64,000 nt of DNA, taken from contig WSXX01000004.1 in NCBI GenBank assembly GCA_009773515.1, positions 1 to 64,000 on the forward strand, written 5' to 3'. Origin of the DNA: Bacteroidota bacterium. Its GTDB lineage: Bacteria; Bacteroidota; Bacteroidia; Bacteroidales; Lentimicrobiaceae. A program made the position numbers and the translations under genes. The stretch's first letter is position 1. Every line of letters starts with the position of its first letter. Below are positions 1 to 64,000 of this stretch, in pieces. The notes below the pieces were generated by a model. It worked only from the letters and a program-made list of their open reading frames with translations. It had not been told where the DNA came from and ran no database searches.

Positions 1-1
1 C

Positions 2-3000
2 AATAACTTTGAAGGACTCAGCAACCTTTGCGGCGCCACCGGCACAGCAATGGTAACCTGGACAGCAACCGACGATTGTGGCAACACCACAACCACCAGT
101 GCAACCTTCACCATTGTTGATGTAACTGCACCGGTATTTACTTTTGTTCCAGCTGACATGACAGTTGAATGCAGTGGCATTCAAGCAGTTCCGGTCGGAA
201 CTCCGATTGCAACCGATGTTTGCTCAGAAGAAGTTACCATCACCTATAACGGACAAACCCGCATAGACGGCGATTGTCCCGACAGCTACACTCTGATCCG
301 CACCTGGACTGCTACCGATGAATGTGGAAACAGCACCGAGGCTTCTCAGACAATAAATGTTGTTGACACAAAAGCCCCAATTATGGTTATTCCTGCCTCC
401 AATCTGACTGTTGAATGTGACGGTTCAGGTAATGAGGAAGCGTTGAACGCATGGCTGACTTCTAATGGCGGGGCTATTGCTCAGGACAATTGTGGTGATG
501 TTCATTGGAGCAACAACTTCAGCGTATTATCCAATGGGTGCGGAGCAACCGGATCAGCAACTGTAATATTTACAGCAACTGATGATTGTGGCAACTCTAA
601 AACTACCAGTGCAACCTTTACCATTGTTGATACACAAGCTCCGGAGATTATTTGTCCTCAGAATATCGTGGCTGAAACTGAACCCGGAATGTGTGGTGCA
701 TGGATTGTAGTACCGGTTCCCGTTGTTAATGATGATTGTGGTAATGTTACCCTGGTTAATAATCTAAACGGAACAGCCAATGCTACCGGCTCATTCCCAG
801 TAGGCGTAACAACCATAATATGGACTGCTACCGACGAATGCGGACATGTTTCTACATGCAGCATGACCATTACAATCAATGACAATGAAGATCCGCATAT
901 CATTTGTCCTCAGCACATAACCGTAAACAACGATCCGGGTGTATGTGAAGCATATGTAGTTGTGCCTCAGCCAATTGTTAGTGATAACTGCGAAATTCGT
1001 ACAATCACCAACACTTATACCCAGACCGATAATGCATCTGCAATTTATCCGGTTGGTACAACCATAGTTTGGTGGACTGTCGTTGATATGTCAGGTAATT
1101 CAAGCAGCTGCTTCATGAATGTTACAGTAATTGACAATGAAGCACCGGTAATTATCTGTCCTGAAAGCATTGCGGTAAATACCAATCCTGGTGTATGCGA
1201 AGCCAATGTTACTGTTCCTCAGCCTGAGGTATCTGACAACTGCGGAATTGCAAGTGTTGTCAACAGCTATAACGGAACAGCTGATGCAAGCGGCATCTAT
1301 CCTGTCGGTATTACTACCATAAACTGGATTGTTACCGATATCCACGGTCTGACAGCAGAATGCAGCATGACCGTTACTGTAACTGATAACGAAGCACCGG
1401 TTATTATCTGTCCTGAAAGCATTGCGGTAAATACCGATCCTGGTGTATGCGAAGCCAATGTTACTGTTCCTCAGCCAGAGGTATCAGACAACTGTGGAAT
1501 AGCAAGCATTGTTAACAGCTTTAATGGAACAGCTGATGCAAGCGGCATCTATCCGGAGGGTATCACCACCATAACCTGGATAGTAACAGATATACACGGA
1601 CTTACTGCTGAATGCACTATGACCGTTACTGTTACCGATAACGAAGCTCCGGTTATTATTTGTCCTGAGAATTTAGCAGTGAATACCGATCCTGGAGTTT
1701 GTGAAGCTTACGTTACAGTTCCTCAGCCAGAAGTTTCTGACAATTGCGGCATAGAAAGCGTTGTAAATAGTTATAACGGAAGTGCAGATGCAAGCGGAGT
1801 TTATCCGGTTGGAATAACAAACATTTCATGGACAGTAACCGATATTCATGGACTCACTGCAATCTGTGAGATGACTGTTGCTGTTACCGATAATGAACTT
1901 CCAGTAATAGAATGTCCTGAGGATATTACAGTTACTGCAGGTTCTGATTGTAATGCGATGGTTGAAATTCCTGAGCCAGTTGTTTCTGATAATTGCGGCA
2001 TTGAAAATGTAATTAACAGTTTCAACGGAAGCGGAAATGCAAGTGGAATTTACCCGGTAGGCGTGCACAATATCGCATGGACTGTTACTGACATTCACGG
2101 AAATACTGCTGTATGTGAAATGCAGGTGACTGTAGTTGCAGGACCAGTAGCAGTTGATGATTATGCAACTACCGACATGAATATGCCTGTAAGTATTGCC
2201 GTTCTCATCAACGATACTGACTGCGATAACAACATTAATCCTACAACTGTTACTGTCATCAGTAATCCTGCAAATGGTTTCACAATGGTAGATTCTCAGA
2301 GCGGAAGCATACTTTATACCCCGAACGCCGGATTCTTTGGTACCGATGTATTTGTCTACAGTGTTTGCGATTTAAGCGGATTGTGCGATGAAGCCAACGT
2401 AACCATCACCATTGAAGGCGAAGATCCTCCATTGCCAATCTACCTTGTTGCAGTAAACGACAGAGATACTACGCTTGTCAATACAGCTCGTCTGGTTATA
2501 AATCTGGCCAACGACCACATACCTGCCGGAGTAGATGCTGCAATAGAGATTCTTGTACCTCCTTCAAACGGAAGCCTTGAATTGCATGGTGATATGACCG
2601 TAACTTACACTCCTGATCTTGATTTCTCAGGAACTGATGAATTCACTTACGTCCTCTATTGTATTGATGGAGTTGCAATCTCTGACACAGCAAAATCAGT
2701 AATAGTTATTGTTCCTGATGATGGCCGTGAAGGTATTGTAATCTACAATGGTATAACACCAAACGGAGATGGTAGAAACGATACCTGGATCATTGATGGT
2801 ATTGAAGAGTATCCTGACAACGAACTATTGTTATTTAATCGCTGGAGCGATCAGATAAGAGAGTTCACAGGTTACAACAACAGCAGTGTAGTATGGGATG
2901 GAACCAACCAATTCGGAAAGAAACTTCCTGATGGCACTTACTACTACATACTGAAAATAAGGTCATTGAATGAAATATACACCGGATGGGTTATCATTCA

Positions 3001-3016
3001 TGGCAGTAACAACTAA
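2..3016 (+). CDS. HYR-repeat surface protein with gliding-motility C-terminal domain (type IX cargo), 5' end outside the window
   Basis: The frame is open from base 2, and the residues before the first ATG at 50 match a later repeat (NNF..L..LCGATGTA against NNF..L..GCGATGSA), so the gene starts left of the window. About 1004 residues are visible. Order: Cys-containing modules with the signature TATDDCGN; six HYR-type modules of exactly 84 residues; two Ig/cadherin-like modules with the VAVDDYATT and FxGTDxFxY signatures (about residues 715-905); and a C-terminal domain with NGITPNGDGRNDTW and DGTYYYILKI, typical of the CHU_C/TIGR04131 type IX sorting domain. Such domains direct export through the type IX system and often surface anchoring. 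The next two genes encode likely partners. The role is probably adhesion, but no ligand can be named. Family assignment is firm; function is inferred. Confidence 0.9.
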   Translation, partial: NNFEGLSNLCGATGTAMVTWTATDDCGNTTTTSATFTIVDVTAPVFTFVPADMTVECSGIQAVPVGTPIATDVCSEEVTITYNGQTRIDGDCPDSYTLIRTWTATDECGNSTEASQTINVVDTKAPIMVIPASNLTVECDGSGNEEALNAWLTSNGGAIAQDNCGDVHWSNNFSVLSNGCGATGSATVIFTATDDCGNSKTTSATFTIVDTQAPEIICPQNIVAETEPGMCGAWIVVPVPVVNDDCGNVTLVNNLNGTANATGSFPVGVTTIIWTATDECGHVSTCSMTITINDNEDPHIICPQHITVNNDPGVCEAYVVVPQPIVSDNCEIRTITNTYTQTDNASAIYPVGTTIVWWTVVDMSGNSSSCFMNVTVIDNEAPVIICPESIAVNTNPGVCEANVTVPQPEVSDNCGIASVVNSYNGTADASGIYPVGITTINWIVTDIHGLTAECSMTVTVTDNEAPVIICPESIAVNTDPGVCEANVTVPQPEVSDNCGIASIVNSFNGTADASGIYPEGITTITWIVTDIHGLTAECTMTVTVTDNEAPVIICPENLAVNTDPGVCEAYVTVPQPEVSDNCGIESVVNSYNGSADASGVYPVGITNISWTVTDIHGLTAICEMTVAVTDNELPVIECPEDITVTAGSDCNAMVEIPEPVVSDNCGIENVINSFNGSGNASGIYPVGVHNIAWTVTDIHGNTAVCEMQVTVVAGPVAVDDYATTDMNMPVSIAVLINDTDCDNNINPTTVTVISNPANGFTMVDSQSGSILYTPNAGFFGTDVFVYSVCDLSGLCDEANVTITIEGEDPPLPIYLVAVNDRDTTLVNTARLVINLANDHIPAGVDAAIEILVPPSNGSLELHGDMTVTYTPDLDFSGTDEFTYVLYCIDGVAISDTAKSVIVIVPDDGREGIVIYNGITPNGDGRNDTWIIDGIEEYPDNELLLFNRWSDQIREFTGYNNSSVVWDGTNQFGKKLPDGTYYYILKIRSLNEIYTGWVIIHGSNN
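629..2140 (+). repeat. Six in-frame HYR repeats, exactly 252 bp each
   Basis: Units begin at 629, 881, 1133, 1385, 1637 and 1889 and end at 2140, with no length variation. Each unit opens with D(T/N)xxPxIxCP and contains a conserved C, DNCG or DDCG, and a late Cys before M.V.V. Units 3 and 4 (1133 and 1385) are almost identical in DNA over their first 100 bases, which suggests recent duplication or gene conversion. This is protein-coding repetition, not a CRISPR array. Confidence 0.92.
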
Positions 3017-3027
3017 ATAACAGGGAG

Positions 3028-3067
3028 TCCGGCTGATAAGGCGAATATATCAACCTTATCAGCCGGA
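3028..3067. terminator. Perfect 14-bp inverted repeat between the cargo gene and porP
   Basis: TCCGGCTGATAAGG at 3028-3041 pairs perfectly with CCTTATCAGCCGGA at 3054-3067 around a 12-base loop, starting 11 bases after the stop codon of the surface-protein gene. No T-run follows. It may therefore be an mRNA 3' stabiliser or a leaky attenuator that sets cargo-to-partner ratio rather than a full terminator. Confidence 0.6.
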
Positions 3068-3129
3068 AGTTTCCAGGAAACAAAATCTACCCATTGAAAA
3101 GAATCAAGAAACCTATAACAGCCAACACA

Positions 3130-4077
3130 ATGAAAAAGTCAATCATCATCATCGGACTGTTCCTGCTGACCATAGCTGCTTCTGCACAACGCGATGCCTT
3201 GTATAGCCAGTTTATGTTTAACAGGCTGGTAATAAACCCTGCCTATTCAGGTAGCCGGGATGTACTTACCATGACCCTGCTTAATCGCTACCAATGGGTC
3301 GGCTTTGGCGATGGAGCCCCCCGAACATTTACATTCAGTGCTCACTCGCCTTTGCGGAATGAAAATGTAGCATTGGGAATGTACGTATATGCTGATCAGA
3401 CAGGTCCTTTCACCGATGTTGGGTTTATGGGAAACTATGCATACCGCGTAAGGTTGCTTAATGGAATTCTGTCTCTCGGACTTCAGGCTGGATTTAATCA
3501 GGTAAATGTAGATTGGGATGCTTTAGAAATGCGTGATGGAGATGATCCTGTCAGCTTAAGCCGACCCAAGAATAAATTTCAGCCAGATGCAAACTTTGGA
3601 ATTTACTACTATACAAAATCATACTATTTGGGGGTTTCATCAAAACAATTGTTTGAGAGCCAGTATGGTAAAGTTGATTTCGAAGATGGGCTCAGTGCCT
3701 ATGCAACCCTGGCTCGTCATTTTTACGGAATCGCCGGTGCAGCTATTCCATTGACAGACAACATTGTTTTTCGCCCCGGCTTAATGTTTAAGTACACCGA
3801 AAGTGCACCACTTAATGTTGACATCAATGCAAGTTTCCTTTTCAACGATGTTTTCTGGCTTGGTGCTTCATACCGCACAAATCGCAATGCCATAACCAGC
3901 AAAAATGCCCTCGTTTTTATGATTGAGTTGAATCTTAGCCAGAACTGGAGACTCGGTTATTCTTACGACACCTACCTTACCGAAATGAAAACCCATCAAC
4001 AGGGATCTCATGAGATTATGATTTCACATGATATCAACCTGTTTAAGCCAAGGATGTTAACACCAAGGTATTTCTAG
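3130..4077 (+). CDS. PorP/SprF family type IX secretion outer-membrane protein
   Basis: The protein is 315 residues from the ATG at 3130. That start places a clean signal peptide (MKKSIIIIGLFLLTIAASAQ) at the N terminus; an in-frame TTG at 3094 would add 12 charged residues in front and is less likely. The mature N terminus RDALYSQFMFNRLVINPAYSGSR and the later YLGVSS and LGYSYD motifs are typical of the PorP/SprF family, predicted outer-membrane barrels. Family knowledge: SprF-like proteins are needed for secretion or surface attachment of a neighbouring CHU_C-type cargo, and PorP links to the PorK/PorN ring. The position directly after a CHU_C cargo gene fits a dedicated partner. Which of these roles applies is inferred. 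Confidence 0.88.
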   Translation: MKKSIIIIGLFLLTIAASAQRDALYSQFMFNRLVINPAYSGSRDVLTMTLLNRYQWVGFGDGAPRTFTFSAHSPLRNENVALGMYVYADQTGPFTDVGFMGNYAYRVRLLNGILSLGLQAGFNQVNVDWDALEMRDGDDPVSLSRPKNKFQPDANFGIYYYTKSYYLGVSSKQLFESQYGKVDFEDGLSAYATLARHFYGIAGAAIPLTDNIVFRPGLMFKYTESAPLNVDINASFLFNDVFWLGASYRTNRNAITSKNALVFMIELNLSQNWRLGYSYDTYLTEMKTHQQGSHEIMISHDINLFKPRMLTPRYF

Positions 4078-4122
4078 GTGTCCTGAAAATGATCTTGTTA
4101 TTAGATTTTAAAGACTAAAATT

Positions 4123-6174
4123 ATGAGAACAAAGTATGTACTTTTTTTGATTGTTGCTTTAATGCTTGGAGGAACTAAGGGGTTTGCTCAGAAAGCCAAA
4201 GCCGACAGATTATTTACATCGTTTAATTATACCAAAGCGATCCCTTATTACGAAAAGGTTGCTGCAAAAAATAACCGGCATTCGGCATATGCCATGCAAC
4301 GCCTTGGTGATTGCCACAGGTTGTCAGGCAATTTTGAAGAATCTGCACGTTGGTATAGCAATGCTTCGGTTATTGATACTACCAATGCCGATCTCTTTTT
4401 TAACTATGCTCAGAGTCTGAGAAGCATTGGTAAATATGAAGAGGCTGCCGAACAGTTTCTGAAATATGCTGCTTTAAAGCCTGATGACCCAAGGGGTGAG
4501 CTTTTTGCAAGATACAGCCGCGAAGTTAATAAATGGTCTGAGCCAGAATTTGATTATGAGCTCATTAATGCTGAAACGATAAATACAAGTTATGCCGATT
4601 TCTCACCTGTTTATGGAAAGGACGGAGTTATATTTACAAGTGACCGTATGGCACGGACAGGTGAGAAACGATATGGCTGGACAGGAGCTTATTACCTCGA
4701 TCTGTTTTATTCGCCCCTCAAAAAAGAGGAAGGTAAAGATTTTTCCGAGCCTGGAACTCCATCATTATATTCTGCAGGGCTTAGTCAGGCATTTCATGAT
4801 GGTCCGGCAACTTTTTCATCTGATTTCAGTACAGTTTATTTTACAAGGGTAACACGAAAAATCGGCGAAATTGATTCTTCCCGATATTATACCAATAAGC
4901 TGAAAATATATTCAAGCAAGTACCTTGAAGAAAATAAATGGAGCGAGCCGGAACCTTTTTTTCTCAATAGTGATTCCTATTCAGTTGGTCATCCTGCGCT
5001 GACAGCTGACGGAAAAACCCTTTACTTTGTTTCAGATATGCCTGGCGGACAAGGCGGTACTGATATTTATAAGGTCAATAAAACTGAAGAAGGTTGGGGC
5101 CCTGCCGAAAATCTGGGATCAGTCATCAATACATTTGGAAATGAAATGTTTCCATACATCCACAAAGACAAAGTTTTATATTTTTCATCTGACGGTCACC
5201 CTGGCCTCGGTAGCCTCGATGTTTTTACAGCAAGTATTGATGGCAGTGATTATGGTAAACCCGAAAACATGAAAGCTCCGGTTAACTCTCCGGCCGATGA
5301 TTTTGGAATTGTTATCAATGAAAATGACAAGGAAGGTATGATCAGCTCCAATCGCCCTGTCGGCAAGGGAGATGATGATATTTATATGATTTCCATCAAG
5401 GAAAGACTTCCTGATTCAGTCCTGATTTCAGGATATGTGAAAGATCGCGAAACTCTTGAAGTGCTCAGAAACAGTACCGTTTTTGCATGGAATATGCAAA
5501 CCGGCGAAATAGTTGTTCTTAAAACAGATGATAAAGGCTATTATGAGATCTGGGCCAAACGGGGATCTTCTTTTACCATGAAAGGTATGAAAAACGGATT
5601 TTCTCCCGATTGCCTGAATCTGGTTCTTGATCCAAATGTTAAAGCAACCACCGCAGTGAACCGCGATCTGTTGCTTGGAAAATACAAAGTGGATCAGATA
5701 TTCCGCCTGGAAAACATTTATTATGATTTTGATAAATGGAATATACGCGCCGATGCTTCTGTTGAGCTGGATAAAGTTGTTGAATTCCTCAATGAGAATC
5801 CCGATATTATCGTTGAACTAGGTTCGCATACCGATTCCAGAGGTAGTTTTAAGTACAACGAACGTTTATCGGAACGCAGAGCACAATCAGCAGTTGATTA
5901 CATCGTATTAAATGGTATTTCAAACAAGCGGATTACTGCTAAAGGATACGGCGAAAATCAGCTCGTTAATCGTTGTTCCGATGGTGTTAAATGTTCTGAC
6001 CAGGAACATCAGGATAACCGCCGTACAGAAGTTAAAATAACCGGTGTGATTGAGTCAGATGATGCCAAAGCCGAACAACCTCTCGATGTGTTTAAGAAAG
6101 GTCAGAAGTTAGGTATCTCAGAGTTTAAAGCAGATTTCTTCAGTATTTGTGAAGATTCACAAAAACCTCTGTAA
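4123..6174 (+). CDS. PorE-like protein: TPR, PD40 propeller, carboxypeptidase-regulatory and OmpA domains
   Basis: The protein is 683 residues and starts with a signal peptide ending near GFAQ. Domains: TPR-type helices (about 25-140, with ADLFFNYAQSLRSIGKYEEAAEQF); PD40/WD40-like propeller strands (about 150-425, with repeated LYFxSD and GxDIY motifs); a CarboxypepD_reg-like beta sandwich (about 435-515); and an OmpA peptidoglycan-binding domain (about 527-640, with YYDFDKWNIR, SHTDSRG, and NRRTEVKITG). This order matches PorE of Porphyromonas (PG1058), a periplasmic type IX component that binds peptidoglycan. It lies 45 bp after porP and is probably cotranscribed. Many Bacteroidota carry several paralogues, so this may be a cargo-specific copy rather than the core PorE. 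Confidence 0.85.
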   Translation: MRTKYVLFLIVALMLGGTKGFAQKAKADRLFTSFNYTKAIPYYEKVAAKNNRHSAYAMQRLGDCHRLSGNFEESARWYSNASVIDTTNADLFFNYAQSLRSIGKYEEAAEQFLKYAALKPDDPRGELFARYSREVNKWSEPEFDYELINAETINTSYADFSPVYGKDGVIFTSDRMARTGEKRYGWTGAYYLDLFYSPLKKEEGKDFSEPGTPSLYSAGLSQAFHDGPATFSSDFSTVYFTRVTRKIGEIDSSRYYTNKLKIYSSKYLEENKWSEPEPFFLNSDSYSVGHPALTADGKTLYFVSDMPGGQGGTDIYKVNKTEEGWGPAENLGSVINTFGNEMFPYIHKDKVLYFSSDGHPGLGSLDVFTASIDGSDYGKPENMKAPVNSPADDFGIVINENDKEGMISSNRPVGKGDDDIYMISIKERLPDSVLISGYVKDRETLEVLRNSTVFAWNMQTGEIVVLKTDDKGYYEIWAKRGSSFTMKGMKNGFSPDCLNLVLDPNVKATTAVNRDLLLGKYKVDQIFRLENIYYDFDKWNIRADASVELDKVVEFLNENPDIIVELGSHTDSRGSFKYNERLSERRAQSAVDYIVLNGISNKRITAKGYGENQLVNRCSDGVKCSDQEHQDNRRTEVKITGVIESDDAKAEQPLDVFKKGQKLGISEFKADFFSICEDSQKPL

Positions 6175-6650
6175 TTGTGATGATTATTGAACTATTTGTT
6201 AAGTCAAATGTTTGTTATTCATTAGTTTAGTTTTGCCCCCTTAGTTTCCTTTATATTTGTTTTCCCGCAGCAGGGTCTGATTTCAGGCTCTGCTGCCATT
6301 TTATGCACTTTTGTGCTGCACTTTCCTTAATATCAGGTTATTTGATAAAGCCAGTGTAAGTATAGTTCTGATCAATTTTCTGAAGTATTTACAGGAACAG
6401 TTTTCAAGGGATTTGATCTTTCGTATAGTTCTCAGAGTAATGCCACTATTGCTATGCTCAGGCAAAAGAATCAGCAAAATAGTGGTTTGTAATAGCAAAC
6501 CTCATGCAGTGATATTCTCATTTCTAACAGGGCATCATAGAAATTATATATAAATGCTCTGGAAGATTTTTATTAACTCACGGCTTACCCTCCCTGATTT
6601 TACAGGTTCTGGAATAGGAACTAATTATTTTTTGAGTAGGGGGGGAAATA
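6175..6650. other. Intergenic region with no recognisable gene
   Basis: About 475 bp between the PorE-like gene and the tonB terminator. It holds one hairpin (6267-6296). Short open frames on both strands (6301-6498 minus, 6311-6553 plus) overlap each other and lack recognisable protein features. I see no tRNA, small-RNA or mobile-element signature. Confidence 0.5.
6267..6296 (+). terminator. Probable terminator of the porP-porE-like unit
   Basis: GCAGCAG (6267-6273) pairs with CTGCTGC (6290-6296), followed by the short T-rich stretch CATTTTATG. It lies 92 bp after the stop codon at 6174. The T-tract is weak, so this is moderate evidence. Confidence 0.45.
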
Positions 6651-6680
6651 AAAAAGCCCGAAAATTAATTTCGGGCTTTT
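6651..6680 (-). terminator. Bidirectional rho-independent terminator downstream of tonB
   Basis: AAAAGCCCGAAA and TTTCGGGCTTTT flank an ATTAA loop, giving a 12-bp stem with A/T tails on both sides. It sits 19 bp past the stop codon of the minus-strand tonB gene. Confidence 0.9.
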
Positions 6681-6698
6681 CGTCAGCATAAATTTTTA

Positions 6699-7382
6699 TT
6701 AACCTGCCAATGTGAACTTGATAGGCATGTTAAACTGCACGCGAACTGGTTTTCCCCTTTGTTTTCCGGGACTCCATTTCGGCATGGCTTTTATAACACG
6801 AATGGCCTCTTCATCGCATCCTCCGCCAATTCCACGAAGAACCCTTACATCGGTAACAGCACCATCGCGTTCAACAACAAAAGTTACGTAAACTGTACCC
6901 TGAATGCTGCTTTCGCGGGCCATTTGGGGATACTTAATGTTGTTTGTTAAGAAACGGATACGGGCTTCGTCTCCACCAGGAAAACTGGGAGAAGTTTCAA
7001 CAACCGTAAAAATCTCTGCTTCTGCTACTTCTTCCTCTTCAGTAACTGCAGGAGGCACATAAGTAGGAATTTCAGTCAGTTGATTGGCTTCGGCATCGAT
7101 CATAAAATCATCCTCAACTTCAACATCATCCTGAACAATGTTGATAAGTGTTGTAGTTGGAGGAGGAGCCGGAGGTGGAGGAGGTTTGTTCTGTTGTGTT
7201 ATTTCAATGAGATCATCCTCAACAGCTTCAGCTGTGCGACCGGTCATATCAAACTGAACTTTGTCGTACGACTTCCATTCAAAGGCTACAAGCATAGCAG
7301 AAAGGGCAATAATCAGTCCGATCTGAACATAAAGCCCACGCTTTTTTTCGAGGTCAGCTTTCGGGGTTTTCTTTGCTTCCAT
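6699..7382 (-). CDS. tonB: Energy transducer TonB
   Basis: The protein is 227 residues from the ATG at 7382, which directly precedes EAKKTPKADLEKKRGLYVQ; an upstream in-frame ATG at 7421 is less likely. Order: short basic cytoplasmic tail; one membrane helix (IGLIIALSAMLVAFEW); a proline-rich periplasmic linker (KPPPPPAPPP); an acidic stretch; and a C-terminal TonB domain (about 140-227) with YPQMARESSIQGTVYVTF and the late motif VRVQFNMPIKF. It passes proton-motive-force energy from ExbB/ExbD to TonB-dependent receptors such as the two in this window. It follows the vanZ-like gene with a 77-bp gap. exbBD are not in the window. Confidence 0.93.
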   Translation of the reverse strand: MEAKKTPKADLEKKRGLYVQIGLIIALSAMLVAFEWKSYDKVQFDMTGRTAEAVEDDLIEITQQNKPPPPPAPPPTTTLINIVQDDVEVEDDFMIDAEANQLTEIPTYVPPAVTEEEEVAEAEIFTVVETSPSFPGGDEARIRFLTNNIKYPQMARESSIQGTVYVTFVVERDGAVTDVRVLRGIGGGCDEEAIRVIKAMPKWSPGKQRGKPVRVQFNMPIKFTLAG

Positions 7383-7459
7383 ATGGTTACTGATAATTTT
7401 TTTGCAAAAAATCTGCCTCAATGGCAGACCGCTAAATTAAATAATTTTTTCATTGGTTT

Positions 7460-7885
7460 TTACTTTTTCCATTTTTTAATATCTGGAAAGGTAAAAAGCA
7501 GAAAACCAGTGATTATGCATGCGAAATTGGCAATAAAATCATAAAGATTGCCATCTCGTTTTATCGGTAGTTGCCACTGTAATAATTCTGTTATTGCTGC
7601 AACTACAATGCTGAACACAGCAACTATCACATTAAGATAACGTCTGTTGTATTTGAAATATTGCTTTTCGAGACCTGATAGCAACAAATAACTCAATCCG
7701 GCAAACAAACAGATATGAATAAGTTTATCGGCTGAAAACAGACTCCATAAACCAGAGACTTTCGGAAAATAATTGCCCGGGAGCAGGGTTAAGATGAAAA
7801 TTCCCCCTAGCCACACAAATGCAGGCCAAAGATTTCTGACTAATTGTGGAATTACAGAAGCAGTACTTTTATTCCTTTCAGGCAC
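7460..7885 (-). CDS. VanZ-family membrane protein
   Basis: About 141 residues if started at the GTG at 7885, which overlaps the last 8 bases of gcvH (GTGCCTGA); in-frame starts at 7912 or 7927 lie deeper inside gcvH. Four hydrophobic segments are visible: FVWLGGIFILTLLPG, LIHICLFAGLSYLLL, VIVAVFSIVVAAITELLQ and FIANFACIITGFLLF. The DKLIH motif, the acidic ITELLQ motif, and the NLYDFIANFAC motif are typical of VanZ-like proteins. The biochemical role of most chromosomal members is unknown. The overlap suggests translational coupling to gcvH. The start codon is the uncertain point. Confidence 0.78.
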   Translation of the reverse strand: MPERNKSTASVIPQLVRNLWPAFVWLGGIFILTLLPGNYFPKVSGLWSLFSADKLIHICLFAGLSYLLLSGLEKQYFKYNRRYLNVIVAVFSIVVAAITELLQWQLPIKRDGNLYDFIANFACIITGFLLFTFPDIKKWKK

Positions 7886-8258
7886 CGATAAGTTCACCGT
7901 ATTCAGCAGCATCCAGAAGACTGTCAAATTCTGCAGGATTGCTCATCTTAACTTTTACAATCCAGCCTTCTCCGTATGGATCTTTGTTAATCTGCTCCGG
8001 TGCGTCGTTCAGGCTTTCGTTGAACTCCAGAATTTCTCCTGAAACCGGCAGATAAAGGTCGCTAACCGTTTTAACTGCTTCAATTGTTCCGAATGTTTCT
8101 CCCGCTTCAAGGGTTTCACCAACAGTTTCTACTTCAACAAAAACAATGTCACCCAACTCTGATTGAGCGTGTTCGGTTACACCAATCAGCGCGATTTCAC
8201 CTTCTGCTTTAATCCATTCGTGTTCTTTTGTGTACCTGAGGTTGCCTGGAATGTTCAT
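7878..8258 (-). CDS. gcvH: Glycine cleavage system H protein
   Basis: The protein is 126 residues, the normal length for the family. The N terminus YTKEHEWIK and the lipoylation motif GTIEAVKTVSDLYLPVSGEI are present, with Lys63 the expected lipoyl-carrying residue. The C-terminal GEGWIVKVK is also typical. H protein shuttles the aminomethyl group between the P, T and L proteins during glycine decarboxylation and can take part in lipoate distribution. None of gcvP, gcvT or lpd is nearby. It heads a gcvH-vanZ-like-tonB unit with its own promoter. Confidence 0.97.
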   Translation of the reverse strand: MNIPGNLRYTKEHEWIKAEGEIALIGVTEHAQSELGDIVFVEVETVGETLEAGETFGTIEAVKTVSDLYLPVSGEILEFNESLNDAPEQINKDPYGEGWIVKVKMSNPAEFDSLLDAAEYGELIGA

Positions 8259-8293
8259 GATATAAAGTTTTTAAAATGTTTCGGTTAAGGCAC

Positions 8294-8323
8294 CAAAATT
8301 AGTAAAACCCTTGTGATTTCAAA
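8294..8323 (-). promoter_or_regulatory. Bacteroidota-type promoter for gcvH
   Basis: On the minus strand TTTG (8323-8320) and TAATTTTG (8301-8294) are separated by 18 bp. This fits the -33 TTTG / -7 TAnnTTTG consensus of primary-sigma promoters in Bacteroidota. The -7 element lies 35 bp upstream of the gcvH ATG. Confidence 0.7.
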
Positions 8324-8390
8324 CGAAATTGCGAATTAATTATCAATGTCGTTTGGTTAAGACCCCGAATGTAATATAAAATGAAAAAGT

Positions 8391-8465
8391 ATCCTTCGAC
8401 TTCCCTTCGACAGGCTCAGGGCAGGCTGCTCAGGATGACTGTAAGTCTAAGTACCGCACGTGCGG
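8391..8465. repeat. Palindromic intergenic repeat fragments
   Basis: In the 460-bp gap between gcvH and parA, CCTTCGAC appears twice near 8393-8411, followed by CAGGCTCAGGGCAGGC and CTCAGGATGAC (to 8439). The ends are loosely inverted. Wording of this kind (CATCCTGAGC...GTCGAAGG on the other strand) recurs as dispersed intergenic repeats in many environmental genomes. A separate perfect 12-bp palindrome CCGCACGTGCGG lies at 8454-8465. The rest of the gap (8466-8718) shows nothing recognisable. Confidence 0.5.
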
Positions 8466-8718
8466 GAAAGACAAAAATTCTTAATTAAACCACATTGAAT
8501 TAATTATCAATATGATTATGATGTGAATGGAAACCATTACTGTGGTTACAATAGCTATTAAATTTTGCTGTTCCGGGAACTGTATATCCGATGTTTCTTT
8601 ACCAAGCTGCAGGTATCGCTGATCTGAATAAAATTCACTACTTTTACCAATGAGCTCAGCGATAAGGGTTAAGCATAAATAACGCCAGAGTCAGAAACAA
8701 CCTTCATATTTTGTTTTT

Positions 8719-9492
8719 ATGTGTACAATTGCAGTTTACAGCATTAAAGGAGGAGTTGGTAAAACAGCAACTGCCGTAAATCTTGCTGCCCTTGCGGCAT
8801 TGAGTGGCGAAAAAACCTTGCTGATTGATCTCGATCCTCAGGCATCATCAACATTTTATCTGAAAGTAAAGCCAAAAATTAAAACTACCGTTAAGAAACT
8901 TCTCAAAGGAAAATCAATGGTGGAGGAGAGTATTAAAGCGACTTCTTTGGTGCACCTTGATATTTTCCCTGCAACTTTTTCCTTTCGGGAAACAGAGCAG
9001 ATTCTGGTTAACCTGAAAAAACCTGAAAACAGGATATTGCATATCATCGAACAGGTCAAAGATAACTATAAATGGATTTTTATTGACTGTCCTCCGGGTA
9101 TGTCGTTGTTATCATCAAGCATTTTTAATGCAACCGATATTTTGCTGCTTCCTGTTGTGCCTACCACATTGTCTGTTCGTACACATGAGGATCTTATGAA
9201 ATATCTGGAAGACCATCCACTAAAGAAGAAAAGCAGAGCGCTGGCATTCTTTTCAATGGTTGACAGGCGAAAAAATCTTCAAAAGATTATTCTTGACGAA
9301 TGGGCAGAGTCCCAGTCGGGCTTTTGTGAAGCCGTTATTCCATATCTGAGCGATGTTGAACGCATGGGGCAGTTCAGAAAACCTGTGGTTGAATTCCGAC
9401 CGGGATCTGATGCATCCAAAGCTTTTGAAAACCTGTGGGCAGAAATAAAAAAGGCTGCCCATGAATTGAGCAGCCGTAAAAAACGAGATTAA
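8719..9492 (+). CDS. ParA/Soj-family ATPase (orphan)
   Basis: The protein is 257 residues. The N-terminal SIKGGVGKTATAVNLA is the deviant Walker A motif of ParA/MinD ATPases, and LLIDLDPQASSTF (Walker A') and WIFIDCPPG (Walker B) follow. Such ATPases form ATP-dependent dimers on DNA or membranes and position cargo. No parB, parS-like array or replication gene is adjacent, so plasmid partition is unlikely; a role in positioning a chromosomal or protein cargo is possible but unsupported. It runs opposite to both neighbours and ends 6 bp from the sprA stop. It appears inserted between sprA and gcvH, which I recall as neighbours in related genomes. Confidence 0.9.
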   Translation: MCTIAVYSIKGGVGKTATAVNLAALAALSGEKTLLIDLDPQASSTFYLKVKPKIKTTVKKLLKGKSMVEESIKATSLVHLDIFPATFSFRETEQILVNLKKPENRILHIIEQVKDNYKWIFIDCPPGMSLLSSSIFNATDILLLPVVPTTLSVRTHEDLMKYLEDHPLKKKSRALAFFSMVDRRKNLQKIILDEWAESQSGFCEAVIPYLSDVERMGQFRKPVVEFRPGSDASKAFENLWAEIKKAAHELSSRKKRD

Positions 9493-9498
9493 CCATTC

Positions 9499-12400
9499 TT
9501 ATTGAGCCAGCGTAAAACGTAATGTTAGTCCGGCATTGGTTGTAGAGTTGGGGAATTGCGACGACACAAACGGGTTGGTTATGGTTTTGTCGAAGAATAA
9601 CCTCAGGTTAAACCGCTGATTGATCATATAGTCAGCCGATGAGTTGATCGAGATTATTCTGTTTCCGGTAGAAATCTGATTGATCTCTTCGTCCAGCCTG
9701 CGAAGTATGGTTTTGTTTTCGCGTACCGAAAGATCGAGTTTTACGTTCAGATCACTTTTTAGTTGTTGTTTTCTTCCTCCGCTTGACATATTAAGTTTCA
9801 CATCCTTGAAACGATAACCCATTCCAACAATAAATTCATTTCCTGAGACTTCAGTTACCTGATTATTTACAAAGCTCAGCGAAAGGCTTCGCGATTTTCT
9901 GACTTCTATTCTTGAAAGAAGACTGTTGTTCCAGGTAATGTCAAGGTTAATCAGTGGGCTGAATTGTTCGGTGATTGTAATGATTTCAATGCGATTCTGA
10001 GGAATAAAGTTGCCTGCAGCATCAAATCCGGCTGGAAATCCCAGATTTTCAAGAAAATCAACATTTGAAATGTAATTACCCACTGAATAAGTGGATCTGT
10101 ATGAATGGGAAATGGTAAGCTGTTTAAGGTATTTTTTGAAGAACTCGAGTTTTGACAAACCGGCATAAGAGAACCTCCAGTTGGGCATTGGAATCTTCGG
10201 GAAAGGAGACAGACTTGTTTTCATTGGATCATTGCCGGTGTATGCAGCAATGAAAGCAGGAATAAGTACATCCTGTGACGTTGCGCTGTATCCGCCGGGA
10301 AAACCTGTGCTGTCAATGCTACCTGTATTCGGATTGATTGCCGCAAGCCTGGCTGCAATAATTGACCGATATTCTTTAAAATCTTCAAAAACAGGCGAAA
10401 TATTCTCATCGCCGTCTTTCTGAAATGCAGTTTTTAACGTGAAGAACGACATACTGAATGATCCGCGATCCTGTTTAGATGATTTAGTAAAATTGCCTGT
10501 AGAATCGGCTTTGAAATACTCCTGATGTCCGAACGACTCAGTTTTGTCAGCAGTTAGTTCAATACGAAACTCAGGAAATGGTTCATAGGTAGCCCTTGCT
10601 GTAAGGTTTTTGGTTAGCCGGGTAACGTAAGCTGTATTCAGTAGTGTATTTGAAGTAATCCACCCATTTCTTTCAGCATCATCGCGGATATCTCTCTGAC
10701 TTCCGAATGCGAATCCAAGTCCGGGAGCCATACCATTGAGTCTGTTGCCAAGTATGTCGGGTTGCGGCATAAATCCAGGAAGCAAAGTACCATTTGATTC
10801 GGTATAATTAAACTGCAGGTCTTTGAAGCCGATGATAAGTTTCACCACTCCTATTCCCAGAATCTTTGCAATCTGCGGCGATTTCTTTTCAACTTGGGTT
10901 GTATCAGAAAGTGGATCCTTTGGCTCCTCTTTCTCCTGAGGTGCCATTCTGCCTCCAGGCCCTTGTCGTGGAGGTGTTTGTCCCCGCGCGGGTTGTGTAA
11001 GTTTTCTGAGGAATCCTGATTTATTATATAGATTGGTCAGTCTGGCATTTCCATTGATGTTGATGGTATTGCTGTTCTCAATGGTATTTCCCATTATTGC
11101 CTGAATTGATCGTGGCGATGCCTCCCATCGGAATGTGCTTGCATAACGGGCATTCAGGTTAATCCAGTTCAGGATCGGAATTTTATTGATTGGTACAATG
11201 TAGTTCAGGTTCATATTTTGGGTAAACCTGTTCATGCTTCCGAAATTGAGAACCTCATCCCATATGGAGTCGCGTTTGGCCTGATATCCGTCGTCGGTTC
11301 GGCTGATTCTTCCCGGAGGTTCTGTTACATATGCATTTGCGTTGGCATTGTACTCAAGCTTGAGCGATTGGGCAATATCATACTTCAGGTCGAAAAGGCG
11401 GTTCCAATCCCAGGTTTTGGTATAAGTAGGTTCGAGTATAATCAGTGCATCGCTCTTGTTTCGGAGCAAACGCTCATTATACTGCCTGTTCATATCCGTT
11501 CGGAAAGCAAACATCTTGGGCATGTAAAAGAAGTTGAAATCTTTTACAATTGCCAGAGATTTCTTCTGCAGGAATTTCACATTCTGAAAAGGCTTGACCG
11601 GCTTGGGATTATAAATAAAGTTATATCCAACGCCTCCGCGATATTGTTTGCGGCTGTCATATTCCAGATCAACATTTTTGTGGTAGATTTCGGAATATGC
11701 ATAAGTAAAATCGAAGTTCTCAATGCTGTAAATCCGGTTTTTGCCCTGAGCGCCCACCTTTTCTTTGCGCATATTCACAAAGTTGATGTTGGTGCGGCGG
11801 GTAAGATCCTGAACTTTATTTCTGACGGAATCCTTTTCACTTTTATTCAAATCATTAATTACATCTTTGAAGAGGATGTCAGGATCAAGCGGATTGTATT
11901 TCGGGGTCATGCGCATTTCGGAATAATCAATGTGCATGGGGATTTTGATACCAGCCTTTTCAGGGAAGAATTTTCCAAGCTGAATATTGGTAGCAACATC
12001 AAACTGGCTCACTGCTTCCTGCGACCTTTCGCCCACTTTTTTCTCTATACTTCCAAATCCGGGGGTAGAGTAACTTCCTGAAACAACCACGTTTCCGAGG
12101 TCTGCCAGATTAGCGGCCATCCGCGCGGTGGCTGCAAAACCACTGGTTTCGTCAAAATCAGTCAAACGCAATTCATTTACCCATATTTCGGCGCATTTAT
12201 TATCGCCATCATCATTGTCGGTTATGTATTGCTTTTTTGGGTTTCTAACACCAATCATAAAGGCTTTTATATCGCTCAGACTGGGCATACCCACAACCGT
12301 TATTTTGTTTTCACCGTCAAATACTTCGTATGGAGTAAACACAGAAACCATAGAGCCTGGTTTTCCCATCACATCATTGCGCTGCTGTTTGGCACTTACA

Positions 12401-15400
12401 AGCTTTGCAAGTTCAATATCCATGCGGTTGGCATCGGGCCAGATTGCTCTGGAATTGGCTACTGAAGTGAACCATGGTGTGAATTCAACAGGAACTTCGT
12501 ACTCATAATAGTTTTCCGTAAAGTCAGAACCAATCCGGATGAATACCGTTACGTCTCCTTTTTCCAGTTCCTGAGTTTCAATTGATTTCTCAGCATGGAT
12601 GTACATTTTCAGGCGTTTGTATTGTCGGAAGTCAAAATCTGTTGTTTTGTAAGTTCCACGTGCATCGCCGTCGAGCAGGTTGCAGACTTTCAGAACCATG
12701 GCCTGTTCGTTAAGCCTCTGGTAATTGGTTGTTCCAACATTAATCTCACGTTCAATATCAGGAGGCAATACATATGGTATAGGTGAACGGCTTCCGTTTT
12801 CCTCAATACTGACTGTTGAAATGTCGAATGCTGTCTGGCTCTGATTCGGATCAGGAATATATTCGCCCGGAGTCAACAGGTTGCTGTAATATTTTCTCCA
12901 TTCTCCCCTTACCAGTTCAAGGGTTGCAAACCTGAGAACAACCTCTTCTTCAAAATCTTTGAGGAACATTCTTATAAAGCGGATGCTCTTGAAATCCTGA
13001 ATATTTCCAACTACCACATCGGGGCTTTGAACCGGTATTTTAAACTGATACCATTTTACTGTCCCTCTTTTTCCGTTTTCAAGCGGAATGTCTGAGGCGG
13101 TATAAATGTCGGTGATATAATTTTCGCCAACGTTCATTTTTTCAGGAACCAGATTAACTTTATACTGGAAATATCGTTCCTGTTCATTCAGGGTATTGTC
13201 GCGGTTGATATCTTCAACGTTAGGCAGGGTGGTTGCCTGGGTCTGGAACTCTTCATTTGACTGTTCAGTCGCCGGTGAGTTTCCTTCGGCACCATTGTAC
13301 ATTTTATAACGCTCTACGATGCTTCCGTATTTCGGATCTGCATCATAGTCTGCTCCCCGGAAGAAATGGTAATTGTCGGCCGATGGGTCGTTGAATGCAT
13401 TTAAATATGCTTCGGAAGCGGTGCTGTACTGATTTGCGATTACCTGCAGATAATTATCATTGAAGAAACTACGCTCATCTTCATCGCTAAGCCCGTCATA
13501 ACCAACATCCTGAAATGGCCTGGCTGCAATGTCATTGTCAAAAGCATTTACCAATGCCTGAAGCGTGGGTACTCTGCCCCAGATTGTGGTATCAACATTT
13601 TTGATTTCAGCCGAAGTCGGCAGTCCGTTTTCATAACTTTTGCGACCATCGCGTAAAATATCTTCCGAAACATCGCCAAGGTTGAAGTATAAATCTCCTC
13701 CTTTGTGGCTTTCCACTTCTGAGAATGGATCCATAAGCCAGAATTCGATATACTCAACATTTGCAGCTTCAAAGTCAGTGGACTCTATCCTTCTCATAAT
13801 ACCACCCCAGCGACTGCGAGGGAAGATAAGTGAACCGGTTTCGGAGAGCCCGCGCGATACTCCCGTTGGAAGAACATCAAAGTTGTAAGGACCTCTTTCT
13901 TCGGGGAAGAATGAAAGGTTGAGGATTGGCAGATTCATTGGCTGACCGTTTGGGGGGTCAGAGTTGGGGAATATTTCGCTTTCGCGGATCAGCCTTACCG
14001 AATTTCTGGAAAGCTCATCTTTCGAAATATTCTTTGGTCTGAGGTTGCTGTTCCGGTCATAAAACAGCGGATCAATGGTGTACCATGCAAGTTTGGCTCT
14101 GTTGAAGCCATAAGCAAGTCCTGTGCCCTGAGCTGCCTCAGGAAACATGTCTCTGCTGGTCTGGCCCTGAGGTGTACTTGCAAGAAACCATGTGCCTACA
14201 TTTTTCAGGTCAATCGATGATTTTGCGCCTTCAAAGTCATCGATATATGAAGTGCCGGTTTTTCCTACCGCTTTTGAATGGCCTGGGATAAAGTGTGCAA
14301 ATTCACCGTTAAACTGAATACGTGATGGAGTTTTGGTGCTGTAAAAAGGCAGTTTATCAATCAGGCGGGTCAGCATCATCGACTCGGTCTGGTAATTTAC
14401 ATTCATTCCCCATATGGTGTTCGATATGGGTTCCTGTCCAAAGTTGGTTTTCTGGGTGAGTGGCCTTTCGTGAAGGTTGAGAAGGGTAGCTCCGACAATA
14501 AGATCTTTATTTATTTTGTAGTCAACATTTACCCCCATCAACGTTTGGGTTTGCAGATTAAAGGTAGCATTGTTTTCAAGCGAAATGCTTACCGGTGTTC
14601 CTGAATTGAGGATGCCTTCGTTGATAATTTTAACCCGGCCAAGGGTGTAATCTACAGTATAGTCTACATTTTCGGTGAGCGGGATTCCTCCTGCTGTAAC
14701 CCTTACCGATCCCTGAGGAACGTTGAGTGCGTTAAGCGAAATCTCTGATCCTGCCGAAGATTTATATTGTCCTTCCAGCAGGTAGCGATTCTTGTCAGGA
14801 TATTGCTGGGCACCGCTTTTGGTAAGGGTATAAAGAGAGTCATAACAATATTTGTCGGCAAGTTCATTGTTGTTGAGCTTGTTTCTGAGGTAACTTCCGA
14901 ATGGTTCTCTTACGGTAAAGAATACACGGCCATTGGAAGATTGAATTGTACCTCCCTGTCGTGCTGCATTGTCGATATAGTCAAAAATACCATCGTAAGG
15001 CGGGTTTTGCTGAGGGTCAAGGTTGTCAAAATTAAATATCCGCAGCAATGGAACTCCTTTTATACCCTCCGGTCCTTCAGTAAAATATCCTGTAGGAACA
15101 GTATTTTCGTTTCCGGAATAAAGAATGTTCAGAATAAAATCTTCCCTGTTCAGCTGAAAAGCGCCAATATTATAAACGTTTTTCATCATCAGATTCCACA
15201 TTGGAATTTTGGTGTCCAGTGCAGTGCTTTTCAGAAGTTTTACCATAAGCGTTTGAGGCGAACTTATGCCCTCATCAGAAAATTCTCCAACCTGATATAT
15301 TTTATCCTGTCCGATTACAGTATATTGAAAAGCAACAGCAAGAACCTGATCTGGATTCAGCGTACTGTTCAGCGAAATAAAACCCATTTTTGAGTTGAAA

Positions 15401-16743
15401 GTGTATTCACTGGTATTAAGCCTGCGGGAATTTTCTACTTTCTCAAAGTCAGAACCTGATATGTACCCGAATGGAGAGCCTGTAAGGTATTGGGTTACCT
15501 CGTTGATATTCCGGATACGGGTAGTGTCGAATCGGGAAATCATGTCGTTTGAGGCATTATCAGGATAAGCTGTTGCACCTGGTGTTGGGCTTATTGTCTG
15601 ATTGTGTGGTAGTCTCTCGCCCAGATCCATCAAAGCAACCAGGTTGCGGTTTTCGGTAACTGCCGGGCCAATATTTGTAATCCAGACTTCAATCTTTGTA
15701 ATATTTATATTCGAATTGATAATGGGCAGTTTGCTGAGCGCATTGTCGTAATTATCAACAAAATACTGTGACAGAAAGAAATGCCGGTTCTCTTCGTAAT
15801 CGAGTGCCCTTACACTGAATTTGCTGGTTTGAGCACCACCCTGAACGGTAATGGTAGAAGTTTCGCTTTTTTGTTGAGAAAACACTCCGGTTACAAGCGC
15901 TTTACCAAACTGCAGCTGGGTTTTTAACCCGAAAAGACTCTGGCTTCCGGTGATAAGTGTGCTGTTGAGCGGGAAAGTAACATCTCCGGCTTCTATCAGT
16001 TTAATGATTTCATCCTCTTTGCCTTCGTATTTGAGTTTGAGTTTATTTTCAAAATCGAAGGTAGCTTCTGTGTTGTAATTGGTGTTAAACTCAATTTTAT
16101 CTCCGATTTTGGCCATTACACTCATTTGAATGCGTTGCTGAAAATCGAAATTGGTGGTTTTACGTTGTCTTATATCAAGTGAAGGATCATCACGCCGGTT
16201 TGACAATACACCGAAAGTAACTTCAGCACTTCCCTGGGGGCGGATGTCAATTGTGTTTCCTCCGAAAATCCGGTCAAAAACTTCACCGCCGATGTGAATC
16301 TGAGGAATAATTCCAGTGCGCGAGGTAGCAGGCCCGCTTACTGATTTTTCGCGCCAGAAATTATCAAGTGAACGGTCTAGATCCAGTTCTTTATATTCTT
16401 CGAAATTCAGTGAAGTTGGAGTAGATATTGGAACCTCACCGGCTTTGCGAATGTAATTATAGGTATTGGTTGCAGGATCGTAAATAAAATCTTCGCTGAT
16501 ATTGGAAGGAGTGCCCAGAAAAAGTTTGTTTTTTTCTTCTGGCTGAAGGGTTGTACCCGGATCAGATTCGGGGATAGGGTAGGGAAGTGAAATTGCAGGT
16601 TTGGTGGTGTCAGGAGGCGGGATTGGCTCAGCCTCAGCCCCTTGCTCATACAATATCTCATTAGATGCCGGAATCCCCCATGAAATGGTGATTACCGACA
16701 AAAAAACAAACAACCTAAAAAAATGCTTTACTATTCGCTCCAA
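9499..16743 (-). CDS. sprA: Type IX secretion translocon SprA (Sov homologue)
   Basis: The protein is 2414 residues, matching the family's usual length of about 2400. A signal peptide (MERIVKHFFRLFVFLSVITISWG) is followed by a Pro-rich stretch and long beta-rich sequence with recognisable SprA wording: RIFGGNTIDIRPQGSAEVTFG, KTQLQFGKALVTGVFSQQKS, IDDFEGAKSSIDL and WVNELRLTDFDE. A Pro/Gly/Gln-rich segment with a charged tail (about residues 1910-1960) is probably a loop. Family knowledge: SprA forms a very large 36-strand outer-membrane barrel through which folded type IX cargo passes. The surface protein at the start of the window is a plausible client. It is preceded by ruvA (119-bp gap), and both read leftward. 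The gene is intact, with no frameshift seen. Confidence 0.97.
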   Translation of the reverse strand: MERIVKHFFRLFVFLSVITISWGIPASNEILYEQGAEAEPIPPPDTTKPAISLPYPIPESDPGTTLQPEEKNKLFLGTPSNISEDFIYDPATNTYNYIRKAGEVPISTPTSLNFEEYKELDLDRSLDNFWREKSVSGPATSRTGIIPQIHIGGEVFDRIFGGNTIDIRPQGSAEVTFGVLSNRRDDPSLDIRQRKTTNFDFQQRIQMSVMAKIGDKIEFNTNYNTEATFDFENKLKLKYEGKEDEIIKLIEAGDVTFPLNSTLITGSQSLFGLKTQLQFGKALVTGVFSQQKSETSTITVQGGAQTSKFSVRALDYEENRHFFLSQYFVDNYDNALSKLPIINSNINITKIEVWITNIGPAVTENRNLVALMDLGERLPHNQTISPTPGATAYPDNASNDMISRFDTTRIRNINEVTQYLTGSPFGYISGSDFEKVENSRRLNTSEYTFNSKMGFISLNSTLNPDQVLAVAFQYTVIGQDKIYQVGEFSDEGISSPQTLMVKLLKSTALDTKIPMWNLMMKNVYNIGAFQLNREDFILNILYSGNENTVPTGYFTEGPEGIKGVPLLRIFNFDNLDPQQNPPYDGIFDYIDNAARQGGTIQSSNGRVFFTVREPFGSYLRNKLNNNELADKYCYDSLYTLTKSGAQQYPDKNRYLLEGQYKSSAGSEISLNALNVPQGSVRVTAGGIPLTENVDYTVDYTLGRVKIINEGILNSGTPVSISLENNATFNLQTQTLMGVNVDYKINKDLIVGATLLNLHERPLTQKTNFGQEPISNTIWGMNVNYQTESMMLTRLIDKLPFYSTKTPSRIQFNGEFAHFIPGHSKAVGKTGTSYIDDFEGAKSSIDLKNVGTWFLASTPQGQTSRDMFPEAAQGTGLAYGFNRAKLAWYTIDPLFYDRNSNLRPKNISKDELSRNSVRLIRESEIFPNSDPPNGQPMNLPILNLSFFPEERGPYNFDVLPTGVSRGLSETGSLIFPRSRWGGIMRRIESTDFEAANVEYIEFWLMDPFSEVESHKGGDLYFNLGDVSEDILRDGRKSYENGLPTSAEIKNVDTTIWGRVPTLQALVNAFDNDIAARPFQDVGYDGLSDEDERSFFNDNYLQVIANQYSTASEAYLNAFNDPSADNYHFFRGADYDADPKYGSIVERYKMYNGAEGNSPATEQSNEEFQTQATTLPNVEDINRDNTLNEQERYFQYKVNLVPEKMNVGENYITDIYTASDIPLENGKRGTVKWYQFKIPVQSPDVVVGNIQDFKSIRFIRMFLKDFEEEVVLRFATLELVRGEWRKYYSNLLTPGEYIPDPNQSQTAFDISTVSIEENGSRSPIPYVLPPDIEREINVGTTNYQRLNEQAMVLKVCNLLDGDARGTYKTTDFDFRQYKRLKMYIHAEKSIETQELEKGDVTVFIRIGSDFTENYYEYEVPVEFTPWFTSVANSRAIWPDANRMDIELAKLVSAKQQRNDVMGKPGSMVSVFTPYEVFDGENKITVVGMPSLSDIKAFMIGVRNPKKQYITDNDDGDNKCAEIWVNELRLTDFDETSGFAATARMAANLADLGNVVVSGSYSTPGFGSIEKKVGERSQEAVSQFDVATNIQLGKFFPEKAGIKIPMHIDYSEMRMTPKYNPLDPDILFKDVINDLNKSEKDSVRNKVQDLTRRTNINFVNMRKEKVGAQGKNRIYSIENFDFTYAYSEIYHKNVDLEYDSRKQYRGGVGYNFIYNPKPVKPFQNVKFLQKKSLAIVKDFNFFYMPKMFAFRTDMNRQYNERLLRNKSDALIILEPTYTKTWDWNRLFDLKYDIAQSLKLEYNANANAYVTEPPGRISRTDDGYQAKRDSIWDEVLNFGSMNRFTQNMNLNYIVPINKIPILNWINLNARYASTFRWEASPRSIQAIMGNTIENSNTININGNARLTNLYNKSGFLRKLTQPARGQTPPRQGPGGRMAPQEKEEPKDPLSDTTQVEKKSPQIAKILGIGVVKLIIGFKDLQFNYTESNGTLLPGFMPQPDILGNRLNGMAPGLGFAFGSQRDIRDDAERNGWITSNTLLNTAYVTRLTKNLTARATYEPFPEFRIELTADKTESFGHQEYFKADSTGNFTKSSKQDRGSFSMSFFTLKTAFQKDGDENISPVFEDFKEYRSIIAARLAAINPNTGSIDSTGFPGGYSATSQDVLIPAFIAAYTGNDPMKTSLSPFPKIPMPNWRFSYAGLSKLEFFKKYLKQLTISHSYRSTYSVGNYISNVDFLENLGFPAGFDAAGNFIPQNRIEIITITEQFSPLINLDITWNNSLLSRIEVRKSRSLSLSFVNNQVTEVSGNEFIVGMGYRFKDVKLNMSSGGRKQQLKSDLNVKLDLSVRENKTILRRLDEEINQISTGNRIISINSSADYMINQRFNLRLFFDKTITNPFVSSQFPNSTTNAGLTLRFTLAQ

Positions 16744-16862
16744 GGAACTTCAGTGTTTGGTATGTGTAAAAATACTGTTTTACAAGTTCGGATAAGCAGC
16801 GAATGCATTGCTCTTAAGTGTTTTTAAGAGATTTAATCCTGAAATGAAACAGCGTTTTGTTG

Positions 16863-17447
16863 TCATAAAACTTTAAGTGCACTTTTAATCAGATGTTCAA
16901 CCGAAATAGCTGATCCTTCATCTTTTAATATTTTTTCAATGGTTTTGCCGGCCAGAGCTTTGTTAAAACCAAGCATCGATAAAGCAGATAACGCCTCCTC
17001 TTTCTTAGTATTGTGCGGACTGGCCAAAATTTCTCTGATTCCAGGGTCTTTGCCCAGTTTATCTTTCAGATCGATGATAATACGTTGCGCTGTTTTACCT
17101 CCAATGCCCTTAACCCGCTGCAAAAGAGCCACATTGCCCGAAACAATTGCTTCGGTAAGCTCTTCGGGAGTGAGTGATGATAAAATAAGCCTTGCTGTTC
17201 CGGCGCCCACACCTGAAACTGTAATCAGATTTCTGAATAGCAGTTTTTCATCCTCTCCCGCAAATCCAAACAATATCATGGCATCCTCGCGAACCACCAG
17301 ATGCGTGTGTAATCTGCATGATTCCAGATCTTTAATCTTTGAGTAAGTGTTTACAGAAATGGAAATATCATATCCCACTCCCCTGCAATCGATTACAACG
17401 TTTGCCGGATTAATGTCAGAAATTTTCCCTTCTATGAAAGCGTACAT
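16863..17447 (-). CDS. ruvA: Holliday junction branch migration protein RuvA
   Basis: The protein is 194 residues, the normal length. Domain I (OB fold) starts MYAFIEGKISDINPANVVIDCRGVGY. Two helix-hairpin-helix motifs follow (GVGAGTARLILS and VKGIGGKTAQRIIIDLKDKLG), then a short C-terminal domain III (about 148-194) that contacts RuvB. RuvA binds four-way junctions as tetramers and loads the RuvB motor. ruvB and ruvC are not adjacent. It is divergent from maeB across 189 bp and upstream of sprA on the same strand. Confidence 0.97.
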   Translation of the reverse strand: MYAFIEGKISDINPANVVIDCRGVGYDISISVNTYSKIKDLESCRLHTHLVVREDAMILFGFAGEDEKLLFRNLITVSGVGAGTARLILSSLTPEELTEAIVSGNVALLQRVKGIGGKTAQRIIIDLKDKLGKDPGIREILASPHNTKKEEALSALSMLGFNKALAGKTIEKILKDEGSAISVEHLIKSALKVL

Positions 17448-17551
17448 AATATATGTTTTAGCTGCTAACCGACAAAAATAGAGATATTTGTTGAATTGAT
17501 GTTTATTTTCAGGCCTACAGTTTAAAGTTGGTAAAAGTTTTCTGAAATTAG

Positions 17552-17582
17552 TTTGAAGTTCTCATGCAGTTTTATACATTTG
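17552..17582 (+). promoter_or_regulatory. Bacteroidota-type promoter for maeB
   Basis: TTTG at 17552-17555 and TACATTTG at 17575-17582 are separated by 19 bp, an excellent match to the -33/-7 consensus. The -7 element is 54 bp before the maeB ATG. Confidence 0.75.
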
Positions 17583-17636
17583 TTATGCACATACAATGTT
17601 GCCTTTTTATAGAATTACAACCTGAAAATCTGAGAT

Positions 17637-19922
17637 ATGAAAGTCCCTTTAAGCAAAAAAAACGCATTGGCATATCATGCTGATGGAAGACCTGGTAAAA
17701 TTGAGGTGATACCAACCAAACCTCATCATTCACAATACGATCTTTCGTTGGCATATAGTCCAGGGGTTGCAGAGCCTTGTCTCGAAATCAGAGATAATCC
17801 TGAGGATGTTTACAAATACACAGCCAAAGGAAATCTGGTTGCTGTTATTTCTAATGGTACTGCGGTTTTAGGATTGGGCGATATCGGCCCCGAAGCCGGA
17901 AAACCTGTGATGGAAGGCAAAGGGCTGCTTTTTAAAATCTATGCCGATATTGATGTGTTTGATATCGAAATCAGCGACAAAACCATTGATGGCATGGTAA
18001 ACACAATTAAATCCATTGCCCCGACTTTTGGTGGAATTAACCTTGAAGATATAAAAGCGCCCGAATGTTTTGAAGTAGAAGACCGACTCAAGGAATTGCT
18101 GGATATTCCGGTTATGCACGATGATCAGCATGGCACTGCAATGATTACTTCAGCAGGCCTCTTAAATGCACTTGAAATTACCGGGAAGAAAATTGAAGAC
18201 CTGAAAGTGGTGGTGAATGGAGCCGGGGCTTCAGCCATTTCATGCTCAGCATTGTATCTGAAACTTGGTATCAAACGAGAAAACCTCGTTATGGTCGATT
18301 CAAAAGGGGTGTTGAATAAATCACGCACAGACCTGAATCCCTGGAAGATGAAATTTGTGACCGACCGCGATTTAAACACGCTGGCCGATGCAATGAAAGG
18401 TGCTGATATGTTCCTCGGGCTTTCGGTCGCAGGAGCGGTAAATCCGGAAATGCTGCTGTCAATGAACAGTAATCCCATCGTATTTGCTCTTGCAAATCCA
18501 ACACCCGAAATATCTTATGAACTGGCAGTTGCAACCAGAAACGATATTATTATGGGAACCGGTCGCTCCGATTTTCCAAATCAGGTGAACAATGTTCTTG
18601 GATTTCCTTATATTTTCAGAGGAGCACTTGATGTAAGAGCCACAGCCATCAACGACACCATGAAACTGGCTGCTGCATATGCGCTTGCCGATCTGGCCCG
18701 GCAGCCGGTTCCGGAAGAGGTAAATATTGCTTATCAAGTAACAAATCTTAAGTTTGGAAGGGATTACATCATTCCAAAGCCCAGCGATCCCCGGCTGATT
18801 ACACATATTGCACCTGCTGTTGCCAAAGCTGCCATGGAAACGGGTGTGGCCCGTAAGCCAATAGTGGATTGGGACGCATACAACGACGAACTCAACAAAA
18901 GGCTCGGACTCAGCAATCCCCTTATCAGACAGATAAAAGCCCGTGCAAGGAAAAATCCGAAAAAGGTTGTTTTTGCTGAAGCTGAGAATTATAAGATTCT
19001 TAAAGCCGCTGAAATTGTTGTAGAGGAGGGAATTGCCCATCCTATCCTTTTGGGCGACCGGAACATCATTCTCAGTATGATTCAGGAACATGACCTTGAA
19101 TTGCATGATATTGAAATCATTGATCCCCGGTCGGATGAGGAAAAACCAAGAAGGGAAATGTTTGCCAGGCAGTTTCACGAAAAACGCAAACGCAGAGGCG
19201 TTACAATGAATGCCGCTCTCGATATGATGGCTCACAGAAACTATTTCGGACCAAGTCTGGTTGAAAACGGATTTGCCGATGCCATGATATCAGGACTTAC
19301 CAGCAGCTATCCGGCAACCATACGACCTGCGCTGAGAATAATCGGCAAGAAAAAGGGAGCCAACATTGTTTCAGGTATGTACATCATGATCACCAAAAAA
19401 GGGCCTTTCTTTTTTGCTGATACCACGGTAAATATGAATCCTGACATCGATAAATTGGTTGAAATTACGCTTCAAACAGCAGAAATGGTCAGGCAATTTA
19501 ATATCGAACCACGCATTGCCATGCTTTCCTATTCAAATTTCGGGTCAGTGGAAGGCAATATCCCGATTATGGTGCGAAATGCCGTTGCACGACTTCATAA
19601 AGAGCACCCTGAGTTGATTGTAGATGGAGATTTGCAGGCTAATTTTGCGCTCAACAACGCATTACTCCGCGAAAACTTTCCATTCTCGAAACTGATTGAC
19701 AGCCCGGCCAATACGCTGATATTCCCTTATCTTACAGCAGGAAATATTGCTTACAAACTCATGCAGGAAATGGGTGGAGCTGAAGCCATTGGTCCGATAC
19801 TGATGGGACTTAACAAATCGATCCACGTATTACAGATGGGTTCAAGTGTATCGGAAATTGTGAATATGGTAACCATTGCCGTTATTGATGCTCAGTGCAA
19901 TGATGATCAGGTCTGCAGTTGA
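17637..19922 (+). CDS. maeB: NADP-dependent malic enzyme with C-terminal phosphotransacetylase-like domain
   Basis: The protein is 761 residues. The malic enzyme half (about 1-430) contains [31 protein letters not shown] and the Rossmann motif [15 protein letters not shown]. The second half (about 430-761) is a phosphate acetyl/butyryltransferase-like domain with [10 protein letters not shown] and [13 protein letters not shown]. It decarboxylates malate to pyruvate with NADP reduction. In characterised MaeB proteins the C-terminal domain is needed for oligomerisation and acetyl-CoA regulation and is not an active transacetylase. It is followed by mdh after 156 bp, so two malate-consuming enzymes are adjacent. 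Confidence 0.96.
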
Positions 19923-20078
19923 TTGCTGAATGTGAATTGTCAGGAAAAATTCATATTACGGAAAAACTTCTGTACTTTTTTCGGCATGCAAATATGTAAA
20001 TTTCTACCTTTGTTGAGGATATTTCCTGAGAAGCTTTGAAGCAAAAGGTTTAATATTAACCATCGCAAATGTTTTAAA

Positions 20079-21023
20079 ATGAAAAAAATCACTGTTATCG
20101 GCGCCGGTAATGTAGGCGCAACCTGTGCAAATGTAATTGCACATAAAGACCTTACCCGTGAAGTTGTTCTTGTAGATATTAAAGAAGGTGTTGCTGAAGG
20201 CAAAGCCCTGGATATCTGGCAGACCTCTTCCATCAACAATTTTAATACACGGGTTGTTGGGGTTACCAACGATTATCTGAAAACAAAAGGCTCCAATATT
20301 GTTGTAATTACATCAGGATTGCCTCGTAAACCCGGCATGAGCCGCGATGACCTTATTAAAACCAATGCAATTATTGTTAAGGAAGTCACCGAAAAGGTAA
20401 TTAAGTATTCGCCGGAAGCCATTATTATTGTGGTTTCCAATCCTTTGGATGTTATGACTTATGCAGCATATCGTGCTGCACGCAAACATTCAAGCAGGGT
20501 ATTCGGAATGGCCGGAATTCTTGATACCGGGCGTTATAAAGCTTTTCTGGCTGAAGCACTTGATGTTTCTCCAAAAGATATTCATTCACTTTTACTCGGC
20601 GGCCATGGTGATACGATGGTTCCACTGCCAAGGTTTACATCCGTTGCCGGAATTCCACTCCCCGACCTTCTGAATAAGGAAGAAATCGATAAAATTGTGG
20701 AAAGAACCAAAAAAGGCGGCGGCGAGCTGGTTAATCTTATGGGTACTTCTGCATGGTATGCACCCGGAGCTGCAGCAGCACAAATGGTGGAAGCCATTGT
20801 TGACGACCAGAAACGTATCTTCCCGGTTTGTACACTGCTTACTGGTGAATACGGACTAAACGATGTTTATATGGGTGTTCCTGTAAAACTCGGATCTAAA
20901 GGTATTGAAGAGATCATTGAACTGAACCTGAACAAAGAAGAGAAAAAGATGCTCGAGGAATCAGCAGCATCAGTTAAGGGTGTGATGAAAGTGCTCGATG
21001 ATATGAATCTGTTTGATGATTGA
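20079..21023 (+). CDS. mdh: Malate dehydrogenase
   Basis: The protein is 314 residues, the size of the LDH-like malate dehydrogenase group. The N terminus MKKITVIGAGNVGATCANVIA is the NAD-binding GxGxxG fold, with Asp in VLVDIKEG for the adenosine ribose. The substrate-binding arginines lie in GLPRKPGMSRDDL, and the catalytic His lies in GGHGDTMVP near residue 175. It interconverts malate and oxaloacetate. A strong terminator follows, so transcription probably ends here. Confidence 0.97.
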   Translation: MKKITVIGAGNVGATCANVIAHKDLTREVVLVDIKEGVAEGKALDIWQTSSINNFNTRVVGVTNDYLKTKGSNIVVITSGLPRKPGMSRDDLIKTNAIIVKEVTEKVIKYSPEAIIIVVSNPLDVMTYAAYRAARKHSSRVFGMAGILDTGRYKAFLAEALDVSPKDIHSLLLGGHGDTMVPLPRFTSVAGIPLPDLLNKEEIDKIVERTKKGGGELVNLMGTSAWYAPGAAAAQMVEAIVDDQKRIFPVCTLLTGEYGLNDVYMGVPVKLGSKGIEEIIELNLNKEEKKMLEESAASVKGVMKVLDDMNLFDD

Positions 21024-21047
21024 TGAAATTTTTAAGTTATTGTCAGG

Positions 21048-21082
21048 CTGCGGCAGGTGTAAAACCTGTCGCAGTTTTTTTT
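21048..21082 (+). terminator. Rho-independent terminator of mdh
   Basis: CTGCGGCAGGT (21048-21058) pairs with ACCTGTCGCAG (21064-21074) with one G-U pair, followed by eight T residues. It begins 25 bp after the mdh stop. Confidence 0.93.
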
Positions 21083-21188
21083 GGCAGGTTTAATGTATTG
21101 AATATGTTGATCTGACGGTCGAGATAATGATCCTGATTTTCATCATCAATTTGAGAAATAGCTCTAATTTTGTCAAAAATGAAAATCA

Positions 21189-21887
21189 ATGAAAAAAAAG
21201 ATTGTCGTTCTTACCGGTGCCGGAGTCAGCGCCGAAAGCGGTATTAAGACTTTTCGGGATTCCGACGGACTATGGGAAGAGTACCGTATTGAAGATGTTG
21301 CAACATTTGATGCCTGGCGGAAGAATCAGAATCTGGTACTTGAATTTTACAACAAACGCAGAACCCAGCTGGCTACTGTAAAGCCCAATCCGGCTCACTA
21401 TGCACTGTTTGCCCTTGAAGAAAAGTATGATGTTCAGATTATAACTCAGAATGTTGATGACTTGCACGAAAGAAGCGGATCGTCAAAAATACTTCATCTG
21501 CATGGCGAATTGACTAAGGTGAGAAGCACACTTGATGAGAATCTGGTTTACTCCATCGGTTATAAGGAAATTAATGCTGGCGATAAGTGTGAAAAAGGGT
21601 CTCAGCTACGCCCACATATTGTGTGGTTTGGAGAAGCCGTTCCATTAATTGAAGTGGCTGCTGAAATTGTGATGGAAGCTGATATACTGATGGTTGTCGG
21701 AACTTCGTTGCTGGTTTATCCTGCTGCAGGTTTGCTGCATTACGCTTCACCGAAATGCAAAAAATACCTGATTGATCCGGGAAGTTTGCCGGTTGCCGGA
21801 GTCCCGAATCTCACAATCATTAAAAAAACTGCCGGCGAAGGAGTTCCTGAGCTGGTAAACAAATTACTCGCTGAAATTAACAACTAA
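21189..21887 (+). CDS. cobB: Sir2-family NAD-dependent protein deacylase without zinc-ribbon cysteines
   Basis: The protein is 232 residues. Sirtuin motifs GAGVSAESGI, FRDSDGLW, TQNVDDLHERSG and the catalytic His in HLHGEL (near residue 104) are clear. The EFYNKRR segment carries the Tyr-x-x-Arg pair that in SIRT5/CobB-type enzymes recognises acidic acyl groups such as succinyl. The segment after HGEL, where four zinc-binding Cys normally sit, has only one Cys (DKCEKGSQLRPH), so no zinc site is expected. As I recall, related Bacteroidota CobB proteins share this loss. It is likely a desuccinylase or deacetylase of metabolic enzymes; substrates are unknown. Confidence 0.92.
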   Translation: MKKKIVVLTGAGVSAESGIKTFRDSDGLWEEYRIEDVATFDAWRKNQNLVLEFYNKRRTQLATVKPNPAHYALFALEEKYDVQIITQNVDDLHERSGSSKILHLHGELTKVRSTLDENLVYSIGYKEINAGDKCEKGSQLRPHIVWFGEAVPLIEVAAEIVMEADILMVVGTSLLVYPAAGLLHYASPKCKKYLIDPGSLPVAGVPNLTIIKKTAGEGVPELVNKLLAEINN

Positions 21888-21900
21888 AAAACTACCCCAA

Positions 21901-22365
21901 ATGAAAAGATTAAGCTCAATCACCTCTCCGGTTATAATGCTGATTATGATGTTTGTCGTTCCTTTTGTCAGTTCCTGCGAAAAGGATGAAGATGTTGATG
22001 CAAAGAATGATAAAGAGATTCAGGATTATATTGCTGCCAATAATCTTACAGCAGTAAAAACCAGTTCGGGAATGTATTACGTGATTGATGTTCCCGGCAC
22101 GGCCCAAAAGCCAACAATCAACTCAGATGTAAGGGTAACCTATTCCGGATACTATACCGATGGTGAAGTTTTTGATTCAAATACGCTGACATTTCCTTTG
22201 TCCGGTGTAATTAAAGGATGGCAGGAAGGAATGCAGTTTTTTGGCAAAGGAGGTAAAGGTATGTTGCTGGTTCCCAGCAAAATGGGATATGGAAGCAAGC
22301 CACCTGCGGGTATCAGGGTAAATGCGGTTTTAATATTCAATATTCACCTGATTGATATAAAATAA
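21901..22365 (+). CDS. FKBP-type peptidyl-prolyl cis-trans isomerase, lipoprotein
   Basis: The protein is 154 residues. A hydrophobic signal ends in the lipobox VSSC, so the mature protein starts at Cys and is lipidated. A linker is followed by one FKBP domain (about 58-154): VRVTYSGYYTDGEVFDS, VIKGWQEGMQFF and GYGSKPPAGIRVNAVLIFNIHLIDI. It probably assists proline-limited folding of exported proteins in the periplasm or at the outer membrane. It starts 13 bp after the sirtuin gene and is likely cotranscribed with it. Confidence 0.93.
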   Translation: MKRLSSITSPVIMLIMMFVVPFVSSCEKDEDVDAKNDKEIQDYIAANNLTAVKTSSGMYYVIDVPGTAQKPTINSDVRVTYSGYYTDGEVFDSNTLTFPLSGVIKGWQEGMQFFGKGGKGMLLVPSKMGYGSKPPAGIRVNAVLIFNIHLIDIK

Positions 22366-22411
22366 TATTTTCTGTCATCGCTGCATTTGCAATGAATTAC
22401 GCAAATAATTT

Positions 22412-22443
22412 CTTGATATTGTGACTTTGTTTTTATACATTTG
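22412..22443 (+). promoter_or_regulatory. Possible promoter for recX-prfB
   Basis: TACATTTG at 22436-22443 matches TAnnTTTG, with CTTG at 22412-22415 at a spacing of 20 bp as an imperfect -33 element. It lies 31 bp before the recX ATG. Confidence 0.45.
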
Positions 22444-22474
22444 CATCGAAAAATAATGTGTAAACAAATCAAGT

Positions 22475-22945
22475 ATGAGAGAATTTGAAAAACAGTTGGC
22501 CAAATTGCGCCGCTGGTGTGCAATGCAGGAGCGTTGCATCGTGGAAGTGAAAATTCACGCGTCATCACTGGGAATTTCATCAGCAAATGCTGAAAAAATT
22601 GTCGCCGCGCTTACTGATGAAGGATTTATTGATGAAGAACGTTTCGCCAAATTGTATGCCGGTGGAAAATTCCGCAACAAGAAATGGGGTCGTGAGCGCA
22701 TCGTTGGCGAACTGAGAGCACGTCAGATCGGCGAAAATGCCATTCGCGAAGGCATCAGCGAAATTGACGCGGAAGAATACAGAAAAAATATTATTGAGAT
22801 GGTTGAGCATAAAATTGCTGTAACTGACCATTCAAATGTTGTTCTGTTCAAACACAGACTTGCCAAACCGGCTATAGCCAAAGGTTATGAAACCGAGCTG
22901 GTTAACGAAGTGATTGAAGAACTGATGAAAAATAAGGGAATTTAA
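22475..22945 (+). CDS. recX: Regulatory protein RecX
   Basis: The protein is 156 residues, typical for RecX. Repeated three-helix modules are visible: LAKLRRWCAMQERCIVEVKIH, LTDEGFIDEERFAKLYAGGKFRNKKWG, and RIVGELRARQIGENAIREGI. RecX binds RecA filaments and limits their growth. recA is not next to it. It is separated from the prfB ATG by only 3 bp, so the two are probably cotranscribed and perhaps translationally coupled. Confidence 0.92.
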   Translation: MREFEKQLAKLRRWCAMQERCIVEVKIHASSLGISSANAEKIVAALTDEGFIDEERFAKLYAGGKFRNKKWGRERIVGELRARQIGENAIREGISEIDAEEYRKNIIEMVEHKIAVTDHSNVVLFKHRLAKPAIAKGYETELVNEVIEELMKNKGI

Positions 22946-22948
22946 ATT

Positions 22949-24044
22949 ATGGTTCAAAAAGAGCAATTGACTGACCTCAATAAAAGGCTTGAAGCTTTAT
23001 GGAGGTTCCTTTGACATTGAAGGGAAAACGGCTAAAATAAATGAGGAAGAGGCTTTAACTCACAGGCCTGGCTTTTGGGATGAACCTAAAAAGGCTGAGT
23101 TATTGCTTAAGTCAATCCAGGAAAAGAAAAAGTGGACCATCGATTACACTGCCGCTATTTCAGCATACGAAGATCTGGTTGTATTGTATGATTTCTATGA
23201 AGCAGATGAAGCAACCGAAGCTGATCTGGACAAACAATATGCTGATGCAATAACCATAATTGAGGATCTTGAGCTTCGCAATATGCTGAGCAATCAGGAA
23301 GACCGTCTCAGCGCTATTCTGCAGATAAATGCCGGCGCCGGTGGTACCGAAAGCAATGACTGGGCTGAGATGCTGATGCGTATGTACCTGCGTTATGGCG
23401 AGCGTAACAACTACAAAATCAAAGAGCTGGATATGCACGAAGGCGATGTGGCGGGCATTAAATCCGTTGCCATTGAGTTTGAAGGAGAGCATGCATTTGG
23501 TTATTTGAAAGGCGAAAACGGCGTTCATCGGCTGGTAAGACTTTCACCCTTCGACTCTGCAAATAAACGCCATACTTCTTTTGCTTCAGTTTATGTATAT
23601 CCTGTGGTTGATGATAATATTGACATTCAGATCAATGCCTCAGATATTTCATGGGATACTTTTCGCTCAAGCGGACCCGGAGGGCAAAATGTGAACAAAG
23701 TAGAAACGGCAGTTCGTCTCAAACATGAGCCTTCAGGGCTTGTTATCGAGTGTCAGGAAACCCGTTCGCAAGGCCAAAACCGCGAGAAAGCCATTCAAAT
23801 GCTGAAATCGCAGTTGTATGAAATCGAACTTCGGAAGAAAAAAGAAGCCATTGCTGTAATTGAAGGCAATAAGAAAAAAATAGAATGGGGTTCCCAGATC
23901 CGGAATTATGTGCTCCATCCCTATAAACTGGTGAAAGACCTGCGCACTGATCATGAAACCAGCGATACCGCCAGGGTTCTTGATGGTGATCTGAACGACT
24001 TCATAAAAGCTTACCTGATGGAGTTTGGAAGAGATGCTGTGTAA
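22949..24044 (+). CDS. prfB: Peptide chain release factor 2, translated through a programmed +1 frameshift
   Basis: The start is the ATG at 22949 ([20 protein letters not shown]). This zero frame runs into an in-frame TGA at 23012. Reading continues +1 from GAC at 23013 ([13 protein letters not shown]) to 24044, giving about 365 residues, the normal RF2 length. The SPF anticodon-like motif ([11 protein letters not shown]) marks recognition of UGA/UAA, and [11 protein letters not shown] carries the GGQ motif for peptide release. Family knowledge: low RF2 slows termination at the internal TGA, raises frameshifting and restores RF2. A TTG at 22989 would start the long frame directly but skips the conserved N terminus. 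Confidence 0.96.
23000..23015 (+). promoter_or_regulatory. RF2 programmed frameshift signal
   Basis: TGGAGGTTCCTTTGAC: an internal Shine-Dalgarno-like GGAGG, one TTC codon, then the slippery CTT TGA C. The spacing from the SD-like element to CTT is the same as in Escherichia coli prfB. The P-site Leu tRNA slips from CTT to TTT and the next codon becomes GAC. Confidence 0.95.
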
Positions 24045-24065
24045 TCTGAACTAATACTGAAATTA

Positions 24066-24095
24066 GCCGGTAAAACTTTTTACCGGCTTTTTTTT
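24066..24095 (+). terminator. Rho-independent terminator of recX-prfB
   Basis: GCCGGTAAA (24066-24074) pairs with TTTACCGGC (24079-24087), followed by eight T residues. It starts 22 bp after the prfB stop. Confidence 0.95.
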
Positions 24096-24160
24096 GCTTT
24101 TTACCAGAGATCAAATCGAATAGCCTTATCTTTATTGCACAAAGCTGCAAAATCAATACT

Positions 24161-24505
24161 ATGATCACAATTTACCACAATCCGAAATGCCGTAAATCCA
24201 GAGCAGGTCTTGAGTTTTTGAAATCAAAAGGACTGACCCCTGAAGTTATTGAGTACATCCGCGAAGGCATTACCAACGACGAAATCCGGGAGCTTGTAAA
24301 TCTGCTTAAAATCAAGCCATTTGAACTGGTCCGGGTTCAGGAAGATTATTACAAGGAAAATCTTAAAGGGAAGAATATTTCCGATGAAGAGTGGTTTGGG
24401 ATTTTATCAGAGTATCCGCGACTTATCAAACGGCCGATTGTAGTCGAAAACGGTAAAGCCGTGCTGGCCGATCCACCTCTAACGATTGAAAGTCTGTGGA
24501 TTTAA
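24161..24505 (+). CDS. ArsC-family (thioredoxin-fold) reductase
   Basis: The protein is 114 residues with the ArsC/Spx/YffB fold signature: MITIYHNPKCRKSRAGLEFL, single redox Cys10, LKIKPFELVR, and LIKRPIVVENGKAVLADPP. ArsC proteins of this type reduce arsenate with glutaredoxin/glutathione, but many family members act on other disulfides and are only named by similarity. No arsR, arsB/ACR3 or arsA is nearby, so arsenic resistance is not supported by context. The stop codon overlaps the convergent glycosyltransferase stop by 4 bp. Confidence 0.88.
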   Translation: MITIYHNPKCRKSRAGLEFLKSKGLTPEVIEYIREGITNDEIRELVNLLKIKPFELVRVQEDYYKENLKGKNISDEEWFGILSEYPRLIKRPIVVENGKAVLADPPLTIESLWI

Positions 24506-26118
24506 TCAAGTAAACCTCCAGCGCTGAATTTAAGATCTTTTCCGGTGTAATTATCAGGCGGTGCTGTCATCAATCCCCGCATCCGCCACATGTAATGATA
24601 CATCACCAGCACATTGTTGCGGTAAACCGGAATTTTTTCAGGTCCTTCAATCCGCACAAAATAATCTTTGTACAGTCCGTTTGGATCGGAGAAATCATAA
24701 CTTGATGAAAAATAATACGCATCCATTCCCGGGCTGAAACCGCCCCGATACTGTGTAATCCATGCATATTTGTGCGTTCTTTCAATTTCGGCCAGCGTAA
24801 GCAGTTTTATTCCCAAAGGTCGGGCTACGTAATAATCAATATTTGCAGCCGGAAACCATCGTTGCTGAATAATTACAACATCTTTTCGCATGCGGCCTGA
24901 AGCAGTGTCGCTTTGGTAGGTAGCTTCAAAGCCTTTTCTGAGCTGCTCCCATCCGTACATATCAAGGGTTATGTCCTTAATTCCCAGTCTTTTACCGGTT
25001 TCGGCGTTAATGCCTTTGTTGAGAAACCATCCCTGACTTATCTGCAAAAGAGCGACCATCAACACCAGTGACAAAAAGCCAAGAGCGCCTCTGATTACAG
25101 GAGGAATTATTTCACCATTCCTGCCTTTTTCAGTAATGTTTCGAAGATAAAGTGCAGCAATCGGAATCAGTGTCATGTAGGCAGGTCCCGTCCAATGAGG
25201 CAGGGTACGGCGAAAAAGAGAAAATCCAAGAAAAATAAGAATCACCGGCAATGCAATGGAAAGGAGAATACGCGTTTCGGGTTTGTGCTCAACGAAACGA
25301 TTTCTGAAAAAGGCAATAATTCCTGCCAAAACAAGGCCAAATACAAAAGGGTTGTTGTAAAAAATCTGACCACCCAGTTCGATGGCAAAAAGATCGGGTC
25401 TGAGTATGGTTTCCACCAATTCTACCCGATCGCTGTGAAAGCTGAAGCTTATAAAATCGTAATGGATATTCCAGAGAATGACCGGCGAAAAAATGAGTAA
25501 AGCGATGACGATTGCCCCGTAAACCTCCCATTTTTTCAACCATCTCCTGTCGAAGATCAGAAAATAGAGCCCTGCACCCGAAAACAGAAAGATTGAGGTA
25601 TATTTTGACATCAGCGCCAATCCCCCGGTAATTCCTGCCATAAGTATCATGCGTGAAACGCCTGAGCTGTCGGGCCCACGCTTAACCGCACGAACAAACA
25701 GCAATATGGTGAGCAGCCAGAAAAAGGTTTGCGGCGCATCGGGCATCATGAAAATGCCGGAAATTACAAAAGTGTAAAATGAAGCATTATAAAGCAAAGC
25801 CGAATACCAGCCGGTGGTTTCATCTTTTATTTCTTTCCCGATAAGGTAGATAACCCAGGTGTTGAGTGTGCCGATTACAACAGCTCCAAGGCGTATAAAG
25901 AGTTCTGAATCCAGCAGCAGATTCAGGCTGAACAATTGAATGATCCAGCCGGTAAGCGGAGGATGATCGAAATGGCTGAGGTCGGGGTAAAGTGCGTAGT
26001 TGATGTAATAAACCTCGTCGTTGCCCAATTCGGTAAAAGCTGCAATAAGCACACGCGTGATGGCTGAAATAAAAATCAGCAACCAAAGACGGTTTCTATA
26101 TAAAAAGGTTTTATCCAT
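24502..26118 (-). CDS. GT39-like membrane glycosyltransferase (ArnT/PMT_2 type)
   Basis: The protein is 538 residues with about ten or more hydrophobic segments. An acidic pair Asp34-Glu35 (ELGNDEVYY) in the first periplasmic loop and the following LSHFDHPPL motif are the signature of the GT39/ArnT/PMT_2 family. These enzymes transfer a sugar from a polyprenyl-phosphate donor to lipid or protein on the outer face of the inner membrane. A soluble-looking C-terminal part (about 370-538) is probably periplasmic. It stands alone, so acceptor and sugar cannot be named. Confidence 0.85.
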   Translation of the reverse strand: MDKTFLYRNRLWLLIFISAITRVLIAAFTELGNDEVYYINYALYPDLSHFDHPPLTGWIIQLFSLNLLLDSELFIRLGAVVIGTLNTWVIYLIGKEIKDETTGWYSALLYNASFYTFVISGIFMMPDAPQTFFWLLTILLFVRAVKRGPDSSGVSRMILMAGITGGLALMSKYTSIFLFSGAGLYFLIFDRRWLKKWEVYGAIVIALLIFSPVILWNIHYDFISFSFHSDRVELVETILRPDLFAIELGGQIFYNNPFVFGLVLAGIIAFFRNRFVEHKPETRILLSIALPVILIFLGFSLFRRTLPHWTGPAYMTLIPIAALYLRNITEKGRNGEIIPPVIRGALGFLSLVLMVALLQISQGWFLNKGINAETGKRLGIKDITLDMYGWEQLRKGFEATYQSDTASGRMRKDVVIIQQRWFPAANIDYYVARPLGIKLLTLAEIERTHKYAWITQYRGGFSPGMDAYYFSSSYDFSDPNGLYKDYFVRIEGPEKIPVYRNNVLVMYHYMWRMRGLMTAPPDNYTGKDLKFSAGGLLD

Positions 26119-26323
26119 ATTTGACTGCGAATTTACGAAAAGAAGTGATTGTCCTTTGTAGCTTCACGGAACATTATTCAGCGAAATATCAGAGCATCCG
26201 CAGCAGGCAGGCCTGGTAAGATGGTCAGGCAAGTATGCAATAGCATTAAAACGCATCATTATAAAACGGATGCTGATAAACACTATTTTTGAAATATGCT
26301 TTTTACTTAAAAATTCATTTACA

Positions 26324-26815
26324 ATGAAACCGATCCTGCTAACCATTTCCTTATTTCTGGCCGTTTTCTCTCTTTTTTCTCAGGTTACACAATCTTCCGA
26401 TCTCTTCAGAACATTGAAATCCCACGACAGTTTGCTGTTTGAAGTAGGTTTTAACACCTGCGACATCAGTCAGTTTGAAAAACTGCTTGGTGAGAATTTC
26501 GAATTTTATCACGATAAGTCGGGCATTACGGCAACCAAGTCAGATTTTATTGCCAGCATCCGCGACGGACTTTGCAAAATGGAATACAAAGCCCATCGGG
26601 AACTGTTAGAGAATTCCATGGAAGTCTATCCAATGGAAAATAACGGCGTGGTGTACGGTGCGATTCAAACTGGCATTCATCGCTTTTATGAGATCAATGA
26701 GGATAAATCACAAAAGCTTACCAGTGTTGCAAAGTTCATGCACTTTTGGCTGCTGGAAAATGGTGCGTGGAAGTTGAGCCGGGGATATAGCTATGATCAT
26801 ATCATCCCGAAGTAA
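26324..26815 (+). CDS. Exported SnoaL/NTF2-like (DUF4440-type) protein
   Basis: The protein is 163 residues from the ATG at 26324, which gives a clean signal peptide (MKPILLTISLFLAVFSLFSQ); an earlier ATG at 26270 is less likely. The mature part has the helix-then-curved-sheet pattern of DUF4440: SLLFEVGFNTCDISQFEKLLGENFEFYHDKSG, TKSDFIASIRDG, and VAKFMHFWLLENGAWKLSRGYSYDH. Such proteins are small cone-shaped folds with varied or unknown roles, and no catalytic residues can be assigned. It stands alone. The flanking gaps (26119-26323 and 26816-27012) show nothing recognisable. Confidence 0.75.
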   Translation: MKPILLTISLFLAVFSLFSQVTQSSDLFRTLKSHDSLLFEVGFNTCDISQFEKLLGENFEFYHDKSGITATKSDFIASIRDGLCKMEYKAHRELLENSMEVYPMENNGVVYGAIQTGIHRFYEINEDKSQKLTSVAKFMHFWLLENGAWKLSRGYSYDHIIPK

Positions 26816-27012
26816 GGATAAAAGAAGCACTTTTTATAGCTAAAATTCATGTGAATCATTCCTGAAAAAAATAGGACCAAAGGTGAAAAAAATACACCCG
26901 GCGCTTGGAAATTCATTTTACAGTGTTGAGGTCGGGATTGCGTTAAAAAGCTGGATCAGTCGAAGGAAAATTGATTGAGCTCACAATAATTCAAAGCTAG
27001 AAAATCAAAATC

Positions 27013-28077
27013 TTAGAATGTGAACTTTTCGGCAGTTATTCCAAAACAGAATATGGTTTTACTATTGAATACCTCACCTTGCTTGAGAACGGTCGAAGGA
27101 AAATGCGGCTGATTCGGAGAGTCAGGAAAGTGCTGTGTTTCTAGGGCTACGCCCATGTATTTGCCATATTTTAAGCCTTCATGTCCTGTGACTTCGGGAA
27201 TGTAAAACCCTGTATATAATTGCAGCGAAGGCTCATCTGTGAATATTTCCAGATACCGGCCACTTTCTTCTTCCTGAAGCAGGGCTACCTTAGTGATTAC
27301 TCCTTTGCTGGTTCCCAGTGCGTAGCTGTTGTCATAACCATAGGGCAGGGAGTCTATATCGCGTCCGATGGATTTGCTTTTGCTGAAATCATACGCTGTA
27401 TCTGAGATATCAAGAAATTTACCTGTTGGAATCAGCTCTTTCGTTTCAAGCATTCGTTGACTGAAAATGGTGAGCTTGTGCCCGGTAATTGGTTTGCGGC
27501 AGCCCGAAAGGTTAAAATAGGTGTGATTGGCAAGGTTGAGAACAGTTGCCTGATCGGTAATGGCACCAATTTCAATTGAAAGTTCGTTGCTGTTACTGAG
27601 TTTGTAGATAACGGTAACCGACAGATTGCCCGGGTATCCTTCTTCGAGGTGCGGGCTGGTATATTTCAGTTCAACGCTTTCAAATCCTTCTCCTGAAATT
27701 AGTTTTCCCTTCCAGATTTTCTTGTCAAATCCATTGATGCCACCGTGAAGTGCATTGCCGAGGTTGTTTGTGGCAAGTTTATATTTTTTACCGTCAATGG
27801 AAAACTCTCCATTTGCAATCCGGTTGGCATACCGGCCGGCAATGGCTCCAAAATACGGGCAATTGTTGGTGTAATCATCGTTCAGGTAGCCTTCGGCTGA
27901 ATCAAAACCCAATGCAATTTCACCGGAAACACCATGTTTATCCGGTGTTTGAATGGAGGTAATGATGGCGCCATAGTTTGAGATGCATATCTTAATGCCG
28001 TTCTCATTGGTGAGTGTATAGAGGTCGATTTCGTTGCCCGATGGATCAATGCCCCATTTTGTGATGTGTTGTTTCAT
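27013..28077 (-). CDS. galM: Aldose 1-epimerase
   Basis: The protein is 354 residues. Typical motifs: GRYANRIANGEF, NNLGNALHGGINGFDKKIW, the catalytic His in NLANHTYFNLSG, and the catalytic Glu in GVALETQHFPDSPN (about residue 313). It speeds interconversion of alpha and beta anomers of glucose or related sugars. No signal peptide is visible, so it is probably cytoplasmic. It is last in the minus-strand sugar operon, where it could equilibrate glucose anomers released by cellobiose phosphorolysis. Confidence 0.95.
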   Translation of the reverse strand: MKQHITKWGIDPSGNEIDLYTLTNENGIKICISNYGAIITSIQTPDKHGVSGEIALGFDSAEGYLNDDYTNNCPYFGAIAGRYANRIANGEFSIDGKKYKLATNNLGNALHGGINGFDKKIWKGKLISGEGFESVELKYTSPHLEEGYPGNLSVTVIYKLSNSNELSIEIGAITDQATVLNLANHTYFNLSGCRKPITGHKLTIFSQRMLETKELIPTGKFLDISDTAYDFSKSKSIGRDIDSLPYGYDNSYALGTSKGVITKVALLQEEESGRYLEIFTDEPSLQLYTGFYIPEVTGHEGLKYGKYMGVALETQHFPDSPNQPHFPSTVLKQGEVFNSKTIFCFGITAEKFTF

Positions 28078-28148
28078 GCTTTGCTCGAGTATGATTTCAA
28101 TTTCAGGTGCTTTCGGTTTTGAAATTTGGTTAATGAAGGCTCATTACC

Positions 28149-29078
28149 TTATCTGACACCTTTAACCTTCATTTTCAGGCTGTAAAGGTATTGTGAAGCG
28201 GTGATAAAAAGTGTATTCATATCTGTACCTCCAAAGCAAACATTGGCTGTCCATCCGGCATCGACTTTAATATGTTCGATTTGTATGCCCTGATCATTAA
28301 ATACCGTAACACCTTTCCCTGTCAGATAAATATTGCCTTTTTGGTCGATGGTCATTCCATCTGAACCGAGTTCTGCAAAAAGCTTTTTGTTTTTCAGGCT
28401 TCCATCTCGCTGAATGTCATACGCATAAGTTTTGTTCGCGCCAATATCGGCAACATATAATTTTTTGCCATCCGGTGTGCCGATAATGCCATTTGGTTTC
28501 ACAAGATCATCGGCAACCCGGCTCAGGGTTTTTCTATCGGGTGAAAGAAAATACACGTGTTCGCCGTCCTGCTCCATCTCTGAACTACGCAGCCAGTAAG
28601 GGCGCACATAAAGCGGATCGGTAAAATAGATGCCGCCATCAGGACGCACCCACAGGTCATTCGGGCCATTTAGTGTTTTGTCATTGTAATTTAAAACAAG
28701 AATTGTGTGGCTGGTGTCAGCGATCGTGATGCTCCACAACTGATTGTCCATATCGGCGCATGCAAGAAGATTTCCGTTCAGGTCGAAGTAAAGCCCGTTT
28801 GCTCTGCCGGAGTTTTCGAGAAAGGTTTCCAGCTTTCCTTCGGTTGTCCAGATGTGGATTTTATTGTTGGGCTGATCGGTAAAATAAACATTTCCTTTGC
28901 TGTCAACCGCCGGGCCTTCGGTAAAAGCAAATCCATCTGCAAGTTTAACCACCTTTTCTCCAGGGGCTATCAGTTTTGGACTTTTCTGAGAAAAACCCTG
29001 GCTAACAAAAGTCAGACAATACAGAAAGATAAATATCAACAACTGCGCTGAACGAATTTTTGATGTCATCTTCTCCAT
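28149..29078 (-). CDS. SMP-30/gluconolactonase-like exported protein
   Basis: The protein is 309 residues with a signal peptide ending near GFSQ. The six-bladed propeller wording is clear: LADGFAFTEGPAVDSKGNVYFTDQPNNKI, SGRANGLYFDLNGNLLACADMDNQL, LNGPNDLWVRPDGGIYFTDP, VKPNGIIGTPDGKKLYVADIG and GSDGMTIDQKGNIYLT. Conserved acidic and Asn residues in these loops bind a divalent metal and the lactone in characterised relatives. A periplasmic sugar lactonase is the usual annotation, but the substrate is unknown. It lies 53 bp after the GH3 gene. It hints that an aldonolactone may also be handled by this locus. Confidence 0.88.
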   Translation of the reverse strand: MEKMTSKIRSAQLLIFIFLYCLTFVSQGFSQKSPKLIAPGEKVVKLADGFAFTEGPAVDSKGNVYFTDQPNNKIHIWTTEGKLETFLENSGRANGLYFDLNGNLLACADMDNQLWSITIADTSHTILVLNYNDKTLNGPNDLWVRPDGGIYFTDPLYVRPYWLRSSEMEQDGEHVYFLSPDRKTLSRVADDLVKPNGIIGTPDGKKLYVADIGANKTYAYDIQRDGSLKNKKLFAELGSDGMTIDQKGNIYLTGKGVTVFNDQGIQIEHIKVDAGWTANVCFGGTDMNTLFITASQYLYSLKMKVKGVR

Positions 29079-29131
29079 ATTAACCGTTTAGAATTTATTA
29101 TTTATCGGCTGCCAATCGGCTTGTTGTCAGT

Positions 29132-31393
29132 TCACCATTCAATTGTGCCTTTCAGGGGCAGGTTATTTGATGCTGAACCTGTCGAAATTTCAAACAATCC
29201 GGGTTCAAGAACCCACTTCAGTTTTTCCGGATGGTAAAAACTAAAAGCCGATTCATCAAGTTCGATATTTACTTTGGCTGATTCTCCCGGATTAAGCGTT
29301 ACCTTTTCAAAACCTTTAAGTTCCTTCACCGGGCGGTCAACCGAGCTTTGTTTTTGATGAACATAAACCTGGGCAACCTCGGCACCAGTGCGTTTCCCGG
29401 TATTGGTAACAGTACATTGTACAATTACCTTGTTATCTTTTTTGGTTAACTTCAGGTCAGAAAAACCGAATGTTGTGTATGAAAGTCCATAGCCAAACGG
29501 AAACACTACTTCTTTATTTTTTGAATCGAAATACCTGTAGCCCACATAAATATCTTCGGTGTACTTAACTGTATTTTTCCCTGGAAATTCACCAACTGAG
29601 TGCGAGGGATAATCCAGATGTGAATTTGCAAATGTCATGGGTAGTTTACCGGAAGGATTCACCTCGCCAAAAAGTATTTGTGCTACGGCAGTACCACCTT
29701 CCATTCCGGGGTACCAGGCATGAAGATAAGCCCGTGTCTCAGGCAACCAGTTGTTCATCTCCACATTACTGCCTCCCCAAAGCACTACTGCTGTATTTTT
29801 ATTCACCTTGGTGATTTCCTGGATCAGTTTTTCCTGGCCAAACAACAGTTTCAGGTTCAGTTTGTCACGTGCCTCGGCGTCGTATGTGCCTTCGCCCCAT
29901 GGCATGCCATCGTGGCCATGAATCCAGCCACCAACAAAAATTACAGCATCAGCACTTTTGGCAATTTCAATAGCTTCCTGCAAGAGTTTGGCATTGGCTG
30001 TTTTTGCCAGGTCTGTACTTTTCTTGTTGTCTCTCGACTGTGAGGCTACCTCACTGGTATAACTTCTGAAAAGACTTTCATCATAATAGGGTTCATAACC
30101 TTCAGCAAAAATGATTTCGACATGGTCACCAACCAGTTTCTGAATACCTTCAAACGGTGTGATCTCATACAATGGCTTCACCTGAGAGCTTCCGCCTCTT
30201 TCAGCAAATTTACGTTTAGCATTATGGCCAATGATAGCAAGGGTTTTAATTTCTTTTTTATCAAACGGCAAAAGACCATCGTTTTTAAGCAGGACAATAC
30301 CTTCCTGAGCCACTTTTAAGGCCAGTTGCTGATGTTCCGGCACATTTCTTTTGCCCGGAGCATGATTTCCAAGTGCGGTTGTGCGAAACATCAGTCTCAA
30401 AACACGTTTTACTTTTTCGTCCACCACGCTTTCATCGATATCACCGTCTTCAATCATTTTTTTCGCATGTTTTGCAAGATAAAAATCATCGTAATCAGGA
30501 TTGCTGAACGACTTAAGCAGCTCTGTACCCATTTCTATGTCAGTTCCATTAAGCAGCGCTTCACGGGTGTCCTTCACTGAACCCCAGTCGCTGATGACAA
30601 CGCCGTCAAATCCCCAATCGCCTTTGAGCACAACATTGTTGAGGTATTCGTGATGGGTTGTGTACTGACCGTTGACTTTGTTGTAGGCGCCCATTACACT
30701 CCAAACATTGGCTTCCTGAACTGCCGCTTTAAAGGCAGGGAAATAGATTTCATTCAAAGCCCTTTTGCTTATTATTACATCAATATTATGGCGGTCGGTT
30801 TCCTGATTGTTTGCAGCATAATGTTTAACACATGAGGCAACGCCCTGTTCCTGAACGCCCTTTATATAACCAACTGCCATTGCGGCAGCATGAAAGGGGT
30901 CTTCGCTCAGGTATTCAAAATTTCGTCCGTTGAGTGGACTTCTGATGATGTTGACTCCAGGCCCGAGAATTATATTTTTACCCCTCTCCTTGGCTTCATT
31001 GCCTAAAACAACACCATATTCATAGCCCAGATTTTTGTTCCATGTTGAGGCCAGACAAATCCCAACGGGCAGGTAAGTGGCTTTGTCATCAGCATTTTCA
31101 AGCGCAAACCAGCCACGACCATGCTCATGACGCACGCCATGAGGGCCATCGGACATGACCAGTTCCGGAATACCAAGTCTGGATACGCCCCCTGAAGTGA
31201 AAGACGAACTTGCATGGATCAGACTGAGTTTTTCATCCAATGTCATCTTTGAAAGCAATTCTTTCACTTTTGTGTTTATAGGGTCTTCGGTTTTGTTGTT
31301 TGCTGTTTGTTTGAACCCGGTTGCTGATACAATCAACAATACAAGAAATAAAATGGCCGGGAATTTAGGGTTTTTCTGAAAAACAGTTAACAT
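29132..31393 (-). CDS. GH3 beta-glucosidase-type glycoside hydrolase
   Basis: The protein is 753 residues. The N terminus is hydrophobic (FPAILFLVLLIVSATGF) and probably an export signal. The GH3 N-terminal barrel contains VMSDGPHGVRHE, KHYAANNQETDRHNID and the nucleophile motif VVISDWGSVKD (Asp near residue 266). The GH3 C-terminal domain has EGIVLLKNDGLLPF, and a fibronectin-III-like domain ends the protein (VTNTGKRTGAEVAQVYV, LKGFEKV). It most likely removes terminal beta-glucosyl units from oligosaccharides in the periplasm. It follows the cellobiose phosphorylase gene by 3 bp. GH3 also includes beta-xylosidases; the neighbour argues for glucosidase. Confidence 0.93.
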   Translation of the reverse strand: MLTVFQKNPKFPAILFLVLLIVSATGFKQTANNKTEDPINTKVKELLSKMTLDEKLSLIHASSSFTSGGVSRLGIPELVMSDGPHGVRHEHGRGWFALENADDKATYLPVGICLASTWNKNLGYEYGVVLGNEAKERGKNIILGPGVNIIRSPLNGRNFEYLSEDPFHAAAMAVGYIKGVQEQGVASCVKHYAANNQETDRHNIDVIISKRALNEIYFPAFKAAVQEANVWSVMGAYNKVNGQYTTHHEYLNNVVLKGDWGFDGVVISDWGSVKDTREALLNGTDIEMGTELLKSFSNPDYDDFYLAKHAKKMIEDGDIDESVVDEKVKRVLRLMFRTTALGNHAPGKRNVPEHQQLALKVAQEGIVLLKNDGLLPFDKKEIKTLAIIGHNAKRKFAERGGSSQVKPLYEITPFEGIQKLVGDHVEIIFAEGYEPYYDESLFRSYTSEVASQSRDNKKSTDLAKTANAKLLQEAIEIAKSADAVIFVGGWIHGHDGMPWGEGTYDAEARDKLNLKLLFGQEKLIQEITKVNKNTAVVLWGGSNVEMNNWLPETRAYLHAWYPGMEGGTAVAQILFGEVNPSGKLPMTFANSHLDYPSHSVGEFPGKNTVKYTEDIYVGYRYFDSKNKEVVFPFGYGLSYTTFGFSDLKLTKKDNKVIVQCTVTNTGKRTGAEVAQVYVHQKQSSVDRPVKELKGFEKVTLNPGESAKVNIELDESAFSFYHPEKLKWVLEPGLFEISTGSASNNLPLKGTIEW

Positions 31394-31396
31394 GAG

Positions 31397-33820
31397 TTAT
31401 TTATTTAAGGTGACAAGAACATTGTAAATTTCCCCCTTTGACTTGCATGGCAGGGGTCCTTCCCATTTTTGTCCGTTCACAAAACAGTTTTGTTTTGAGC
31501 CTCCGACTTTTTGAACCTTTATGTGATAAGTATTCCCTCTGAATTTTCTGGTGACATTCAATTCCTTTATTTCTGATGGAAGGCATGGGTCAACGATTAA
31601 TCCTTCGTAATCAGGACGAATTCCCAGAATATACTGACTTATGGCATACAAATTCCAGGCAGCAGTGCCGGTAAGCCATGAGTTTTTTGCTTCACCGGGT
31701 TTTACAGCATCTTTTCCGGCTATCATCTGCGAATATACGTAAGGTTCGGTTTTATGCAGCTCGCTGATGTTTTCCAGATAAGCCGGAGTGATTCTTTTGT
31801 AATAATCAAAGGCTTTGTCGTTGTGTCCCAGCATGGTTTCTGCAATGATTATCCAAGGGTTGTTGTGGCAGAAAATACCTGCATTTTCTTTATAACCGGG
31901 AGGATAGGTGCTGATTTCTCCAAGATTAAGCTGATATCTGGTGTAAGCCGGATTAAGAAGAACGATTCCGTAAGGCGTCGCCAGCCGTTCCTCAACGCTT
32001 TTCAGCGCTTTTTCAGCCCTGCCATCCTCAGTTCCAACGCCAGCCATCACACAAAAACCCTGTGATTCAATAAAAATCTGGCCTTCCTCGTTTTCTTTGC
32101 TTCCAACCTTATTTCCATAGAAATCGTAAGCCCTCAGAAACCAATCTCCATCCCAGCCTGAAGAATCGATGGCTGCTCTCATTTTTTCAATCTGAATCTG
32201 GGCTTCTATGGATTCTTCTATTCGACCTGTCAATTCACAAATGCGTACAAATTCTTCACCATAAAGAATAAACATGCCGGCAATCATCACCGATTCTGCG
32301 GTGCGTCCAATCTGATTGTTGGTGGTTTGAAATGATTCACCCGGCTTATCTGAAAAGCAATTGAGGTTGAGACAGTCGTTCCAGTCGGCACGGCCAATAA
32401 GCGGAAGATTATGAGGGCCAAGGTTATTTACAACATGGTAAAACGAACGTTTTATGTGCTCAAAAATGGTGGCACCCTCTCCCTGATTGTCGAATGGAGC
32501 CAAGGCATCGAGCAGCGTCCAGTCGCCGGTTTCCTTGATATATGCAGAAACTGAGAGTATCAGCCAAAGGGGATCGTCGTTAAAATTGCCGCCAATTTCG
32601 TGGTTTCCTCTTTTGGTGAGGGGTTGGTATTGATGATATGCACTTCCATCGCTGAGTTGTGTGCTTGCCAGATCAATAATCCGCTGACGGGCCCATTCAG
32701 GATTCATATGAACCATTCCTATTATATCCTGATTCGAGTCGCGAAAGCCCATGCCCCGACCAATGCCCGATTCGAAATATGAAGTACTTCTGGAAAAGAA
32801 ATAAGTAACCATGCACTGGTACTGATTCCAGATATTCACCATGCGATCAAGCTTTTCATCACCCGAACTGATGTTCAGTTTTCCCAACAGTTCGTCATAA
32901 AATTTATTCAGATTCCTGAGTGCTTCATCCACCTGCTCCGAAGTTTTGAACAGGTTGATCATGTGATGGGCTTTGGTTTTGTTGATTACGTTGGGTTCAA
33001 TAAATTTCTCATCCTCTTTGTTTTCGACATAACCAAGTACAAAAACGAACTCTTTTTCTTCACCTGCTTCCAGTTCCATCTCAATAAAATGCGAAGCTAC
33101 CGGCGACCAGCCATGAGCGATTGAATTGCCGCTTTTTCCATTGCTTACCATTTCAGGATTGTCAAATCCGTTGTAAATGCCCAGAAAAGTCTCGCGATCG
33201 GTGTCAAATCCACTGATTTCAGCATTTACCGAGTAGAAAGAGAAGTGATTACGGCGCTCCCGGTATTCGGTTTTGTGATAAATGCAGGAGTCCTCTACTT
33301 CAACTTCTCCGGTGTTGAAGTTGCGCTGGAAATTGGTAGTATCGTCCAGCGCATCCCACAAAGCCCATTCGGCAAAAGAGTGCAGTTTGACAGTCTTTTT
33401 TTCAGAACTTTTGTTCTTCAGCTTCACACGAATAACTTCCCCATCAAATTCGATCGGCACAAAGTACAATACTTCAGCTTCCAGCAGGTTTAATTCACTT
33501 TTAATAACGGAATATCCTAATCCATGACGACATTCATACTTCTCCAGCTCAGTTTTAACGGGTTTCCAGCCGGGTGACCATATTTTACCGCCATCGTTTA
33601 TGTAGAAATATTTACCGCCATCATCAACCGGCACATTGTTGTACCTGATACGGGTGATTCTGCGTAAACGCGCATCTTTGTAAAAACTATATCCTCCTCC
33701 GGTATTGGACATAATGCTGAAAAATCCACCGGTTCCCATGTAATTGATCCATGGGTAAGGCGTTTTCGGGTTAGTAATTACATATTCCCTGTTGCTGTCA
33801 TCAAAGTGTCCGAATCTCAT
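31397..33820 (-). CDS. Cellobiose phosphorylase (GH94)
   Basis: The protein is 807 residues, the usual length of cellobiose phosphorylases, with no signal peptide, so it is cytoplasmic. The N terminus is very like characterised cellobiose phosphorylases: [34 protein letters not shown] and [17 protein letters not shown]. The general acid Asp lies in [12 protein letters not shown] (near residue 480), and the later QFxGGR-type region is represented by [12 protein letters not shown]. The reaction is cellobiose plus phosphate to alpha-glucose 1-phosphate plus glucose, saving one ATP compared with hydrolysis. The identification as the cellobiose rather than chitobiose or cellodextrin enzyme rests on my memory of family sequences. 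Confidence 0.92.
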
Positions 33821-33863
33821 GCCGTAGTTTGTATTTAGTCGTTGTTAATGCAGAAATAATAAT

Positions 33864-35468
33864 TTATTCATTGTTTCTGCGGTTAGTCAATTCCACTGTA
33901 ATTTCATCCATTTTCGATTGTGTCAACGGATAAAGTGTCATAAGCCCGGCTGCAAGCAATGCGATGATAGCCGGCACCCAACTCATTAGCATCTTAATTC
34001 CTGGGATTGCCCCCTGAATTGCTGCGTTATCTTGTCCGTCATAATGAAATGCACCCAGCATCAGGCCAATAATTGCGCCGGCAATTCCACCGCCAAACTT
34101 AGTGGCAAATGATCCGGCTGAGTAAATAAGGCCGGTTGCCCGACGGTTGTTTTTAAACTCTGAATAGTCTGCTGCATCGCCTAACATTGCAAAAAACAGG
34201 GTAGGAAATATGGCCGATGCAAATTCAGAAATCATGCCCAGTGCGAAAATCGGGTAGATATCAGAAGGGCTGCAGAAAAACAGCAGCGAATTTACTACCG
34301 CCGAAAAAATCAGGGCGTAGATAAAAAGATTGCGTTTTCCGAACTTTTTTCCAAGCATGCCTGTAATCATTGCTCCGGCAATGGACGCCAGCATCAGCCC
34401 GACTAGATATGAGCCTGCCAGAAGCTGATCATTCAGGTAATGAGAGAAATAGATTACTACAATTCCCTGTTTAATTGAATTGTAAACATTAAACAAAAGT
34501 CCGATTACCAATAAAACCAACCAGGGCTTATTGCTTATCAGATCCTTTAAATCCTGCCTTAAATTGGTTTTCTGGTTTTTGGGAGGTTGCACCCTTTCGC
34601 GGGTTGTGTAAAATGTGATGAACATAAACAGCGAAAGAAAGGCTGCCATTATGTATATGGAATTGCTGTAACCTCGCTTCTGATCAATAATGGATATTTT
34701 TTCTGCCACAATATCCTTTTCACCTTCCACCAGAAAAACATAATTTGAATCGGCTTTCATCGAAAAGCTTACCGAATTTGACGGTTCTTGTGTTGCCTGG
34801 CTCCCGGCATGATCCATCCATGAAAAAAGCGCAACACCATCTTTTGTTTTAATGTTTACATTCTCCACATCTTCCGATACTGATACCGTAACCAGATACC
34901 TGTCGCCATTTAGTTCATTTATGCGGACTTCAGGATTTACATTGCCAAAATGAGCCACCAGAAACAACAGCGCGCCCTGAACAATCATCCCTCCGGCGAA
35001 AGCTCCTACCATGCGGTACGATCCAAGTATGGTTCTTTCTTTGTCATCGCCGGTAATAACTGCCATTAGTGCGCCATAGGGGATGTTGTTGGCCGTGTAA
35101 ATGAGGGTAAACAGAATGTAGGTAACGTAAGCGTAGATTATTTTGCCGGTTGTGGATAAGTCAGGAGTGGTGAACAGCAGCGACAAAACAATGCCCAGCG
35201 GAATTGCGGTCCATAAAATCCATGGGCGGAATTTTCCGTACCGGGTATTTGTGCGATCGCCGATCACGCCCATCGCAATATCACTTATTCCATCGCTGAA
35301 ACGGGCAACCAGCATCAATAAACCAACCGCAACCGGGCTAATTCCAAAAACATCGGTATAGAAAACAAAAAGAAAAGTAGCCACACCCCGCCATGCAATA
35401 TTTGCTGCACCATCGCCTAAAGCGTATCCAATTTTCTCTTTGAAAGTAATTTTGCTGGAGTCGGCCAT
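33864..35468 (-). CDS. GPH-family sugar:cation symporter (MFS) with an inserted soluble domain
   Basis: The protein is 534 residues, against about 450 for ordinary GPH-family symporters. The N-terminal half has KIGYALGDGAANIAWR, the conserved DGISDIAMGVIGDRTNTRYGKFRPW motif and NNIPYGALMAVITGD. The C-terminal half has AMLGDAADYSEFKNNRRATGLIYSAGSFATKFGGGI. Between about residues 172 and 262 there is an extra polar, beta-rich stretch (FGNVNPEVRINELNGDRYLVTV to EKISIIDQKRGYSNS) in place of a short loop. The likely substrate is cellobiose or glucose, because the next genes are cellobiose phosphorylase and beta-glucosidase. It follows the Nudix regulator by 48 bp. Confidence 0.9.
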   Translation of the reverse strand: MADSSKITFKEKIGYALGDGAANIAWRGVATFLFVFYTDVFGISPVAVGLLMLVARFSDGISDIAMGVIGDRTNTRYGKFRPWILWTAIPLGIVLSLLFTTPDLSTTGKIIYAYVTYILFTLIYTANNIPYGALMAVITGDDKERTILGSYRMVGAFAGGMIVQGALLFLVAHFGNVNPEVRINELNGDRYLVTVSVSEDVENVNIKTKDGVALFSWMDHAGSQATQEPSNSVSFSMKADSNYVFLVEGEKDIVAEKISIIDQKRGYSNSIYIMAAFLSLFMFITFYTTRERVQPPKNQKTNLRQDLKDLISNKPWLVLLVIGLLFNVYNSIKQGIVVIYFSHYLNDQLLAGSYLVGLMLASIAGAMITGMLGKKFGKRNLFIYALIFSAVVNSLLFFCSPSDIYPIFALGMISEFASAIFPTLFFAMLGDAADYSEFKNNRRATGLIYSAGSFATKFGGGIAGAIIGLMLGAFHYDGQDNAAIQGAIPGIKMLMSWVPAIIALLAAGLMTLYPLTQSKMDEITVELTNRRNNE

Positions 35469-35516
35469 AGTTTATTGTTGATCAGTGGTGTCTTTTGGTA
35501 CTATGCAGAGGAACGT

Positions 35517-36251
35517 TTAATAGGATAGGATCAGTTTGTCCTTTTTTGTTCTTTCATAAACATCTTTGCTGAAAATGAAAACCTGAGCTGCACGGTGTGC
35601 CACTCCTTTTTGCTTTTCATTCAGCGGAATCACAAATTTCATCTGTGCTACTTTTTTGCTGAAATTTCTACGGTCGATTTTAGTGCCTAAAATAACTTCG
35701 TAGAGGCTTTGCATTTCGCTGAGGGTAAATTTTTCAGGAAGAAGTTCAAATCCGATGGGTTCATGACGAAGTTTATTCCTCAGGAAATCCAGCGCCATCG
35801 ATATCATTTTTGCATGATCGAAGCCAAGTTCAGGAAGTTCGTCAATCGGAAACCAAACGGTATCCTGATGTGATGTATCGGGCATTAAAACCGAGCTGTC
35901 AACCAAGGAGCAGTAACCAACAGAGATAACATGATCAGATACCATAGGATATTTTTTCTTAATCCATAATTGGTCCCTCTCATTTAGAACACGGTCGGTT
36001 TCACCAAAAGTATAGAACTGTTCAAGAAATATATTCTCAAAACCGGTCTTGTCTTTTAGTACGCGAGAAGCAGCATCGTTGATATTTTCTCCTTTATAAA
36101 CGTGATGCCCCTGCACGGTATAATCGGTAAAAACCACCTCGGCGGTTTCAGAATCTTTTAATTCGCGCTTGGTGAGAAGCACATTTAAAGTTTTGTTGCT
36201 GAATCCGAAGATCACGCAATCTACCGAGAGATTATTAATAAACGCGTCCAT
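35517..36251 (-). CDS. NrtR/AraR-like Nudix-fold transcriptional regulator with degenerate Nudix box
   Basis: The protein is 244 residues. The N-terminal Nudix fold (about 5-150) has VDCVIFGFSNKTLNVLLTKR and GHHVYKGENINDAASRVLKDKTGF. The C-terminal region (about 165-244) is a winged helix: FTLSEMQSLYEVILGTKIDRRNFSKKVAQMKFV. In active Nudix enzymes the box is G-x5-E-x7-RExxEE-x-G. Here the REVQEE-type core reads RVLKDK, so hydrolase activity is unlikely and the fold is probably a ligand sensor. Relatives include NrtR (ADP-ribose) and AraR of Bacteroides (arabinose). It heads the sugar operon and is divergent from susC, with matching operator-like sites at both promoters. Confidence 0.9.
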   Translation of the reverse strand: MDAFINNLSVDCVIFGFSNKTLNVLLTKRELKDSETAEVVFTDYTVQGHHVYKGENINDAASRVLKDKTGFENIFLEQFYTFGETDRVLNERDQLWIKKKYPMVSDHVISVGYCSLVDSSVLMPDTSHQDTVWFPIDELPELGFDHAKMISMALDFLRNKLRHEPIGFELLPEKFTLSEMQSLYEVILGTKIDRRNFSKKVAQMKFVIPLNEKQKGVAHRAAQVFIFSKDVYERTKKDKLILSY

Positions 36252-36262
36252 AAAATTAGTTA

Positions 36263-36315
36263 TGTGTAAAAAATACGCAATGCAAATTTATATACTTTTA
36301 TTTAGAAAATACAAA
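36263..36315 (-). promoter_or_regulatory. Promoter and operator-like site of the Nudix regulator operon
   Basis: On the minus strand TTTG (36315-36312) and TAAATTTG (36290-36283) are 21 bp apart. The site TGCGTA-N5-TACACA occupies 36279-36263, starting 3 bp past the -7 element and so covering the expected transcription start. Its halves are inverted repeats with one mismatch in six. The same arrangement occurs at the susC promoter. Confidence 0.65.
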
Positions 36316-36425
36316 AGTACAAAAAAAAAGGTGTTTTCAGAAGTAAAGTAAAGAGACTGAAAAACAATTACTTAAAAATTGAATAATTTAGAATGGATAT
36401 AAATAGCATAAAATATTTGCATAAG

Positions 36426-36476
36426 TTTGTTTTTAACAAATTTTATGTATTTTTGCCATTGTGTACATTATACATT
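36426..36476 (+). promoter_or_regulatory. Promoter and operator-like site of susCD
   Basis: TTTG (36426-36429) and TATTTTTG (36448-36455) are 18 bp apart, a good Bacteroidota promoter. The site TGTGTA-N5-TACATT lies at 36460-36476, 4 bp past the -7 element. With flanks, both sites share the order TTTGC(C)ATTGYGTA-N5-TACAYW. A repressor bound here would block initiation. Confidence 0.68.
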
Positions 36477-36498
36477 AACTAAAAACCGAGGGTCATTT

Positions 36499-39400
36499 AT
36501 GAAATCAGATGTTTACAGTTTACTAAAGCTGAACACCCGCGCAAAAAAGGCAATCCTCATGGCAGGACTGTTTTTTCTTAGTGTTACTTTAACATTAACT
36601 GCTCAGGAGGTGAATAAATTCAGCGGTGTAGTTCAGAGCGAAAGCGGAGAACCTATGCCAGGAGTCAATGTTTTGGAAATTGGTACTTCCAATGGTACTG
36701 TTTCAGAAATTGACGGAACTTTCCGGATAAGTTCAGCCAAAGGAAAAGTGGTTCTTTCCTTTTCTATGGTTGGATTTGAAACTATTGAAAAAGAATTAAA
36801 GCCTGATTCGAAAGAAATTATTGTATTAAAAGAAAGCGTTTTCGGGCTTAGCGAGGTTCTTGTTGTCGGTTATGGCAGTCAGAAAAGATCAAACATTACA
36901 GGTTCTATTGCAAAATTAAGCAACAAAGAGCTGGCTCAACTTCCTACAACAACTGTAAACGAAGCAATACAGGGACGTATTGCCGGTGTAAATGTTACCA
37001 GCACTTCGGGTTCGCCTGGTGCGGGACAGAAAGTAGTTATCCGTGGTGTAGCTACCAACACAAATGTTCAACCTCTTTATGTGGTTGATGGTATGGCAAC
37101 CGGTAATATCGACAATCTGGAACCAAATGATGTTGAATCAGTTACCGTACTTAAAGATGCTGCATCTGCTGCAATTTATGGTGCTGAAGCTGCCAATGGA
37201 GTAATTCTTATCACAACCAAAAGCGGCGCCAAAGGCCCCGGTAAAGTTGAATATACCATGCAGCTTGGTTCTCAAAGTGTAGGCTCATACACCCAGCCAA
37301 TGGATGCTGAGAGTTATGCAACCTGGATTAACGAAGCCAATGTAGGCGTTGAGATTCCAGCCAGTTCCGATATAAATACAAATTGGATGGATGAAACCCT
37401 CAACTCAGCAATGCTGCAGAGGCATCACCTTGCATTTAGTGGTGCAACCGATAAAGGCAATTATTATGTTTCCGGCTCATATACCAGTCAGAACGGAGTA
37501 ATTGGTGGTGATAAATCGCATTTTGAGCGTTTCTCTATGCGTGCCAACGTTACCCAGCAGGTTAAGCCATGGGTAAAAGTAGGAACAAACCTTACTTACA
37601 ACCACAGTCAGAGAAATTCAATTGTTGAAGATGATGAATTTGGTGGCATCGTTGCATCTGCCTTGATGCTTGACCCATTAACTCCTGTCTTTTATAGTGG
37701 CGATCTTCCTGAGTTTGCTCAAACTGCGCTGAATGGCGGCAATACCTTGCTTCGCAATTCAGATGGATTCTATTATGGTTTATCTCCTTATGTGAAAGGT
37801 GAAATTGCCAATCCGCTTGCTATGATTGAGCTTGCAAAAGGCGGCGTGAAAGAAGACAAGTTTATGGGTAATATGTATGTTACACTTGGTGACGAATCCT
37901 GGAAAGGTTTCAAATTTACTACCCGCGCCAGTGCCGACATTAACAACCAGTCGTATCATACCTGGTTCCCGACTTATTGGTTCTCATCTGAAAGGTTAAA
38001 CGCTCAGGCCAATGTCAGAGATAATACCAACGCATGGTTTACCTGGATGTGGGAAAATTATATTTCCTATGACAAGTCATTTGGTAAACATAATGTGAGT
38101 GCAGTTGCAGGTATTTCAGCCAAACAATACACCCACAAGTTTCTAAACACCCAGTCAGGTCCTATGTTTGCCGAAGATGACAACTTTGCACAGCATGGCG
38201 GAGTAGAAATTGATGGTAAAGTCAGTGGCAACCTGCTCGATACCCGCACATCATCCTATTTTGGTCGTGCTTCTTATGAATATGACAGCAAATACCTTCT
38301 GAGCGCAATCATTCGTCGCGATGGTACTTCTTTGTTGCATCCTGACCAGAGATGGGGAAATTTCCCTTCAGTTTCTGCAGGATGGATTGTTTCACGCGAA
38401 GATTTCTGGAGTATTGCAATGGTTGACTTCTTCAAAGTCAGAGCATCATGGGGAACCAACGGAAACCTTTCCGGTTTGGGTCCTGACCAGTTCCGCTCAC
38501 TTATTACTGCTTCCGGAATTCAATATCCTATGCCAGGCGGCGGTTTTTATACCGGTGCTGAGCCTGAACTACTTGCCAATCCTGAACTTACCTGGGCAAC
38601 CAGCGAACAGATGGATTTAGGAATTGATTTGCAAATGTTTGGTTCCAAACTTACCGTTGGAATGGATTATTTCAATAAAGTTACCCGCGATCTTCTTGTG
38701 CCGGGTACTCCTCCTTCTTCTGTTGGAAATAAAGCTCCTTTTGTTAATGCCGGTGATGTTACCAATAAAGGTTTTGAACTTGAACTTGGATACAGAAACT
38801 ACGGCAAAAAGCTTACTTATGATATTAGCTCCAACTTCACATGGATGAGCAATGAGGTTACCTTCCTCAATCCTTTGCTCGACAGGGTTAGCGGTACATC
38901 AGTAGGAACCGGCTGGACAGCAACTTATCTTGAGCTGAACAACCCGGTGTGGTTCTTCCGTGGATACGAAACCGATGGTATTTTCCAGAATCAGGCTGAA
39001 ATTGATGCTTATAAAGAAGCCAATGGCGGACTGGCCGGTTACAATCCGGTTCCGGGCGATCCTATCGTTGTCAACACAAATGGCGACAACCTTATCAACA
39101 ACGAAGACCAGACCAATATCGGAAGTCCTCATCCAACATTTATGTGGGGTGCAAATTTCAGCCTGGGTTATGCAGGATTTGATTTCAGAATGTTCCTTCA
39201 GGGCGTTCACGGACAGGATGTTTTATTGGGTTGGAACCGTTACGACCGTTCTACTTCTAACCGTCCACAGTTCTTCTTTGATGAAAGATGGACCGGCGAA
39301 GGCAGCACAAACGAAAGGCCAAGAGCTGAACAGTCTAGCCCATATATTTACAACAGCGACCTGATGATTTTCAAAGGTTCGTATGTAAGAATCAGGCAGA

Positions 39401-39612
39401 TACAATTGGGTTATACCATTCCTAAAAGTGTGATGAAGAATAAAGTACAGAATCTGAGAATGTACGTATCATTCGACGATTACTTCACATTCACCAACTA
39501 TCCAGGAATGGATCCGGTAACAGGTACAGGTGATGATAATTCACAAGGAATCGACCGTGGTTTTTACCCGACACCTCGTAAGGTTCTCTTCGGAATTTCA
39601 TGTTCATTGTAA
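36499..39612 (+). CDS. SusC/RagA-family TonB-linked outer-membrane receptor
   Basis: The protein is 1037 residues from the ATG at 36499, which lies downstream of the promoter; an ATG at 36427 would sit inside the promoter. A signal peptide ends near LTAQ. A CarboxypepD_reg domain (FSGVVQSESGEPMPGVNV, GTSNGTVSEIDGTFRI) is followed by a TonB-box-like EVLVVGYGSQKRSNITGSI, the plug (TVNEAIQGRIAGVNVT, VVIRGVAT, YVVDGM, AASAAIYGAEAANGVILITTK) and a long beta barrel ending in RKVLFGISCSL. It imports oligosaccharides with the following SusD. Substrate inferred from the divergent operon: cello-oligosaccharides or other beta-glucans. Confidence 0.95.
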   Translation: MKSDVYSLLKLNTRAKKAILMAGLFFLSVTLTLTAQEVNKFSGVVQSESGEPMPGVNVLEIGTSNGTVSEIDGTFRISSAKGKVVLSFSMVGFETIEKELKPDSKEIIVLKESVFGLSEVLVVGYGSQKRSNITGSIAKLSNKELAQLPTTTVNEAIQGRIAGVNVTSTSGSPGAGQKVVIRGVATNTNVQPLYVVDGMATGNIDNLEPNDVESVTVLKDAASAAIYGAEAANGVILITTKSGAKGPGKVEYTMQLGSQSVGSYTQPMDAESYATWINEANVGVEIPASSDINTNWMDETLNSAMLQRHHLAFSGATDKGNYYVSGSYTSQNGVIGGDKSHFERFSMRANVTQQVKPWVKVGTNLTYNHSQRNSIVEDDEFGGIVASALMLDPLTPVFYSGDLPEFAQTALNGGNTLLRNSDGFYYGLSPYVKGEIANPLAMIELAKGGVKEDKFMGNMYVTLGDESWKGFKFTTRASADINNQSYHTWFPTYWFSSERLNAQANVRDNTNAWFTWMWENYISYDKSFGKHNVSAVAGISAKQYTHKFLNTQSGPMFAEDDNFAQHGGVEIDGKVSGNLLDTRTSSYFGRASYEYDSKYLLSAIIRRDGTSLLHPDQRWGNFPSVSAGWIVSREDFWSIAMVDFFKVRASWGTNGNLSGLGPDQFRSLITASGIQYPMPGGGFYTGAEPELLANPELTWATSEQMDLGIDLQMFGSKLTVGMDYFNKVTRDLLVPGTPPSSVGNKAPFVNAGDVTNKGFELELGYRNYGKKLTYDISSNFTWMSNEVTFLNPLLDRVSGTSVGTGWTATYLELNNPVWFFRGYETDGIFQNQAEIDAYKEANGGLAGYNPVPGDPIVVNTNGDNLINNEDQTNIGSPHPTFMWGANFSLGYAGFDFRMFLQGVHGQDVLLGWNRYDRSTSNRPQFFFDERWTGEGSTNERPRAEQSSPYIYNSDLMIFKGSYVRIRQIQLGYTIPKSVMKNKVQNLRMYVSFDDYFTFTNYPGMDPVTGTGDDNSQGIDRGFYPTPRKVLFGISCSL

Positions 39613-39663
39613 TGGTGATCGGTACGTTTAACAAACATTTAAGTGTCAACACTAAAAAGATAT

Positions 39664-41181
39664 ATGATGAAAAATCGAGTTAAAATTTTATTCACCCTGG
39701 CCATGATAACGCTGTTTTCGGGTTGCCAGAAAGATTTCCTGGAAGTTGATCCCATTGGAAAAATGTCTGTGGAATTATTCTACAAAACCGATGAGGATGC
39801 AACCAAAGCGATAATGGCCACTTACGACATTCTTCAGTGGATGAATGCCCGCGACTGGAACAGTGCTTACCTGGTGAAAACTTTCCCTTCTGATGAATCA
39901 AATGTTGGTGGCGGTGATGCCGGAGACCAGCCCCCTTATCAGGAACTCGGTGGGTTTACCTACGGACCAAGCAATGCGCCGATAACTGCTGTATGGCAAT
40001 CAAATTACTACGGAATCTACCGCGCCAATCTGGTCATAAACAATGTATTGCCCGAAACAGATCTGCGCAAACAGATTATTGCTGAAGCAAAATTCCTGCG
40101 TGCTTATTATTACTTCGAAATTGCCTCAATGTTTGGCAAAGGACCACTGATTCTTACTGAACTTGCGCCCAGTGAGTACAGCCAGCCTTTTGTTGAAGCT
40201 GATGCCATTTACGAACAGGTATTCACTGACCTGACAGAGGCCATTGCCGGACTTCCTTTGAAAAGTCAATATGCTTCAAATGATGTATTCAGGGCATCAA
40301 AAGGTGCTGCACAGGCTCTTCTTGGAAAAGCATATCTGTACGCCAAAAAGTATACGGAATCTGCTGCCGCTTTTGAAACAGTAATTCTTTCAACCGAGTA
40401 TGATCTTCAGGCTGATTATTCTTCATTATTCCTGAAAGAATCAGAATTTGGTATCGAATCACTTTTTGAAGTTTCATGGGTAACCACCCGCGGATATGAC
40501 TGGGGTACTTTCCAATGGGGAGGCAACAGAGCTATGGAAAACAACATTACATGGCAGCTTACAGGTCCTCGCGGCGATTACTTCCAGCCAGGTACAACTG
40601 GTTTGATTGGTGGTTGGGGTTTCAATTACCCGAAACAGCGCCTTTATGATGCATTTGTTGCTGCCGGCGACGATGTAAGAAAATCTGCTTCCGTGCTTTC
40701 GCTTGCAGATCTGAGAGCACTTGGCGGAGACTGGACCAATGAAAGTTCATGGGGATGGGACGGCTGTATCCGCGTAAAATATGGAACCAGAATGGACGAA
40801 ACCAATGGTGATGCCGGAGCTGTTGCTGAATTGAATTATGGCACCAACCTTCGCCTCATCCGCTTTGCCGATGTTCTGCTTATGGCTGCCGAGGCAAATC
40901 ATATGGCCGGCGAAGATGGTAAAGCAACCATTTACCTGAATAGGGTAAGGCAACGTGCTGGTCTTCCTCCTTTCTCAGGCGACATTATGACCGCCATAAA
41001 AAAAGAACGCGAACTCGAACTTTGTTTTGAAGGTGTTCGTTTCCTCGATCTCGTGCGCTGGGGCGATGCTCCTGCCGCTTTGGGTTCGTTGGGTTTCACT
41101 GCCGGAAAACATGAAGTATTCCCTATTCCACAGGATGAAATGAGGAATAATTCCAAAGCAACTCAAAACAATAATTATTAG
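39664..41181 (+). CDS. SusD/RagB-family nutrient-binding outer-membrane lipoprotein
   Basis: The protein is 505 residues from the ATG at 39664 (a second ATG follows at 39667; a GTG at 39643 is less likely). The lipobox LFSGC places a lipidated Cys near residue 21. SusD motifs: QKDFLEVDPIGKMS, an AEAKFLRAYYYFEI helix in the TPR-like core, GAAQALLGKAYLYAKKYTESAAAFETVI, and the C-terminal LIRFADVLLMAAEANH, YLNRVRQRAGLPP, and ERELELCFEGVRFLDLVRWG. It lids the SusC barrel and captures glycan at the surface. It follows susC by 51 bp. Confidence 0.95.
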   Translation: MMKNRVKILFTLAMITLFSGCQKDFLEVDPIGKMSVELFYKTDEDATKAIMATYDILQWMNARDWNSAYLVKTFPSDESNVGGGDAGDQPPYQELGGFTYGPSNAPITAVWQSNYYGIYRANLVINNVLPETDLRKQIIAEAKFLRAYYYFEIASMFGKGPLILTELAPSEYSQPFVEADAIYEQVFTDLTEAIAGLPLKSQYASNDVFRASKGAAQALLGKAYLYAKKYTESAAAFETVILSTEYDLQADYSSLFLKESEFGIESLFEVSWVTTRGYDWGTFQWGGNRAMENNITWQLTGPRGDYFQPGTTGLIGGWGFNYPKQRLYDAFVAAGDDVRKSASVLSLADLRALGGDWTNESSWGWDGCIRVKYGTRMDETNGDAGAVAELNYGTNLRLIRFADVLLMAAEANHMAGEDGKATIYLNRVRQRAGLPPFSGDIMTAIKKERELELCFEGVRFLDLVRWGDAPAALGSLGFTAGKHEVFPIPQDEMRNNSKATQNNNY

Positions 41182-41196
41182 AATACTTTAAAATTT

Positions 41197-41229
41197 AATT
41201 GAGCGGTTTGCATTAAACCGCTCAATTTT
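41197..41229 (+). terminator. Strong rho-independent terminator of susCD
   Basis: AATTGAGCGGTTT (41197-41209) and AAACCGCTCAATT (41215-41227) form a perfect 13-bp stem with a 5-base loop, running into a T-tract. A second hairpin with a bulge (AAAGCCGGGG against CCCCGCTTT, 41263-41293, followed by CTTTTT) may be a backup. Confidence 0.95.
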
Positions 41230-41403
41230 TGGACACCTTTACTGTTGGTTGGTTGGTGTAAGAAAGCCGGGGTCGCTCATAGTGCCCCGCTTTCTTTTTA
41301 TGTAATTATGCCTGCGCTGATTCTCTGGCCTTTTCAAAGCAACTTTCCCCCGTTTGCTATGTTATAGTAGCAGTTTTTATTATAACTGAGATTTAGCTGC
41401 TCC

Positions 41404-43179
41404 ATGACTGACGAAACACTCAAACGAAAAATTACCCTTCCCGGATTGCGCCGGCTTTTTAAGCTTTACCGTTTTATTAAACCTTACCGCTGGGAGTATA
41501 GCCTGGGTTTGCTGTTTTTGCTGGGATCAAGTGGGGCAAGCCTGATATTTCCCAAATTGCTAGGCGAACTGGTTGATTATGGTAACCAGGGTAAACTCGG
41601 CGATGAAATTAACCGCATTGCTTTTATTCTGATTGGAGTATTGATTGCGCAGTCAACTTTTTCTTATTTCCGGATTTTTCTTTTTGTGCGGGTGGCCGAA
41701 AAAACACTTGCCGACTTGAGAGAACATACTTTCAATCACCTCATCCGCCTGCCAATGAAATTTTTTCAGCACCGAAGGGTTGGTGAACTGAACAGCAGAA
41801 TTTCATCAGACATTACCTTGCTTCAGGATGCACTTACCAGCACACTGGCCGAGTTTATCCGGCAGATTATCATCATCGTTGGCGGTGTTACGCTGATGCT
41901 GATGACCTCCATGAAACTTACCCTTTTTATGCTTGCCATTCTTCCGGTGATTATGATTCTGGTGGGAGTTTTCGGGCGATATATCCGGAGTTTGAGCAAA
42001 AAGGCTCAGTCGCAGGTAGCTGACTCAAATACAATTGTGGAGGAAACACTTCAGGGGATTCAAAGCGTTAAGGCTTTTACCAACGAATTTTTTGAAATGG
42101 GCCGTTATCGTTCCAAAACAAAAGACATTGCCCTTACAGGAATCAAAAACGGACGCTTGAGGGGATTGTTTTCTTCGTTTGTTATTCTCGGGATTTTTGG
42201 AACTATGGTTGCAGTGATCTGGAAAGGTTCTGCACTGCTTGGCTCCGGAGAAATTGCAACCGGCGAATTGTTCTCTTTTGTCATTTACACCGTGTTTATC
42301 GGCGGCACAATCGGCGGTATGGCCGATGTATTTGCCCGTGTGCAGAAGTTCATTGGTGCAACCGAAGATCTCCTCGAAATATTCAATGAAGTACCCGAAC
42401 CGGTTGAAGATATTGCCGGATCAGAATCCAGTCAGATGTTGAAGGGTGGTATCCGTTTCGATCATCTCAGCTTCAGTTACCCATCGCGGCCTGATGCACA
42501 GGTTTTGAACGACATTGATATTGAAATCAAGCCTGATACCCTGATTGCACTTGTTGGGCCGAGCGGAGCCGGAAAATCGACCATTGTAGCTATGCTGCTC
42601 CGGCTTTATGAGCCAACTTCAGGACGAATTCTGTTTGACGATACCGATAATCGATCCATTCCTCTATCGGTTCTGCGAAGCCAGATGGCCATTGTTCCTC
42701 AGGATATATTTCTTTTTGGAGGAACCATCCGCGAAAATATTGCTTATGGAAAAACCAGCGCTTCAGATGCCATGATTGAGGAAGCAGCACGACAAGCCAA
42801 CGCATGGGAATTTATAAGCAAGTTTCCTGAAGGATTAGACACGCTGGTTGGTGAAAGGGGTACTCAACTCTCTGGGGGGCAGCGGCAGCGGGTAGCCATT
42901 GCCAGGGCAGTGCTGAAAAATCCGAAAATTCTGATTCTTGATGAAGCCACCTCCTCACTCGATTCCGAAAGTGAACGCCTGGTGCAGGATGCACTTGAAA
43001 AACTGATGAAGGGCCGAACCTCAATCGTAATTGCACACAGGCTTTCAACCATCAGGCAGGCAGATATGATTCTGGTGCTTGATCATGGATGTATCGTGGA
43101 AAAAGGCACACATGAGGAACTGCTGAAATCAGAAAACGGATTGTACAGAAGTTTGAGCGAATTGCAGTTTGGGGTGTGA
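41404..43179 (+). CDS. ABC exporter half-transporter (permease-ATPase fusion)
   Basis: The protein is 591 residues. An N-terminal six-helix type IV exporter domain (about 25-310; VGELNSRISSDITLLQDAL is a typical intracellular-loop motif) is fused to an ATPase (about 345-591) with Walker A GPSGAGKST, Q-loop IVPQDIFLF, signature [14 protein letters not shown], Walker B ILILDEATSSLD and H-loop IAHRLST. It works as a dimer and pumps lipids, drugs or peptides outward (MsbA/BmrA-like). It stands alone between the sus terminator and a repeat-filled gap, so substrate is unknown. Confidence 0.92.
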   Translation: MTDETLKRKITLPGLRRLFKLYRFIKPYRWEYSLGLLFLLGSSGASLIFPKLLGELVDYGNQGKLGDEINRIAFILIGVLIAQSTFSYFRIFLFVRVAEKTLADLREHTFNHLIRLPMKFFQHRRVGELNSRISSDITLLQDALTSTLAEFIRQIIIIVGGVTLMLMTSMKLTLFMLAILPVIMILVGVFGRYIRSLSKKAQSQVADSNTIVEETLQGIQSVKAFTNEFFEMGRYRSKTKDIALTGIKNGRLRGLFSSFVILGIFGTMVAVIWKGSALLGSGEIATGELFSFVIYTVFIGGTIGGMADVFARVQKFIGATEDLLEIFNEVPEPVEDIAGSESSQMLKGGIRFDHLSFSYPSRPDAQVLNDIDIEIKPDTLIALVGPSGAGKSTIVAMLLRLYEPTSGRILFDDTDNRSIPLSVLRSQMAIVPQDIFLFGGTIRENIAYGKTSASDAMIEEAARQANAWEFISKFPEGLDTLVGERGTQLSGGQRQRVAIARAVLKNPKILILDEATSSLDSESERLVQDALEKLMKGRTSIVIAHRLSTIRQADMILVLDHGCIVEKGTHEELLKSENGLYRSLSELQFGV

Positions 43180-43250
43180 GAGCAGTTTATAATACAGGAG
43201 ACATTGGGCGCTCTGCATTTTGTATTAAATATTCCGAAAGGCTGAAAAAA

Positions 43251-43451
43251 AAGACCTGACAAGTAAAAAAGCCAGTCCGCCTTGGGCGGAAAAACTTGTC
43301 AAGGTATTCCTAAATCTAAAATCCGAACCGAAGCGAAGCGCAGCTCACCGAAGGTAAATCCTAAATTAGATTTTCCGCCATCAAAAATCCAATATTATAG
43401 CCATATATTATACAAGAAGACCTGACAAGTTTAAAGAAAACTTGTTAGGTC
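43251..43451. repeat. Cluster of inverted intergenic repeats
   Basis: This fills most of the 316-bp gap between the ABC exporter and the carboxylase gene. GACCTGACAAGT (43253-43264) pairs imperfectly with ACTTGTCAAGGT (43294-43305) and encloses the palindrome TCCGCC-TTG-GGCGGA (43276-43290). A second copy has GACCTGACAAGT at 43419-43430 and ACTTGTTAGGTC at 43440-43451. Both copies are followed by TCCTAAAT. AAATCTAAAATCCG (43312) and TAGATTTTCCG (43367) lie between them. I recall GACCTGACA-type palindromes as dispersed repeats in Bacteroidota genomes. Confidence 0.7.
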
Positions 43452-43466
43452 AATCCTAAATCATTT

Positions 43467-43496
43467 GGAAATTAGAAATTAGAAATTGGAAATTCC
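43467..43496. repeat. Short GAAATTA heptad tandem repeat at the 3' end of the carboxyltransferase gene
   Basis: About four degenerate units of GAAATTA/GAAATTG directly abut the stop codon of the minus-strand gene. The same unit recurs at 45116-45166 on the other side of this gene. Confidence 0.7.
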
Positions 43497-45034
43497 TACA
43501 GCGGGATATTCCCATGCTTCCTCGGTGGATTACTCTTCCGTTTATTCCCGCACATTTCCAATGCCTGAATAAGTTTGCGGCGGGTATGTTTCGGATAAAT
43601 TATCTCGTCAATATATCCCTGCTCAGCAGCTTTATAAGGACTGGCAAATACTTCGCGATACTCTTTCACCGCCTGAGCTTTGTCTTCATCGGTGAGTTTG
43701 TCGCGGAAAATGATGTTTACTGCACCTTCGGCACCCATCACAGCGATTTCGGCAGTTGGCCAGGCATAATTCACATCAGCGCCAATGTGTTTGCTCGACA
43801 TCACATCATAAGCTCCGCCATATGCTTTGCGGGTAATAACAGTTATTTTGGCTACAGTAGCTTCGGCAAAAGCATAAAGTAACTTTGCGCCATGCTTGAT
43901 AATGCCGCCATACTCCTGAGCAGTTCCCGGAAGGAATCCCGGAACATCCACGAAAGTGATGAGGGGAATATTAAATGCATCGCAAAAACGGACAAAACGA
44001 GCAGCTTTAACCGAGCTGTTTATGTCGAGAACACCAGCTAAAAATGCCGGCTGATTGGCAACAATACCAACTGGTTTTCCATTCAATCGGCCGAACCCGG
44101 TAATCATGTTCATGGCATAGTGCGGCATGATCTGCATAAAGTTACCGTCGTCAACCACGCTGTGGATGATTTCGGTCATGTCGTAAGGTTTATTGGGGTC
44201 AAAAGGCACTATCTCCTGCAGCTTTTCATCTTCGCGGTTGGGGTCATCGGTTGATTTGATGGTTGGCGGCTCTTCCATGTTGTTTGAAGGCAGAAAACTC
44301 ATCAGTTCGCGAATCATCATCATTGCCTGTTCATCATCATCTGCAATCAAATGCGCCACGCCGCTTTTGGCATTGTGGGTCATCGCACCGCCAAGCTCTT
44401 CTTTGGTAACTTCTTCGTGGGTTACAGTTTTGATTACATCCGGACCGGTAACAAACATGTAACTGGTGTCTTTGGTCATCAGAATGAAATCAGTAATGGC
44501 TGGTGAGTAAACCGCGCCACCCGCACAAGCCCCAAGAATAGCTGAAATTTGCGGGATTACTCCGCTGCTCATCACGTTGCGATAAAAAATATCGGCATAT
44601 CCGGCAAGGCTCTCCACACCTTCCTGAATACGTGCTCCACCAGAGTCGTTAAGACCAATAACAGGAGCTCCCATTTTAAGGGCAAGATCCATTATTTTTA
44701 TAACCTTATCGGCATTGGCGCGGCTGAGGGTTCCACCAAACACGGTAAAATCCTGAGCAAAAACGTAAACCAGACGGCCATCAATTTTGCCGTGTCCACT
44801 TACAACTCCATCACCTGAGATGAGGTTTTTCTCCATGTCGAAGTCGCGTGCACGATGCACAACAAAGCGGTCAAATTCAACAAAAGTCCCCGGGTCGAGG
44901 AGCATTTCTATACGTTCGCGTGCAGTTTTTCTGCCTGCTTTGTGCAGTTTGTCAATACGCTCCTGTCCGCCGCCAAGCTCAGCCCGGTGGTTGCGTTCTT
45001 CAAGATTGCGGTAAATTTCATCAAGATCTAACAT
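43496..45034 (-). CDS. Acyl-CoA carboxylase carboxyltransferase subunit (propionyl-CoA type)
   Basis: The protein is 512 residues, the normal length of PccB/MmdA. Carboxyltransferase motifs include GKLTARERI-like [64 protein letters not shown] and [17 protein letters not shown]. The crotonase-like fold transfers carboxyl between biotin and propionyl-CoA or acetyl-CoA. With the biotin carrier and biotin carboxylase genes just upstream it should form a propionyl-CoA/acetyl-CoA carboxylase. A Na+-pumping methylmalonyl-CoA decarboxylase is an alternative, but the accompanying ATP-grasp carboxylase and lack of a membrane beta subunit argue for the carboxylase. Confidence 0.92.
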
Positions 45035-45040
45035 ATTTTT

Positions 45041-45215
45041 GATTTCGGATTTCGGATTTTTGATTTCGGATTTTTTTAGTAAAGTTAAGGTTGAGGTTAA
45101 GGTTAAGGTTAAGGAATTAGGAATTAGGAATTAGAAATTAGAAATTAGGAATTAGAAATTAGAAATCCCCTTGTCTCCCCATCTCCTTGTCTCCTTGTCT
45201 TCACTTGTCCCTTTG
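45041..45215. repeat. Four successive short tandem repeats between two carboxylase genes
   Basis: In the 187-bp spacer: GATTTCG units (45041-45070), GGTTAA hexamers (45083-45113), GAATTAG/GAAATTA heptads (about seven units, 45114-45166), and CTTGTCTCC-type pyrimidine units (45168-45220). No open frame or hairpin of note is present. The spacer interrupts what is otherwise an operon. Confidence 0.8.
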
Positions 45216-45221
45216 TCTTTA

Positions 45222-45743
45222 CTAATCCACTAAAGGCTCCACCACCACCAGCACTTTATTCGCATCAATGGTATCGCCTTCAGCAGCATGAATTGACTTA
45301 ACTATGCCGGCAGCTTTTGCTTTAAATTCGCTTTCCATTTTCATGGCAGAAACAACTATGAGGGTTTGTCCGGCTTCTACCGCTTCGCCCTCTTTAACCG
45401 GTATTCTGACTACTTTTCCGGGCATAGGCGAAATCACAGTATTCCCGCTGTCAGCCGAATCGCCTTTGGAGCGGCTGAGCCTGTAGCGGGTTTGTGCATC
45501 AATTACTTCTACTTCGTAAGAGTTGTGAAAAGAGTTGACAGTGAAATGTCTGGGTGAGGAACTTTCGATCATTTCGATGTTGTATGATTTTCCTTTGTAA
45601 ATCATGGAGTAAATCCCATCACCAACTTTCAGTGCGTCAATCTCATATATTTCGTCATCCACCTGAATGGTAACCAGGTTGCCATCGCGTTTCAGTTCTG
45701 TTACCTGCGCTGTGCGCCCGTCAATATTAATTTCCAAAGCCAT
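45222..45743 (-). CDS. Biotin carboxyl carrier protein
   Basis: The protein is 173 residues. The last about 75 residues are a biotinyl/lipoyl domain (ISPMPGKVVRIPVKEGEAVEAGQTLIVV) with the biotinylation motif SAMKMESEF; the Lys between the two Met is modified. The first about 95 residues are a beta-rich domain like those bridging biotin carboxylase and carrier in propionyl-CoA carboxylases. It carries carboxybiotin from the biotin carboxylase to the carboxyltransferase. It lies 10 bp after the biotin carboxylase gene. Confidence 0.93.
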   Translation of the reverse strand: MALEINIDGRTAQVTELKRDGNLVTIQVDDEIYEIDALKVGDGIYSMIYKGKSYNIEMIESSSPRHFTVNSFHNSYEVEVIDAQTRYRLSRSKGDSADSGNTVISPMPGKVVRIPVKEGEAVEAGQTLIVVSAMKMESEFKAKAAGIVKSIHAAEGDTIDANKVLVVVEPLVD

Positions 45744-45753
45744 AAAACAGTGT

Positions 45754-47256
45754 TTAAATATAAGCTGAACGTTGCGAATCTTTCCAGCGACTTCCTGCCG
45801 GTTTACTTTCGTTATTCCCTGATTTCAGTTTTTCGAGTTTTTGACTGTAATCAAGGAATGTTGCGATGAGGGCGATGTCTTCACATACTCCGTCGCAATC
45901 GTGCGCAGAGAACAAAAAGTCTTTATTTTCTTCAATAAAATGGGTGTTGTATTTGCCCGATTTAAAAGCTTCTGCTTCCATTATTCTGGCAAGAAAAGGG
46001 ATGGAGGTTTTTACTCCGGTAATTTTATACTCATGCAAAGCACGTCGCATGCGGCTGATGGCTTCGTCTCTGTTTTTGGCCCATACAATCAGTTTGGAAA
46101 TCATAGGGTCATAATAAATGGGAATGGTATAGCCTTCGTAAACATAACCATCATGCCGTACTCCCAGCCCAAGTGGCTCAGTTATGTGGCGGATCGTTCC
46201 CGGACTTGGCATAAAGTTGCGGTCAGGGTCTTCGGCATAAATCCGGCATTCAATGGCATGTCCGCTCTGCTTGAGGTCTTCCTGCTTGTAAGATAATTCA
46301 AAGCCATTGGCAATATTGATCATCTCCTTCACAAGGTCAACACCAACCACACGTTCGGTTATGGGATGCTCTACCTGAAGGCGGGTATTCATTTCGAGGA
46401 AATAATAATTCTGGTTGTCATCTACGATGAACTCAATGGTGCCAGCCCCGTGATAGTTGCATGCTTTTGCCGCGGCAACTGCATGTGCACCCATTTCGGC
46501 ACGAACTTCGGGGGTGAGCAGTGGCGAAGGAGTTTCCTCAATTACCTTTTGGTGACGACGTTGCACCGAGCACTCACGTTCAAAAAGGTGTATTGCATTG
46601 CCATGTTTATCCGCCAATATCTGAAATTCAATGTGATGCGGCGAATCAATGTATTTTTCAACATAAACAGCATCATCGCCGAACGCTGATTTCGCCTCAG
46701 AGCGGGCGCCTGAAAGGGAGCTTTCAATGTCTTCTTCATGTTTTACAAGACGCATGCCTTTGCCACCACCACCTGCTGATGCTTTAATCATAACAGGCAG
46801 CCCGATCTCCCGGATGGTTTTGAGTGCTTCTTCGTAGTCAACAATCTTATCAACAGTGCCCGGAACTACAGGAACACCTGCTGCTATCATTGTTTTTCGC
46901 GCTGTAATTTTGTCGCCCATCTGCAAAATTGCTTCTGCATGTGGTCCGATAAATTCAATGCCTTCAGCTTTGCAACGCGCCGAAAATGCTGCATTTTCTG
47001 AAAGGAAACCGTAACCGGGATGAATTGCATCGGCATTTGATTTTTTTGCCACAGCAATTATTTTATCAATACTCAGATAGCTTTCAACTGAAGGCGCGGG
47101 GCCAATGTGATAAGCTTCATCGGCATACCGGACATGCATTGCCGAACGATCGGCATCAGAATATACAGCTACTGTGGGGATTCCCATTTCACGGCATGAT
47201 CGCATGATGCGAACTGCTATTTCGCCGCGGTTGGCAACGAGAATTTTTTTTATCAT
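45754..47256 (-). CDS. accC: Biotin carboxylase subunit
   Basis: The protein is 500 residues, about 50 more than minimal AccC. N-terminal biotin carboxylase fold: MIKKILVANRGEIAVRIMRSCREMG. ATP-grasp motifs: MIKASAGGGGKGMRLV and EKYIDSPHHIEFQIL. Catalytic region: RECSVQRRHQKVIEE, EMNTRLQVEHPITE, and GHAIECRIYAED. It carboxylates biotin on the carrier protein using bicarbonate and ATP. The extra C-terminal tail (DFLFSAHDCDGVCEDIALIATFLDY) resembles the BT-domain start seen in propionyl-CoA carboxylase alpha chains. It is the first gene of the three-gene carboxylase operon. The symbol reflects family, not proof of the acetyl-CoA role. Confidence 0.93.
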   Translation of the reverse strand: MIKKILVANRGEIAVRIMRSCREMGIPTVAVYSDADRSAMHVRYADEAYHIGPAPSVESYLSIDKIIAVAKKSNADAIHPGYGFLSENAAFSARCKAEGIEFIGPHAEAILQMGDKITARKTMIAAGVPVVPGTVDKIVDYEEALKTIREIGLPVMIKASAGGGGKGMRLVKHEEDIESSLSGARSEAKSAFGDDAVYVEKYIDSPHHIEFQILADKHGNAIHLFERECSVQRRHQKVIEETPSPLLTPEVRAEMGAHAVAAAKACNYHGAGTIEFIVDDNQNYYFLEMNTRLQVEHPITERVVGVDLVKEMINIANGFELSYKQEDLKQSGHAIECRIYAEDPDRNFMPSPGTIRHITEPLGLGVRHDGYVYEGYTIPIYYDPMISKLIVWAKNRDEAISRMRRALHEYKITGVKTSIPFLARIMEAEAFKSGKYNTHFIEENKDFLFSAHDCDGVCEDIALIATFLDYSQKLEKLKSGNNESKPAGSRWKDSQRSAYI

Positions 47257-47564
47257 AAGGTAAATGTCAGTAATACAGCCCTTTGGTGTAGGAACGGTTT
47301 TTACATGTGTCGTCTTAATAACAACGAAAAACTCATTTTGTTAAATTGTTGTTAACTTTTGTGATGGTAGCTTTTTCATGTGACTTTCGCCTGCTCCAAC
47401 ACATGCAAATATATAAATATATCTCTATGAGTATTATCCTGAGAAAAGATTTTTATTAAAATTGAAAAATTGTTGAAAGGAGTGTTCAGGTCGAACTTAA
47501 AAGGGTCAGGTAAATGGAAAATGCATCCCACAAATTGGGAACAGTCAATGGCCTGAAATTGGTT
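47257..47564. other. Intergenic region with a possible accC promoter element
   Basis: The 308-bp gap between accC and the hybrid kinase gene is AT-rich. On the minus strand TATATTTG (47413-47406) matches the -7 consensus for accC, but no clear -33 TTTG was found. No RNA gene, terminator hairpin or repeat was recognised. Confidence 0.4.
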
Positions 47565-49052
47565 TTAATCTTCAGTTAAAGGCAAAGTAAAAATAAACCG
47601 GCTTCCTTTACCAGGTTCGCTTTCGACCCTGATGCTTCCTTTATTGCGATCAATAAATTCTTTGCAGAGAAGAAGTCCCAGCCCGGTGCCGGTTTCACCT
47701 TTGGTTCCTTTGGTGCTGTGCTGGCATTCAATTCTGAAGAGTTTGTTGATGTCGTTTGCACTCATGCCAATCCCGGTATCGGAAACAGCTATTTCAGCAT
47801 ACTTGTCTGAAACCGAATGAGCTTTGATATGAACCAGCCCATTTTCGGGAGTAAACTTTATTGCATTGGAGGTAAGGTTTCGGATAACAGCATGTATCAT
47901 ATTGGTGTCTCCAAAAACCTGCAGACCTTCTTCAATGCTGCTGTTTAACTGAATATTTTTTCCTCTTGCATTGGCTGAAAGCAAATTAACAACAGTTTCA
48001 ATCAGTTTATCAAATGCGATAACAGTAGGATTGTACTCCATGCGTCCGGTTTGCAACCTCGACCATTGCAGAAGTTTTTCAAGCAGGTTAAAGGTATTCC
48101 TGCTCAGGTCTCTGATTACTTCAATATATTCCTGTACTTCGTCTTTCGACAAAGATTCAAAATCATTTGACAGAATATCAGAAAAAGCCAGCAACCCGTT
48201 AAAAGGGGTTCTAAGGTCATGTGCAATTATTGAAAACATTTTATCCTTGCTGGCATTGATTTCGCGGAGCTTTTCAGAATATGACTTAATGGCTTCTTCA
48301 GCCATTTTCTTTTCTGTAATGTCTTCAGCAACCTTAATGTAGCCGGTTTTGTGACCATCGTCATCGTATATTGGCGATATGGTGGTTGATTCCCAGAATA
48401 TTACACCGTTTTTCTTTTGATGCATGGTGTTGCCCTGCCAGCGTTTCCCTTCAGTCAGTGTATTTCTGAGGTCTTCAAATACAGCTTCCGTATTGTGTGT
48501 GGCATGATGCTCAAAAAGATTTTCAAGAAGAAGTTCCTCTAAGGAATATCCGGTAATTTCTGTTACTCTGGGATTAATGTATTCTATTCTTCCGTTTTCA
48601 TCTGTAATTAGGAGCATGCTGGGGCTTTGCTCTACCGCCATCGAGAGTTTTTTAATCTGATACTCGGAGCGTTTTTTCTGAAGCGAGCTGTCAATAATTA
48701 TGGGGAGCATTTTCAGATGGCCATATTCCACATCCTTGATGAGGTAGTCACTTGCGCCCATTTTTATTGCTTTTACTGCTACATCTTCATCGCCGGTGCC
48801 AGTGACCATAATTACCGGAATGCCGGTTTTAATCATCTCGGGCAAATACTCAAATGAAGTGCCGTCTCCAAGCAGAAAGTCAGATATGACGATATCAAAA
48901 ACACCTGCATTAAAAGCCTCCCTTCCCGCTTTGATTGAGCCGGCAAGGGTAAGGTCGTACGGAAGATTATGCTCCTTGATCAATCGCTTAAAAGCCATTT
49001 GATCAACCAGATCATCTTCGATATAGAGCAGACGTATATTTTTTTGATTCAT
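47565..49052 (-). CDS. REC-PAS-histidine kinase
   Basis: The protein is 495 residues with no membrane segment, so it is cytoplasmic. Domains: receiver (1-125; acidic pocket IEDD, phospho-acceptor Asp58 in VISDFLLGDG, VTGTGDEDVAVKAIKMGASDYLIK); PAS (about 140-250; MLLITDENGRIEYINPRVTEITGYS); HisKA (H-box FSIIAHDLRTPFNGLL, His near 276); and HATPase (VIRNLTSNAIKF, VSDTGIGMS, GTGLGLLLCKEFI). An N-terminal receiver means it can be switched by phosphoryl groups from another kinase. It lies 16 bp after the single-domain regulator, in one operon with it and the CHASE4 kinase. Confidence 0.93.
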   Translation of the reverse strand: MNQKNIRLLYIEDDLVDQMAFKRLIKEHNLPYDLTLAGSIKAGREAFNAGVFDIVISDFLLGDGTSFEYLPEMIKTGIPVIMVTGTGDEDVAVKAIKMGASDYLIKDVEYGHLKMLPIIIDSSLQKKRSEYQIKKLSMAVEQSPSMLLITDENGRIEYINPRVTEITGYSLEELLLENLFEHHATHNTEAVFEDLRNTLTEGKRWQGNTMHQKKNGVIFWESTTISPIYDDDGHKTGYIKVAEDITEKKMAEEAIKSYSEKLREINASKDKMFSIIAHDLRTPFNGLLAFSDILSNDFESLSKDEVQEYIEVIRDLSRNTFNLLEKLLQWSRLQTGRMEYNPTVIAFDKLIETVVNLLSANARGKNIQLNSSIEEGLQVFGDTNMIHAVIRNLTSNAIKFTPENGLVHIKAHSVSDKYAEIAVSDTGIGMSANDINKLFRIECQHSTKGTKGETGTGLGLLLCKEFIDRNKGSIRVESEPGKGSRFIFTLPLTED

Positions 49053-49068
49053 CAGAAATTTTTAAACA

Positions 49069-49479
49069 CTATGGTAACTCACTTAACGACCAGTACAGTT
49101 TGATGGCTTTAATCACATCCACAAATTGCTTGTAGTCAACAGGTTTAACCATATAGCCGGCTATGCCGAGGTTAAATGTGTCAACTCTGTCCATTTCTTC
49201 AAGTGATGTGGTAAGCACCACAACCGGAATATGTCTGAGCGATTCGTCGTTCTTGGCGATTTTCAGAAATTCTATCCCGTTCATACGGGGCATGTTCAGG
49301 TCAAGAAGTATTATTCCGGGAGTTTCTTTCGAAGTGTCGTTCAGATATTCCAGGGCTTCTTCACCGTTTTCAACACTATGAACCGGATTGATGACATTGA
49401 GCTCTTTTAGTGCCCGTTTTACCGTCATGGCATCTATCATGTCATCTTCTACAAGGAGAATGGGTTTATTCTTGATCAT
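49069..49479 (-). CDS. Single-domain response regulator (Rcp1-like)
   Basis: The protein is 136 residues: one receiver domain with ILLVEDDMIDAMTVKRAL, phospho-acceptor Asp60 in ILLDLNMPRMNG, the Thr in VVVLTTS and the Lys in GYMVKPVD. There is no output domain. Proteins of this subtype relay phosphate between kinases, as with phytochrome partners. It is flanked by two kinase genes at 16- and 20-bp distances, which supports a relay between them. Confidence 0.93.
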   Translation of the reverse strand: MIKNKPILLVEDDMIDAMTVKRALKELNVINPVHSVENGEEALEYLNDTSKETPGIILLDLNMPRMNGIEFLKIAKNDESLRHIPVVVLTTSLEEMDRVDTFNLGIAGYMVKPVDYKQFVDVIKAIKLYWSLSELP

Positions 49480-49499
49480 TTTTTGTAGCAGATTTGAGA

Positions 49500-51185
49500 T
49501 TATTTGAGAATGGTAAAAGTAAAGGTTGTTTGTTTCCCCGGAACAGAATTAACAGAAATTTTTCCCCCATTCCCTTCAATTATTTTTTTTACAATAGTAA
49601 GACCAATTCCTGTACTTTCAAATTCATCGCGCGATTTTAGTGTCTGGAAAATCTGAAATATTTTTTCAAAGTATTTTTCCTCAATTCCAGGCCCGTTGTC
49701 AGTAATGGAAATTGCCCAATTGTGTTGATTTTCTGTGCAATGAATGTCAATTGTACCGGCATCTTTGTCGTTGTATTTTACAGCGTTTCCGATGAGGTTC
49801 TGAAAGATCTGCAGAATACGTGTTGGTCCGTAATTTACTGTCGGAAGGTTTTCATCGACGGTTATTGTGAACTTTTCAGATGGAGCAACCATTTCAATGG
49901 CTTCTTTCACCAGTTTGTTCAAATCTATAATTTCCTTTTCCTCTTTTACGCGCGTAACCCTTGAGTAAGCAAGTATGCCTTCAATAAGACCTTGCATGCG
50001 GTGTACCCTGCTCAGCAGTAAGTCGAGTTGCATACGCCCGTCGTCGTCGAGTTTGTCGTGGTAATCGGTATGAATCCATTGCGAAATAGATCCGATTGCC
50101 CTGAGCGGAGCTTTCAGATCGTGAGAAACAATATAGGCAAAGTCCTTTAACTCACGGTTCGAAATATCCAGTTCAGTGATGAGTTTTTCCTTCTGAGCTT
50201 CAGTTTTCTTTCTGACATCTATTTCTAGTTCCAGCGCTTCCTGTTGCTCAAAATATGACTCTATCATCTGGCCTATTTGTCTGAATTCACTTCTAAGCTT
50301 GCTCAGTTGAAGCCGATCGGCCTGGCTTCTGCTTTCAAGTGCTGATAAAATTTTAGAAAGCGGTTTGTTTACAAAGATCCTGAATGAAAGAAAGAAAACC
50401 AATAGAATTACAATGACCATACCTCCCAGAAATAGAGTAGAGAAGTCAGATAATCTTTTAAATACTTCCAGAGAATCATTTTTGCTGCCAAGTTTAATCC
50501 AGGCTATTGGTGTGTTCTCAAAATTGTTAAGAGGATAGCTAACAAGAATTTCGTTGCCACTTTTTACCTCATTTTCTGCATGTGTTTCCGATAGGCTTAA
50601 GTTTCCACCAGTAAGATCCTGAATTCCTGACAAGTATTCCGAATCCAGAAGTTTACCGATAAAGAAATACCCCTGTGCAGGGTTCAGTCGTTCTTCGTCA
50701 TCAGAAGCATGCATGGTAGCTCCATGCACTTCCATGATTCCTTTTTCAGTTTCAATGTAAAACTTTGCAAGCTTTTCTTGAAGCACAAAGTCTAAAATAC
50801 TATCGTTCAACGATGCAAAAAGCGGGATTTGTTCTTCAATGAATGCCGACTCAAAAACAACTTCTTTTTCAAGGTTAAACATCCATACTGCATTCGCATC
50901 GAATGAACTGAATAAGGTGATGAGATTGTCGATTGCAAATTGTTCGTTGGGATTGTTCTTGTAATTAATCAGATCATCCCAGTAAGTATAATCATAAACA
51001 GTACGGGCAATAACTTCGGAGCGGGCATTGGCGGCAGTTTTTAATAAGCCCGATTGCTGTTCAATACCAGATGAAACCAGAATAGTAGTTTGTTTTTGCT
51101 GAATGTTGAGGATGGTTAAAAAGCCTGTAAACAAAATTATGGCTGAGATCATCAGGATGATCAGAAGTTTATGCTGGGTTTTCAT
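49500..51185 (-). CDS. Membrane histidine kinase with CHASE4-type sensor domain
   Basis: The protein is 561 residues from the ATG at 51185; an ATG at 51257 would add 24 residues before the membrane helix. Membrane helix about 8-28; periplasmic CHASE4-like domain with the YDYTYWDDLINY motif (about 40-225); second helix (LFLGGMVIVILLVFFLSF); coiled linker; phytochrome-type H-box FAYIVSHDLKAPLRAI (His near 350); ATPase motifs IFQNLIGNAVKY, ITDNGPGIE and STGIGLTIVKKII. It senses an unknown periplasmic signal. First gene of the three-gene phosphorelay operon. Confidence 0.92.
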   Translation of the reverse strand: MKTQHKLLIILMISAIILFTGFLTILNIQQKQTTILVSSGIEQQSGLLKTAANARSEVIARTVYDYTYWDDLINYKNNPNEQFAIDNLITLFSSFDANAVWMFNLEKEVVFESAFIEEQIPLFASLNDSILDFVLQEKLAKFYIETEKGIMEVHGATMHASDDEERLNPAQGYFFIGKLLDSEYLSGIQDLTGGNLSLSETHAENEVKSGNEILVSYPLNNFENTPIAWIKLGSKNDSLEVFKRLSDFSTLFLGGMVIVILLVFFLSFRIFVNKPLSKILSALESRSQADRLQLSKLRSEFRQIGQMIESYFEQQEALELEIDVRKKTEAQKEKLITELDISNRELKDFAYIVSHDLKAPLRAIGSISQWIHTDYHDKLDDDGRMQLDLLLSRVHRMQGLIEGILAYSRVTRVKEEKEIIDLNKLVKEAIEMVAPSEKFTITVDENLPTVNYGPTRILQIFQNLIGNAVKYNDKDAGTIDIHCTENQHNWAISITDNGPGIEEKYFEKIFQIFQTLKSRDEFESTGIGLTIVKKIIEGNGGKISVNSVPGKQTTFTFTILK

Positions 51186-51320
51186 CAATATTATAGATTT
51201 TCTTTTCCCTTGATGTGTCGTTTCATCAGATGGTTGTAGTGTTAATAGTAATTTCAAGAGAATGTAACCTTAAAACAGGTACTTTATCTGATTAAATTTT
51301 GATGTAAAGCGGAAAAACAA

Positions 51321-51344
51321 AAAAGCCACCTTTCAGTGGCTTTT
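51321..51344 (-). terminator. Terminator downstream of tRNA-Arg
   Basis: AAAAGCCAC (51321-51329) and GTGGCTTTT (51336-51344) form a 9-bp stem with a 6-base loop. On the minus strand a T-rich tail follows. It ends 7 bp from the tRNA 3' end. Confidence 0.88.
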
Positions 51345-51350
51345 AATTAG

Positions 51351-51424
51351 TGACCCCTACAGGATTCAAACCTGTGACCTTCAGAACCGGAATCTGACGC
51401 TCTATTCAGCTGAGCTAAGGGGCC
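51351..51424 (-). tRNA. tRNA-Arg (anticodon CCG)
   Basis: Read on the minus strand, the acceptor strands GGCCCCT and AGGGGTC pair with one G-U, discriminator A. The D-arm AGCTCAGCTGAATAGAGC, the anticodon stem-loop CAGA-TTCCGGT-TCTG and the T-arm with GGTTTGAATCC are all present. The anticodon CCG reads CGG Arg codons. CCA is not encoded; the gene is followed directly by CTAATT. Confidence 0.95.
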
Positions 51425-51581
51425 GGGAATAAGAGTGCAAATTTCGTTAAAAATCGCTTACCTGCGGCAGTTTTATAATATTTTTCATCGTTGTCCGGGG
51501 AAAGTTTCGAATATTATTACAAATGAATGATATTGAATCTCATAGGCAAAAGTTCAAGAACAATACCTTACTTTACAAAAT

Positions 51582-51825
51582 TTGCCACCAAAACACGATC
51601 CCGATAGCTATCGGGACACCAAAATTCACCAATTTAATTCATTCATTTTGTGTAATTTGGAGTTTTGGAGATTTGGTGGCAAGGAAATTTTCGATTTTCA
51701 CCGGACAATAGTGAATATTTTTCCTTTTTGCGGGCTGAGTCAGTTTAGATATCATCAATGCATGGTTAGAATGTATTCCTGCCACCAAATCTCCATCCCG
51801 ATAGCTACCTGGGCGCCAAATATCA
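51582..51825. repeat. Cluster of related inverted and direct intergenic repeats
   Basis: In the 547-bp gap after the tRNA, TGCCACCAAAACAC with the perfect 16-bp palindrome CCCGATAGCTATCGGG (51600-51615) and ACACCAAAATTCAC forms one copy (51582-51628). A reverse-complement copy, GAGTTTTGGAGATTTGGTGGCA, spans about 51660-51682. A third copy in forward orientation has TGCCACCAAATCTCC and a diverged CCCGATAGCTACCTGGG (51797-51813). Short open frames across this stretch have no protein-like character. The remainder of the gap (51425-51520, 51830-51970) shows nothing recognisable. Confidence 0.75.
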
Positions 51826-51971
51826 CAAAATCAATATATTAAGATGGTGAGCTTTCGTTCATTTGTGCTTTAGTGGCTGAAAAAAGATATGCAACATATT
51901 AGTTCCTGTTTTCTTGCTTTCAGCAGCTTTCTGCCGTATATTTATAGTTGAATTTTTTAAAACAAATTATC

Positions 51972-52679
51972 ATGGAAAAGCCACCTGTTATTGAGAAATT
52001 TGGAGGACTGATAAAAGAGGAATTGCTCTCATGCCTTGAAGATGAAACGCTGATGCCGGATGCCTGTTTGCTTGAAGCGGTTGCCCCGTTTTCAGGCTAC
52101 TACAATGATGTACCCGGCGCTCATCGTCCCTTGTATCTGTTTTTGGTTCTTGAGGGGAATTATACAGCAGATGTAATAACCCGTGCAACCGAAAAGGTAA
52201 GAGCCAGAGCTGGTTTTGCATTTGATGCTGCATTTGGGAGAGTCGCACTTTTTGAGCATGATTCCCCTGTTATCCGTATCAGAGGCCTGGCGAATTTTGA
52301 TAAAATCAAAGTTTTACAAATGCTTTATCAGGCAGAAGGCATCCAATACAGAAAAAAGATCAGAAGTTTCACCAACGAAAAAGGAATTATAAGCCTCAGT
52401 AAACAGTTTTATTTCAAGGATATCGGAGATGGTTTGTTTTTTGATCATGAACAAGCTCATCATGGATATTTTCACATTCCCCGTTTTCTGGACTTCGAAA
52501 CCTTCCGGGCTGTCACCAAAGAAGCAAAGTATGATACCTCTATTTTATATTTTGATGCCGCATACGCGTGGTATTTCGAAGGTCATGGCGTTAAAGACAT
52601 GATCAGGATTTACAGGGAAAATCTTACTTTGGAAAAACTCAGAGCGATAAAAACACGGTATCTGAGCATTATTAAATAG
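51972..52679 (+). CDS. Conserved-looking hypothetical protein
   Basis: The protein is 235 residues from the ATG at 51972; an upstream ATG at 51948 is less likely. I do not recognise the family. It has no signal peptide or membrane segment and looks soluble and globular, with mixed charged residues throughout. Aromatic-rich patches include SGYYNDVPGAHRPLYLFL, SKQFYFKDIGDGLFFDHEQAHHGYFHIPRF and ILYFDAAYAWYFEGHG. The HEQAHHGYFH segment has closely spaced His residues that could bind metal, which is speculative. Codon use matches neighbours, so it is a real gene. It is isolated between the repeat cluster and the convergent LolA-like gene. Confidence 0.8.
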   Translation: MEKPPVIEKFGGLIKEELLSCLEDETLMPDACLLEAVAPFSGYYNDVPGAHRPLYLFLVLEGNYTADVITRATEKVRARAGFAFDAAFGRVALFEHDSPVIRIRGLANFDKIKVLQMLYQAEGIQYRKKIRSFTNEKGIISLSKQFYFKDIGDGLFFDHEQAHHGYFHIPRFLDFETFRAVTKEAKYDTSILYFDAAYAWYFEGHGVKDMIRIYRENLTLEKLRAIKTRYLSIIK

Positions 52680-52716
52680 GTTGTGTACCTGGTAAGGTTT
52701 TATTCTACGGTGCTTT

Positions 52717-53448
52717 TCATTGCTTTAAGGAGGCTTTGGTGAAAATATGCTCCGGGATTTTCTGGTCGAAACTGATTTTTGTCATTCTGAATTCCGTTCC
52801 ATCGCCTTGTTTCAACATGTCTTTATAGATGATGGATGTTGGAAACCAACGGCCCTGAATCTGCACCACATCTTTCATTTCCATTTGCTTCAACAATTTT
52901 CCGCTTTTTGCGAACAGTTCCTGTTTCAGCGGAACAAACCGTTCGGCATCCACCCACATTTTTTGGGTGTAATAGGCTGCATCAGTAACTTTTGCGGTAA
53001 GCGTCAGCACTATTGATCTGCGATCACCATACATTACTTCACCCGAAACAACTGCATTATAAACTTCGGTAAGTTTACGGTCGTCCATCATATCTTCGTA
53101 GGATAGGTCGCTGCCCATCACCGATTGCCTGAGCATATGCCCTGATATCTGTATGGTACGATCGGTAGATGGTGAATAAATCCACAAATGCTTGTCAAGT
53201 TTCAGCATTTTTGTGCCTTTTTCTGATGCCGGTGAGAGATATTCGGTGAACGATCTGTTTGTGCCTTCTGAGTAGCTTTTCGATGTTATGGTGCGGCTAC
53301 CTCTTTTGCCAAGAATGGTCATACTGCTTTCGAAAATCCGGTTTTTCGAAGACATATTTGCATCGATCTTTTCAAGCACTGATGATGCATCCTGTGCACT
53401 AAGGTTTAAAAATAGAAGCGTAAAGAGAGATATAAAAAAGGTTTTCAT
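52717..53448 (-). CDS. LolA-like outer-membrane lipoprotein-sorting protein
   Basis: The protein is 243 residues with a signal peptide (MKTFFISLFTLLFLNLSAQ). The family pattern is clear: DASSVLEKIDANM, the ESSMTILGKRGSRTITSKSYS strands, YLSPASEKGTKMLKLDKHLWIYSPSTDRTIQISG, MGSDLSYEDMM, and the C-terminal DVVQIQGRWFPTSIIYKD. These are half-open beta barrels that carry a lipidated or hydrophobic molecule across the periplasm. It is last in an operon with two FtsX-like permeases, an ATPase and an outer-membrane barrel, so it is probably the soluble carrier of that system rather than the general LolA. Confidence 0.9.
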   Translation of the reverse strand: MKTFFISLFTLLFLNLSAQDASSVLEKIDANMSSKNRIFESSMTILGKRGSRTITSKSYSEGTNRSFTEYLSPASEKGTKMLKLDKHLWIYSPSTDRTIQISGHMLRQSVMGSDLSYEDMMDDRKLTEVYNAVVSGEVMYGDRRSIVLTLTAKVTDAAYYTQKMWVDAERFVPLKQELFAKSGKLLKQMEMKDVVQIQGRWFPTSIIYKDMLKQGDGTEFRMTKISFDQKIPEHIFTKASLKQ

Positions 53449-53480
53449 TTGGGTTGTAGGTTAAGTAAAACATTAAGTGT

Positions 53481-54755
53481 TCAGGCTTCAAGTTCTTTGA
53501 ACAAAGTGGCTGTCTGGCGCCTGTAAATTCCGATTCCTGACAACATTGTGCCAAATACCGTTGATATTACACCAGGGATAAATCCAATGTAGAAATCAGG
53601 CGTTGTAATTCTTGCCCGGATGGCTGTTGGCATCATCATTGAAGCGCCTTTCATCATTCCTGATATGTCGATTCCATAGGTTTGAACAAGCCAAGCAAAG
53701 AAGAGCCCGATGGCAGTTCCCAATACAGAACCAGCCAGGCCGATAAAAAAAGATTCGACAATCATACTTCTGAAGATATGACCTTTTTCTTCACCGATCG
53801 CAAGCCTTATGCCCACTTCTCCATAGCGGCGTAAACCGCCGAGCAGTCCGGCATTCCACAAAACCAGCGACATGGCAAAAATAAAAATCAATGAAATGTA
53901 AGCAGCCCAGAGTTCTGACATTTGAACATATTGGCCCATATTTCCCTGCTGACTGAGACTTTTCATGATGGGGGAATACTCATCGTCAGCATTGCTTGAT
54001 GTGCTGTTGAAAACCGCCGACATATTTTCAGCCTTTTTATTTTCATAGAAACCTTTCTTTTCGAAGCCCAGTATTTCACCCGATGCATCTTCCATGTCAA
54101 GCGCCGCTCTTACATCTTCAATATCAGCAATTACTGATCCTCTGTCCATTATTTCGGTGCCGAATTTTACTGTTCCGGCAACAGTAAAATTGTGCATGCT
54201 CATACTTCCATTCATGGTTGAGCCGATAAGGGTAACTTCATCACCGGGGATAACATTCAGTTTTCGTGCAAAATCATCGCTCAATAAAGCTTCTCCTTTT
54301 TTTATCGGTAGTCTGCCCTGAACCAATGAGCTGGTGAGGTTAAGCCGTTCAGCTTCACCGGTATTTCCGGAAAGAAGATCAATTCCCAGCCCGATTGCAG
54401 GCCCTTGTGAACGGGTTTCGCCGGTGCTGTCAGGTGCATCAATCAATCCTCCGAACTGAATCCGCGGTGTCCATTCCATGTAAGGATGATTCAGCCTCAG
54501 GTTTGCCAGAAGTTTTCCGGATTCAATCAATGCCAGATCATTGGGCAACTGGCTTGAATTTTCTGCGTAAGCCCTTGTCATTACCTTAACATGGCCGGTT
54601 GAGAATTTTGCGTTCATCTCAAAAGTATCGCCCATAAAACCGGTAATGTAGGCATGCATAAAAACCGTAAGCATCACACCCAGCGAAACAACTATAATTG
54701 GCAGGCGGCTACGGCTTTTGTCGCGGAGCAGCCCTTTTATCAGAAATTTTATCAT
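53481..54755 (-). CDS. FtsX/LolC-like ABC permease
   Basis: The protein is 424 residues: an N-terminal membrane helix (LPIIVVSLGVMLTVFMHAYI), a periplasmic MacB-like domain (about 45-270) and three C-terminal helices (YISLIFIFAMSLVLWNAGLL, SMIVESFFIGLAGSVLGTAIGLFFAWLV, FIPGVISTVFGTMLSGIGIYR). Four-helix permeases of this type do not pump through the membrane but extract lipoproteins or drive periplasmic motion. Its start overlaps the stop of the partner permease by 4 bp (ATGA), showing translational coupling. Confidence 0.9.
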   Translation of the reverse strand: MIKFLIKGLLRDKSRSRLPIIVVSLGVMLTVFMHAYITGFMGDTFEMNAKFSTGHVKVMTRAYAENSSQLPNDLALIESGKLLANLRLNHPYMEWTPRIQFGGLIDAPDSTGETRSQGPAIGLGIDLLSGNTGEAERLNLTSSLVQGRLPIKKGEALLSDDFARKLNVIPGDEVTLIGSTMNGSMSMHNFTVAGTVKFGTEIMDRGSVIADIEDVRAALDMEDASGEILGFEKKGFYENKKAENMSAVFNSTSSNADDEYSPIMKSLSQQGNMGQYVQMSELWAAYISLIFIFAMSLVLWNAGLLGGLRRYGEVGIRLAIGEEKGHIFRSMIVESFFIGLAGSVLGTAIGLFFAWLVQTYGIDISGMMKGASMMMPTAIRARITTPDFYIGFIPGVISTVFGTMLSGIGIYRRQTATLFKELEA

Positions 54756-55927
54756 TGCAGTTTCCCCCTTAAAGCATCGGTTGGATTCATTTTAGCTATT
54801 TTCCTGGATGGCAGATAGCTGACTATTGCGGTGGTGATGGTTATTATGGCAACAGTTCCGGCGACCAGACCAAGGCTGTAAACGGGGTAAAGTGTCTGAG
54901 CTATTGCCATTCCGAATTCGCTGGTGTCAATGGGCATTGTCCATCCAGCTTTTGCCTGCCATGCCAGAAAAGGTATTCCGTAAGCAGCTGAAAGTAGTGC
55001 CGCAAGCAGAGCGTTCATGCTTCCTTCTACAGTAAATAAGCCAACCACCTGTTGCCGGGTGTAACCCAGCGCAACATAGGTTCCTATTTCTCTCTGCCTC
55101 CTGAAAATTGAAAGTACCTGAGTGTCAAAAATGGCGAGCATAGCCAGAAGCAACAATATTGCGTAAATCACCGTTTGCCCTGCCGATTTGGTTTTTATCA
55201 TTTCATCTACCTGCCTTGTCAATTCTTCTTTTGATTTGTAAACCCAGCCGGGATATTCCGTTGCTGATTCTTCGGCATTTTTCAAAGTAATTAGAGTTGC
55301 TTCGCCGGGCAGCAGCGCAAATTCCTGCAAGGTTGATAACGGGATGTAAATCTGCCCCAGATCAACAGAAGGAACATTTGTTGAAAAAACATGGCAGATC
55401 AATACATCAGTTGCATCGAATGTTCCATTTGCATCGCGCCATCGGAGCGTAACATAGTCGCCTTCTTTTAGCTGGCTTACTTTCGCCATTTGTGATCCGA
55501 TTATTGCTGCTATTGTCCCATCGTTGGTGATCAATTCTTTAACCGGAAGGTGCAGAATGTTTTGTGAGGGGTTCACTCCTCTGATTGTTACCGGCATCAT
55601 TCTTCCTTCAGGGAAGATGGCTCCTTGCACAAGCAACATGGGGACTATTTCTCCTGCTTCTTCCCTTTTTTTCAGTTCATCGGGAATTGGTGCATGGCTA
55701 TCGGTTATGGTAAACGGATCAAAGGGATCATAAGTGCTGTGCCAGTATTGTCCGCCACCGATTTCCCAGTTGGTCATGTCGGTTTTTGCCTGATGATCCC
55801 AACCCGTCATTACTCCTTTGAGCCAGATAATGATCACAAAAGAAAACGACAACACAATTACATTCAGCCAGGTGCGCAGGCCGGCACCCATAAGGTTGCG
55901 GTATGCCAGTTTTAATGCGAGTTTCAT
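54752..55927 (-). CDS. FtsX/LolE-like ABC permease
   Basis: The protein is 391 residues with the same layout as its partner: first helix (TWLNVIVLSFSFVIIIWLKGV), periplasmic domain (about 40-250), then three helices (TVIYAILLLLAMLAIFDTQVLSIFR, ALLAALLSAAYGIPFLAW, YSLGLVAGTVAIITITTAIVSYLP) and the usual ending RKIAKMNPTDALRG. The RRQREIGTYVALGYTRQQV segment is the conserved coupling helix region of MacB/FtsX-type permeases. It lies 5 bp after the ATPase gene. The two different permeases suggest a heterodimer like LolCE. Confidence 0.9.
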   Translation of the reverse strand: MKLALKLAYRNLMGAGLRTWLNVIVLSFSFVIIIWLKGVMTGWDHQAKTDMTNWEIGGGQYWHSTYDPFDPFTITDSHAPIPDELKKREEAGEIVPMLLVQGAIFPEGRMMPVTIRGVNPSQNILHLPVKELITNDGTIAAIIGSQMAKVSQLKEGDYVTLRWRDANGTFDATDVLICHVFSTNVPSVDLGQIYIPLSTLQEFALLPGEATLITLKNAEESATEYPGWVYKSKEELTRQVDEMIKTKSAGQTVIYAILLLLAMLAIFDTQVLSIFRRQREIGTYVALGYTRQQVVGLFTVEGSMNALLAALLSAAYGIPFLAWQAKAGWTMPIDTSEFGMAIAQTLYPVYSLGLVAGTVAIITITTAIVSYLPSRKIAKMNPTDALRGKLQ

Positions 55928-55932
55928 GGCTT

Positions 55933-56637
55933 TCAGGAATTAGGGTGAATAACTTCGACCTTATCTATCCTGCCGTCCAGCAGGTAAACCTTCCTTCTCA
56001 GGTAACTGATTACCTTGTCGTCGTGTGTTGCAAAAACAAAGGTGGTTTTCAGCTCCCGGTTCAGGGTTTCCATGGTTTTGAGGATGTGATGCGAGTTTGC
56101 TGCATCAAGGTTGGCCGTTGGTTCATCAGCCAGAACGAGCGAAGGTTTTTTTACCATTGCTCTTGCAATAGCCACTCGCTGGCATTGCCCGCCTGAGAGT
56201 TGAGGTGGTTTTGACTTTATTTTGTCAGTAAGTCCCACCCATTCCAACGCATCCATTACCATTTTATGCCTTTCTGTTGCCGATAGCTTCAGCAACAAAA
56301 GCGGAAATTCAACATTTTCGTAAACTGTATGCACCGCAAGCAGGTTGTAACTCTGAAAAATAAATCCAAGGCTGACTTTTCGCAGGTTGGCGGCTTCGTG
56401 CGTGGTGAGTTTCCCGATAGAGTTTCCAAGTACCAATGCTTCACCTTCCGATGGAACATCAAGCGAACCCAGGATATTCAACAAGGTAGTTTTGCCTGAT
56501 CCGCTTGGGCCGATCAATCCGGTAAATTCGCCTTGCGCAAAATTCAGGTTGATGTCACTCAATGCGGTAAATTCACCTTTCCCCACCGGGAAACGTTTGT
56601 AAAGCCCTTTAATGATGATGGTGTTGCTGCTTTCCAT
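55933..56637 (-). CDS. LolD-like ABC transporter ATPase
   Basis: The protein is 234 residues. Walker [11 protein letters not shown]-loop [10 protein letters not shown], signature [14 protein letters not shown], Walker [13 protein letters not shown] and H-loop FATHD are all intact. The LolD/MacB group is indicated by the [21 protein letters not shown] segment and the [20 protein letters not shown] wording. It powers the two adjacent FtsX-like permeases. Cytoplasmic, membrane-associated. Confidence 0.94.
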
Positions 56638-56670
56638 AGTATTTGTTCTTTACAGTGATGAAATTTCTTT

Positions 56671-57810
56671 TCAGTGATTGTAAACCAGCATAAGCTGAAG
56701 TCCTTTTCCGGCAAGCATCATGTTGTCTGTTGTCTGGTATGGCATCTGGTAGTTTTTCGGGTTAAGGAATGCCATAATATGCAGGTCAAGTTTCCTCAAC
56801 TGTCGTTTGTAACTAAGAAAGTTGTAACTCTGTTTGTTTCGTAGATCAAAGTAAGTGATGGCACTCAGGTTGTTGTTCATGCTCAACGGGTAGGAGATCG
56901 ATAAACCGGTAAAGCCAATTGATGCGGAATAGCTGAAGAGCTTTTCTCCTGATGCCGCCTGCAGATGCTCAACCACCAGATTCAGTCCGTTTCCGATGCC
57001 GAAAGTGTAATCAGCGCCCAGACTCACAATTGTCTGATGTTTCAGATCGCCGAGGGTTTTCGAAAAACTGGTTTGTGATGCCTCAAACCATAGGCCGATA
57101 CCCAAATCCCATTTGCCATCCAATCCCAGCCGGGTTTCAGGCACCGATGCATATTCCGGAAGACTCAGCTGGTTTTGCCGGGTATCTGCCATGCGCCAGT
57201 GTCCTGAAAAAGCAATTTCGCCTTTAGCTACCGGCAACTGAATCCGCCCGCCGGTTTCCGGATATTTTATGTCAGATCCTGCAAATTCCCAGGTTTTCGG
57301 ATTTTCAGAAGGCAGGATAATCCATAGCCAAAGGTTTGCATTGTTTAAAAAATAGTATCTGCCAAGTAAGCCCCAAACGCCATCGGTTAACTGAAGCGGG
57401 TCGCGGGGATCAAGTTTGTCGAACCACATCAGCGGTCGCAACATGGTGGCCGATCCGAAATTTATTTTCTGCAAACCTGCCCTGACTTCAAACTGTGGAC
57501 CAGAATATCGAACCCAAATGCGGTAGGGCTTTATTGATCCATCACCGGCCAGCGAATCAAAAGGGCGTATCATTGCGGAACCATTAAGATTCAATGAAAT
57601 TTCAGCATCAAATAAATTCTTTCCTTTAACAGCCTGAAAGTTGATTTGTGGAATATACCGCACTCCTGCTGCCAGAGAAATGTCCTGATCAAAATTGTAA
57701 TTTGCCCAGGCCGATGCCTGCCCGCTGAACAATAGTGTATCACTTTTCTGGGCTTCACAAACCAGAGAAGGAACAAAAAGACTTAACAGCAAAAACAGGT
57801 ATTTCGTCAT
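56671..57810 (-). CDS. Predicted outer-membrane beta-barrel protein of a TetR-controlled export operon
   Basis: The protein is 379 residues with a signal peptide ending near CEAQ. The sequence is made of alternating amphipathic strands with many Tyr, Trp and Gly (AWANYNFDQDISLAAGVRYIPQINF, LFDAEISLNLNGSAMI, YRIWVRYSGPQFEVRAGLQKINFGSA, LGLDGKWDLGIGLWFEASQT), as in 12-18-stranded barrels; the AGLQKINFG motif is seen in substrate-specific porin-like families. I cannot name a family with confidence. It overlaps the tetR stop by 4 bp and precedes the LolCDE-like genes, so it is a good candidate for the outer-membrane end of that pathway. Confidence 0.78.
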   Translation of the reverse strand: MTKYLFLLLSLFVPSLVCEAQKSDTLLFSGQASAWANYNFDQDISLAAGVRYIPQINFQAVKGKNLFDAEISLNLNGSAMIRPFDSLAGDGSIKPYRIWVRYSGPQFEVRAGLQKINFGSATMLRPLMWFDKLDPRDPLQLTDGVWGLLGRYYFLNNANLWLWIILPSENPKTWEFAGSDIKYPETGGRIQLPVAKGEIAFSGHWRMADTRQNQLSLPEYASVPETRLGLDGKWDLGIGLWFEASQTSFSKTLGDLKHQTIVSLGADYTFGIGNGLNLVVEHLQAASGEKLFSYSASIGFTGLSISYPLSMNNNLSAITYFDLRNKQSYNFLSYKRQLRKLDLHIMAFLNPKNYQMPYQTTDNMMLAGKGLQLMLVYNH

Positions 57811-58412
57811 TTTTCAGCAGTGGTTTTCGCGTTTGGTGCGATGCCGTATGTAAAAAAGCGTGCAATTTCCATAACAACTTCCTGAGGACTTCCGCAAAGC
57901 TGAACCAGATAAGGATCATTGATAAATCCGGGCAGTTGCTGAGAAATATAGAGAAGTATTTCGGGTTTAAAGTCGCTGCGGAATACGCCTTTTTGCTGAG
58001 CCAGTTTAAAATCATTGACGATTTCATTCCACACATTAGCCGTCTTTTGCGCGATATATGTCTTTAAATCAGAATCTTTGTCGGTATAAAAATCATTCAG
58101 AAACTCCTGGCTGATGTTGTTTACGGAATCTGATTTTATGCGAAGCATGGCTTCCAGTTTTTCTGATGCCGTGGTTTCGGAAATCATAATTTCCCTGAAT
58201 TGCAAAATGCTATTATCAACTTCTGTGTCAAACACGGCTTTTGCCAATGCGAGTTTGTCAGGAAAATAGCGGTAAAATGTCATTTTACTTGTCCCGGCAG
58301 TTTTACAAACTTCGTCAATTGAGATTCTGCGGAAGCCATGTTTCCAGAAAAGTACCCGCCCGGCAGACAATAACGACTGATGCTTTTTGTTACTAATTGT
58401 TACTTTATTCAT
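57807..58412 (-). CDS. TetR/AcrR-family transcriptional regulator
   Basis: The protein is 201 residues from the ATG at 58412; starting at 58469 would add 19 residues across the promoter. The N-terminal helix-turn-helix is standard: LLSAGRVLFWKHGFRRISIDEVCKTAGTSKMTFYRYFPDKLALAKAVF. The C-terminal ligand domain (about 60-201) is unassigned. It is first in the operon and translationally coupled to the barrel gene, so it probably represses its own operon until an envelope or hydrophobic signal releases it. An inverted repeat overlaps its -7 element. Confidence 0.93.
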   Translation of the reverse strand: MNKVTISNKKHQSLLSAGRVLFWKHGFRRISIDEVCKTAGTSKMTFYRYFPDKLALAKAVFDTEVDNSILQFREIMISETTASEKLEAMLRIKSDSVNNISQEFLNDFYTDKDSDLKTYIAQKTANVWNEIVNDFKLAQQKGVFRSDFKPEILLYISQQLPGFINDPYLVQLCGSPQEVVMEIARFFTYGIAPNAKTTAEK

Positions 58413-58433
58413 AAATATGATACTAAAACGGTA

Positions 58434-58466
58434 CAAAAATACGAAATAAGTATAGTATTTGTCAAG
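58434..58466 (-). promoter_or_regulatory. Possible tetR operon promoter with overlapping inverted repeat
   Basis: On the minus strand TATTTTTG (58441-58434) fits the -7 consensus, with CTTG (58466-58463) 21 bp upstream as a weak -33. The inverted repeat AAATAC-N12-GTATTT (58437-58460) overlaps the -7 element and spacer, a normal place for a TetR operator. Confidence 0.45.
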
Positions 58467-58526
58467 CATTATCGAAAATATTTTTCTGAATTGGTCTTCA
58501 TGAGGTGCTTTTTGAGAAAATTGTCC

Positions 58527-58567
58527 TACATTTGCAACATTGTTGCAATTGCAATGTTATTACAATT
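58527..58567 (+). promoter_or_regulatory. Fur-family operator pair overlapping the metal-locus promoter
   Basis: TTGCAACA-T-TGTTGCAA (58532-58548) is a perfect 17-bp inverted repeat of the 7-1-7 type used by Fur/Zur/PerR proteins. A second site, AATTGCAATG-T-TATTACAATT (58547-58567), matches in 8 of 10 positions per half. The centres are 17 bp apart. The -7 element TACATTTG (58527-58534) overlaps the first site. No clear -33 TTTG at standard distance was seen. The sites lie just upstream of the Fur-family gene start at 58581. Confidence 0.8.
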
Positions 58568-58580
58568 CAATCTGTTTTTT

Positions 58581-58988
58581 ATGGAAGCGTCAGAGATTCT
58601 CCGCAATCATAAGCTAAAAAAAACCTCACCGAGGGTAGCAATCATTGAAGCCTTGCAAAGCTCGCCGCTTCCTATGGGAGAGGATGAGATAAGCAGTATG
58701 ATGGGAAGTCATTATGATCGTACAACTTTTTATCGCAGTGCTTTAACCCTTGAAGAAGCGGGAATTTTACACCGGATAGTGATTGATAAACTGCTGGTAA
58801 AATATGCACTGAACGAAGGCAGGCACAATAATGCTGTTCGTTCAAATCACGCCCACTTTTTCTGCAATCACTGTCAGAAGCTGATTTGCCTTGAGAATAT
58901 TCATCCCGGACCTTACCGCTTGCCTGAAGGTTTTCAATCTCAGGCCTCGGAGGTAATCATCAAAGGACTTTGCAGCAAATGCAATTAA
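58581..58988 (+). CDS. Fur-family transcriptional regulator
   Basis: The protein is 135 residues from the ATG at 58581, just downstream of the operators; earlier starts would read through them. The winged helix is in EILRNHKLKKTSPRVAIIEALQSS and MMGSHYDRTTFYRSALTLEEAGILHRI. The C-terminal dimer domain has the regulatory His-rich motif SNHAHFFCNHCQKLICLE and two CxxC pairs (CNHC and CSKC at the extreme C terminus) for structural zinc. Which metal it senses (Zn, Fe or Mn) cannot be read from sequence; the downstream receptor and His-rich proteins favour Zn or another transition metal. Probably autorepressing. Confidence 0.92.
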   Translation: MEASEILRNHKLKKTSPRVAIIEALQSSPLPMGEDEISSMMGSHYDRTTFYRSALTLEEAGILHRIVIDKLLVKYALNEGRHNNAVRSNHAHFFCNHCQKLICLENIHPGPYRLPEGFQSQASEVIIKGLCSKCN

Positions 58989-59006
58989 TAAATTAACACC
59001 AAAGGC

Positions 59007-59339
59007 TTGACCACACGAGATCACATATTAATAAAGTTCAAAGCATTTTTTCTCTTGCTTGTTCTGCTCATACCCATGATCGTTCAGGGCTTGCACAGGC
59101 ATGAGGAAGAAAATTGCTGTGTGGTTGCTGATGCCGATGGGTTGAACCGGTCAATGCATCATCATTCTGCTCAAAGTTGCCAGATTTGTAACTTTCAATA
59201 TGTGCAGGTAGTTTCTCCGGTTGATTGTAATCTTCCGGAAGTGAGTTCGGTTCTCTATGCAATACCAATCCCGCCAGAACAATCCGAAGTAAAAAGCAAA
59301 TCAAGGTTTGCTTCGCTTCGCGCCCCGCCATCGGTATAA
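59007..59339 (+). CDS. Small exported His/Cys-rich protein
   Basis: The protein is about 110 residues if the TTG at 59007 is the start; no ATG precedes the hydrophobic segment, so the start is uncertain. A signal or membrane helix (FKAFFLLLVLLIPMIVQG) is followed by LHRHEEENCC and SMHHHSAQSCQICNFQYVQ, clusters of His and Cys likely to bind metal in the periplasm. The rest is low in structure. I do not recognise a named family, though similar short HRHE proteins are often found in front of TonB-dependent receptors. It lies 18 bp after the Fur-family gene and 67 bp before the receptor. Confidence 0.75.
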   Translation: MTTRDHILIKFKAFFLLLVLLIPMIVQGLHRHEEENCCVVADADGLNRSMHHHSAQSCQICNFQYVQVVSPVDCNLPEVSSVLYAIPIPPEQSEVKSKSRFASLRAPPSV

Positions 59340-59355
59340 ATATTTCTGTACCAAA

Positions 59356-59373
59356 GGAGATTCGTAAATCTCC
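59356..59373 (+). promoter_or_regulatory. Hairpin in the spacer before the TonB-dependent receptor
   Basis: GGAGATT-CGTA-AATCTCC is a perfect 7-bp stem with a tetraloop, 33 bp upstream of the receptor ATG. No T-run follows. It could stabilise the mRNA or tune receptor expression within the operon. Confidence 0.4.
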
Positions 59374-59406
59374 CCCTCACGCGAATACTTTCCTAAATAT
59401 TTAATA

Positions 59407-61794
59407 ATGAAGCTGAAAGCAATTGCAATTGCTATTCTAATGCTGTATGTGTCATTGGCATTTGCCCAGAAAAAACATACAATTCAAGGGACGGTTTTGT
59501 CTGCTGACAGCTTGCCTGTTGCTGGCGTGAATATTACTGCCGGTAAAAAACTCAATGGAACTACAACCGATAGAAGCGGCCATTATTCACTTGGTTTCCT
59601 TTCGGAAGGAAAATATGTTCTTTCATTCACCGCTATGGGTTTTGAAAAGCAATCACACACAATCGAACTTACGAAGGATACCTTGATTTTAATCATGTTG
59701 AAGCCACGGATTGTCACACTTTCAGAAGTTGAAATCATCAACAGCCATCATGAATTCAGGCGAAGCAATGATTCCCGACCGGTGGAAGTGGTTAATGATC
59801 AGTTTATAAGGATGAATATTTCTGGCAGTCTGATGCAATCACTTGATCGCCTTCCGGGTATAAATTCCATAAGTATAGGATCGGGACAATCGAAACCAGT
59901 TATCCGCGGATTGAGTTTTAATCAGGTGGTGGTTGCCGAAAACGGCATCAAGCATGAAAGCCAGCAATGGGGTGCTGATCACGGAGTTGAAGTTGATCAG
60001 TTTAATGTGGAACGGATTGAAGTGATTAAAGGCCCTGCTTCGCTGATGTACGGATCCGACGCCATTGCCGGCGTTATCGACCTGAAGCAGTCATTCCTGC
60101 CCGAACCCCGAAGTCTGGGAGGGAATATCGACTTTAGCGGACAAACCAATAATATGCTGGGAGCGGTTTCTGCAGGTTTGCATGGCCGACATGAGAAACT
60201 CTGGGCAAAAGCCAGAATAACCCTGATTGACTATGCCGATTACAAGGTGCCGGTGGATAGTGTGGAATATTTTTCATACTACTTTAAACTTAAGGACAGG
60301 AAGCTGAGAAACAGCGCAGGTGAGGAAAAGAATGCAAGTGTCAGTCTGGGATGGGTTACGGATAAAATGAGTTCTACCCTTTTTGCGAACAACACTTTTT
60401 CGAAAAGCGGTTTTTTTGCCAATGCGCATGGTCTTGAAATCAGAAATTCGTCCATTGATTACGACAAAAGTGACCGTGACATTGACCTGCCTTACCAGCA
60501 GGTAAATCATTTCAAGTTACATTCGCGTAATATGTTGAATGTTAATGGCATAAACCATCAGCTTGATGTAGCTTTTCAGCAGAATACCCGCCAGGAGTTT
60601 TCTGAGGCGGTTGAGCACGGGTATATGCCCAAACCCCCCGATAGCCTTGAGCGCAGGTTTGATAAGGCAACCTGGTCGGTAAATTATTCTGTCAAGAACA
60701 GAGAGACTGCAAAAGTGAACTTTTCAGGAGGCGTGAATGCTGAAATTCAGCAGAACCAATCGGCTGGATGGGGTTTTATATTGCCTTCTTTCAGCAGAAA
60801 AACAGCAGGAGCATTTCTTGTAGCTGAAAACAGGCCCAGCAGTCGTTTGCTGTTTTCGGGTGGTTTGCGTTTTGATGCAGGCAATATTCGCATTGAGCAA
60901 TACAATGATTGGTTTGCAAGTCCGGTGAGTGCTCAGGATACCACTTCTGATTTTAAGGAAAGGGCGAGCGCATCTGATCTTGATTTTTCTCACCTGAGCT
61001 GGTCGGCCGGAATGGTTTATAAGCATCAGAAACTTACCCTGAAAGCAAATCTGGGTAACAGTTTCAGAATGCCTTTGGCAAAAGAGCTGGCTTCAGACGG
61101 CGTGAATTACCATATGTACCGTTTCGAAAAAGGCAACCCTGACCTTAAGCCTGAAACAGCTTATCAGCTTGATTTTGGTGTTGAAATTAACCACTCCGTG
61201 TGGGCTTTTGAATTGTCACCCTTCGCGGGATATTTCCCCTCCTTTATCTATCTGAATCCTACCTATCAGTATTACGAAGGCCTTCAGGTATTTGATTACA
61301 TGCAAAGCAAAGTTATCAGGGGTGGGGGAGAGATGCATTTTCACTACAACTTAGGCTCAAAAATTAAAGCCGGCGCAATTGGCGAATATGTATGGTCGCG
61401 TCAACTTTCGGGCGATAAAAAGGGATTCGGATTGCCATTGGCGCCCCCTGCCTCTTTTTTGATAAATCTTACGTTTATTCCCGGAGATGCCGGATCGCTT
61501 TCAGATTCATGGTTCTCTGCCGATTTCAATATGGTGTCAGCTCAGAATGAGATTGTTCCACCTGAAAAGAAAACACCGGGTTATCAGATTATTAACCTTA
61601 GCGCCGGAACAACTTTAAAAGCGGGTAAACAATCTTTTATCTTAACCCTGAGGTTGAGCAACCTCTTAAATACCCGCTACCTGAACCATACCAGTTTTTA
61701 CCGTCTGATAGGTGTTCCCGAGCCTGGCCGAGGATTGAATATCGGGATAAGAATTCCTTTTCAAGTTAAACCAAAACTAAAACCAGAAAAATGA
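59407..61794 (+). CDS. TonB-dependent receptor with N-terminal carboxypeptidase-regulatory domain
   Basis: The protein is 795 residues with a signal peptide ending near AFAQ. A CarboxypepD_reg domain (about 25-105; TIQGTVLSADSLPVAGVNIT, SFTAMGFEKQ) is followed by the plug (SLMQSLDRLPGINSISIGSGQSKPVIRG, VEVDQFNVERIEVIKGPASLMYGSDAIAGVID) and a barrel with typical late motifs (LKPETAYQLDFGVEI, RLSNLLNTRYLNHTSFYR, GRGLNIGIRIPF). The length is that of metal- or siderophore-type receptors and is shorter than SusC. With the Fur-family gene upstream and DUF4625-like lipoproteins downstream, metal import is the best guess. It overlaps the next start by 4 bp. Confidence 0.93.
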   Translation: MKLKAIAIAILMLYVSLAFAQKKHTIQGTVLSADSLPVAGVNITAGKKLNGTTTDRSGHYSLGFLSEGKYVLSFTAMGFEKQSHTIELTKDTLILIMLKPRIVTLSEVEIINSHHEFRRSNDSRPVEVVNDQFIRMNISGSLMQSLDRLPGINSISIGSGQSKPVIRGLSFNQVVVAENGIKHESQQWGADHGVEVDQFNVERIEVIKGPASLMYGSDAIAGVIDLKQSFLPEPRSLGGNIDFSGQTNNMLGAVSAGLHGRHEKLWAKARITLIDYADYKVPVDSVEYFSYYFKLKDRKLRNSAGEEKNASVSLGWVTDKMSSTLFANNTFSKSGFFANAHGLEIRNSSIDYDKSDRDIDLPYQQVNHFKLHSRNMLNVNGINHQLDVAFQQNTRQEFSEAVEHGYMPKPPDSLERRFDKATWSVNYSVKNRETAKVNFSGGVNAEIQQNQSAGWGFILPSFSRKTAGAFLVAENRPSSRLLFSGGLRFDAGNIRIEQYNDWFASPVSAQDTTSDFKERASASDLDFSHLSWSAGMVYKHQKLTLKANLGNSFRMPLAKELASDGVNYHMYRFEKGNPDLKPETAYQLDFGVEINHSVWAFELSPFAGYFPSFIYLNPTYQYYEGLQVFDYMQSKVIRGGGEMHFHYNLGSKIKAGAIGEYVWSRQLSGDKKGFGLPLAPPASFLINLTFIPGDAGSLSDSWFSADFNMVSAQNEIVPPEKKTPGYQIINLSAGTTLKAGKQSFILTLRLSNLLNTRYLNHTSFYRLIGVPEPGRGLNIGIRIPFQVKPKLKPEK

Positions 61795-62225
61795 AAAACA
61801 TCAGATCACTTATTCTTGCAATAATAACCATTGCAGCCATTTCTTCGTGCAAAAAGGACGAAATAAAAGCCCCTGAATTTCTTAAGTTTGAATTGGGGTA
61901 TGATAACAGCGGAACAGCTTCAGTGGGTGATGAATTGCACATTGATGCCGAAATTATTGCAGAAGGAAAAATTGCTACGATACAGGTAAAAATCCATCCT
62001 GAATCAGAACATGGTGCCAATAAAACTTCAAACGGGTGGGAATTTGATTCCATTTATACGGTAGGTTATGCGGGTGTCAAAAATATTGATTTCCACGAGC
62101 ATATGGACATCCCGGCCGATACAGAACCCGGAGACTACCATTTTCATATGTCGGTGACAGATCAGGAAGGCAACCGCACCGTAAAAGAAGCCGAACTTCT
62201 GATTCAGTTGCCTGTTTTAAAGTAG
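61791..62225 (+). CDS. DUF4625-like lipoprotein, first copy
   Basis: The protein is 144 residues. The signal ends in the lipobox AISSC. The mature domain is an Ig-like sandwich: GTASVGDELHIDAEIIAEGKIATIQVKIHPESEHGA, then FHEHMDIPADTEPGDYHFHMSVTDQEGN. The His/Glu pattern (HPESEH, FHEH, DYHFH) is the family hallmark as I recall it and could form a metal site. The start codon overlaps the receptor stop (ATGA), so it is translationally coupled. Probable role: periplasmic-side or surface binding partner of the receptor. Family name from memory; role inferred. Confidence 0.8.
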   Translation: MKNIRSLILAIITIAAISSCKKDEIKAPEFLKFELGYDNSGTASVGDELHIDAEIIAEGKIATIQVKIHPESEHGANKTSNGWEFDSIYTVGYAGVKNIDFHEHMDIPADTEPGDYHFHMSVTDQEGNRTVKEAELLIQLPVLK

Positions 62226-62288
62226 TGTGATTCAACTTGAAACCCGAATCTCCAGAATATTTAAATCACACCAAAAACTAATTTTCAG

Positions 62289-62756
62289 ATGCAAAAACTT
62301 TCCCTCCTTTTATTATCCTTGCTGATGGCCGCAGTAGCAGGTTGCACCAAAGAAGAAAAGGACGATATTTATCCTGAAATAAAAATGGATTGCTGCGGAG
62401 GTTATCCGGTGAATTGTGATGAGATAAAACGCGGAACCACCTTCACATTTATTGCAGAATTCAGCGATAACAAGGAGTTGGGCGCATTCAGTCTCGACAT
62501 TCATCATAACTTTGATCATCATACCCACAGCACCGATCCCATGCCCTGTGAGTTTGAGCCGGTCAAATCGCCGGTCAATCCTTTCAGGCTGATCAGTGAA
62601 TATGAAATCCCTGTAGGATCGAAAAACTACGCTGCATCTGTGGATATTTTTATTCCGGCCGATGCCGATACCGGTGATTATCATATGATGGTGCGCCTGA
62701 CTGATAAAGCCGGCTGGCAGACCATCAAAGGAATAAGTTTTAAGGTAATTGAATAG
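62289..62756 (+). CDS. DUF4625-like lipoprotein, second copy
   Basis: The protein is 155 residues. The lipobox is AVAGC. It shares the layout and the IPADADTGDYHMMVRLTDKAG motif with the preceding protein but is richer in Cys (MDCCGGYPVNC, PMPC) and has a dense His cluster, DIHHNFDHHTHS. It starts 63 bp after the first copy. The two are diverged paralogues, not recent duplicates. Metal binding is a reasonable inference from the His cluster. A terminator follows, so it ends the operon. Confidence 0.8.
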   Translation: MQKLSLLLLSLLMAAVAGCTKEEKDDIYPEIKMDCCGGYPVNCDEIKRGTTFTFIAEFSDNKELGAFSLDIHHNFDHHTHSTDPMPCEFEPVKSPVNPFRLISEYEIPVGSKNYAASVDIFIPADADTGDYHMMVRLTDKAGWQTIKGISFKVIE

Positions 62757-62765
62757 TAGATGTAT

Positions 62766-62812
62766 AAAAAAGCTGTCTTCAATGTCTTTTCAGGCATTTG
62801 AGACAGCTTTTT
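62766..62812. terminator. Terminator at the end of the metal-locus operon
   Basis: AAAAAGCTGTCT (62766-62777) pairs with AGACAGCTTTTT (62801-62812); the inner bases TCAATG and CATTTGA extend the stem imperfectly. It has A and T tails and probably serves both convergent genes. Confidence 0.88.
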
Positions 62813-62819
62813 AACTGCT

Positions 62820-63572
62820 TCAATCATCAAATCCCGGCCTTTTGAAATTCATGGCATCTGGAAAGTCTTTAAGTGCACGCTTTCGTATCCGCTCCAACCT
62901 TACCAGCGCTGTCAGGAATTCATCTTCATCATCAGGAAAGTAAACCATGATCGCCGAAATGGCTTGAATGGTATTTTCAACCGCAATAATGGCAATTTTT
63001 GCTGACCCGTTTTTGTCATAACTGGCTTCTGGTGAGTCATCGTAAGGAGGTATAAGTGCCCGCGAAAACTTTACAGCAATAAAGTGCATATACCAGCTCA
63101 ATGAGTCAATGGCATTCTCAAAAATCAGAAAATCCTGTTTAGAGGTTTCGCTGAACTTTTTCAGTTTTGTGTCAATTATTTTGCTGTTCGTGCCAAACCA
63201 TTTAATCAGCCATTTTGAATGCTCATCTGCTTTTCTGTATAGATAGTGTTTCTTTTCGGGTCGTCGAAGCGGAAAGAATTCCAATTCCGCATCCCCCTCC
63301 TCACTCAGTTCAATTCCGTCTTCAGCAGCCATTTCGATAATCATTTCCATGGTATCCTGCAGTATATTGCTCATTGATTCATCAAAATCCTGTTCCGGCA
63401 GATTGTTTTCTGCCCTGAATTTTTCCTCCTCAACTTCCATAAGATAAACACTGCAACGGGTGCAGAACCGGCAACGCTGACACCAACGATCGCAATAATT
63501 GTGAATGCCCGGTATTACCTCGTATTCCTCATGAATGCGTTTGAGCAGGTCTGAACTTTTTTCTCTTTCCAT
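62820..63572 (-). CDS. Hypothetical protein with an N-terminal five-cysteine cluster
   Basis: The protein is 250 residues, soluble, with no signal peptide. I do not recognise the family. Near the N terminus, Cys27, 31, 34, 37 and 40 form the compact pattern C-x3-C-x2-C-x2-C-x2-C (YCDRWCQRCRFCTRC), suggesting a zinc or iron-sulfur site. A long acidic stretch follows (about 46-100). The remainder is helical and contains SWYMHFIAVKFSRAL and AIIAVENTIQAISAIMVYFPDDEDEFLTALVRLERI. It ends next to the convergent terminator and lies 28 bp downstream of the oligopeptidase gene, so it may be cotranscribed with it. Confidence 0.8.
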   Translation of the reverse strand: MEREKSSDLLKRIHEEYEVIPGIHNYCDRWCQRCRFCTRCSVYLMEVEEEKFRAENNLPEQDFDESMSNILQDTMEMIIEMAAEDGIELSEEGDAELEFFPLRRPEKKHYLYRKADEHSKWLIKWFGTNSKIIDTKLKKFSETSKQDFLIFENAIDSLSWYMHFIAVKFSRALIPPYDDSPEASYDKNGSAKIAIIAVENTIQAISAIMVYFPDDEDEFLTALVRLERIRKRALKDFPDAMNFKRPGFDD

Positions 63573-63600
63573 GATGAATCAGGGTGCAGTTCCGGTTCAA

Positions 63601-64000
63601 TTAATCATTAATCCCAACCCTGTTAAGGATAAAGGCTACTTCAAATGCTGTTTCCTTCAACGCATCAAAACGACCGGTGGCTCCGCCATGGCCTGATTCC
63701 ATATTTGTTTTCAGCAGCAATATGTTGTTGTCGGTTTTCATGGCACGCAATCGGGCTGCAAACTTTGCAGGTTCCTGATATCCTACCTGTGAATCATTTA
63801 ATCCACCGGTAATCAGCATGTTTGGATAATTCTGAGTTTTTATGTTGTCGTAAGGTGAGTAAGAAAGCATGTATTTGTAATATTCTTCTTCGTTCGGATT
63901 TCCCCACTCTTCGTATTCCTGGGTAGTGAGCGGCAAACTTGTGTCGAGCATGGTATTGATTACATCCACAAAAGGAACCTGGGCCACTACTGTATTGAAC
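63601..64000 (-). CDS. Oligopeptidase B (S9A prolyl-oligopeptidase family), 5' part outside the window
   Basis: The last about 132 residues are visible and the frame stays open to the window edge. [49 protein letters not shown] matches oligopeptidase B. The catalytic Asp is expected in [17 protein letters not shown], and the catalytic His in [16 protein letters not shown]. The Ser lies outside the window. The enzyme cleaves short peptides after basic residues. Any signal peptide would be outside the window. Confidence 0.9.

Follow-up and report, generated by a model that had tools for sequence, protein, structure and literature searches.

An AraR-type Nudix regulator predicted to repress its own operon and a divergent susCD pair at a cellobiose locus in the Bacteroidota

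Our analysis of a cellobiose locus in a Bacteroidota genome makes it highly probable that an AraR-type Nudix repressor controls both its own operon and a divergent susCD pair, acting at a palindrome in each of the two promoters. In the mechanism that we propose, a regulator dimer would bind GTGT-N7-ACAC-like DNA with one winged helix per half-site and, once bound, would cover the start points of the two divergent promoters. In this way it would repress its own six-gene run (regulator, symporter, GH94 cellobiose phosphorylase, GH3, SMP-30-like protein, and mutarotase) together with susCD. An inducing sugar that enters the cell would bind to the dead Nudix domain, upon which the winged helices would rotate and the dimer would leave the DNA. 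Our best guess for this inducer is cellobiose, a choice that we hold with about even confidence, and glucose, the product of cellobiose, is the next candidate. We know of no Nudix-fold protein that senses a disaccharide.

The divergent locus and its regulator

The stretch of DNA that was analyzed, hereafter the window, consists of 64,000 nucleotides from a genome of 5.03 Mb in 67 contigs. Within it, a 247-bp gap (36252–36498) lies between six genes that run leftward at short distances from one another, predicted to share one transcript, and a rightward susC–susD pair. The genes are as follows.

27013..28077, minus strand: aldose 1-epimerase (GalM-like), by domain matches
28149..29078, minus strand: SMP-30/gluconolactonase-like protein, by a domain match
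29132..31393, minus strand: GH3 glycosidase, beta-glucosidase-like, by domain matches
31397..33820, minus strand: GH94 protein, cellobiose phosphorylase by sequence (Pfam GH94; 1244 bits to 3qde)
33864..35468, minus strand: GPH/MFS_2 sugar:cation symporter, by domain matches
35517..36251, minus strand: AraR-type NrtR-family regulator of 244 aa, with a Nudix-like domain, a degenerate Nudix box, and an NrtR winged helix
36499..39612, plus strand: SusC-like TonB-dependent transporter (TIGR04056, 3e-232)
39643..41181, plus strand: SusD-like lipoprotein (Pfam SusD_RagB, 5.2e-29)

For susC, we chose the ATG at 36499 as the start; the mechanical open reading frame begins at a TTG at 36427. A role for the GH94 protein as a chitobiose, laminaribiose, or cyclic-glucan enzyme was rejected, with scores of at most 453 bits (for chitobiose phosphorylase, the next kind) versus 1103 to 1244 bits for cellobiose phosphorylases, the 1103-bit row being a variant named lactose phosphorylase. 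No ECF sigma factor, anti-sigma factor, or hybrid two-component system was found among the scanned neighbors (20079, 22989, 24502, 26270, 41404, 43496, 45222, and 45754). Elsewhere in the window, a SprA_N protein of 2414 aa (9499–16743) and an HYR/CHU_C protein (50–3016) both point to type IX secretion.

The regulator matches NrtR_WHD (PF21906; 2.1e-25, 89.1 bits versus a cut-off of 27), AraR_C (PF19368; 4.1e-10), and NUDIX (PF00293; 1.1e-7), and shows the layout of the NrtR family, with an N-terminal Nudix-like domain followed by a C-terminal NrtR winged helix. Its nearest solved relative is BtAraR of Bacteroides thetaiotaomicron (7.4e-40). An AlphaFold2 model built on an alignment of 55 sequences (mean pLDDT 92.1) has BtAraR 5bs6 as its top structure match (Z 23.3, 2.9 A over 212 residues, 39% identity), ahead of NrtR (Z 19.4), a Nudix-family protein (17.4), and NadQ (~16). 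An identity as an ADP-ribose/NAD NrtR was rejected, the score on NCBIfam NF050029 being 86.7 versus a cut-off of 400 bits, and gene linkage also speaks against it. Taken together, sequence and model identify the protein as an AraR-type member of the NrtR family.

The Nudix box, GHHVYKGENINDAASRVLKDKTGF, has lost its RE..EE core, and the catalytic signature is thus degenerate. Equivalents of the BtAraR residues R34, R86, H131, D178, R180, and N181 are kept in 23/23 GH94-linked rows (window included), the sugar-pocket residues R34, R86, and H131 being kept also in most other rows and therefore not specific to the GH94-linked ones. Two positions differ in these rows: that of F49 is H in all 23 and that of F36 is L in 20, the H not being diagnostic because it is common to a flavobacterial sister group and to some rows without GH94. 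In AraR, F36 and F49 help to surround C4 and C5 of arabinose, as described in PMC4666351. Since the replacements lie near these contacts, the pocket would, we infer, have room for a hexose ring. Among the DNA contacts, R180, N181, K184, and R205 are kept, with K179 replaced by R, R183 by S, and, in the wing, K204 by H, so that the set K179/R180/N181/K184/K204/R205 reported as conserved in AraR orthologs is not intact in the regulator. On a tree built from 93 regulators, 3 label changes account for the 23 GH94-linked rows, as against a shuffled mean of 20.7; L038 and L039 form a group with the window protein (100/89).

The palindromes and the motif across genomes

The elements between the two divergent genes, and one site just inside susC, are listed below.

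36263..36279, minus strand: predicted operator 1, regulator side, TGCGTATTTTTTACACA; GCGT-N7-ACAC toward the regulator gene, which is GTGT-N7-ACGC on the plus strand
36283..36315, minus strand: regulator-operon promoter, -33 TTTG, 21 bp, -7 TAAATTTG
36426..36455, plus strand: susC promoter, -33 TTTG, 18 bp, -7 TATTTTTG
36460..36476, plus strand: predicted operator 2, susC side, TGTGTACATTATACATT; GTGT-N7-ACAT
36581..36595, plus strand: possible intragenic third operator-like site, GTGT-N7-ACAT among the codons for the SusC signal peptide

A first-pass annotation of this DNA had described the palindromes as TGCGTA-N5-TACACA (36279–36263, minus) and TGTGTA-N5-TACATT (36460–36476, plus), which is exact in sequence and coordinates. 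The shared TTTGC(C)ATTG flank that it noted is present, and the 17-bp sites do lie 3 and 4 bp past the -7 elements. Each site has one mismatch to GTGT-N7-ACAC. Both promoters carry Bacteroidota-type -33/-7 elements. The GCGT/GTGT core begins 4 bp (regulator side) and 5 bp (susC side) past the -7 element, and hence, at the usual distance from that element to the start point, each site should cover the latter. Operator 1 lies 11 bp from the regulator ATG and overlaps the expected start site; operator 2 lies 22 bp from the susC ATG at 36499.

Within the genus, three of 19 genomes (G006, G012, and the window genome) have close orthologs of the regulator (68–70%), and these three alone have close orthologs of the cellobiose phosphorylase (77% or more). 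The only other GH94 matches in the genus, one in the window genome and one in G018, show 32–33% identity and lie inside open frames of ~2,900 aa. Both G006 and G012 have the regulator–symporter–GH94 order and the divergent susCD seen in the window. Past TAnnTTTG, the register is 4 bp on the regulator side and 5 bp on the susC side in all three genus members with the locus. The place and 4-bp register of operator 1 are the same in L038 (G012), L039 (G006), L050, L051, and L052, and the susC-side promoters of G012 and G006 carry an exact GTGT-N7-ACAC in the register of operator 2. The site at 36581–36595 (15.8 bits on the weight matrix described below) ranks third in the window, or second under the stricter motif from which the five closest relatives were removed, and has a counterpart in the same codons in G012 and, with two mismatches, in G006. 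It is possibly an intragenic auxiliary operator, for which the case is weak, or it may reflect coding constraint.

How far the motif accompanies the regulator was read from a set of loci made up of the best 80 of at least 571 confirmed relatives plus 12 loci (L038–L049), which came to 90 once the duplicates L066 and L079 were dropped. GH94 adjoins the regulator in 22 of these, which form the GH94-linked set; it is downstream on the same strand in 22/22, with a GPH symporter between the two in 16. We scanned 500 bp 5' of each regulator (less at the contig ends of L050, L051, and L060). An exact GTGT-N7-ACAC was found in 16/22 GH94-linked loci and a site with at most one mismatch in 21/22, the sole miss being L053, whose upstream region holds none at that threshold. 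The first-pass annotation had named as a finding against its reading that orthologous pairs should lack the motif in their upstream regions; it is there in these 21 loci, and G006 and G012 have it at both promoters. An exact site is present in 25 of the 68 loci that have no GH94, and one with at most one mismatch in 29.

Exact matches are concentrated at this spacing: in GH94-linked loci there are 20 at spacing 7, and the nine others in the range 3 to 12 give 0, 0, 0, 0, 0, 2, 1, 0, and 1. The contrast weakens once one mismatch is allowed, spacing 7 then having 36 matches (21 loci), spacing 5 having 29 (18 loci), and spacing 9 having 17 (10 loci), as against 1 to 6 for each of the rest; we think that the raised counts at 5 and 9 are shifted readings of TGTGT...ACACA sites. 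The sites are also concentrated upstream: 10,170 bp of upstream sequence in the 22 loci hold 20 exact sites versus 4 in the remaining 303,403 bp, and 36 versus 60 when one mismatch is allowed. Two-site arrangements occur in L055, L057, and L059 (~100 bp apart) and in L063 and L064 (~150 bp). On the regulator side, the distance from TAnnTTTG to the operator is 4 bp in L050, L051, and L052 and 3 bp in L040. Beyond the close clade, many sites lie further 5' (about -70 to -430) and have no TAnnTTTG directly before them, so the promoter geometry is a feature of the clade and not a general one.

Two side observations come from the same set. Six relatives from Verrucomicrobiota and Cyanobacteriota (L095, L108, L110, L121, L124, and L126), which are among the 11 of 93 whose Nudix box is intact as judged by a regular expression, have GTGT-N7-ACAC upstream, and these regulators are perhaps still enzymes. 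In two Marinilabiliaceae loci (L063:4698–5300 and L064:6678–7283), a second regulator, 33–34% identical, lies 5' of the GH94-linked one.

Pattern counts alone prove nothing, since they showed no enrichment over control. TGYGTA-N5-TACRYA with at most two mismatches matched 19 times in the 64-kb window versus 16.8 expected. The expected genome-wide enrichment did not appear either: a similar pattern with one mismatch gave 30 matches versus 69 for the reversed control, and exact W-GTGT-N7-ACAC-W gave 9 places versus 10. The sites were also judged with a symmetric weight matrix made from 33 sites in the loci of other genomes, the window being excluded. On this matrix, 36461 (susC side) ranks first in the window with 19.5 bits and 36264 (regulator side) second with 16.9 bits, where 0.0 and 0.1 sites, respectively, are expected per 64 kb. 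A stricter matrix of 25 sites, with the five closest relatives removed, ranks them 1 and 3 (18.5 and 15.0 bits), and none as good occurred in 640 kb of simulated sequence. Judged by a motif from other genomes, the window sites are thus more than chance. As for the nine exact palindromic sites in the genome, one lies at the promoter of a paralog of the regulator and two on C64 are targets of the paralog type. The others were taken as chance: one on C14 near CinA and glycosyltransferase genes (15.1 bits), C36:15610 (17.3 bits, 1.7–1.9 kb from the nearest suitably oriented open reading frames of at least 120 aa), C64:251900 (12.7 bits, 82 bp 5' of a gene whose product has a type IX sorting tail), and C36:178343, C39, and C48 (all below 12 bits). 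A weaker site, C24:69161 (15.5 bits), lies between tRNA synthetase and histidine kinase genes.

A paralog, its apparent targets, and rival readings

The genome encodes a second AraR-type protein, 49% identical to the window regulator. Its gene and the sites of its apparent targets are the following.

L033:8713-9462 (G000:C5:44715-45461): paralog, AraR-type regulator
L130:15845 and L132:516 (position of GTGT): paralog-type target sites, CTTAGTGT-N7-ACACAAAC-like

The paralog's promoter region has two exact sites. On the GH94-linked matrix, its promoter scores 21.0 and 13.1 bits, and the best sites at its apparent targets reach 20–25 bits. One putative target site is 5' of a gene for an MFS transporter, after which comes an endo-beta-1,2-glucanase-like gene (PF10091; 7.5e-147 to 5gzh), which we take to belong to GH144; another is 5' of a PKD–susC–susD–GH30 run. 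Across the genus, 10/13 readable upstream regions of glucanase loci have the motif (15 orthologs, G004 and G006 being left out because their contigs end too soon) and so do 10/12 of those of the PKD run (fragmentary matches in G004 and G002 left out). It is absent upstream of the glucanase in G003, G008, and G009 and upstream of the PKD run in G008 and G009. A good match to the paralog was found in 13/19 genus genomes and none in G003 (only 78% complete), G008, and G009, and all 11 genomes with a site 5' of the glucanase and/or the PKD run have the paralog, evidence that is strong but not independent given the near relatives G001, G005, and G013, whose sites are identical or nearly so, and a possible shared ancestry of the three genomes without the motif. 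This co-occurrence supports GTGT-N7-ACAC as the putative operator of the AraR-type family in the genus, and the paralog likely runs an undescribed beta-glucan regulon.

Since one matrix scores both sets of sites highly, cross-binding between the regulator and the paralog is possible. The palindromes might accordingly be operators of which the paralog is the repressor, or which it shares, with the cellobiose locus wired into the beta-glucan regulon. The GH94-linked motif does score the paralog's own promoter and apparent targets, and the paralog is present in each of the three genus members that carry the cellobiose locus. We nevertheless consider this unlikely, because flank position -3 is A in 14/18 half-sites of the 9 window-clade sites versus T in 38/44 half-sites of a hand-picked subset of 22 paralog-type sites. 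K179R and R183S/W in the recognition helix accompany this difference, though the window-clade flanks overlap the promoter. Moreover, outside the genus, GH94-linked operators adjoin the GH94-linked regulator in many loci. The first-pass annotation had likewise favored a single factor, most simply the adjacent Nudix-fold protein, and this choice has gained ground: the nearest relative of known structure is a GTGT-N7-ACAC-binding repressor, and the motif accompanies the regulator gene from genome to genome.

Autoregulated repression by that protein also fares better than a role as an activator, or as a looping factor that would join the two or three sites across 197 and 120 bp. Recurring two-site arrangements and the third, weaker site in susC would suit looping, but the distance between sites is not conserved among loci and their place just past the -7 element fits steric repression. 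In addition, L-arabinose is a negative effector of DNA binding by the closest characterized relative at induced operons, as reported in PMC4666351; altogether we regard activation or looping as improbable, even more so than control by the paralog. Hardly any weight attaches to palindromes that arose by chance or with the promoter and have no binding protein. Bare pattern counts are indeed at chance level in window and genome, but the sites are conserved across genomes despite diverged spacers, exact matches are concentrated at spacing 7, the close clade has a fixed register, and sites are strongly enriched at the regulator promoter.

If the preferred reading is right, a pair of palindromes read by hand becomes a predicted regulon with named operators. 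A bolder generalization, to which we give somewhat less than even credence, is that AraR-type Nudix repressors are general, overlooked beta-glucan regulators in Bacteroidota. A widespread cellobiose-sensing branch and a paralog serving both an endo-beta-1,2-glucanase locus and a GH30 PUL would then be kept apart within the same cell by small changes in the recognition helix and flanks around a shared GTGT-N7-ACAC core.

Comparison with known systems

Nudix control of a glycan/susCD locus, which the first-pass annotation had thought unusual in Bacteroidota, is not so in kind, because AraR (BT0354) and XylR (BT0791) are already known Nudix/NrtR regulators of sugar loci in this phylum, including susCD operons in the case of AraR, as PMC3878776 and PMC4666351 report. 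According to Table 2 of PMC4666351, the BtAraR–DNA crystal has GTGT-TACTTTT-ACAC on one strand, with protein contacts in both half-sites. The same source places AraR sites 5' of its own operon, usually two in tandem, and 5' of susCD operons.

The window regulator resembles BtAraR (5bs6, 5dd4, 5ddg, and 5deq) in domain layout, fold, and degenerate Nudix box, in the core sugar-contacting R34/R86/H131 and most DNA-contacting residues, in the core and spacing of the GTGT-N7-ACAC operator, and in the predicted control of its own operon and susCD. It differs in being linked to a cellobiose phosphorylase run and not to arabinose utilization genes, in its replacements (F49 to H and F36 to L; K179R, R183S, and K204H), and in having ~15 more residues past the R86 position. 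With BtXylR it shares the family and the role of a Bacteroidota sugar regulator (PMC3878776). A presumed XylR-type row, L118, assigned from its neighbors (an FGGY kinase and a xylose-isomerase-like TIM-barrel), falls in the same supported 60-row group of the tree, but on another branch, with L at the F49 position and linkage to xylose genes. NrtR of NAD metabolism (Shewanella oneidensis, 3gz5/3gz6; Z 19.4) and NadQ (7q91–7q94; Z ~16) have the same fold and Nudix–wHTH architecture, but their ligands are of the ADP-ribose or NAD type and their genes those of NAD metabolism.

The literature search, at the level of titles and opening lines, found no cellobiose-linked NrtR/Nudix regulator. The mechanism itself is known, and holds nothing at odds with prior knowledge; what is new, as far as our searches reach, is the cellobiose-phosphorylase-linked branch and its same-genus paralog. 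Our reading would take Nudix-type sugar sensing beyond the pentoses, in the direction of a beta-glucan disaccharide pathway. The locus and paralog also offer a clean test case of what keeps paralogous repressors apart when they have a core operator in common.
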